Shown here one piece after another: positions 1 through 38,670 of a stretch of 38,670 nt of DNA; within the stretch, counting starts at the first letter, position 1, and the number at the start of each line of letters is the position of its first letter. This DNA comes from Actinomycetota bacterium (GTDB taxonomy: Bacteria; Actinomycetota; Actinomycetes; Propionibacteriales; Propionibacteriaceae). The notes under the pieces are model-generated. The model searched no databases. It was given only the letters and a program-made list of their open reading frames with translations, and was not told where the DNA came from. Location: positions 1 through 38,670 of the forward strand of contig JAIUOT010000010.1 in NCBI GenBank assembly GCA_020161015.1, given 5' to 3'. Position numbers and translations under genes: made by a program.

Positions 1-366
1 GAGGACGCCCTGAAGGCCGCCTGCCGCGACCGGGGCAGCCTGGCAGGTGCGGTGTTCCACAGCGATCACGGAGCGGTCTACACCTCGAAGTCGTACGCCA
101 AGCTGTGCGGCCAGCTCGGCGTCACCCAGTCCATGGGAGCGATCGGCACCAGCGCCGACAACGCGATGGCCGAGTCGTTCAACGCCACCCTGAAACGCGA
201 ACTCCTCGACGGAGCCGCCACGTTCACCGACGAGACCAGCTGCCGGCGCCACGTGTTCCGGTGGGCCACCCGCTACAACACCCGCCGCCGCCACTCCTGG
301 TGCGGCCACCAATCCCCATCCACCTACGAGGCCCACCGGGCCGCTACGCTGCCCACCGCGGCGTAA
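1..366 (+). CDS. IS3-family transposase OrfB, C-terminal fragment
   Basis: This is the C-terminal part of a DDE transposase (rve integrase core) that catalyses strand transfer of the IS. The frame is open from base 1, so the true start lies outside the window. Visible landmarks are the second catalytic aspartate in VFHSDHG, the catalytic glutamate in DNAMAESFNATLKREL, and the family ending RYNTRRRHSWCG followed by SPSTYEA. This spacing is typical of IS3 OrfB. The stop is TAA at 364-366, 41 bases before the point where the two IS copies diverge. In the inverted copy at the right edge, Ala115 is replaced by Thr. Confidence 0.92.
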   Translation, partial: EDALKAACRDRGSLAGAVFHSDHGAVYTSKSYAKLCGQLGVTQSMGAIGTSADNAMAESFNATLKRELLDGAATFTDETSCRRHVFRWATRYNTRRRHSWCGHQSPSTYEAHRAATLPTAA

Positions 367-391
367 TCAACCACAACCGTGTCCACGATCC

Positions 392-405
392 GGGGCGAAG
401 GCCCC
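392..405. terminator. Hairpin in the IS terminus
   Basis: A perfect 5-bp GC stem with a GAAG loop lies just after the transposase stop, inside the presumed terminal inverted repeat. The same hairpin is present at the right IS copy (38530-38543). It could limit read-through or be part of the end bound by transposase. There is no T-run, so the terminator reading is an inference. Confidence 0.4.
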
Positions 406-407
406 TC

Positions 408-829
408 CTCGCGCAGAGGGGCATCGACCCCGAACAGGTCGTGGCCGACTACGCTGTTGCCCGCCGGGCTGGGCACAAGTAGCCGCCGCCGATGCCCGGC
501 AGGCTGAACTGCCCCATCTGGACAGAGACCGACTTCTTCGGCACCGGCATCCTCACCTGGACCACCGACCGCGTCCAGCTCTACCTCGACACCACCAAGT
601 AGCCAGCACCCCGAAACCTCGACACACCCGGTGCAAACCGGAAGGCTTCCCGACCGGAGCCCGAGTGGTGTCGATACGAGGAGGCGGTCTCGGTGACAAC
701 GGCGGTGCCGGCGGACGAAGGATCCTCAGTTGTGCCGGCCAGTCCCAAGATCGAGCGAGGCACGTCGTTTCGAGAGCGGTGGTGGCGCGGAACTCAGACT
801 GAGCCGCAGCCTGGTCTCCGCCGTCGGTT
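408..829. other. Junction debris with short open frames, no complete gene
   Basis: Immediately after the IS end, one frame stays open for 24 codons and stops at 480-482 (contains GIDPEQVVADYAVARRAGHK). It looks like the tail of a gene whose 5' part was lost to the IS. An ATG at 492 opens a 36-codon frame ending at 602. A GTG at 693, preceded by GAGGAGG at 679-685, opens 54 codons that run to 857, antisense to the end of the AAA+ gene. None is recognised. They may be remnants of genes cut by rearrangement. Nothing else is seen here. Confidence 0.35.
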
Positions 830-2113
830 CTACACGAGCCTCCGCTTCTTGAGGTAGTTGCGCAGGTCCTTGAAGGTGCCGTCGTCTGTGCCGTACTGCA
901 CGACCGTGCGCGCTGACTGGAGCCACGGGGTGATGGACGGGGTGATCTGGCTCAGGGCCGTGTCGAGATCGGTTTGGGTGATCAAGCGGGCGTGTCCGGT
1001 GCGGACGGAATCGAGCAGCGCAAGCTCGGCGGCGCTCTCGCACACGTGAGCGATGTCAGCACCCGAGAACCCGTCCGCCGCTGCAGCGCACCGAGCCAGG
1101 TCGACACCTCCGATGGGTCGGCTCTTGAGATTGTTGGCGAAGATCGCCTTGCGCGCTTCGTCGTCGGGCGGCAGGACGAGCAGGGTGCGGTCGAGTCGCC
1201 CGGGGCGCCGCAGTGCGGGGTCGATGTCCCAGGGCTGGTTGGTGGCCCCGAGCACGAACACGCCATCGTTGGAGTCCACCGCGCCGTCCAGTTCGGTGAG
1301 AAGCTGGTTCACGGTCGTCCGCAGCGCCGAGTTGCGGGTGAGAGACCGCTTCTGGCCGAGGGCATCGAGCTCATCGAGGAACAGGACACAGGGTGCCGAT
1401 TGCCGTGCCAGCTGGAAGATCTCGTGCAGGTTGCCTTCGGAGTTGCCCACGTACATGTCAAGGATGTCGGCGATGCCGACCGGGATGAACTTGGCACCCA
1501 GTTCACCGGCCACCGCACGCGCCAGGAACGTCTTCCCGCAGCCCGGAGGCCCGTAGAGCAGCAGCCCGCCACGAAGGGACTTCCCGTACAGCTTCTGCAG
1601 CTCGGGGTTCCGAAGCGGCGCCAGGAAGGCTGCCTCCAGCCTCGCCTTGACGTGCTCGAGCCCGCCGACGTCGGCCAAGGTGATGCTCGGCCGCTCGACG
1701 TCCCAGGCCGCCACCTCGGACGACGCCGCCTCGTCGACGAACATCGGCGGGACGAGACCGTCGAACTGCCCCTCGGCCTGCCGCCAGAACTCGGCTGGGT
1801 CGCGTGCCGCATCCTCCGAAGCGGGGGAGTCGGCAGGGTGGTCGCGAGCCTCCGCACGCGCCGGCACAGCGGGCTCGAGGGACGCCGTGGACGGTGCATG
1901 CTCGCCGAGCACGGCCACCATCAAGGCCCGGGCCGCGGCATCCTCGGGATTGTGCTGCAGCGCCACCGCGCAGTGCACGACAGCCTCCAGTTCGCGGCCG
2001 GCACCGATCAGCTTCCGAGCCAGGTGTAGGCGCAGTGGCAAGTCGTCCGGCACGCGTTCCACCGCGGCGAGGAGGCTGGCCAGCACCGGGTCGGGAGATG
2101 TCGGTTCGGTCAC
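830..2113 (-). CDS. AAA+ ATPase of the Cdc48/spastin-like class
   Basis: A 427-aa protein. Residues 1-80 look helical and TPR-like, followed by an acidic, Pro/Ala-rich linker and one AAA+ module at about 140-390. Walker A is GPPGCGKT at 188-195 and Walker B is VLFLDELD at 243-250. Sensor 1 is in GATNQPWDIDP around 289-299, and the second region of homology RRPGRLD carries the arginine fingers near 302-306. Family knowledge implies a hexameric ring that unfolds or remodels proteins; the substrate is unknown. I place the start at GTG 2113, not further upstream, because it overlaps the stop of the preceding gene as GTGA. This implies translational coupling to the TPR-membrane protein, a likely partner that would tether the ATPase to the membrane. 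Confidence 0.85.
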   Translation of the reverse strand: MTEPTSPDPVLASLLAAVERVPDDLPLRLHLARKLIGAGRELEAVVHCAVALQHNPEDAAARALMVAVLGEHAPSTASLEPAVPARAEARDHPADSPASEDAARDPAEFWRQAEGQFDGLVPPMFVDEAASSEVAAWDVERPSITLADVGGLEHVKARLEAAFLAPLRNPELQKLYGKSLRGGLLLYGPPGCGKTFLARAVAGELGAKFIPVGIADILDMYVGNSEGNLHEIFQLARQSAPCVLFLDELDALGQKRSLTRNSALRTTVNQLLTELDGAVDSNDGVFVLGATNQPWDIDPALRRPGRLDRTLLVLPPDDEARKAIFANNLKSRPIGGVDLARCAAAADGFSGADIAHVCESAAELALLDSVRTGHARLITQTDLDTALSQITPSITPWLQSARTVVQYGTDDGTFKDLRNYLKKRRLV

Positions 2114-3180
2114 GTTTCGAACTTCCGGGGAATCCAGCTCAGCGCTGCCCCCACCCAGATGAGGATCTTGGCGAGAACCAGCATCGAGACCATGCGCGGG
2201 AACCACGATCCCATGTTCAGGCACACCACGGCCACTATCAGGCAGCCGATCCAGGCAGCCCCGGACCAGTCACGCCGCGGGAATGCCCGCAGGTGCGCCC
2301 CGACGGATCGGCCGAGCTGCCAACAGATGTTGGCTAGGAGAAGCATCATCACCAGCCCGGCAACCCCGGCCGACGCCCGCATCGCCACGACCGAGCCGGC
2401 GGCAGAGCCGAACACGCAGCCGAAGAAGGCCAAGATGATGATGGTGTGCACCAGCCAGATGATCCGCCGGAAGATGTAGGCGATGGCCCCAAGTGGCGCC
2501 TGATCGAACGGGGACTCGCGCAACGCCTCCGCCGAGCCGCGCATTCCCCGGCTGAACCCCCAGCCCATGGCAGCCAGCACCGCCAACTCCTGCCTCGCCT
2601 CCAGATGTGTGGGCTCAAGCTCAAGAGCCCGCCTCAGATGCACCCGAGCGCGCCCACGGGCTGCCGGCCCCGGACGCAACCGCCCTGGATACATCTCGGC
2701 CTGCGCCGCCAGCACGTGTGAGTCGGGATCGAGTGGCTGCAGGTCCACCACGCGCGCCGCGGACGCCCGGGCCTGCCCACGATGACGACCACCGTTCATC
2801 CGGGCCGCAGCCAACGCCCAATGACCGCCCGGCAGCTGCGGCCACTGCGCGATCGCCTGCTCAGCATGCCGGACCGCCTGCGCCGCATCGCCCGCAGCCG
2901 TATACGCCAACGACGTCAAGACCCACGCACCGGGCTCCAAAGGCGCCCCCGCCAGCGCAGTCCTCGCCGCACTCAGGGCATGACCGGCCTCACCCAACTG
3001 AAGATGACACCTTCCGGCCAGCAAGAGGGCGTCAGTGCTGCCAGGATCGGCGGCAAGAACCTGAGCAGCAACGACCAGTGCGTCGCGGGGGCGACCAAGG
3101 TCGAGCAGCGCGTCAGCTCGACTGAGCTCGTCAGCAACCGCTGGGGCACCGAGTCGGTCCTCTCCCCGCTCACTCGCCAT
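2110..3180 (-). CDS. TPR protein with four C-terminal membrane segments
   Basis: A 356-aa protein. Residues about 15-200 are tandem TPR-like helices (for example ADALLDLGRPRDALVVAAQVL and HLRRALELEPTHLEARQELAVL). Four hydrophobic segments follow in the last 140 residues, beginning with LVHTIIILAFFGCVFG, VAGLVMMLLLANICW, WIGCLIVAVVCLNMG and MVSMLVLAKILIWVG. It probably scaffolds a protein assembly at the membrane. The start is ATG 3180, which has GGAGGGGG six bases upstream; a longer frame begins at 3225 without a comparable site. Its stop overlaps the AAA+ gene by four bases. The function is unknown, and the pairing with the ATPase is inferred from coupling. Confidence 0.78.
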   Translation of the reverse strand: MASERGEDRLGAPAVADELSRADALLDLGRPRDALVVAAQVLAADPGSTDALLLAGRCHLQLGEAGHALSAARTALAGAPLEPGAWVLTSLAYTAAGDAAQAVRHAEQAIAQWPQLPGGHWALAAARMNGGRHRGQARASAARVVDLQPLDPDSHVLAAQAEMYPGRLRPGPAARGRARVHLRRALELEPTHLEARQELAVLAAMGWGFSRGMRGSAEALRESPFDQAPLGAIAYIFRRIIWLVHTIIILAFFGCVFGSAAGSVVAMRASAGVAGLVMMLLLANICWQLGRSVGAHLRAFPRRDWSGAAWIGCLIVAVVCLNMGSWFPRMVSMLVLAKILIWVGAALSWIPRKFET

Positions 3181-3261
3181 GCGACGCCCCCTCCGAGCCA
3201 CGGGCGACCGGAGTGGCCAGACCACGTGGGGCCAGGCTGGAATCGCGCGGAGCGGTGGCCA

Positions 3262-3948
3262 TCAACGGTCCTCCTGGGCACGCACGCTGACCACGCCGGC
3301 CAACTCCGCAAGCCTCTCCTCAAGCGGTGCGGTGTCCTCGAAGCCAGCTCGATCAGCAACCATCACGGACGTGTACCGACCCTCCCGGCAAACCTGGCTC
3401 GTCACCGCCATCGGATCCTCACCCGTCGGCAGGAGTGTTACGATCTGATCCGATCCTGCAGGCATTCCCTGGAACTCCTCAATCATCGTCGAGAACAACG
3501 AGCAAGCCTCCGCGGGCCCGATTTCCCTGCCAGCCTCGACCAGTCCGGCAGCTTCCTCCAGCCGCTTGAGGTTCTCCTCGTCGCTCAACACCCCCGAGGA
3601 CTTCGCCGCTCGGACAATGTCGGGTAGTGAACGCGCCCAGTCCTGCGCGGGAATCGAGACAACCTGAACGAAACGCGCCTCTGCGCCGCTCCACTGACAG
3701 TGCTGAACGCCGGCCGTAGCCCCCACCCTCCCCTGGGAGCCCCGCTCATCGAGCAGGCCCGCCACCTCCTCCGCGGTCAGAAGGTCGCAAGGACCCGGCT
3801 CTACCTCCTGAGAACGAGACGGCGCAGCCGATGCTAACCCTGCTGTCGGAGGAACGGGAGCCGACGAACAGCCAGCTAGGAACAGCACCGCAGCCAAACC
3901 CCAGTGACGTGCAAGCGAAAACGATCCCCGAGTGGGACCTACCGACAT
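3262..3948 (-). CDS. DUF3558-like lipoprotein
   Basis: A 228-aa exported lipoprotein. The signal peptide ends in the lipobox LAGC, with Cys27 as the predicted lipidation site, followed by a Ser/Pro/Ala-rich spacer. The start of the mature domain, GPCDLLTAEEVAGLLD, and a later QHCQWSG resemble the DUF3558 family of actinobacterial lipoproteins, whose function is unknown. The chosen ATG (3948) has AAGGAG five bases upstream. The longer frame from 4050 would put the signal peptide in the middle of the protein. It lies 81 bp upstream of the TPR gene on the same strand and may belong to the same unit. Confidence 0.75.
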   Translation of the reverse strand: MSVGPTRGSFSLARHWGLAAVLFLAGCSSAPVPPTAGLASAAPSRSQEVEPGPCDLLTAEEVAGLLDERGSQGRVGATAGVQHCQWSGAEARFVQVVSIPAQDWARSLPDIVRAAKSSGVLSDEENLKRLEEAAGLVEAGREIGPAEACSLFSTMIEEFQGMPAGSDQIVTLLPTGEDPMAVTSQVCREGRYTSVMVADRAGFEDTAPLEERLAELAGVVSVRAQEDR

Positions 3949-4046
3949 CACGACTCCTTGACGCAGCCTGCCGAACGCGGTCCCAGTCGGCGAGACGGGG
4001 CCCTCTTGAGTCGCGCTGGGGCGCAGGCCGGACACCGAGCAGCACG

Positions 4047-4283
4047 TCATCTTGACCTACCTACATACCGATCGTGGATAGTCGTCACAATCACGTCAAT
4101 TAGGGCACCCACGAAGAAGAACATCGACGACCAGAGAATCGCATCCCCCGCCGCGTTCTTACCCGCGGCCATTCCACCAACCACAGCCAAGACCGCTAGG
4201 AATGCCAGCAGGAGAGTAGCGCCCGTGCCAGTAACCACCCACTCAATACGCTGTTCATGGAGTTCCTTGACCCACCGAAACAC
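4047..4283 (-). CDS. Small two-segment membrane protein
   Basis: A 78-aa protein of unknown function with two hydrophobic segments: TGATLLLAFLAVLAVVGGMA and ILWSSMFFFVGALIDVIV. Two GTG starts are possible. The one at 4292 overlaps the previous gene's stop as GTGA, but AGGAGG abuts it directly. The one at 4283 lies nine bases after AGGAGG and is preferred. It follows the glycine-zipper protein and precedes the lipoprotein. It could be a membrane accessory or an immunity-type protein in the toxin locus, but nothing in the sequence proves this. Confidence 0.6.
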   Translation of the reverse strand: MFRWVKELHEQRIEWVVTGTGATLLLAFLAVLAVVGGMAAGKNAAGDAILWSSMFFFVGALIDVIVTTIHDRYVGRSR

Positions 4284-4288
4284 CGCTG

Positions 4289-4429
4289 TCACCCTCCTAG
4301 CAGGCGTTCATCGATAGCATCGGCCATCTGGTTGGCAACGTAGTCGCCGGTGCCGGCGCCCACCACGCCGCCAGCGATGGCTCCGCCGAGTTGCGCGGGG
4401 AGAGACGACCTAGTCGCTGCGCCGGACAT
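4289..4429 (-). CDS. Small glycine-zipper peptide
   Basis: A 46-aa protein dominated by AQLGGAIAGGVVGAGTGDYV, a small-residue helix of the glycine-zipper kind that often packs in membranes, followed by an amphipathic acidic tail ending ERLLGG. The frame is open upstream to 4537, but the ATG at 4429 follows a GGAAGG-like site. It overlaps the end of the preceding membrane gene by 20 bases, and its stop overlaps the next gene. This tight packing supports a real coding frame. An ATG at 4447 is an alternative start. No function is assigned. Confidence 0.5.
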   Translation of the reverse strand: MSGAATRSSLPAQLGGAIAGGVVGAGTGDYVANQMADAIDERLLGG

Positions 4430-4808
4430 CCCCTTCGCCTTCCTCATGGTTGCCGGACGGAGGCTCCGGCGGCCTTCCCGTCGGGGGCCGTCCGCCCCAA
4501 GGGCTTCGCCTTGTGAGGACGGCAGTGCGCGCAGCAAGGGCGCACCAGAGCAGAATCGAGACTACGAGCGACCATGTCATTGATCCGGATAGTCTGGCCT
4601 CCAGCATGAGCGCTGGCAGGCTAAGCAATCCCCCGATGAGCAACAATATCGAATACCCGTCGTAGACAAGACCCGCATTGTCTCGCCCTCGTGTCCTCTT
4701 CAGTGCGCGGTGCACGCGCAGGCCGGTTTGGCCCATATCGACCATAGGGTCGCTCCATCCCCAGAAGCAGACCAGCTTGGTCACTGGGGTCCGCCCGCTC
4801 ACCAGCAT
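4410..4808 (-). CDS. Small membrane protein, start uncertain
   Basis: About 132 aa if the ATG at 4808 is used; the frame stays open to 4880. There is one clear hydrophobic hairpin, beginning YSILLLIGGLLSLPALML and then SMTWSLVVSILLWCALA, and a basic, proline-rich C-terminus. The N-terminal part has weaker coding character, and a competing frame (4621-4896) overlaps it, so the real start may be the in-frame ATG before VDMGQTGL. The family is not recognised. It lies between the candidate immunity gene and the glycine-zipper peptide on the same strand. The bases between 4809 and 5063 hold no gene I can support. Confidence 0.45.
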   Translation of the reverse strand: MLVSGRTPVTKLVCFWGWSDPMVDMGQTGLRVHRALKRTRGRDNAGLVYDGYSILLLIGGLLSLPALMLEARLSGSMTWSLVVSILLWCALAARTAVLTRRSPWGGRPPTGRPPEPPSGNHEEGEGDVRRSD

Positions 4809-5063
4809 CCCTGCCGTAGCTGTGTGCGCTGGCCTGCGGCGCCGCACCGGCGGCCGCGTGAGCAACTTGGACTCCGCCAATCTGCTCGCGCTCCATGTTG
4901 TGAAGCTGGACGGCGGGTAGCGGGCCTGCTCATCGATGTCGGCGATGCGAGGAGCCGTTGCCTCCTTCGCCCCGGATCCAACGATTGTTGAGCCACGGCT
5001 GATCTCCTTCCAGCGTTCCGGGACACTTTCTCGGTGGCCCCCTGTGGTAACAGCAGCAGTCGT

Positions 5064-5393
5064 TTAGTGATGACCAGCGTTTAGGAATGCTGCATATACC
5101 GATCGAAGCGCCGTCGCATAGTCGAGATATCGCTGAGCGGTTTCCTTGTCGCTCTCCTTCGTGAACCGCAGGCCAGAGACCTCGCCGGACAGACCGTCGA
5201 GAGCGGCAAGTACGTCGGGGATCGCGGGTTCCCAGACGCCTTGATTCACGAAGGGCAGGACCGATTCGGCCACCCAGGTGTCGTAGAGGGCGAGGTTGGC
5301 GTGCAGTTCATTCAAGGCGTCGTGCGCACTTCCGGGAGGGAACGAGGTCCGGCGCCAGCGTGCAACCGCATCCTCAAGCGTGATCATGTTCAC
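5064..5393 (-). CDS. Candidate immunity protein for the RHS toxin
   Basis: A 109-aa, mostly helical, mildly acidic cytoplasmic-type protein with no signal peptide. Its GTG start (5393) overlaps the RHS stop as GTGA; an in-frame ATG two codons later is an alternative. Polymorphic-toxin loci place the gene protecting against the C-terminal toxin tip directly after the toxin gene, and that position and coupling are the evidence here. The sequence contains LHANLALYDTWVAESVLPF and ends LRSVYAAFLNAGHH. I do not recognise the immunity family. The expected role is to bind and neutralise the toxin tip inside the producing cell. Confidence 0.65.
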   Translation of the reverse strand: MNMITLEDAVARWRRTSFPPGSAHDALNELHANLALYDTWVAESVLPFVNQGVWEPAIPDVLAALDGLSGEVSGLRFTKESDKETAQRYLDYATALRSVYAAFLNAGHH

Positions 5394-8300
5394 CGGTACC
5401 AGAAGGTGATGATGTTGCCGTCGCTGTCGAGAATGCCGCCCGGGCCGCCACCCGGGGTCCGGTAACTGATCCCTTGGCTGCCGTCCTTGAGCTCAATCGG
5501 CTTCCCCACGCCGGAAGGTTTGCTGGCCCAGTCAAGAGCATCTGCGGCATACTCCTCTCGTGTCACACCGGCTTCCGCCCCGTGTTTGCTGAAATGGTAC
5601 TCAAAGCTCGCGGCCTCATCGCCGAAGCTTGTGGCACGCCATCCCTGCCCGAGGCGGCTTAAGTCGTTCGCGGCCTCGATGGCCTCGCCCGCACGGGCGA
5701 GGGTCTTGGCGATCTTGCCGATCTTGCCGAGGCCTAGAGGCAAGAACCCTGCTGCGAGGGCGCCGCAGGCTCCTGCCTCTCCGCGGCTGCATCCGACCGC
5801 ATCGGTGATTCCCAAGAGATCCGCCGCGATCTGTTCCTCTAGCCTCTGCTGGTCGCTCTTCGCGTAGGTGTAAGGCCGCAATTGACCTGGGCCCCATCCG
5901 TAGTTGCCAGAGGGATCGATGTTCTGAGCGATCTCAAGTGCCCGGTCGGGGGGTAGTGGCATGGTCCCGCCCGTGGATGACGCACGAGGGGCCGACCGGC
6001 CGTAGCCCGCCCTCTCACCGGCGCGGTGAGTGGCCAGGGGGCTGGGTCTGCTGATGCGGGCTCGTTGCCACATGGTGACGCGGGCGGCGCGGTCTGCTTT
6101 GGAGTTGCAGGTGTCGATGCACATCGTCCATTCGCCGGTGGGGTCGGCTTTAGTGATGGGGGTGTTGTTGGCGTAGAGGTAGGGGTTCCATTGGAGTGGG
6201 TCGGCGAGGGCTTGGATGGGGTCGACGGTGACGAATCGTTGGAGGACGGTGTCGTAGTCGCGGGCGCCGATTCGGATGAGTCCGGTGGCGTCTTTGGTGC
6301 CGCCGACGAAGCTGCGTTCTCCGGTCCATCCGGTGGGCGGGGTGCCTCGGGTGTTGCCGTAGGGGTCTTGCCACGTGGTTTTGAGGTTGCCGGTGGCGTT
6401 GGCGACTTGGTGGTGGGTGGTTCCTTGCCAGTCGGGGATGAGGGTGGTGACGGTGTCGTTGCTGGCGCCTGTACGCACGGCGAGAGTCTTCCCGCCGTGG
6501 GTGTAGTAGCGCAGCGCGGAGATGGTGGGGGTGGTGCCTTGTAGTGGTGGTTGGGTGCCGCTGTCGGTGAGGGTGATCTCGGCGCCGGCGAGGTAGAGGG
6601 TGGTGGTGTTGGCTTCTTGGCGCAGGATGCGTGCGCCGGTGGCGTCGTAGACCATGCGGGCGACGGTGTCGGTGCCTTGTTTGACTTCGGTGGGCTGGTT
6701 CGTGTCGTCCCAGACGAGGGTTTGTTGTTGTCCGGCGGGTCCGGGGCGGCTGGTGGTGTTGCCGGCCTGGTCGGCGGTGTAGGTGGCGCTGCCGGGGTTG
6801 GTGCCGGTGGCGGTGGTGCCGGTGATGAAGTGCGGGGTGACTGAGTCGGTGCCGTCGCCGGGGTAGGTGTAGGTGGTGGTGGTGCTGGTGGTTGTGGTGC
6901 GGTCGGTGCGGCTTGTGGTTTTGCCGGTGGTGTCGGTGTCCCAGCTGGACCAGTAGGGTGCGGGGCCCGTAAGGGCGGCTTGGCTTCGTCCGGCCGGGTC
7001 GCAGTCTGTGGTTGTGGGTGTCCAGGCTTCGGTGAGTTGTTGCTGGTGGTCGTAGGTGAAGCACTGGTTGTCGAGTTGTCCGCCGGCGAGTGCGGAGGTG
7101 ACTTGGGTGACGTTTCCGGCGGGGTCGTAGGTGAGGGTGGTGGCTTCGTCGGTGACGCCGGGGTTGACCTGCCGGTTGAGCATGGTGCCGGTGAGGCGGA
7201 GGGTGGCCTGGTCTCTGGTGTAGGTGGCCATGATCGCTTTGCCGGTGTGGGTGCCGAGCAGGATCGCCGCGACGGTGCCCCATTGGAGGTATTGGGTGTC
7301 GGTGACGTAGGTGGCGGTGGTGGCCCCGAGTGTTCCGGTGAGGGTGTCGGGCAGGCCGGTCAGGCCGGTGTAGCCGTAGGTGAGCGTTTCGGCGGGGACT
7401 GGGCCGGCGGCGGGCAGGGTTTGTGTCTTGAGGCTGCCGTCGGGGTTGTAGGTGGAGGTGGTCGTGTAGGTGCCGGCGAGTTGGGCGCCGATCAGGCCGG
7501 TGATCTCGGGTACGACGGTGGCGGCGCTGGTGACGCGTCCGGCGGTGTCGTAGGCCTCGACCCGGTTGGTGATGGTGCCGCCGTCGAGGTGGCGGTTGGT
7601 GGAGGCGACCAGGCCCTTCTTGACGGTGTCGTAGGTGGTGGTGATCAGTTCGGTGGTGCCGTCGGCCTTGGTGGTCTTGGTGGGCCGGCCGAGGGCGTCG
7701 TAGAAGTATTTCAGGGTGACGCCGCGGGCGTCGGTGGTCGAGGTGAGCTGGTTGAGGGTGTTGTAGGTGGAGGTCGTGAGGCCCTTGTCGGGGTCGTCGG
7801 CGGTGAGCCGGTTGCCGGCCAGGTCCCAGGTGTAGGTCCAGGTGTTGTTCTTGGCGTCGGTCATTGAGGCGAGGTTGCCGGCCGGGTCGTAGGTGTAGTG
7901 GGTGCTCACCCCGGGTGCGGTGGTGTCGTTGCCGAGGTGGTGGACGAGTTCGGTGGTGCGGTTGAAGACGTCGGTGATCACGGTGGTGGGGGTGCCACCG
8001 GCGGGCGGGGTGGTGTGGGTGCGGTCGCCTCCGTAGGTGGTGAGGGTTTCCCATTTCTGGGTTTCGGCGCTGTAGAGGGCGTCGTGGGTTTGTCGGCCGG
8101 CGAAGTCGAACCGGTAGCGGTGGGAGGAGGGGATGTCGCCGCGGGTGTTCGGCTGTACCAGGGTGGTGTTCGGGGCGGTCGCGTTGTAGTAGCTGTCGAC
8201 GAGGACGGCGTTGCCGCGGGAGTCGTAGCGGGTGTCGGTGATCAGCCGGCCGCCGGCAGCGGATTGGGTTTGGGTTTGCCGGGTCCGTAGGAAGGAGTCG

Positions 8301-16890: not shown

Positions 16891-16918
16891 TGGCTCCCCC
16901 GCCTGGACTCGAACCAGA
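16891..16918 (-). other. tRNA 3'-end fragment, candidate integration (att) site
   Basis: Read on the minus strand, this is a T-arm with loop TTCGAGT between CTGG and CCAG, then an acceptor 3' strand CGGGGGA, discriminator G and CCA. It closely resembles the end of actinobacterial tRNA-Asn. The anticodon and D-arm sequences that should lie to the right (16919 onward) are absent, so this is not a working tRNA. A 3' tRNA fragment next to a tyrosine integrase gene is the usual mark of an attachment junction. Its orientation puts the element to the right, with the intact tRNA expected at the other junction. Confidence 0.65.
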
Positions 16919-17020
16919 TTCGGGATCGACCTCCCCTGTCTGTATGAAGTGGCCGATTGAGCGTGTTGACTAGGGTGAATAGGAAACATTGGGGGGAGGG
17001 TCGTCGTTGCAGAAGTCGCC

Positions 17021-17066
17021 ATATATTGCCCGAAATCGCCTACTATGTTGCCCATATGTTGCCCAT
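17021..17066 (+). repeat. Tandem 11-bp repeats before the integrase gene
   Basis: ATGTTGCCCAT occurs twice in perfect tandem at 17045-17055 and 17056-17066, and a looser match, ATATTGCCCGA, lies at 17022-17032. The stretch sits 20 bases before the integrase start and contains TACTAT (17041-17046), a good -10-like hexamer. The repeats could be integrase arm sites, an operator for autoregulation, or both. Confidence 0.5.
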
Positions 17067-17086
17067 GTGGGCCGGGAGGACGGGCT

Positions 17087-18280
17087 GTGGTAGCGAGCAG
17101 AAGGAGCTTCGGCAGGCTGCGGAAGCGCGCCTCGGGCCGCTGGCAGGCGGGTTACCTCGGCCCGGACGGGGATGTCCACAACGCTCCCTTCACCTTCCTG
17201 AGCAAGGTCGACGCAGAAGGCTGGTTGGCCGCCGAGCGGAAGCTTCTCGAGGGTGACGCGTGGGTTCCACCGTCCCTTCGCGCGCAGGTGAAGTACGAGA
17301 AGGGTGACACGCTGGCAGCCTTCGCGCCGGGCTGGCTCGCCAGTCACCGGAGGAGCGACGGGAGGCCGTTGAAGGACCGGACCCGTGAGCATTACGAGAG
17401 TCTGCTGGGCATCCGGATTCTGCCGCATCTGGGCGACGTCCCGATGAAGCGCATCGACAAGGTCGTGGTGGCCCGGTGGTTCGAGGCCGATCTGCCGCCT
17501 GACACGCCAGTGGCCAATGCCCATGCTTACGCACTTCTTCGGGAGATCCTGAGGGCTGCGGCCGAGGAGGACGCTTCGATCGTTCCACCGGCCGTTCCGG
17601 GTGCCTCCAAGGCGAAGACCGTCCACCGCGCCGAGCCGGCGACCCTCGAGGAGTTGGCAGTCGTCGTGTCGAACATGCCCGAGCGACACAGGCTGGCGAT
17701 CCTGTTGATGTCGTGGTGCGCGCTCCGGTTCGGGGAGGTGGCCGAACTTCGGCGTAAGGACATCGATCTGCGAGCGGAGAAGGTGAGGGTCCGGCGTGCT
17801 GTTGTTCGTGTGGAGCGCGAGCGGCGAGTGACGACGCCCAAGAGCGAAGCTGGCGTCCGCGATGTGGCCATCCCGCCGCACTTGATTCCCGTGGTGCGCG
17901 ACCACCTCTCAAGGTTCACCCAGCCCGGGCCCGAAGGGCTGCTGTTCGCGTCGGAGGGGGGCGATCAGCTCTCTCCGTCCACGCTTGCGGGGAAGCCTTC
18001 GAGGCGGCGCCGCATCAAGGGACGGCTGGTGAACGAATCGGCGACAGGGTTCTGCCGCGCTAGGGAGATTGCCGGGCGGCCGGACCTTCGGCTGCACGAC
18101 CTTCGACACACCGGGGCGGTCCTGGCAGCTCAGACTGGTGCCACCTTGGCTGAACTGATGGCTCGGCTGGGTCACTCCACGCCAGCGGCTGCGATGCGCT
18201 ACCAGCATGCCGCCCGGGATCGCGACGCAGTGATTGCGGCCGCACTGTCGAAGCTCGCTGCCGAAGGCCAACCAGCCTGA
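17087..18280 (+). CDS. Tyrosine recombinase (phage/ICE-type integrase)
   Basis: A 397-aa site-specific recombinase. Residues 1-60 form a small arm-binding-type domain (GRWQAGYLGPDG), residues about 72-165 the core-binding SAM-like domain, and about 185-390 the catalytic domain. The active-site set is complete: Arg214 (ALRFGE), Lys252 (PKSEAG), His337 and Arg340 (LHDLRHTG), His363 (LGHST) and nucleophile Tyr372 (RYQHA). The start is GTG 17087, six bases after GGGAGGA; the frame is open to 17045 across the tandem repeats, where translation is unlikely. It should catalyse integration and, with the excisionase, excision at the tRNA-derived site just upstream. Confidence 0.92.
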   Translation: MVASRRSFGRLRKRASGRWQAGYLGPDGDVHNAPFTFLSKVDAEGWLAAERKLLEGDAWVPPSLRAQVKYEKGDTLAAFAPGWLASHRRSDGRPLKDRTREHYESLLGIRILPHLGDVPMKRIDKVVVARWFEADLPPDTPVANAHAYALLREILRAAAEEDASIVPPAVPGASKAKTVHRAEPATLEELAVVVSNMPERHRLAILLMSWCALRFGEVAELRRKDIDLRAEKVRVRRAVVRVERERRVTTPKSEAGVRDVAIPPHLIPVVRDHLSRFTQPGPEGLLFASEGGDQLSPSTLAGKPSRRRRIKGRLVNESATGFCRAREIAGRPDLRLHDLRHTGAVLAAQTGATLAELMARLGHSTPAAAMRYQHAARDRDAVIAAALSKLAAEGQPA

Positions 18281-18304
18281 CGACGCGAAGGTTGGCACGG
18301 GCGC

Positions 18305-18514
18305 TCACGAGGCCCGCTTGCGCAGCGTCGGCAGGGGCTTGAACAGCTGGTCGAGTGCGGCCTCGGGAATCCGGATGATCCGTCGTCCGCAGTACAGCGC
18401 TGAGAGGTCGCCGCTGGCGATTCGTCGCCGGATCGTGGTCTGGCTCACGTTGTAGCGCTCGGCGGCCTCCTTCAAGCTCAGGTAGCCGACAGGGTTCAAT
18501 CGTTGGCGGGCCAT
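18305..18514 (-). CDS. Excisionase-like helix-turn-helix protein
   Basis: A 69-aa MerR/excisionase-type (HTH_17) DNA-binding protein. The fold is visible as YLSLKEAAERYNVSQTTIRR, then IASGDLSALYCGRRIIRIPE, a helix-turn-helix followed by the wing. It lies 22 bp downstream of the relaxase gene on the same strand and converges on the integrase gene across a 24-bp gap. Its probable role is to steer the integrase toward excision before transfer, or to regulate the element. Co-transcription with the relaxase would couple excision to mobilisation. Confidence 0.85.
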   Translation of the reverse strand: MARQRLNPVGYLSLKEAAERYNVSQTTIRRRIASGDLSALYCGRRIIRIPEAALDQLFKPLPTLRKRAS

Positions 18515-18536
18515 TTCTCTCTCCTTGATGGTCGGT

Positions 18537-21500
18537 TCAGATGGGGATGCCTCGGTCGGGCCGGTGGTGGATGCCGGGGATGGGTTCGGGTGGTCGGCGT
18601 GGGGTGGTGATGGGGCTGGTTGTCCAGCGTTCGGCGGTGGGGTCGTGGCGGTGGACGCGGTAGTCGAGGGCGGAGGCGATGCCGCTTACGGGTACGGGGC
18701 CGTCCTGGAGGGCTCGGTCGAGGACGTCTGCGGCGTCGCCGCCGAGGGCGGCGATGTCTTGGAGGTGCCCGGCGAGCAGGGGGAGTCTGGGGTCGTTGGC
18801 GAGGTAGCGGCCGAGGTGCGCGAGTTGGCGCCACCAGGGGGTGATGTCGGGCATGCCGGCTTCGGTGAGCTGGTTGTCGAGCCGGTGTTGCCAGCGGAGA
18901 CCGGCTGCGGTGCCGACGGGTGGTCCGGTGGGCCGCAGGTCGTGGTCGGGAACCGCGTTGGCGGCTCTCCACAGGGCCAGGTCGGCGGCGAGCTGGTCGG
19001 GGAGGTGGAGGCGGGTCTGCCAGGCGGGTGTCTGGGCGGGTGCGTCGTGGCGGAGTTGCTGGGCGAGTTGGGCGATCTGCTGGGCGCGGGCCTCGAGGTA
19101 GGGGCCCCAGGTCGGGTTGTCGCTGAGCCTGGCGGGGATTCCGGCGACCCAGGGGAGTGGTCCGGCGGGCAGTCGTCGGGTGGGGTCGATGCGCCAGTCG
19201 AGGACCGCGGCGGCGTCACGGACGCCGTCCAGGCTGTCCTGGGCGACGGCGTCGCGGAGCACGGCGACCGGATCGGCTCCGGTGGCGGCGATCTGGAGGA
19301 GGTGGCCGCGGAGCGTGGGCCAGGCGGGCTCGCTGCTGAGCCACAGCACCATCTGGTCGGCCTGCTCTTCCAAGCGCGCGACGGCCGCTGGGCCGAGGTG
19401 GTGTTCGGCGCCGACGGCGAGCCCGTCGACGTACTTGGCGATGGCGGGTGCGATCAGCTTCGCCGGATCGTGGGCGTGACGTTGGTGGCTGCTCGCGGAC
19501 ACGCCTTCCTCGTCGTGGCCGACGATGCGTTCGAGGATGTCCTCGGCGGCGCGGACGGTGAGGGTGTCGTAGTCGATGGGGTCGGGGTGGCCGTCGCCGG
19601 TGACGGTGATGTGGAGGTGGTTGGCGTGTCGTCCGCGGGTGGCGGCGGTGTAGAGCTGCTGGCGGGTCTCGGCGCCGTCGATGAGGGTGTGGCTGGTGTC
19701 GGCGGTGACGCCTTGGGCGGTGTGGATGGTGGTGGCGTAGCCGAGTTCGGTCCAGGCTTCGACGTAGTCGGCGGGCAGCTCGACGCTGCGCCGGCCGCGG
19801 AGGTCGCTGGCGGTGATCGAGCCGTCGGGGCGGACGGCCGAGACCGTCCACCGGTCGCCGTTGGCGACCCAGGCGCCGTTGCGGGTGCGCAGGGCCCGGT
19901 TGTTGCGGCGGGTGATGATCACATCGCCGACGCTGGCCCGGTTGCCGTCAGCCAGGGCAACCTCGAGTCCGGGTGGTGCCCCGGCCAGGCGAAGGGTGCG
20001 GGCGTGGTGGTTCAGTTGGGCGACGAGGTCGCGGGTGCTGGCGAGCATGATCGCGTCCAGGCCGCGTTGCCGGTCGCGCGTCCAGGAGCCCAGGATCTGG
20101 CTGGTGATGCTGGTGCTGTCGGCGGGGTGGAGGCGTTGGTTGTCGACGTAGAACGCGATCGCGGCGGGGTCACCGTCACGGAGGGCGATGCTGGCCGCGG
20201 CCTCGGCGGGGTCGGTGAACCGGAGGACTTCCTCGAGGCGGACGGTGCCGTCGGTGTGGGCGAGGTCGGTGAGGATGCCGCCGGCTGCGACGGCGGTGAG
20301 CTGGTGGTCGTCGCCGATCACGCGAACGCTGCCACCGAGGGTGGTGACCACGTTGACGATCAGGTCGAGGGTGGGGGTGTCGGCCATGCCGGCCTCGTCG
20401 ATGATGACCAGGCTGCCGGGCCCGATCGTGAGGGTCCACTCGGGTGCGGTCTCGGGATGGTCGAGGCTGTGCGCGAGTTTCGCGAGCGTCTCGCAGGGGG
20501 CGCCGTCGAGGTGTCCGGCGAGGACGTGCGCGGCTGCTGCTGAGGGCGCTAGACCGATGACGGTGCCGCCACCGCTCGTCCAGGCGTCAGCGAGCACCGT
20601 CAGGGCGGTGGTCTTGCCGGTGCCGGCCGGGGCGATGGCGAGCTGGAGTCGACGCCCGGAGGTGGCGAGTTCGCGGACGAGTCGCGCCTGCCCGTCGTTG
20701 AGGCTGACCCCGTTCGCGACAGACTCGAGTAGCGCCAGGTCGACGTGCTCGGGGTCGACGGTGCGTCCGTCCGTCAGGGCTGCGGTGGACAGCAGGCGTT
20801 TCTCGGCGGCGATGATGCGTCCGGAGCTGTAGGTGGTGGCTCCAGCCAACTCGTACACGCTGTGCCCGTCACGGCGGCGCAGGACGTCGGGTTCGGCGAC
20901 GTCGTCGTCGGGGTCGAGCTGGAACGAGGTGGTGTGCAGGACGTAGCCGACGATCTGGTCGACGATCGGCTCGACCTGATCGGGGGCGATGGGGAGCGCG
21001 GCGAGTTGGCGCAGCGCTTCGGCGCGCACGTGCCAGCCCTGCCAGGTCGCCCGGCTGCTCTCCAACTCGGCGGTAACGGTGGCGGCGATGTGGCCGAGCG
21101 GTTCGCCGTCCAGGTTCACCGCGGGCTGCGGGTGCGGGGTGAGAGCTTGGCGGATCATCCGGTCGACACCGTCGGGTCCGAGGTGCTGGTCGGCCTCCTG
21201 GCGCCAAGTGGCGCGCTGCTCGGCGAGGGTTCGGGGTTCGTGTTTGGCCTGCCTGGTGGCGAGGTTGGCCTGCTGGGCGAGGTGGATCATCTCAAGCCCG
21301 GTGGGCGGCCGGCCATGATTGGCCCGGAAGGCGATGGCCAGGGTCGCGGCCTCGTCCTCGATGTCGGCGCGCCGCGACGACCAGCGGGCGCACAAAGACA
21401 GGTCGACGCCGTCGATCTCCCACACGGGACGTCGTCCGTTCCGCGATGCCCGGGGAACCCAGCGCACCCCGAGCGTTTCGGCCAGGTGGGCGCGGAGCAG

Positions 21501-22412
21501 CGCGTCGTAGGTTTCCGAGGTGGCGACGTGTGACTTGTAGAAGGCGCGTCCGTCTATCGCCAGCCAGCGGCCCTCGACGTTCTGGACCTTGTTCGCGACC
21601 GCGACGTGGGTGTGCAGGTCCGGGTCGCCAGCGCGGGAGTCACGGTGGACGAACGCGGTCGCGACCATGCCGCGGGTGTCGACCTGTCGTACACCGTCGG
21701 TGCCGGTCCGGGTGAACAGGGCGTCGCGTTCCTGGTACGCCAGCGCGCCCCGGACAGCGGCCTGGTGGCAGCGCTCGATCATCGCCGCCACCTGCGGGTC
21801 GGCCAACGCCCACAGCGCCGACACCGACTTGGGTGGGGAGAACACCTCGTCGTAGCCGGCCACCGTGACCGGGGCACGCTTCGACCAGCGGGCGATCTCA
21901 CCGAGCAACTCGGTCTCGCCCACCGGCTCGCGCCCGTGGGCGCGGACGAAACACTCCCTGCCCACCTGCGAGCGAAGCGCGGACTTCACATCTTCAGGCA
22001 GCTTGGCCCGGACCGGACGGCCCGCCGCCGCGTTCCACGCCCTGCACCTGGCCGCCAGTTCCTGGGTGAACTCGTTGCCGGTGGCGTCGCGCTTCCGAAA
22101 CGGCGCCCCCAACCGGCCCGCCGCCTCCACCTCGGACGGTGACAGGCCGGCGGCTGCCGCCGTCGCGTGGAGTTGGTCGGCGTTGGGGTGCTCGCCATCT
22201 CCGAACAGGTGGTTCATCTGGGCCTCGGTCACCTGCTCGCCAGCCGTGATGCCGAGGCCGGCCAGGCCGGTGCCGATCCAGGTGCCGGGAGCCTCACCCC
22301 GCTCGGTGTAGTAGGAGGTCAGGCCACCAGCGGGCACTCGGGCGTCCTGTACCGCCACCTGGCCGATCAGGTAGTCATACACTGGCCCGCTGGCCAGCTT
22401 CTTCACCGACAT
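18537..22412 (-). CDS. MobF-family conjugative relaxase-helicase (TrwC/TraI type)
   Basis: A 1291-aa protein that nicks the transfer origin and unwinds the strand to be transferred. The N-terminal relaxase domain has paired tyrosines Tyr34-Tyr35 in TSYYTERGE. The histidine metal site HRDSRAGDPDLHTHV lies near 230-250. The C-terminal helicase has Walker A APAGTGKTT near 595, motif II VIIDEAGM near 672 and a late UvrD-like YATTIHTAQGVTADTSH. The tail is Arg/Pro-rich. The chosen ATG (22412) gives MSVKKLASG, typical of the family; GTG at 22415 or 22427 is possible, and AGGAGG is at 22428-22433. No coupling protein or type IV secretion gene is seen nearby, so the element is probably mobilisable rather than self-transmissible. 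Confidence 0.9.
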   Translation of the reverse strand: MSVKKLASGPVYDYLIGQVAVQDARVPAGGLTSYYTERGEAPGTWIGTGLAGLGITAGEQVTEAQMNHLFGDGEHPNADQLHATAAAAGLSPSEVEAAGRLGAPFRKRDATGNEFTQELAARCRAWNAAAGRPVRAKLPEDVKSALRSQVGRECFVRAHGREPVGETELLGEIARWSKRAPVTVAGYDEVFSPPKSVSALWALADPQVAAMIERCHQAAVRGALAYQERDALFTRTGTDGVRQVDTRGMVATAFVHRDSRAGDPDLHTHVAVANKVQNVEGRWLAIDGRAFYKSHVATSETYDALLRAHLAETLGVRWVPRASRNGRRPVWEIDGVDLSLCARWSSRRADIEDEAATLAIAFRANHGRPPTGLEMIHLAQQANLATRQAKHEPRTLAEQRATWRQEADQHLGPDGVDRMIRQALTPHPQPAVNLDGEPLGHIAATVTAELESSRATWQGWHVRAEALRQLAALPIAPDQVEPIVDQIVGYVLHTTSFQLDPDDDVAEPDVLRRRDGHSVYELAGATTYSSGRIIAAEKRLLSTAALTDGRTVDPEHVDLALLESVANGVSLNDGQARLVRELATSGRRLQLAIAPAGTGKTTALTVLADAWTSGGGTVIGLAPSAAAAHVLAGHLDGAPCETLAKLAHSLDHPETAPEWTLTIGPGSLVIIDEAGMADTPTLDLIVNVVTTLGGSVRVIGDDHQLTAVAAGGILTDLAHTDGTVRLEEVLRFTDPAEAAASIALRDGDPAAIAFYVDNQRLHPADSTSITSQILGSWTRDRQRGLDAIMLASTRDLVAQLNHHARTLRLAGAPPGLEVALADGNRASVGDVIITRRNNRALRTRNGAWVANGDRWTVSAVRPDGSITASDLRGRRSVELPADYVEAWTELGYATTIHTAQGVTADTSHTLIDGAETRQQLYTAATRGRHANHLHITVTGDGHPDPIDYDTLTVRAAEDILERIVGHDEEGVSASSHQRHAHDPAKLIAPAIAKYVDGLAVGAEHHLGPAAVARLEEQADQMVLWLSSEPAWPTLRGHLLQIAATGADPVAVLRDAVAQDSLDGVRDAAAVLDWRIDPTRRLPAGPLPWVAGIPARLSDNPTWGPYLEARAQQIAQLAQQLRHDAPAQTPAWQTRLHLPDQLAADLALWRAANAVPDHDLRPTGPPVGTAAGLRWQHRLDNQLTEAGMPDITPWWRQLAHLGRYLANDPRLPLLAGHLQDIAALGGDAADVLDRALQDGPVPVSGIASALDYRVHRHDPTAERWTTSPITTPRRPPEPIPGIHHRPDRGIPI

Positions 22413-22433
22413 CACCGCAGCTGCCACCTCCTC

Positions 22434-22983
22434 TCGCCTTCCCTAAGCCCCGCCCGCCGCCGATCAGGACGCCGAGCGTCCCGTTTCTTGCCGACTTCTC
22501 ATCCCACTAAGCCGACGGGACCACCCCGTCTCGGACAGCTCGCCCGGGATCTTCACGACTTCTCAGCGGGCCGCCCGACTCGCCGTGCAACTCCTTAAGC
22601 CGCCAAGGCCCCCGCTTCCGGACACCACGCGCACAACGAACTTCGCTCGCCCTCCTGCCGTCCGAAGCACGAAGCGGCCTCCTACCCTCCCTAGGCCAAA
22701 CCGGACGCCGATCGGGACGCTCAACTGGCTACGAACTTCGGCCTTGCCTCCTCGGCCCGGGAAACTGGCGATCGCGTCAGCCAGCGCCCAGGCATCTGCG
22801 GGAACCCGATCAGGCCCGGCGTCACCGAGATCGTTCCCCTCGCGAGCGCGGCACCGTTCGTGCCGCCGGAGCGTCAGATCGGCAACCAGAGCCGCCGGGC
22901 AACCTCCAGGTCAGAACGACCCGACTGTCAGGTGAACGGCCTTGTCACGGGCACCTCCCCCCAACCTCCCCCGGAGCGTAACC
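22434..22983. other. Gene-poor region upstream of the relaxase, candidate oriT
   Basis: There are 550 bases with no supported gene. Two related blocks occur: CCCTAAGCC followed by CGCCGATCAGGACGC (from 22440) and CCCTAGGCC followed by CGCCGATCGGGACGC (from 22688). ACGAACTTCG appears at 22636-22645 and 22731-22740, and GACTTCTCA appears twice (near 22492 and 22554). A GACGGG-ACCAC-CCCGTC hairpin lies at 22514-22530. Iterated motifs plus a hairpin beside a MobF gene are what a transfer origin would look like. The nic site cannot be located from sequence alone. Confidence 0.4.
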
Positions 22984-23001
22984 AGTATCAATAGTGGTAC
23001 T
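22984..23001. promoter_or_regulatory. Inverted-repeat operator before the HicB-type gene
   Basis: AGTATCA-ATAG-TGGTACT is a 7-bp inverted repeat with one mismatch in an AT-rich patch, overlapped by a -10-like TACTAT at 22998-23003. HicB proteins with ribbon-helix-helix tails usually bind such repeats to repress their own operon. The 250 bases from here to hicB also contain the small upstream frame. Confidence 0.5.
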
Positions 23002-23086
23002 ATGAGGTGCGGGCGTCGTCGGAGAAGGTCATCTCGGGGACTCGAGCCAACCCGACCTCGGTGCGTTCTTCTCGGACCTAGCTCGG

Positions 23087-23257
23087 GTGTGCCGGCACTG
23101 CTTCGGGGAACCCCGCCAAAGCCGAACCTCCCACCAGGACCGAACACCCTGGCCGGGCGATCCGAGAGTGAACATCCAGAACGAACACGGCAACGCCAAG
23201 GCCTACCAGGTGCGGCAGGTCCTGGCCGCGATCGAGAGATTTCAGGAGCAGGAATGA
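23087..23257 (+). CDS. Small ORF coupled to hicB, start uncertain
   Basis: The frame is open from 23006 to TGA 23257 and overlaps the hicB start as ATGA, the usual sign of a toxin-antitoxin pair. Starting at GTG 23087 it gives 56 aa with a CRHC motif at the N-terminus and the tail AKAYQVRQVLAAIERFQEQE. A GTG at 23168 would give only 29 aa. No good ribosome site is visible for either. It does not look like HicA, which has a double-stranded-RNA-binding-like fold and a catalytic His. It could be a different toxin, a small partner, or a truncated gene. Confidence 0.35.
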   Translation: MCRHCFGEPRQSRTSHQDRTPWPGDPRVNIQNEHGNAKAYQVRQVLAAIERFQEQE

Positions 23258-23580
23258 GCGTCGCAGAGCACTACTCCTACCGAGTCCGCTGGTCCGGCGA
23301 GGATGGTCAGTACGTCGGCACCGTCACCGAGCTGCCCTCCCTGTCCTGGCTGTCCCCGGAGCGGGCCGAGGCCTTCGCAGGCATTCAGCAGCGCGCCGCC
23401 GACGTCGTGGCCGACATGCTTGATGACGGTGAGAACCCGCCGGAGGCGATCGCCGATCGCACCTACTCGGGCAAGTTCATGGTCCGCGTCCCACCTGAAC
23501 TACACCGCCAACTCGTCATCGAAGCCGCCGACCAACACGTCTCCCTGAACCGGCTCGTCAGCAGCAGGCTGGGGGCCTGA
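23254..23580 (+). CDS. hicB: HicB-type antitoxin
   Basis: A 108-aa protein with the two-part HicB layout. The N-terminal partial RNase-H-like fold (YSYRVRWSGEDGQYVGTV, ELPSLSWLSPERAEAFAGI) would cover the toxin. The C-terminal ribbon-helix-helix (SGKFMVRVPPELHRQLVIEA, VSLNRLVSSRL) would bind DNA. It lies downstream of the operator-like repeat. A canonical HicA toxin gene is not present, so this may be an orphan, or the coupled upstream frame may be its partner. Such modules stabilise mobile elements, which fits its place beside the relaxase. Confidence 0.82.
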   Translation: MSVAEHYSYRVRWSGEDGQYVGTVTELPSLSWLSPERAEAFAGIQQRAADVVADMLDDGENPPEAIADRTYSGKFMVRVPPELHRQLVIEAADQHVSLNRLVSSRLGA

Positions 23581-23757
23581 GGCGGGGCCGTGGGCAAGGT
23601 CACACCGGCAATGCACATTGTGTATCGCCATTGATGTGGTGATCAGTGAAGGAGGAGGACGCCGGCCAAGAGTGCGTCGAGCGAGCTTGTCTTCTGCGCT
23701 TGGCGGCACGCGAGTTGGTCGCTGGAATAGTTGTCGTGCCTCGGACAGGTTGTAGAC

Positions 23758-23769
23758 CGATTCGAATCG
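23758..23769. promoter_or_regulatory. 12-bp perfect palindrome upstream of the MFS gene
   Basis: CGATTCGAATCG lies 58 bp before the MFS start, in a 247-bp intergenic region (23581-23827) that otherwise shows no gene. Its position suggests a regulator-binding site for the transporter gene. No -35/-10 pair is evident next to it. Confidence 0.35.
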
Positions 23770-23827
23770 AGGGGGAGGGGGCCTGGCGGCTCATTCAGCC
23801 TGGTGGCGGCGATGGGAGAATCGACGC

Positions 23828-25054
23828 GTGACCCCACCACCCGAACTGCCGCAGGCTTCCGCGCCGGACCGCTGGTTGACCCGTGGTGTGGCCGGGATCG
23901 GAGGCGCCAGCCTGCTCGCCGACCTCGGCCACGAAATCCCCACCGCGCTCCTGCCCGCCCTGCTCACCTCGACCCTCGGCGCGCCGGCTGCGGCGCTCGG
24001 CGCGATTGAGGGGATCTCTGACGCCCTCGCCGGGGCCGCCAAGTTCGCTGGTGGCGCGCTCGCCGACGACCCCCACCGGCGCCGCAACGTCGCCGTCGGC
24101 GGCTACACCGCCACCGCCGTCCTGTCGGCCGGGATCGGGCTGGCCACCAACACCTGGCAGGTCGGGCTCCTGCGCGCCGGCGCCTGGACCGCGCGAGGCC
24201 TCCGGGTACCCGCCCGCAACGCGCTGCTCGCCGACATCGTGCCCCCGGACAGCTACGGCCGTGCCTACGGCTTCGAACGGGCCATGGATAACCTGGGCGC
24301 CATCCTTGGGCCCCTCGCCGCCATCGTGCTGATTGCGACTGTCGGCACCCGCAACGCGATCCTGCTGTCCGTCATCCCCGGCCTGGCCGCGGCCGGCGCG
24401 ATCATCTATGCCATCCGGCACACCCCGAGACCGACACCACAGCCACGCCGGCCTCTGCGGATCCGGATCCGGCCGGTCCTCGCCGGCCCGCTGGGGACCC
24501 TGTTCGCCGGCATCACCGCGTTCGAGGTCGGCAACTGTGCCGCGACCCTGTTGATCCTGCGGGCCACCGACCTGCTCACCGCCGAGCATGGGCCTGCCAC
24601 CGCGACCACCATCGCGCTGGGGCTGTACGCCGCCTACAACGCGGCTGCGACCCTGACCAGCCTGGCCGCCGGCCACTACACCGACCGCACCGGAGCCACC
24701 CGGGTGTTCGCTGTCGGGATCGCCGCGTTCGGGATCGCTTACCTCGGCCTCACCTTGAACACCACCGCGTGGGCGCTGCTGCTGCCGTGGTTCCTGCTCG
24801 CCGGGATCGGCATCGGCTGCGCCGAAACCGCCGAACACGCCGCCGTCGCCACCCACGCCCCCGAAGACCTCCGTGGCTCCGCGTTCGGCCTGCTCGCGGG
24901 CATCCAAAGCCTCGGCAACCTCGCCGCCAGCGGCATCGCCGGCCTGCTGTGGACGCTGCTCAGCCCGACCTGGGCATTCGCCTACCTGGCCGCCTGGATG
25001 CTGATCGCCCTCGTCGCCCTCACCCGCACCCGCCAGGCCCGCCCCGAAGACTGA
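23828..25054 (+). CDS. Major facilitator superfamily transporter
   Basis: A 408-aa, roughly 12-helix permease. The N-half has LADLGHEIPTALLPALL, EGISDALAGAAKFAGGALAD and RGLRVPARNALLADIVP, a pattern shared with MFS proteins found in arsenic clusters; the C-half has GHYTDRTGATRVFAVG. The start is GTG 23828 after GGGAGA. Its place at the left edge of the arsenic island suggests export of an arsenical or of a toxic by-product, but the substrate cannot be read from sequence. ArsJ is one MFS family from ars operons, but its usual GAPDH partner gene is absent here. Transport is presumably proton-driven. Confidence 0.8.
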   Translation: MTPPPELPQASAPDRWLTRGVAGIGGASLLADLGHEIPTALLPALLTSTLGAPAAALGAIEGISDALAGAAKFAGGALADDPHRRRNVAVGGYTATAVLSAGIGLATNTWQVGLLRAGAWTARGLRVPARNALLADIVPPDSYGRAYGFERAMDNLGAILGPLAAIVLIATVGTRNAILLSVIPGLAAAGAIIYAIRHTPRPTPQPRRPLRIRIRPVLAGPLGTLFAGITAFEVGNCAATLLILRATDLLTAEHGPATATTIALGLYAAYNAAATLTSLAAGHYTDRTGATRVFAVGIAAFGIAYLGLTLNTTAWALLLPWFLLAGIGIGCAETAEHAAVATHAPEDLRGSAFGLLAGIQSLGNLAASGIAGLLWTLLSPTWAFAYLAAWMLIALVALTRTRQARPED

Positions 25055-25167
25055 TCAGTTCCCGAACCTGTGGGGCCGCCACTCCGACGCCATCGTCGGC
25101 CGCCGTCCTGGTGACGTCCGTGGTGTTGCGTGCGACCCTGGCAGCTCTGGCAAGACGCAGTGCGTTG

Positions 25168-25182
25168 GGTGGCCGGCCCACC
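25168..25182. terminator. Hairpin between convergent genes
   Basis: GGTGG-CCGGC-CCACC forms a 5-bp stem in the 137-bp gap between the MFS gene (plus) and the small Cys protein (minus). It may stop transcription from both sides. There is no T-run, so confidence is low. Confidence 0.3.
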
Positions 25183-25191
25183 TGAGGGCAG

Positions 25192-25476
25192 TCAGTCGCT
25201 GTCTGCTCGGGCGGCCTTGGTGGTGTAGCGGAGGCAGTCGGAGATGCTGGCCGGATCGATGACTTCGCCCGGCCTGGTCTGCAGATCGATCGTGATGGCG
25301 TCCCCGTCGGAATCCACCTCCATCGAAGCGAGCTTGTCGTACTCGTTGGTGGGGCAGCCGCAGGTCCCGTGAGCGCACGCGTCGAAGGAATCGAGCAGCG
25401 CGCCCCTCTCGTCACCGACACCAGTGAGTTGGATCGTGACGCCGTTCGAGCCAGGGGTGATGGTGAAGGTTGCCAT
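25192..25476 (-). CDS. Small Cys/His protein at the end of the arsC unit
   Basis: A 94-aa cytoplasmic-type protein of unknown function. It begins with a beta-rich stretch (MATFTITPGSNGVTIQLTG), followed by DACAHGTCGCPTNEYDKL, which packs three cysteines and a histidine into eight residues as CxHGTCxC. A fourth Cys lies near the C-terminus (ISDCLRYTT). The motif could bind As(III), zinc or an iron-sulfur cluster. ATG 25476 has GGGAGG nine bases upstream. It is the last gene downstream of arsC and the CoA-disulfide-reductase-like gene on the same strand, 225 bp after the latter. A link to arsenic is inferred only from location and cysteines. Confidence 0.7.
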   Translation of the reverse strand: MATFTITPGSNGVTIQLTGVGDERGALLDSFDACAHGTCGCPTNEYDKLASMEVDSDGDAITIDLQTRPGEVIDPASISDCLRYTTKAARADSD

Positions 25477-25506
25477 CAGAAAAGAGCCTCCCAGATCAGT
25501 TGACAC

Positions 25507-25665
25507 TCACCTCGCGGCCAGCAGGGCAGCTCCGTGTCCGGTCGTGATCAACACGATAGACGTGCCATCGCTGACCCCCAACGTGTTCTTGCCTCGCGAC
25601 TCGCACGCTTCGGCAGCCGAAGGAGGCACCGCGGGCGGCGGTTGAAAGGGGCAGGGTGACCACAC
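25507..25665 (-). CDS. Possible small ORF after the oxidoreductase stop
   Basis: A frame of 52 codons from GTG 25665. It is in the same frame as the upstream oxidoreductase, and the frame is open from that gene's TAG stop (25702-25704). The product would be proline-rich at first, then ACESRGKNTLGVSDGTSIVL and a hydrophobic ITTGHGAALLAAR end. There is no clear ribosome site. It may be a short gene, a remnant of a former C-terminal extension of the oxidoreductase, or chance. Confidence 0.25.
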   Translation of the reverse strand: MWSPCPFQPPPAVPPSAAEACESRGKNTLGVSDGTSIVLITTGHGAALLAAR

Positions 25666-25701
25666 GCTCGAGTCGGCGAGCGGTGGGTATTGGTCGAGGC
25701 C

Positions 25702-27405
25702 CTAGGCGGTTGAGCGTTGGCGGGCTTGGTAGTTGTTGTTGCCGCCGGAGAGGTTGTAGACCGTCCCGAACCCGAGGCGCAGCAGGATGTTCTGGCCGGC
25801 GTTTCCGGAGACGCCCTTGTTGCAGTAGGTGACGGTGGGGGTTCCTGGGTCGAGTTCGCCGATGCGGTCGCGGAGGTTGGCGAGAGGGATATGGATGGCG
25901 CCCTCGATGTGGCTCTTGGCGTAGTCGCGGCCGGAGCGGACGTCGACGATCTGGAGGGTGTCACCCGCCTCCAGGCGCGCGTCGAGATCTTCGGGGGTGA
26001 TGAGTGGCGCCTTGCCGGTGAGGGCGTTGTCCAGGGCCATGCCGGTGTAGTGGATGGGGTCCTTGGTGGTGGCGAAGGGCGGGGAGTAGGCCAGGTCGAG
26101 GTGGAACAGGTCCTCGGCCTTGGCGCCGAAGCTGATCGCTGTTGCCAGGACGTCGATGCGTTTGTCGACGCCTTGGGGGCCGATGGCTTGGGCGCCGAGG
26201 AGTCGTCCGGTGCCGCGTTCGGCGATGGCTTTGATGATCAGGTCGCGTCCGCCGACGTAGGTGGCGTGGGCCGGCTTGATGTTGTGGACGACCTGGATGT
26301 CGAAGCCCTGGGCTCGGGCTTCGGTCTCGGTGAGCCCGGTGTGTCCGACACCCATCTCGAAGACGCGAACGATGCCGGTGCCCAGGATGCCGCGGTGGGT
26401 GAGGGTCCCGCCGGTGATGGCGTCGCCGGCGATCCGGCCCATCTTGTTGGCGGTGGAGCCGAGTGGGCGCCAGATGGGGTTCCCGGTGATGAGGGAGTAG
26501 CTTTCGGCGACGTCGCCGACGGCGTAGATGTCGTCGACGGTGGTGCGCAGGGTGTGGTCGACCTTGATGGCGCCGGTGGGGCCGAGTTCGGCGCCGACCT
26601 GGAGGGCGAGGGTGGTGTCGGGCCGGACGCCGACCGACAGGATCACCACGTCGGCGGGGAGGGTGTCGCCGTTGTCGAGTTGCACACCGGTGACGCTGTC
26701 GGCGGTCGTGTCGACAGCGGTCACGCTGCGGGCCAGGTGGACTGTCACGTGGCGGCGGACGAGTTCTTCCTGGACACGGAAGGCCATGTCGGGGTCCAGG
26801 GCCGGCATGACTTGTGGCAGGCGTTCCACGAGCGTCACCTGGAGGCCGGCTTCGGTGAGTTGTTCGGCCATTTCGAGTCCGATGAACCCGGAGCCGACCA
26901 CGACCGCGGTCTTGGCTCGGCGGGTGAGGATCCAGGCCCGGATGGCCTCAGCGTTCTGCACGTTGCGGACGGTGAACACCCCGGGGGCGTCGACGCCGGG
27001 GATGGGCGGGAGGATGCTGCGGGCTCCGGTGGCCAGGACGAGGGTGTCGTAGGTGTCGGTGAACTCTGTCCCGGTGGCCAGGTCGACGACCCGAATCGTC
27101 CGGGTGGGGTGATCAACGGAGACCACTTCGTGTCCGGTGCGGATGTTCATGTTGTAGCGCTTGGCGAACCAGGCGGGGTCGCGGGGGTGCAGCTCGTCGG
27201 CGTCGGCGACCTGGCCGCCGACGTAGTAGGGGAGCCCGCAGCCGGAGTAGGAGATGTCACGGTCGCGGTCGTAGACGACGATCTCGAGTTGTTCGTCGTT
27301 GCGGCGCGCCTTCGCACCCACGGAGGTGCCGGCGGCGACGGCGCCGATGATCACCAACCGCCGGACGGGGTGGATGGCGGGCTGGGACGGGGCAGTGCTG
27401 GGCAT
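25702..27405 (-). CDS. CoA-disulfide-reductase-like flavoprotein fused to rhodanese
   Basis: A 567-aa fusion. The N-terminal FAD domain starts RRLVIIGAVAAGTSVGAKAR (GxxxxG variant) and has the single redox cysteine Cys56 in SYSGCGLPYYVGG, the CoA-disulfide-reductase signature. The NAD(P)H-binding site is VVVGSGFIGLEMAE, then a dimerisation domain (AYSPPFATTKDP). Residues about 465-567 are a rhodanese with active Cys528 in TYCNKGVSGN. It may reduce low-molecular-weight disulfides or persulfides and so keep thiols available for arsenate reduction (inference). The start is ATG 27405, six bases after GGAGG; the longer frame to 27447 lacks a site. It lies 87 bp after arsC, probably in one operon. 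Confidence 0.85.
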   Translation of the reverse strand: MPSTAPSQPAIHPVRRLVIIGAVAAGTSVGAKARRNDEQLEIVVYDRDRDISYSGCGLPYYVGGQVADADELHPRDPAWFAKRYNMNIRTGHEVVSVDHPTRTIRVVDLATGTEFTDTYDTLVLATGARSILPPIPGVDAPGVFTVRNVQNAEAIRAWILTRRAKTAVVVGSGFIGLEMAEQLTEAGLQVTLVERLPQVMPALDPDMAFRVQEELVRRHVTVHLARSVTAVDTTADSVTGVQLDNGDTLPADVVILSVGVRPDTTLALQVGAELGPTGAIKVDHTLRTTVDDIYAVGDVAESYSLITGNPIWRPLGSTANKMGRIAGDAITGGTLTHRGILGTGIVRVFEMGVGHTGLTETEARAQGFDIQVVHNIKPAHATYVGGRDLIIKAIAERGTGRLLGAQAIGPQGVDKRIDVLATAISFGAKAEDLFHLDLAYSPPFATTKDPIHYTGMALDNALTGKAPLITPEDLDARLEAGDTLQIVDVRSGRDYAKSHIEGAIHIPLANLRDRIGELDPGTPTVTYCNKGVSGNAGQNILLRLGFGTVYNLSGGNNNYQARQRSTA

Positions 27406-27492
27406 GGTGAACCTCCACGGAACGGTGGCACGACGATGAGACGCCAAGGTGACCGGCAGGCAACCAGGCGGTGACCGGCCCGCCGCGATTGG

Positions 27493-27897
27493 CTAGCTGG
27501 CGGGTGCGAGTTCGGCGATCAGGGCTTCGACGCGTCCGCGGATCTTGTCGCGGATCGGGCGAACAGCTTCGATGCCCTGCCCGGCCGGGTCGTCGAGGAC
27601 CCAGTCCTCGTAGCGTTTGCCCGGGTAGAACGGGCACGCGTCGCCGCAGCCCATGGTGATCACCACGTCGGAGGCCTTCACCGCATCCGTGGTGAGGATC
27701 TTGGGCTGCTCGTTGGCGATGTCGATGCCCTCTTCGGCCATCGCGAGGACGGCCATGGGGTTGACCGCATCGGCGGGCGTGGAGCCGGCCGACAGCACCT
27801 CGATCCGGCCCTGGCCGAGGTGGCGCAGGTAACCGGCAGCCATCTGGGAACGGCCGGCGTTGTGGATGCACACGAACAGGACGGTGGGCTTGCTCAT
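27493..27897 (-). CDS. arsC: Arsenate reductase ArsC, LMW-phosphatase fold
   Basis: A 134-aa arsenate reductase converting arsenate to arsenite. The P-loop CIHNAGRSQ carries nucleophile Cys10, and the redox cysteines are Cys84 and Cys88 in GCGDACPFYPGKRYEDW, with the product-loop DDPAGQ after them. This is the thioredoxin/mycothiol-coupled class rather than the glutaredoxin class. ATG 27897 has GAGGAG eight bases upstream. It is the first gene of a minus-strand unit that continues into the flavoprotein-rhodanese fusion, and it is divergent from the ArsR-phosphatase fusion, so the 102-bp gap between them is a shared control region. Confidence 0.93.
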   Translation of the reverse strand: MSKPTVLFVCIHNAGRSQMAAGYLRHLGQGRIEVLSAGSTPADAVNPMAVLAMAEEGIDIANEQPKILTTDAVKASDVVITMGCGDACPFYPGKRYEDWVLDDPAGQGIEAVRPIRDKIRGRVEALIAELAPAS

Positions 27898-27942
27898 CTA
27901 CGCAACTCCTCGAGTCTTCCGGCGGAGGCGTCTCCGCCGGGC

Positions 27943-27976
27943 TTGACACCAATGATAGCTCAGTTACTATTGCCGC
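27943..27976 (+). promoter_or_regulatory. Promoter of the ArsR-phosphatase fusion with overlapping dyad
   Basis: TTGACA at 27943-27948, a 16-bp spacer and TACTAT at 27965-27970 form a near-consensus sigma-70-type promoter reading right, 30 bases before the ATG. The spacer and -10 carry an imperfect dyad (CAATGATAG to CTATTG), a likely ArsR operator. It lies in the divergent gap and could also affect arsC. Confidence 0.7.
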
Positions 27977-27999
27977 AATCGTTGTGGAGGTAAAGCCGA

Positions 28000-28671
28000 A
28001 TGTCAATCTGGAACCTTGAAGACAGGGCACGAGCCTACGCCGCGCTCGGGGACCCGTCCCGGCTGGCGATCATCGGCCTGCTGGCGAACGCCGACCTGGC
28101 CTCCGGCGAGCTGGGGAACCAGCTGGACATCCCGACCAATCTGGTTGCGCACCATCTGCGCGTGCTGGAGGAGGCCGGGCTGATCCTGCGCAGACGATCC
28201 GAGGGTGACGGCCGCCGGACCTACGTCACCCGTACGCCCGCCTGCAACCAGTTGCTCGGCGCACCCAGTCACCTGCCGCGCCCACACAAGGTGGCGTTCA
28301 TCTGCTCGCAGAACTCCGCCCGCTCCCAGCTCGCCGAGTCCTACTGGCGAACCGTCAGCGACATCCCGGTGCTGTCGGCTGGCACCCACCCCGCAAGCCG
28401 TGTCCATCCCCGCGCGATCACGGTGGGGCGGCGGCACGGCCTCGACCTCACCACTGCCCGGCCCCGGCTCGCCGCCGACGTGCTCAGTGGTGACGAGCTG
28501 GTCATCGCCGTGTGTGACCGCGCATACGAAGACCTCGACAACCAACCGCTGCACTGGTCGGTCCCCGACCCTGCCCTCGCCGAGAACATGAGTGCTTTCG
28601 AGGGCGCCTACGACGACATCGCCGGCCGGATCACCCGGCTGGCCGCCAGCTTCGAAGGAGAAGCCTCATGA
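28000..28671 (+). CDS. ArsR repressor fused to a LMW-phosphatase domain
   Basis: A 223-aa fusion. Residues 1-85 are a winged helix of the ArsR type (ALGDPSRLAIIGLL, recognition helix VAHHLRVLEEAGLI, wing RRRSEGDGRRTYV). Residues 96-223 are a LMW protein-tyrosine-phosphatase/ArsC-like domain with P-loop CSQNSARSQ (Cys102) and a late DPA. The second domain lacks the GCGDACP redox pair of true ArsC, so it may sense arsenate or an oxyanion rather than reduce it. The HTH part has no CVCDL As(III) site. It follows a strong promoter, GGAGG is nine bases upstream of ATG, and its stop overlaps the next arsC as ATGA. Similar fusions are known in actinobacterial arsenic clusters. Confidence 0.87.
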   Translation: MSIWNLEDRARAYAALGDPSRLAIIGLLANADLASGELGNQLDIPTNLVAHHLRVLEEAGLILRRRSEGDGRRTYVTRTPACNQLLGAPSHLPRPHKVAFICSQNSARSQLAESYWRTVSDIPVLSAGTHPASRVHPRAITVGRRHGLDLTTARPRLAADVLSGDELVIAVCDRAYEDLDNQPLHWSVPDPALAENMSAFEGAYDDIAGRITRLAASFEGEAS

Positions 28672-29330
28672 CCACCGCCCCACACCCTGTCTCGGAACGC
28701 AGCTGGGAAAGCCTGCACACCCCCGAGAAACTCGCCCTCAAGCAGGCCTCGGCCCGCCTGGCCGACGACTTCGCCGGCCTGTACGGCAAGGAGACCATCG
28801 AACGCTTCCTGGCCAGCTCCTTCGACCAGTTCGCCGATCACGCCAAGGTGACCAGATTCCTGCCGCTGCTGGCCGAACGGTTCGCCCATCAACGCCTCCA
28901 GGCCCTGGCCCGCGTCGAAGGGCTCCATGACGACGGCAAACCCGTCGTGTTGTTCCTGTGCACCCACAACGCGGGCCGCTCACAGATGGCACTCGGGTTC
29001 TTCCAGGCGCTCACCGGCGACAACGCCGTCGCGTGGTCGGGTGGCTCCGAGCCGGGCATCGAGGTCAATCCGGCTGCGATCGCCGCCATGGCCGAGCGCG
29101 GCATCGACATCTCCAGGGAGTTCCCCAAGCCGTGGACGGACGAGACGGTCCGGGCCGCCGATGTCGTGGTCACGATGGGCTGCGGGGATGCCTGCCCGAT
29201 CTTCCCCGGCAAGCGATACGAGAACTGGGACGTCGAGGACCCAGCAGGACAAAGCGTCGAAGACGTCCGCCCCATCCGCGACGAAGTCGAACGCCGCGTC
29301 CGCACCCTGATGGCGTCGTTGAGCCTGTAG
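28668..29330 (+). CDS. arsC: Arsenate reductase ArsC with N-terminal helical domain
   Basis: A 220-aa arsenate reductase. Residues 1-88 form a predicted helical bundle (ADDFAGLYGKETIERFLASS, HQRLQALARVEG) seen in actinobacterial ArsC proteins, where it is thought to aid dimerisation. Residues 92-220 are the catalytic domain, with Cys98 in LCTHNAGRSQ and Cys172/Cys176 in GCGDACPIFPGKRYENW. It is complete at every expected catalytic position. It is translationally coupled to the fusion regulator by an ATGA overlap, so regulator and enzyme are made together. It is the second full arsenate reductase in the window. Confidence 0.92.
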   Translation: MTTAPHPVSERSWESLHTPEKLALKQASARLADDFAGLYGKETIERFLASSFDQFADHAKVTRFLPLLAERFAHQRLQALARVEGLHDDGKPVVLFLCTHNAGRSQMALGFFQALTGDNAVAWSGGSEPGIEVNPAAIAAMAERGIDISREFPKPWTDETVRAADVVVTMGCGDACPIFPGKRYENWDVEDPAGQSVEDVRPIRDEVERRVRTLMASLSL

Positions 29331-29363
29331 CGGGCAGTCGGCAGCTCTGACGTCCTCGCTTCG

Positions 29364-29378
29364 GGCGGCCAGGCCGCC
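29364..29378. terminator. Bidirectional terminator candidate
   Basis: GGCGG-CCAGG-CCGCC is a perfect GC-rich hairpin in the 60-bp gap between arsC (plus) and the Nudix/histidine-phosphatase gene (minus). Convergent genes with a single hairpin between them suggest a shared terminator. There is no T-run. Confidence 0.45.
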
Positions 29379-29390
29379 AGAGGGCCGACG

Positions 29391-30272
29391 CTAGAGTCTC
29401 GGCGGGTGGTGCTCGAACGCGAGTGTGTGTCCGCTCAGGTCGAGGTGGGCCACGACGCTGGCGCCGGGCTTGAGCTGCATGACCGGCATGCCGAGCGCAG
29501 TGAGCATCGTGGGAAGCACGGGTCTGTGCCCGCAAATCGCCAGGGGTGTTCCGCTTGCCAGGGTCTGCTCGATGAACCGGCTCATCAGCTTGTCCACGGC
29601 CTTTAGGTTGAGGTCGGCCTGCTCCTCACTGAGGGTGGCCCAGCCCTCGACTTCCAGCTGCTCGGCAGTGGCATAGGGCAGGAGGGTCTTGACGCACCGC
29701 GTTGAGGTGGAGGACGCCAACCGGGAAACTCCGTAGGCCATCAACAAAGGCTTGAGGGCGCTGGCTTGGCGGCGTCCGCGGGCGGTCAGCGGACGGGCCT
29801 GGTCACGGCTACTCCAATCTGAGCGTGCCATCGCCTTGCCGTGCCGGGCGATCAGGATCGGCACGGTGTCGTCCACGGCAATGCCTCGCCGGATCACGTG
29901 TTCCTGCTCTGTGCCCGCCACGTGACCAGCCGCCACCTCGGCCGGGAGCCAAGCAAGGTGGTCGATTCCGTCCCCAACGGAGGAGATGGCGCCAGGGATC
30001 GGTCGGGCACGCCACCAAGCAACGGGCTGGGCACCGTCAGGGACAGGCGCCGTTTCGATCGGGGTGCCGAGCCGGATCCCTAGGTGTGCGTCCGTCCGGG
30101 CGGCGCGCGCTGCACACGAGGCGAGGAATTCGTCCGGGCCAACAGACTGCACCGGTAGTCGCCAGCCGTTGCCGTGGCCGTGTTGAACCATCAAGACGTC
30201 GATCGCGTCGGCATCGCCGCGGACCACCACGGCACCCGCAGCCGAAGGTCTCTTCGCCGCCGGTGACCCCAT
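29391..30272 (-). CDS. Nudix-like/histidine phosphatase fusion (MutT1-like)
   Basis: A 293-aa two-domain protein. The N-terminal ~125 residues follow the Nudix fold (AAGAVVVRGDADAIDVLMVQ, HLAWLPAEVA), but the Nudix box itself is degenerate: the REXXEE core is replaced by ASCAARAARTD, so nucleotide pyrophosphatase activity is doubtful. The C-terminal half is a histidine phosphatase with ILIARHGKAMARSDW (His144), LTARGRRQA and a second His in AICGHRPVLP. The architecture matches mycobacterial MutT1, which acts on oxidised nucleotides and dinucleoside polyphosphates. ATG 30272 lacks a strong ribosome site. Its link to the surrounding arsenic genes is unclear. Confidence 0.78.
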   Translation of the reverse strand: MGSPAAKRPSAAGAVVVRGDADAIDVLMVQHGHGNGWRLPVQSVGPDEFLASCAARAARTDAHLGIRLGTPIETAPVPDGAQPVAWWRARPIPGAISSVGDGIDHLAWLPAEVAAGHVAGTEQEHVIRRGIAVDDTVPILIARHGKAMARSDWSSRDQARPLTARGRRQASALKPLLMAYGVSRLASSTSTRCVKTLLPYATAEQLEVEGWATLSEEQADLNLKAVDKLMSRFIEQTLASGTPLAICGHRPVLPTMLTALGMPVMQLKPGASVVAHLDLSGHTLAFEHHPPRL

Positions 30273-30415
30273 GGCAGAAGCATGCCCGCCACTAGCGCCT
30301 CAGTACCACCGTGGTCACCTTCCCTGGGCGCGGAGGCGACGGGCTTCCCGTCCAGCTTCGGGCGAGCTTGGCAGTTACTGGGAGCGGCTGCGGGCGGACC
30401 TTGCGACCCGTACAG

Positions 30416-30436
30416 TTCAGTACGTATTGAATCAAT
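30416..30436 (+). promoter_or_regulatory. Operator-like palindromes before the TauE-type gene
   Basis: TTCAGTACGTATTGAA (30416-30431) is a palindrome with one mismatched pair and overlaps a second one, ATTGA-A-TCAAT (30426-30436). AT-rich dyads of this kind are typical ArsR-family targets. The 12-mer AGTACGTATTGA inside it (30419-30430) recurs exactly at 34215-34226 before arsD, which suggests one regulator for both units. It lies 20 bases upstream of the start codon. Confidence 0.65.
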
Positions 30437-30455
30437 AAGGATTGGAGCGACCGTC

Positions 30456-31220
30456 GTGGACGGCTGGACGGTGTACCTGGTGCTGTCGGTGGTGTTGTTC
30501 GGGCTGTCGTTCCTGTCCGGAATGATGGGCCTGGGTGTGGCGTTCATCGCGACCCCGGTGTTGGCGATGTTCGGCATGGACCTGAAGAACGAGATCATGC
30601 CGCTGTCGTTGTGGTTGAACGGGGTCACGGCGATCTCCAGCGCGGTGGCTTTCGCCCGCAAGAAGATGATCGACTGGCGTACGGCCATCCCGCTGCTGAT
30701 CGTGACCACGATTGCGGCGCCGATCGGGGTGTGGCTGCTGCAGTTCACCTCCACGAACCTGTTGTGGTGGCTGTATGTGGCGGTGCTGCTCTTCCTGGCC
30801 TGGAGGATGGCGTTCCCGCCGACCCAGGACGACTCCGCGCCTTCGAGGGTCACCGATGTCACGCGCTGGAAGGCCGCCGGTGCTAGTTCGGGAATCGGGG
30901 TGTTTGCCGGCCTCCTGGGTGTGGGGCCGGGCTTCTTGATGATGCCGACCCTGGTGCTGCTCGGCTTCGCGGCCCGCACCGCTGCGGCCACCAACAGCGT
31001 CGTTGTGACCCTCCCGTCCTTCTCCGCGTTCATCGCTCATCTGCCCGAGGCCCGGTTCGACTGGACCCTGCTGGTGATGACCACCATCGCCGCCATCGCC
31101 GGTGCCCAGTGGGGGTCCCGGTTCATGGCAAACCGGGTTAAGAGCCTCACCTTGACCCGGATCTTCGCCGTAGCGCTCGTCCTGCTCGCCGCGCAACGCG
31201 TGTTCGCCCTCCTTGGCTGA
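30456..31220 (+). CDS. TauE/SafE-family membrane permease
   Basis: A 254-aa integral membrane protein with about eight hydrophobic segments in two similar halves. The halves carry the family glycine motifs GMMGLGVAFIATPVL and GVFAGLLGVGPGFLMMPTL. TauE/SafE proteins move organic or inorganic anions such as sulfite across the inner membrane. The start is GTG 30456, eight bases after GGAG; the longer frame to 30282 would add a non-membrane N-terminus across the operator. Since ArsB and Acr3 are missing, this permease is one candidate partner for ArsA or an arsenical exporter (inference). It is followed after 36 bp by arsR. Confidence 0.83.
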   Translation: MDGWTVYLVLSVVLFGLSFLSGMMGLGVAFIATPVLAMFGMDLKNEIMPLSLWLNGVTAISSAVAFARKKMIDWRTAIPLLIVTTIAAPIGVWLLQFTSTNLLWWLYVAVLLFLAWRMAFPPTQDDSAPSRVTDVTRWKAAGASSGIGVFAGLLGVGPGFLMMPTLVLLGFAARTAAATNSVVVTLPSFSAFIAHLPEARFDWTLLVMTTIAAIAGAQWGSRFMANRVKSLTLTRIFAVALVLLAAQRVFALLG

Positions 31221-31221
31221 C

Positions 31222-31250
31222 TTGACACTCTTCCCCGAGCGGAGCATTGT
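31222..31250 (+). promoter_or_regulatory. Weak promoter candidate before the second arsR
   Basis: TTGACA (31222-31227), a 17-bp spacer and CATTGT (31245-31250) lie just before the arsR ATG. The -35 is perfect and the -10 poor. The leader would be very short. The repeated TTCAA words at 31250-31254 and 31265-31269 could be part of an operator spanning the start codon. Confidence 0.4.
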
Positions 31251-31256
31251 TCAAAC

Positions 31257-31574
31257 ATGGTTGATTCAAGATCCACTGAACAACGGGTGGCTGCGGCGGC
31301 ACTGCTCACGGCTGTCGCGGATCCGATCCGACTCCAGTTGCTGCACCTGCTGGTCGGCCAGACCCGCTGTGTGTGTGATCTGCAGCCCGAGCCGGCGATC
31401 CCGGGCAACCTGCTGAGCTACCACCTGAAGGTGCTGCGCGAGGCCGGCCTGATCGAGGGCGCCAAGCGCGGGCGTTGGATCGACTACTCCCTCACCGACG
31501 GCGCGCTGGAGCGCCTGCACGCGGCACTGCCCGATCCGGCAGCGGTGGCACGGCAGCTGACAGTCGTCGGATGA
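31257..31574 (+). CDS. arsR: ArsR-family arsenite-responsive repressor
   Basis: A 105-aa winged-helix repressor. The metalloid site CVCDL is present with Cys38 and Cys40 (TRCVCDLQ), equivalent to the As(III)-binding loop of the classical plasmid ArsR. The recognition region is NLLSYHLKVLREAGLI, and the wing is AKRGRWIDYSL. In the absence of arsenite it should bind its operator; arsenite binding releases it. The stop overlaps the permease start as ATGA, so it is co-translated with the ArsP-type permease. The ATG is preceded by little leader and may be translated with a very short 5' end. Confidence 0.9.
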   Translation: MVDSRSTEQRVAAAALLTAVADPIRLQLLHLLVGQTRCVCDLQPEPAIPGNLLSYHLKVLREAGLIEGAKRGRWIDYSLTDGALERLHAALPDPAAVARQLTVVG

Positions 31575-32623
31575 CCACAGCCACCCGACCCGACTCCCGC
31601 CGCCGGTTGATCCAACGCTGGGCAGCCCTTGCGCTCGCCGCTGTCGCCTGGTGGGTGCTGTACGCGGTCAACCAGCCATTCTGGGATTGGCTGATCGGGG
31701 GAGTGTTCGGCCTCGACCTGGCCTCCCGGCTGGGGAGTGGGGTGCACTTCTTCTTCTACGACACGGTGAAGATCATCCTTCTCCTGGCCGGCATCATCTT
31801 CCTCGTCACGGTGGCGCGCTCGTTCATGAGCGTGGAACGCACCCGCGCCCTTCTCGGCGGCAAACGAGAGGGCATCGGCAACGTCCTGGCGGCCGGCCTC
31901 GGTGTGGTGACCCCGTTCTGTTCGTGCAGTGCCGTGCCCGCGTTCATCGGCTTCGTCGCCTCCGGCATCCCCCTGGGGGTGACGATGAGCTTCCTGATCG
32001 CCAGCCCGCTGATCAACGAGGTCGCGATCGCCCTCCTGCTGGGTCTGTTCGGGCTGGGCCCGACCCTGATGTATGTCGGCGCGGGGCTCGTGATCGCGAT
32101 CCTGGCCGGCTACACCATCGGCCGGCTGAAGCTCGAGCGGTGGGTGGAGCCGTTCGTGTTTGAGACGAAGCTTCGTGGCCAGGTCATCGAATCCACCGCC
32201 GGCCTGTCCTGGGACGACCGGATCCAGATGGGTGTCGAGGAGGTCGGCTCGATCCTGCGCAAGATCTGGCCCTACCTTCTGGTCGGCATCGGGCTCGGCG
32301 CGGCCATTCACGGCTGGGCCCCAGAGGACTTCTTCGCCGCCTACGCCGGCGCCGACAATCCCTTCGCGGTCCTGATCGCGGTCGTCATCGGCGTCCCGTT
32401 GTACTCCAACGCCGCTGGGATCCTGCCGCTGATCGACGCGCTGTACGCCAAGGGCCTGCCGATGGGCACCCTGCTGGCGTTCATGATGGCCACCGTCGCC
32501 CTCAGCCTGCCCGAGATGATCCTGCTGCGCCGGGTGCTCAAGCCCAAGCTGATCGCCGTCTTCGTGTCCGTCACCGCCGTGGGCATCATCGCCGTCGGCT
32601 ACCTGTTCAACGCCATTCTGTAA
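31571..32623 (+). CDS. arsP: ArsP-type permease (DUF318 family)
   Basis: A 350-aa inner-membrane permease with about eight to ten helices. The family signature TPFCSCSAVPAFIGF holds Cys117 and Cys119, and a second conserved block is GVPLYSNAAGILPL. Members named ArsP export trivalent organoarsenicals such as methylarsenite; others are of unknown specificity. The arsM gene in the same island could supply such a substrate, which supports the ArsP reading. It is coupled to arsR upstream and followed by the thioredoxin-like gene, a trio often seen together. The start is ATG 31571, and the frame before it is antisense to nothing useful. Confidence 0.85.
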   Translation: MTTATRPDSRRRLIQRWAALALAAVAWWVLYAVNQPFWDWLIGGVFGLDLASRLGSGVHFFFYDTVKIILLLAGIIFLVTVARSFMSVERTRALLGGKREGIGNVLAAGLGVVTPFCSCSAVPAFIGFVASGIPLGVTMSFLIASPLINEVAIALLLGLFGLGPTLMYVGAGLVIAILAGYTIGRLKLERWVEPFVFETKLRGQVIESTAGLSWDDRIQMGVEEVGSILRKIWPYLLVGIGLGAAIHGWAPEDFFAAYAGADNPFAVLIAVVIGVPLYSNAAGILPLIDALYAKGLPMGTLLAFMMATVALSLPEMILLRRVLKPKLIAVFVSVTAVGIIAVGYLFNAIL

Positions 32624-32646
32624 CCACGAACAAGAAAGAACCGACA

Positions 32647-32889
32647 GTGAACATCAAGATCCTCGGCCCGGGCTGCGCCAACTGCGTCAACCTCGAGAAG
32701 GCCGCCAAGCAGGCCGCCTCAGAACTCGGCATCGCCGCCACGTTCGAGAAGGTCACCGACTACGCCGACATCTACTCCTACGGCATCATGAGCACCCCCG
32801 GCCTGGTCGTCGACGAGCAGGTTGTCCTCTCCGGTCGAGTCCCCACCGCCCGCCAGGTCAAGGAACTCCTGGCCCCCTTGGTTGGCTGA
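32647..32889 (+). CDS. Small thioredoxin-like redox protein
   Basis: An 80-aa thioredoxin-fold protein of the TM0996/MTH895 type. The redox motif is GPGCANC (Cys10, Cys13), and the cis-proline region is STPGLVVD. The ending SGRVPTARQVKELL is typical. It begins with GTG 32647, 23 bp after the permease. Proteins of this family accompany DUF318 permeases and ArsR genes; they may hand a metalloid or electrons to the permease or keep its cysteines reduced (inference). Confidence 0.88.
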   Translation: MNIKILGPGCANCVNLEKAAKQAASELGIAATFEKVTDYADIYSYGIMSTPGLVVDEQVVLSGRVPTARQVKELLAPLVG

Positions 32890-32951
32890 GACCGCCTGCG
32901 CACTTGCCCCACCGGCAGGCGCAAGAATGCCGGTAGCCCGAGCCTGCGCGC

Positions 32952-32971
32952 CCGGTCGCCTGGACGACCGG
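32952..32971. terminator. Hairpin between the thioredoxin-like gene and nagA
   Basis: CCGGTCG-CCTGGA-CGACCGG is a perfect 7-bp stem in the 117-bp gap. A second pairing (GCCTGC with GCAGGC) lies just upstream. There is no T-run. It may attenuate transcription into nagA. Confidence 0.4.
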
Positions 32972-33006
32972 AGGCGCTTCACGTTGGAAATGGAGAACGA
33001 TCAAGG

Positions 33007-34122
33007 ATGCTCATCGCTGCCGAGCGTGTGCTGTTACCCACCCACCCCGATTTCGTGGCCGGCTGGGTCGAGGTCGACGGTGACACCATCACCGCGGCAG
33101 GCGAAGGCGCACCGCCGCGCCCAGCCGACCTGACCGTCACGGGGAGCCTGGTTCCCGGCTTTGTGGACGTCCATTGCCACGGCGGGGGCGGCGCCGCGTT
33201 CGCAACCGACGACCCGGCCGATGTCGACACCGCGATCCTGGCGCACCGCGCCACCGGCACCACCTCCGTGGTCGCCTCCCTCATCACGGCATCGATCCCC
33301 GTCCTGCACCGCCAGATCGCCATCCTCGCCGAACGGGTCCGGGCCGGAGACCTGGCTGGCATCCACCTCGAAGGCCCGTGGCTCGCGCCAACCTTCAAGG
33401 GCGCGCACTCCCCGGGACTGCTGTCCGATTCGGTCGCCGACGTCGTGGCCGAGCTGCTCGCATCAGCGGGCGGGGCAGTCAAGATGGCGACGATCGCACC
33501 TGAGCTGCCGGGCGCCATGGCAGCGATCCCGGTCATGATTGCCGGCGGGTGCCTGCCGGCAATCGGACACACCGCCGCCGACTACCCCACGGCCAAGGCC
33601 GCGATCGACGCTGGCGCAACAGGGGCGACCCACATATTCAACGCCATGCCGCCGGTCGGCCACCGCGACCCAGGCCCGATCCTGGCCTTCCTCGAGGATC
33701 CCAGGGTCCGGGCTGAACTCATCTTCGACGGCATCCACGTCACTCCCGAACTCGCGGCCTTCGTGATGCGGATCATCCCGGACCGAGTAGTCCTCATCAC
33801 CGACGCCATGGCTGCTGCCGGAGCCCCCGACGGGGACTACATGCTCGGCGACCTGCCGGTCGAGGTTCGCGACCGCGTCGCACGCCTGGCAGGCAAGCCC
33901 ACGATCGCCGGCAGCACGCTCACCCTCGACTGGGCGGTCCGCAACGCTGTGGCGCAAGGGATCCCGCTTGCCCAGGCGGTCCGCAGCGCCACCAGCGTCC
34001 CGGCCGACTACCTCAGTCTCGGCGGTGTGGGACGGATCGCTGTGGGCAACAAGGCTGACCTGGTCACCCTCGGCGACGACGCGGTCGTCACGGGGGTCAT
34101 GTACCGCGGCGTCTGGCAGTAG
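33007..34122 (+). CDS. nagA: N-acetylglucosamine-6-phosphate deacetylase-like enzyme
   Basis: A 371-aa amidohydrolase that, by family, removes acetate from N-acetylglucosamine 6-phosphate. The metal and catalytic residues are all visible: His56 and His58 (DVHCHGGGG), Glu122 (HLEGPW), His188 (AIGHTA), His209 (ATHIFNAM) and catalytic Asp266 (LITDAM). Full length for the family. ATG 33007 follows GGAGA. It sits inside the arsenic island between the thioredoxin-like gene and arsD, closed off by a strong hairpin downstream. Amino-sugar metabolism has no obvious arsenic role. A link to mycothiol turnover, or simple passenger status, are possibilities. Confidence 0.88.
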   Translation: MLIAAERVLLPTHPDFVAGWVEVDGDTITAAGEGAPPRPADLTVTGSLVPGFVDVHCHGGGGAAFATDDPADVDTAILAHRATGTTSVVASLITASIPVLHRQIAILAERVRAGDLAGIHLEGPWLAPTFKGAHSPGLLSDSVADVVAELLASAGGAVKMATIAPELPGAMAAIPVMIAGGCLPAIGHTAADYPTAKAAIDAGATGATHIFNAMPPVGHRDPGPILAFLEDPRVRAELIFDGIHVTPELAAFVMRIIPDRVVLITDAMAAAGAPDGDYMLGDLPVEVRDRVARLAGKPTIAGSTLTLDWAVRNAVAQGIPLAQAVRSATSVPADYLSLGGVGRIAVGNKADLVTLGDDAVVTGVMYRGVWQ

Positions 34123-34176
34123 CAACCCAGAAGCGCGCGACCTCGGGAGCCTTCCCTGGGCCGCACCCGGTCCAAC

Positions 34177-34210
34177 CCCCGTCGGATTGAGACTCATCGA
34201 TCCGACGGGG
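34177..34210 (+). terminator. Strong hairpin terminator after nagA
   Basis: CCCCGTCGGAT (34177-34187) pairs perfectly over 11 bp with ATCCGACGGGG (34200-34210) across a 12-base loop. It ends five bases before the arsD operator-like motif and so separates the nagA unit from arsDA. No T-run follows, as is common in high-GC terminators. Confidence 0.7.
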
Positions 34211-34214
34211 CTAG

Positions 34215-34226
34215 AGTACGTATTGA
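34215..34226 (+). promoter_or_regulatory. Shared operator motif before arsD
   Basis: AGTACGTATTGA repeats exactly the core of the site before the TauE-type gene (30419-30430). It is 33 bases before the arsD start. The most likely reading is a common ArsR-family binding site overlapping the promoter. Confidence 0.6.
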
Positions 34227-34258
34227 TAGTCGTCGATGTACCAAATGGAGGAATGACC

Positions 34259-34636
34259 ATGGTCAGTATTCGTGTCTTCGAGCCAGCCCTGTGCTGCAAC
34301 ACCGGGGTGTGCGGTGAGGACGTGGACCAGGCGCTGGTGGACTTCAGCGCCGACCTCGACTACTTCAAGCAGCAAGGCATCGACATCGCCAGACACAACC
34401 TGGCCAACGACCCGTCCTCCTTCGTTGACAACGCCATCGTGATGAACTTCCTCAACGCCGCCGGCTCCGAAGGCCTCCCTCTGGTCCTGGTCGACGACGT
34501 CACCGTGCTGACCGGCCGGTACCCGACCCGGAACATGCTCGCCCGCTACGCTGGGCAAGCGGCCACGCTTCGACCCCGGATCAACCTGGTGACCGCCGGT
34601 GGTGGCGGTTGCTGCGGCGGCAGCGGCGGTTGCTGA
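34259..34636 (+). CDS. arsD: ArsD arsenite metallochaperone
   Basis: A 125-aa thioredoxin-fold chaperone that hands As(III) to ArsA. Cys12, Cys13 and Cys18 (ALCCNTGVCG) match the three essential cysteines of classical ArsD in number and position. The C-terminus adds a Gly/Cys tail, GGGGCCGGSGGC, with Cys118, Cys119 and Cys125, comparable to the extra vicinal pairs of plasmid ArsD. The start is ATG 34259, seven bases after GGAGG; an ATG at 34253 directly abuts that site and is less likely. arsA follows after 10 bp. Confidence 0.93.
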   Translation: MVSIRVFEPALCCNTGVCGEDVDQALVDFSADLDYFKQQGIDIARHNLANDPSSFVDNAIVMNFLNAAGSEGLPLVLVDDVTVLTGRYPTRNMLARYAGQAATLRPRINLVTAGGGGCCGGSGGC

Positions 34637-34646
34637 GACTCTGGCC

Positions 34647-36398
34647 ATGAACTTCCTGACTGAGCCCACCCGCTTCATCTTCTTCACCGGCAAGGGCGGG
34701 GTGGGCAAGACCTCCATCGCCTGCGCGACCGCGCTACAGCTGGCTGAAGCCGGCCGAAGGGTGCTGCTGGTCAGCACCGATCCCGCCTCCAACGTCGGCC
34801 AGGTGTTCGGCCAGACGATCGGCAACACCATCACGCCGCTGACCTCGGTTCCGGGCCTCGACGCACTCGAGATCGACCCGGAGCAGGCAGCTGCGGAGTA
34901 CCGCGAACGGATCATCGGCCCGGTACGAGGCCTGCTGCCCGAACCGGAGATCGCCTCCATCACCGAGCAGCTCTCCGGCTCGTGCACCACCGAGATCGCG
35001 TCGTTCAACGAGTTCACCGGCCTGCTGGCCGACCCGAGCCTTGTCGCCGACTACGACAACGTCATCTTCGACACCGCCCCCACCGGCCACACCATCCGAC
35101 TCCTGAAGCTGCCCGGCGACTGGACCGGCTTCCTGGATGCCGGCAAGGGCGACGCCTCATGCCTCGGGCCGCTGTCCGGCCTCGAGAAACAACGCAAGCT
35201 TTACAGCGGAGCAGTCGAAGCGTTGGCCGACCCGTCCATGACCCGGCTGGTATTGGTCGCGCGAGCCCAAGCCTCCAGCCTGGTCGAGATCGCCCGGACG
35301 GCCGAGGAGTTGACCACCACCGGCATCAAGCCCAGCAACGTGGTCATCAACGGCGTCCTGCCCACCAACGCCGGAGCCAACGACAGCCTCGTCCTCGCCA
35401 TCCGCGATCGCGAACGGGCAGCAGTCGCTGACATGCCGGTCTCCCTGGCCGGCGTCCCGCGGGACATCATCGAACTCAAGCCCGAGAACATGGTCGGCCT
35501 GGCTGCGTTGCGATCCCTGTTTGAGGGCACCACCGCCGTCCCGAGCGAAGCCATCGCAGTACCTCAGGAAGACATCGCGCCCACGCTCGATGCCATGGTC
35601 GACGAGCTTGCCGCCGATGGGCACGGGCTGATCTTGTGCATGGGCAAAGGCGGAGTCGGGAAGACCACCATCGCCTCGGCGATCGCTACCCGCCTGGCCG
35701 AGTTGGGCCACGACGTCCACCTCACGACGACGGATCCGGCCGGCCACCTGGAGAACACGATGGGGGATGGGTGCGGGCTGCCGAGTCTCAGCATGTCCCG
35801 GGTCGATCCGCAGCGGGCCGTCAAGGAGTACCGCGAGCACGTGATGGCCACGAAGGGCAAGAACCTGGACGATGCGGGTCGGGCCCTGCTTGCGGAGGAC
35901 CTGATGTCGCCGTGCACCGAGGAAGTCGCGGTGTTCCAGCAGTTCTCCCGCCTCGTCAACGAGGCTCGCCGCAAGTTCGTGGTGATGGACACCGCACCCA
36001 CTGGGCACACCCTGCTGCTGATGGACGCCGCCGGCTCCTACCACCGCGAGATCGAACGCAACATGCCTGCCGGCACCCTCTACACCACCCCGATGATGCG
36101 CCTGCAGGACCCCGACTACACCAAGATCCTGCTCGTGACCCTCCCGGAAACCACCCCGGTCCTGGAAGCCAGCATCCTGGAGGACGACCTCAAACGGGCC
36201 GGCATCCAGCCTTGGGCCTGGGTCGTCAACCAATCCCTCACGGCCTCGGATACCACCTCACCACTTCTGCGGCACCGCGCCAGCCAGGAACACGGCCCCC
36301 TCGACGCCGTACGGGCCCGCGCCCGCCGGCTGGCCATCGTGCCGCTCCTCCAGGAGGAACCAACCGGACCCAGGCGCCTCGCCATGCTGGCGTCCTAG
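34647..36398 (+). CDS. arsA: ArsA arsenite-stimulated ATPase
   Basis: A 583-aa duplicated ATPase that energises arsenite efflux. Each half has a deviant Walker A: GKGGVGKTS at 15-23 and GKGGVGKTT at 333-341. Both halves have the DTAPTGHT signal sequence. The three metalloid-binding cysteines are present at Cys113 (SGSCTTEIASF), Cys172 (DASCLGPLSG) and Cys423 (MSPCTEEVAVF), almost exactly the classical 113/172/422. It should be fully functional. Its usual membrane partner ArsB or Acr3 is not encoded in the window, so the channel it drives is unknown. ATG 34647 is the start. It is co-transcribed with arsD and followed by two YlbF-like genes. Confidence 0.95.
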   Translation: MNFLTEPTRFIFFTGKGGVGKTSIACATALQLAEAGRRVLLVSTDPASNVGQVFGQTIGNTITPLTSVPGLDALEIDPEQAAAEYRERIIGPVRGLLPEPEIASITEQLSGSCTTEIASFNEFTGLLADPSLVADYDNVIFDTAPTGHTIRLLKLPGDWTGFLDAGKGDASCLGPLSGLEKQRKLYSGAVEALADPSMTRLVLVARAQASSLVEIARTAEELTTTGIKPSNVVINGVLPTNAGANDSLVLAIRDRERAAVADMPVSLAGVPRDIIELKPENMVGLAALRSLFEGTTAVPSEAIAVPQEDIAPTLDAMVDELAADGHGLILCMGKGGVGKTTIASAIATRLAELGHDVHLTTTDPAGHLENTMGDGCGLPSLSMSRVDPQRAVKEYREHVMATKGKNLDDAGRALLAEDLMSPCTEEVAVFQQFSRLVNEARRKFVVMDTAPTGHTLLLMDAAGSYHREIERNMPAGTLYTTPMMRLQDPDYTKILLVTLPETTPVLEASILEDDLKRAGIQPWAWVVNQSLTASDTTSPLLRHRASQEHGPLDAVRARARRLAIVPLLQEEPTGPRRLAMLAS

Positions 36399-36484
36399 GT
36401 GGCTCGCAAGACTCCAACCAACGGCGGTGCGCAGACCCGGCCCCGCCCACACATCGCTCGTCGCTCAAAGGAGACCCGACAACA

Positions 36485-36886
36485 ATGCTGAATCCCACCA
36501 TCCAGGCACCGGCCCAGGCCGAAGCCGGGGCCCTCGCCGCGGCGGCCGCGCTCGGCGCCGCACTCAAGGCGAGCCCCGAGTTCACTGCACTTCTCGCTGC
36601 CGATCAGGCGATCTCCCTCGACCCTGAGGCGGAGGCCGCGATCGCGGCGTTCGACCGCCTCCAGCAGCAGTTGAGGACCGAGATCACGACGGGGCTTCTC
36701 CAGGAATCCCAGCGGGCTGAACTGGCCCACTGCCAGCAGGCCCTGTACGCCGTCCCCTCGGTGGCGGCGTATGTGGCGGCAACCGAAGCCTTCGAGGCCG
36801 TCTGCCGCGAAACGGCGTCCATCGTCAGCACCGAGATCGGCATGGACTTCGCCGCCAACAGCCGCTCCGGCGGCTGCTGCGGCTGA
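36485..36886 (+). CDS. YlbF-like protein with Cys tail
   Basis: A 133-aa mostly helical protein resembling the YlbF/YmcA (RicA/RicF) family: SPEFTALLAADQAISLDPEA, IAAFDRLQQQLRTEITTGLL and VAAYVAATEAFEAVCRETAS. An Ala-rich N-terminus precedes it, and the C-terminus ends RSGGCCG, recalling the tail of ArsD in this operon. In Bacillus, RicA/F/T bind iron-sulfur clusters through cysteines and aid RNA maturation; here the location after arsA suggests metalloid handling (inference). The start is ATG 36485 with AAGGAG upstream. It lies 86 bp after arsA and 15 bp before a second homologue. Confidence 0.75.
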   Translation: MLNPTIQAPAQAEAGALAAAAALGAALKASPEFTALLAADQAISLDPEAEAAIAAFDRLQQQLRTEITTGLLQESQRAELAHCQQALYAVPSVAAYVAATEAFEAVCRETASIVSTEIGMDFAANSRSGGCCG

Positions 36887-36901
36887 CGGGAGATAGACAC
36901 A

Positions 36902-37273
36902 ATGCTCTCAACCGAACTGCGCGACGCAGCCCTCGCGTTCAGCCACGCCCTCCGCGAGGCCCCGGCCGTCGCCGACTATGTCGCCGCAAGCACAGCGTTA
37001 GCAGAAGATCCGTCCGCGCAGCAGGTCATGCTCGCTCTGCAGGGCCCGCAAGCCAGCTACCTGCGCACCCAGCAGGCGGGCCTCACCCCAAGCCAGGAAC
37101 AGGTGGACCAACTCCGCCGCTGCCAGGCAGCCGTCCGGGCGAACGAGGTGCTCATGAACCACCTTCGGGCCACGAACACCGTGAAGAAGTTCCTCCCGGT
37201 CGCGGCCCGCGAGGTCAGCGCTTCGCTCGGCGCGGACTATGTCAGCATGATCGCACCGCCGAGCAGCTGCTGA
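36902..37273 (+). CDS. Second YlbF-like protein
   Basis: A 123-aa helical protein of the same fold as its upstream neighbour: LRDAALAFSHALREAPAVAD, STALAEDPSAQQVMLALQGP and VRANEVLMNHLRATNTVKKF. It ends APPSSC, with a single terminal cysteine, and has one more Cys in LRRCQAAV. The two YlbF-like proteins may form a heterodimer, as RicA and RicF do. ATG 36902, 15 bp after the previous stop, with GGGAG nearby. It is the last gene of the arsDA unit and converges on arsM with a 6-bp gap. Confidence 0.72.
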   Translation: MLSTELRDAALAFSHALREAPAVADYVAASTALAEDPSAQQVMLALQGPQASYLRTQQAGLTPSQEQVDQLRRCQAAVRANEVLMNHLRATNTVKKFLPVAAREVSASLGADYVSMIAPPSSC

Positions 37274-37279
37274 GACGGG

Positions 37280-38074
37280 TCAGGCGGCCGGCTTGCGGCC
37301 CTCGATCGATGCCGACACCACGTAGTCGGTGATCGGTGCGCCGGGGGCCCACTCGGCCATGAAGGCCTTGCTCTCCTCCTTGGGTGCCACCACGACCTGC
37401 TCAAAGCCGGCCTCCTGGAGCAGCCGTTCGACCACGCCGACTTCCTCCGCACCCGAGATGCAGCTGGACAGCAGCGCCATGTCGTCGCGCACCTCGTCAG
37501 GGATCTTGGCGAAGGCAACAACGTCGGAGACGGCCAGCCGGCCACCCGGGCGCAGCACCCGGAAGGCCTCGGCGAAGACGTCGACCTTGTCCGGTGACAG
37601 GTTGATCACGCAGTTGGAGATGATCACGTCGACACTGGCATCAGCCACCGGCAGGTGCTCAATCTCGCCCAGCCGGAACTCGACGTTGTCGTAGCCGTCC
37701 TGTTGGGCGTTGGCGCGGGCCTTGCTGATCATCTGCGCGGTCATGTCCACCCCGATGACCCGTCCGCCCGGGCCCACCTGGCGGGCGGCCAGGAAGCAGT
37801 CGAAGCCGGCGCCGCTGCCCAGGTCGAGCACGATCTCGCCTGGCTGCAGGTTGGCGATCGCCTGCGGGTTGCCGCAACCGAGCCCGAGGTTCGCGCCCTC
37901 GGGAACGGCGACGAGATCCTGCGGGGAGTAGCCGAGCTGAAGAGACAGAAGTTGGGGTGTTTGGGCGCCTGGCGTGCAGCACGAGGTGTCGCAGCAGCCG
38001 GACGAGGATTCGGCGATCTGGCCGTAGTTCTCGCGGACGGCTTCACGGATCTGGTCGCTATCGGTCGTGCTCAC
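37280..38074 (-). CDS. arsM: ArsM arsenite S-adenosylmethionine methyltransferase
   Basis: A 264-aa class I methyltransferase that adds methyl groups from SAM to arsenite. SAM motif I is VLDLGSGAGFD at 82-92. The three cysteines used for As(III) binding are all present: Cys67 (LGLGCGNPQA), Cys155 (ISNCVINLSPDK) and Cys205 (LSSCISGAEE). The N-terminus carries further vicinal cysteines, SSSGCCDTSCC, as in many ArsM. GTG 38074 has GGAG seven bases upstream. It lies 12 bp after arsR on the same strand, so it is probably repressed by that regulator. The methylated products could leave through the ArsP-type permease. Confidence 0.94.
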   Translation of the reverse strand: MSTTDSDQIREAVRENYGQIAESSSGCCDTSCCTPGAQTPQLLSLQLGYSPQDLVAVPEGANLGLGCGNPQAIANLQPGEIVLDLGSGAGFDCFLAARQVGPGGRVIGVDMTAQMISKARANAQQDGYDNVEFRLGEIEHLPVADASVDVIISNCVINLSPDKVDVFAEAFRVLRPGGRLAVSDVVAFAKIPDEVRDDMALLSSCISGAEEVGVVERLLQEAGFEQVVVAPKEESKAFMAEWAPGAPITDYVVSASIEGRKPAA

Positions 38075-38086
38075 TTCTCTTCTCCA

Positions 38087-38446
38087 TCAGCAGCAGCTCA
38101 GTTGGAGGACGCCGGCGATCGCCTGGATCGCCTCGGGCACCACCCGGTAGTAGACGGTTGTCCCTTGACGGTCCTTGGTGACCAAGCCCGAGTCCAGCAA
38201 GGTGCGCAGGTGGAAACTCACGGTCGGCTCGGTCAGATTCAGCAGGGGTGCCAGCTCCCTGGTGGATGCCCCATGGCCAAGCCGGTCCAGCAGCAGGCTC
38301 ACCACACGGAGCCTCACCGGATCCGCCAACGCCTTGAGGCGGACGGCCAGGGCGACCGCGTCGTCATCAGACAGCCCGGGGGACTCCTCCAGCGTCGGGC
38401 AACAGATCGGCTGGGTATCCAGCAGCATCGGCAGCGTCTTGGGCAC
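38087..38446 (-). CDS. arsR: ArsR-family repressor with N-terminal Cys pair
   Basis: A 119-aa winged-helix repressor controlling arsM and itself. The recognition region is ADPVRLRVVSLLLDRLG, LNLTEPTVSFHLRTLLDSGL and the wing KDRQGTTVYYRV. Cys15-Cys16 (PICCPT) match the N-terminal pair of the Corynebacterium glutamicum type ArsR, but its third ligand near residue 55 is missing; instead the C-terminus ends LSCC (Cys118-119). The start is GTG 38446, seven bases after GGAAGGA; a TTG at 38473 would extend it. An AT-rich dyad lies just upstream. Confidence 0.9.
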   Translation of the reverse strand: MPKTLPMLLDTQPICCPTLEESPGLSDDDAVALAVRLKALADPVRLRVVSLLLDRLGHGASTRELAPLLNLTEPTVSFHLRTLLDSGLVTKDRQGTTVYYRVVPEAIQAIAGVLQLSCC

Positions 38447-38462
38447 GCACCCATCCTTCCAC

Positions 38463-38479
38463 TGATTAGACAAATATCA
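38463..38479 (-). promoter_or_regulatory. AT-rich dyad before arsR-arsM
   Basis: TGAT and ATCA bracket a 17-base AT-rich patch (TGATTAGACAAATATCA on the plus strand) immediately upstream of the arsR ribosome site. It is the probable operator/promoter region of the divergent arsR-arsM unit. It lies only 49 bp from the IS end, so the IS insertion stopped just short of disrupting it. Confidence 0.5.
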
Positions 38480-38527
38480 AAGCAACACGGGTTGTCGATT
38501 GCCGGTTGATGGTGATCTGGATCAGTC

Positions 38528-38670
38528 GAGGGGCCTTCGCCCCGGATCGTGGACACGGTTGTGGTTGATTACGCCGCGGTGGGCAGCGTAGTGGCCCGGT
38601 GGGCCTCGTAGGTGGATGGGGATTGGTGGCCGCACCAGGAGTGGCGGCGGCGGGTGTTGTAGCGGGTGGC
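38528..38670 (-). mobile_element. IS3-family insertion sequence, 3' end (right bracket, inverted copy)
   Basis: The reverse complement of 265-407 with a single base difference. It shows the last 33 codons of the transposase and the terminal hairpin. Homology with the left copy starts exactly at 38528, marking the IS end; the rest of the element lies beyond the window. Its orientation is opposite to the left copy. Confidence 0.92.
38569..38670 (-). CDS. IS3-family transposase OrfB, C-terminal fragment (right copy)
   Basis: The last 33 residues of the same DDE transposase as at the left edge: it begins ATRYNTRRRHSWCG and ends LPTAA before the TAA stop at 38569-38571. It is identical to the left copy except for Thr in place of Ala (HRATTLPTAA against HRAATLPTAA). 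The start lies outside the window. Confidence 0.9.
   Translation of the reverse strand, partial: ATRYNTRRRHSWCGHQSPSTYEAHRATTLPTAA

Follow-up and report, generated by a model that had tools for sequence, protein, structure and literature searches.

The window, by which we mean the entire 38,670-nucleotide stretch of actinobacterial DNA analyzed here (contig JAIUOT010000010.1, Propionibacteriaceae), carries an ars locus with the following features:

31257..31574, + strand: arsR-family regulator, upstream (PF01022, 1.2e-9)
31571..32623, + strand: ArsP_1-family permease, candidate ArsA membrane partner (PF03773, 3.5e-71, match at 31595-32623; the start at 31571 is from the ORF list)
32647..32889, + strand: ArsE/MTH895-family thioredoxin-like protein (TIGR00412, 100.8 bits, cut-off 62)
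34259..34636, + strand: arsD, As(III) metallochaperone family (PF06953, 1.7e-39; NF033727, 121.5 bits, cut-off 90)
about 34647..36398, + strand: arsA, two-domain arsenical pump-driving ATPase (TIGR04291, 810 bits, cut-off 650)
36485..36886, + strand: ylbF1, 133 aa, YlbF/YmcA-family, HcsL-like (PF06133, 5e-15, 56.3 bits)
36863..36883, + strand: C-terminal tail of YlbF1, RSGGCCG, with two vicinal cysteines (from the sequence)
36902..37273, + strand: ylbF2, 123 aa, YlbF/YmcA-family partner (PF06133, 1.4e-10, 42.0 bits)
37268..37270, + strand: last codon of ylbF2, a terminal cysteine (from the sequence)
37280..38074, - strand: arsM arsenite methyltransferase, convergent (NF008823, 367 bits, cut-off 263)
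38087..38473, - strand: arsR-family regulator, upstream of arsM (PF01022, 1.4e-10)

The window ArsD has an ALCCNTGVCG motif and a Gly/Cys tail (GGGGCCGGSGGC), and the product of arsA, the textbook pump ATPase, retains Cys113, Cys172 and Cys423, all three of which are kept in 14 of 14 aligned ArsA proteins. Elsewhere in the genome there is no match to Acr3, and two ArsB-like proteins on other contigs score above the Pfam ArsB cut-off and below that of NCBIfam.

The first YlbF-like gene begins 86 bp 3' of arsA, with a GGAG 11 nt upstream of its ATG, and the second follows after 15 bp. The initial reading of two adjacent YlbF-like genes after arsA proved real: both products score well above the 23.9-bit gathering cut-off of PF06133 (Com_YlbF), which is the sole Pfam match of each at E <= 0.01, a threshold at which neither matches the ArsD family PF06953. 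Chance ORFs or a wrong frame are ruled out by these scores and by three relatives that share the pair (63.7-95.1% identity). Furthermore, the 3.67 Mb draft genome has no other PF06133 match at E <= 0.001, so that chance is not a plausible reason for the two genes lying side by side and next to arsA. Among the NCBIfam models, YlbF1 is best matched by HcsL (NF041416; 9.2e-16, 58.3 bits), to which YlbF2 also has a match (2.8e-5, 24.5 bits), both below the 140-bit cut-off of that model; the best match of YlbF2 is the general YlbF/YmcA model NF010209 (7.9e-6, likewise below cut-off). Both proteins are predicted to adopt the YlbF helical fold, the single-chain AF2 models having a mean pLDDT of 81 for YlbF1 (below 50 at residues 125-133) and 88 for YlbF2. 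In Foldseek comparisons the best ten PDB matches of YlbF1 are YlbF-family chains, and the best match of YlbF2 is Bacillus subtilis RicF (6prk_A; TM 0.69/0.73, E 0.004); the top matches of both models are RicF, RicA/YmcA, SP1372 and DUF964 chains with TM 0.45-0.73, none of the matches reaching E <= 0.001. On inspection by eye, the alignments show no enzyme-like motif in either protein.

YlbF1 ends in RSGGCCG and YlbF2 in SSC, just as the first-pass annotation had read the two cysteine-bearing termini. Across the 21 pairs examined, window included, every YlbF1-type protein has two cysteines among its last 12 residues and every YlbF2-type protein has cysteine as its final residue; the tail of the first protein is a vicinal CC in 19 of these, G499 and G516 having CGPGGC instead. 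We considered and rejected the idea that tail cysteines are exclusive to ars-linked YlbF proteins, as four of the five unlinked ones in the phylum of the window genome have Cys/His-containing tails (e.g. CSCGH). The likeness of the YlbF1 tail to that of ArsD, to which the first-pass annotation had drawn attention, is present in the window, and the ArsD Gly/Cys tail is also found in G675 and G678, but it is absent from G618, G499 and G516 and from the four haloarchaeal ArsD proteins that we read, where the YlbF tails are kept. Given that the ArsD tail is unconserved while the YlbF tails persist, we regard this likeness as local and do not retain ArsD-tail homology as the key clue.

We then turned to gene neighborhoods. 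Five overlapping surveys of the phylum of the window genome recovered adjacent YlbF pairs in seven genomes, with arsA alongside in all of them. Three layouts are observed, namely arsD-arsA-ylbF1-ylbF2 (the window, G675, G678), arsR-ylbF1-ylbF2 divergent from arsD-arsA (G618, G499, G516) and arsA-arsR-ylbF1-ylbF2 (G151), and in four of the seven loci an arsR-family gene of its own immediately precedes the pair; ArsD is present in each of the six bacterial loci that reach beyond arsA. A profile scan of genome contigs returned three pair loci, apparently those of G499, G516 and G151, adding no further phylum, and in plasmid sequences neither window YlbF1 nor G499 YlbF1 had a match, G499 YlbF2 drawing six weak haloarchaeal ones (E 0.2 to 7). 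At the level of the order, among 293 genomes included in both the ArsA and pair surveys, the pair occurs in 4 of 42 genomes with ArsA above the TIGR04291 cut-off versus 0 of 251 without; in the class of G151 the figures are 3 of 4 ArsA genomes versus 0 of 62 others, counting G151 itself, whose ArsA is cut by the contig end and falls below that cut-off. The pair is absent from the other 38 ArsA genomes of the order, including G670 of the window's own genus, and from the ArsA genome G326 in the class of G151. Thus, the survey of YlbF genes near arsA suggested at the outset, for which rare linkage or unconserved tails would have told against an ars role, found linkage in 7 of 7 genomes and conserved tails in 21 of 21 pairs within the groups searched. 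The YlbF1 sequences of the two bacterial lineages group together and apart from the YlbF2 sequences of both (in 92% and 86% of bootstrap trees), which suggests that the two moved together as a pair. The window genome bin has a completeness of 96.46 and a contamination of 2.8, and while this contig, taken by itself, could be a contaminant of the bin, the pair recurs in G675, G618 and G678 on contigs of at least 159 kb; in G675, of the same genus, it lies on a 678 kb contig and the ArsA is 94.0% identical.

The first-pass annotation knew of no arsenic role for this family, and in the open-licence literature we too found no paper on ArsA together with YlbF and, among the titles listed, none on the haloarchaeal HcsL/HcsS proteins, the available part of PMC6016940 giving YlbF as a competence/biofilm annotation. 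However, NCBIfam already names haloarchaeal counterparts, the “halo-CC-star” proteins HcsL (NF041416) and HcsS (NF041415), which lie beside arsA in public annotation; hence, the pair is not wholly new. Of 25 haloarchaeal plasmid records that carry an HcsL-like gene, 24 have it next to arsA, the exception being Natrinema gelatinilyticum, with no arsA within 6 kb. In the annotated loci that we fetched, the two genes lie directly 3' of arsD-arsA, as in the window, and a YlbF-type HcsL with two tail cysteines is accompanied by a partner ending in cysteine; based on these loci, rather than on the definition text of the model, we take adjacency to arsA and a partner with a terminal cysteine as the marks of HcsL, and the window pair has both. 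In Halobacterium NRC-1, hcsL and hcsS follow directly 3' of arsA with overlaps of first 4 and then 10 bases. Among the NCBIfam models, HcsL ranks first not only for window YlbF1 but also for all six proteins of G151, G499 and G516. The two forms differ in that window YlbF1 ends in CCG and HcsL in CC, and in that the partner has the full length of a YlbF protein in bacteria (121-124 aa), whereas HcsS has 59-74 aa. HcsS looks like the C-terminal portion of a YlbF protein, and there are signs in the sequences that it may be a shortened version of one. Against NF041415 (cut-off 55 bits) G499 YlbF2 scores 21.5 bits and G151 YlbF2 19.8 bits, and window YlbF2 has no match at E <= 0.01. In direct comparison HcsS aligns with G499 YlbF2 over only 24-27 residues and fits HcsL about equally well, and is at most a candidate orthologue of YlbF2.

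Comparable tails are known from Bacillus. The first-pass annotation had stated that the Ric proteins bind Fe-S clusters via cysteines, and the available portion of PMC6751060 bears this out, describing C-terminal tail cysteines of RicF and RicA that serve a [4Fe-4S] cluster, with RicF C134 and C146, RicA C141 and RicT C167 ligating one cluster in RicAFT. Our pair shares with RicF/RicA the PF06133 family and predicted fold, a probable heteromeric nature and the 2+1 arrangement of tail cysteines (in layout, not in ligation); it differs in being linked to arsA, in the vicinal CC and in that haloarchaea apparently need no RicT. Indeed, Haloferax volcanii, one of 14 control genomes, has a match to PF06133 and none to PF04468, and as haloarchaea keep the pair by arsA, RicT seems dispensable. 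The possibility that the window genome likewise lacks RicT was rejected, as there is a PSP1/RicT homologue that bears the cluster cysteines (CX3CCC...CX4CC), its gene lying at G000:C61:48007, on another contig than the pair. ArsD is also a small cysteine protein encoded beside arsA, in some cases with a Gly/Cys tail, but it belongs to a different family, is present in addition to the pair, and has its binding site at Cys12/13/18 according to the title of a work cited in PMC4562236. Similarly, the part of that paper available describes in the ars1 cluster of Bacillus sp. CDB3 a small accessory gene 3' of arsA, orf7, which unlike the YlbF pair is HesB-like and neighbors a putative phosphatase (orf8).

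We propose, at a confidence just short of even, that YlbF1 and YlbF2 constitute an ars-dedicated heterodimer on the plan of RicF/RicA, which would bind As(III) through its three tail thiols and act together with ArsA. Each subunit would consist of a helical core and a flexible C-terminal tail, and as YlbF1 gives two tail cysteines and YlbF2 one, the pair could form a three-thiol site between the subunits. As(III), which is three-coordinate, would be its most likely ligand (or else Sb(III)); the pair might take it from the cytosol, ArsD or ArsE-type thiols and hand it to the ArsA ATPase, or hold it for ArsA. In the membrane, ArsA would here probably be joined by the ArsP_1-type permease. In favor of this reading we count the linkage to arsA in bacteria, kept through three layouts, and in haloarchaea, the conserved tails, the separate grouping of YlbF1 and YlbF2, the 2+1 layout shared with RicF/RicA, the want of a clear precedent for vicinal cysteines on one Fe-S cluster (see below), the three thiolates proposed as an As(III) cage in ArsR proteins in the available text of PMC4562236, the missing Acr3 and the failure of the two ArsB-like proteins to reach the NCBIfam cut-off. 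Against it we count the tail cysteines of unlinked YlbF proteins, the CGPGGC tails, the PSP1/RicT homologue, the many ArsA genomes of the order, and G326, without the pair, the Natrinema exception, the general model as best match of YlbF2 and a possible ArsB-like pump encoded elsewhere; moreover, with ArsD in all six loci extending past arsA, there may be no need for another As(III) chaperone.

Because members of this family in Bacillus hold a [4Fe-4S] cluster by cysteines of their tails, the tails of the pair could instead ligate an Fe-S cluster, for which ArsA, ArsD or some other protein would give the fourth ligand in the manner of RicF/RicA with RicT, making the pair an arsenic or redox sensor, or a guard of cluster-dependent work under arsenic stress. 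The shared family and 2+1 layout of the RicAFT cluster 2 ligands, the cysteine-containing tails of unlinked YlbF proteins and the CGPGGC spacing, which would also suit Fe-S, are consistent with this. However, most first tails are vicinal CC, for which the Ric authors, in the available text, know no documented single-cluster case (N2 of complex I being a possible exception); the same source has RicAF alone unable to hold the cluster; and the pair is tied to arsA, with no Fe-S assembly gene seen adjoining it in the window. We deem this reading unlikely, yet a serious competitor of ours. Rather more doubtful is a role as a passive thiol sink, or as a sensor tuning ArsR or ArsA, rather than as a pump-feeding carrier: small thiol-tailed proteins devoid of an apparent enzyme-like motif, behind their own arsR-family gene in four of the seven loci, would fit such roles, but that the two are strictly paired and tied to arsA suggests cooperation with the pump. 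That the two are acquired RicA/RicF partners of the resident PSP1/RicT, steering RNA processing with the arsenic link setting only the timing of expression, accords with the cluster motif of that PSP1 and with the need of the B. subtilis RicT-RNase Y complex for RicA and RicF (PMC10470536, in the part available), but is improbable given that the PSP1 gene is on another contig and that RicT seems dispensable.

Returning to the As(III)-binding heterodimer, we more tentatively envisage a carrier of As(III)/Sb(III) common to bacteria and haloarchaea, derived from a tail-to-tail RicA/RicF metal-cluster site turned into a three-thiol site and feeding ArsA via a non-ArsB permease, with HcsS as a second subunit cut to about its last helix and cysteine tail; the near-equal fit of HcsS to HcsL and to YlbF2 makes this slightly less likely. 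What is new here is the bacterial form with two full-length YlbF proteins, the hints of HcsS being a truncated YlbF protein, and a 2+1 layout of tail cysteines resembling that of the residues which ligate Fe-S in RicF and RicA of Bacillus. A test organism exists in Halobacterium NRC-1, whose arsADRC locus carries the pair and, according to a review (PMC3600143), confers As(III)/Sb(III) resistance with no role for arsB and a novel transporter proposed; as hcsL and hcsS directly follow arsA there, with overlaps, a knock-out of arsA may also have affected both. The bacterial version, with two full-length proteins, would supply similar material for biochemical work and brings the link of ArsA to arsenite without ArsB within reach of a test. 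Paired beside arsA in distantly related bacteria, and in a similar form in haloarchaea, the two proteins are good candidates for an arsenic-handling partner of ArsA that has been little studied, and, if this is true, it would add a second metal chemistry to the YlbF family, otherwise associated with Fe-S clusters and with RNA processing.

The first-pass annotation had placed two adjacent YlbF-type genes after arsA, and both are real: YlbF1 and YlbF2 each exceed the curated cut-off of PF06133 (the YlbF/YmcA family) and are the only matches to it at E <= 0.001 in the window's draft genome. The genes follow arsD and arsA on the forward strand, with intergenic gaps of 10, 86 and 15 bp, and an arsM and an arsR-family gene lie downstream of ylbF2, convergent to the four. 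The features are:

17045-18280, phage-type integrase
18537-22427, TrwC relaxase
34259-34636, + strand, arsD
about 34647-36398, + strand, arsA
36485-36886, + strand, ylbF1
36902-37273, + strand, ylbF2

The integrase and the TrwC relaxase, whose stretch ends about 12 kb ahead of arsD-arsA-ylbF1-ylbF2, suggest that the ars island may be part of an integrative conjugative element. The window also encodes a 2207 aa RHS-repeat protein (5390-12013); a CoA-disulfide-reductase-like protein with a rhodanese domain at its C-terminal end (25702-27447, near the ars genes); an ArsR-type helix-turn-helix domain fused with a low-molecular-weight phosphatase (ArsC-like) domain (28000-28671) and other genes of that phosphatase family (27493-27897 and 28668-29330); and, between an ArsE-type thioredoxin and arsD, a NagA-like amidohydrolase (33007-34122) just missing its cut-off (220.7 against 225.65 bits).

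Surveys of overlapping, non-independent genome samples recovered PF06133 matches in 7/396 (phylum), 1/97 (family), 3/66 (class of genome G151), 4/293 (order) and 1/394 (class) genomes. Two adjacent copies occur in seven genomes (the window's own, G675, G618, G678, G151, G499 and G516), one family being common to four of these. The survey of YlbF-like genes for arsA neighbors suggested by the first-pass annotation found all seven adjacent pairs in these samples adjoining arsA, in G151 just the arsA end at a contig edge. For the five single-copy genomes (G282, G029, G356, G239 and G275), the flanks covered, 1.5 kb or less per side in two and 3.4 to 7 kb per side in three, are free of arsA matches. 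In the order sample ArsA exceeds the TIGR04291 cut-off in 42/293 genomes, to which all four pair genomes belong; G670, of the window's genus, has such an ArsA yet lacks any match to PF06133. Within G151's class, ArsA is over cut-off in 3/66 genomes (G499, G516 and G326), that of G151 being cut by the contig end; with G151 counted, the pair is present in 3/4 ArsA genomes and 0/62 others. Three arrangements occur: the window, G675 and G678 have arsD-arsA-ylbF1-ylbF2; in G618, G499 and G516, arsR-ylbF1-ylbF2 diverges from arsD-arsA; and G151 has arsA-arsR-ylbF1-ylbF2 (arsR-family calls verified with Pfam). This constancy of the arsA link while gene order varies argues for a task common to the pair and arsA. 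Separately, two Nitriliruptoria contigs (L018:8505-12899 and L019:2312-6652) bear a stop-free frame of ~1450 aa near ars genes; the one scanned, L018, has below-cut-off NrfD and TtrA model matches and is a candidate fused molybdoenzyme.

A weak tblastn search of plasmids with G499 YlbF2 gave six matches, all haloarchaeal; in the five annotated records the gene is hcsL, and the order in annotated haloarchaeal loci is arsD-arsA-hcsL-hcsS. A search with Halomicrobium HcsL matched 25 plasmid records at E <= 0.001 (10 from Halobacterium, many near-identical), and arsA is next to the HcsL-like gene in 24: it touches the match in 21, is a neighbor gene in two (H20 and H21), and in the unannotated H17 the ArsA match stops where HcsL starts. 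The exception, Natrinema gelatinilyticum, has an orphan YlbF (L043:5929-6321, tail GGCCED) with no ArsA match in the 12.3 kb of sequence around it. In small pairwise searches the window's YlbF1 matched HcsL of three species at E 1.5e-9 to 2.2e-11. HcsS (59-74 aa) aligned with G499 YlbF2 over 24-27 residues only (E 2.5e-6 and 2.3e-4 for two HcsS proteins) and with HcsL over a stretch of up to about 60 residues, with comparable E; its model matched G499 YlbF2 (2e-4), G151 YlbF2 (7e-4) and G499 YlbF1 (2.3e-3), all below cut-off. From these alignments we read HcsS as a probable shortened YlbF-family protein that occupies the YlbF2 place and is possibly orthologous to YlbF2.

A phylogenetic tree of 30 proteins places YlbF1 in one group (92% of bootstrap trees, branch support 90/93) and YlbF2 in another (86%, branch support 86/78), each with members from the two bacterial lineages. 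HcsL is a single group in 100% of bootstrap trees, its placement relative to the other two unresolved in this tree, which omits 4 of 14 HcsL and all HcsS. AF2 models, built on seven-row alignments, predict helical cores with weak tails (pLDDT 88 for YlbF2 and 81 for YlbF1, residues 125-133 of the latter under 50). The best Foldseek matches in the PDB are YlbF-family chains for both proteins, with probability 1.00 and none reaching E 0.001: RicF 6prk_A tops those of YlbF2 (E 0.004), and SP1372 2iaz and YmcA 2pih match YlbF1 (E 0.02-0.06). Profile searches of PDB sequences agree (YmcA, 3.9e-8, with the YlbF1/HcsL alignment; YheA, 2.6e-12, with the YlbF2/HcsS alignment).

The cysteine tails singled out by the first-pass annotation proved conserved across 21 ars-linked pairs, seven bacterial and 14 haloarchaeal (20 distinct first and 19 distinct second sequences; of the 25 plasmid records 15 were read, 14 of which supplied complete pairs, the Natrinema record lacking one). 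Exactly two cysteines lie within the last 12 residues of the first protein in 21/21, adjacent in 19 and as CGPGGC in G499 and G516, and cysteine is the last residue of the second protein in 21/21, with one tail cysteine in all seven bacterial YlbF2 and two or three in HcsS. Such tails are not unique to ars-linked proteins: among five unlinked YlbF proteins, all but that of G275 carry a Cys/His-containing tail (CSCGH, CGCGH, CGCSH or NCNH), the lone unlinked proteins on L003, L004 and L006 (G282, G029 and G239, of the same phylum) ending CSCGH, CGCGH or CGCSH.

We favor, with just under even confidence, the proposal that the YlbF pair would act as a carrier or store of As(III) serving ArsA. The proposed As(III) cage of ArsR proteins, as one account describes it, consists of three thiolates (PMC4562236). 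Cys113, Cys172 and Cys423 of the window's ArsA are kept in 14/14 aligned ArsA, with or without YlbF neighbors, and C113, C172 and C422 are described as important in E. coli ArsA (PMC2963123). Next in standing is that the pair binds an Fe-S cluster. In the cited account of B. subtilis RicAFT, cluster 2 is ligated by RicF tail C134 and C146, C-terminal RicA C141 and RicT C167, and loss of the RicF or RicA tail abolishes RicT binding (PMC6751060); the 2+1 layout of tail cysteines is common to RicAFT and the pair. However, the commonest tail of the pair has vicinal cysteines, and the Ric authors state there that they know of no documented case of these on one Fe-S cluster, N2 of complex I being a possible exception (PMC6751060). 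The window's genome encodes a PSP1/RicT homolog on another contig (L033:1309-2202; cluster-cysteine pattern CGRECCC...CGRLMCC), although 289/293 genomes of the order have no PF06133 match. Among 14 control genomes, Haloferax volcanii has a PF06133 match and no PF04468 (PSP1/RicT) match, and hence the archaeal pair seems to function without RicT. Turning to the membrane partner of ArsA, the window's genome gave no match to Acr3, and two ArsB-like proteins on other contigs (95.8 and 82.1 bits, over the Pfam ArsB cut-off of 22.2) fall far under the NCBIfam ArsB cut-offs, the second fitting MamN better; the upstream ArsP_1 permease is therefore the likeliest partner.

The haloarchaeal proteins are already named in NCBIfam (HcsL and HcsS, "halo-CC-star"); in the open-licence full-text literature we found no paper on halo-CC-star and none pairing ArsA with YlbF. 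For NRC-1, a review of its arsenic resistance presents arsADRC and arsR2M, with no role for arsB (PMC3600143); in this organism an hcsL/hcsS pair is flanked by arsA on one side and the arsR-arsM genes on the other. As YlbF1 and YlbF2 of the window score under the HcsL and HcsS model cut-offs, we classify them, by these scores, as relatives rather than members. Our verdict is that the HcsL/HcsS kind is known and uncharacterized, and that the window's pair is a new form of that kind.
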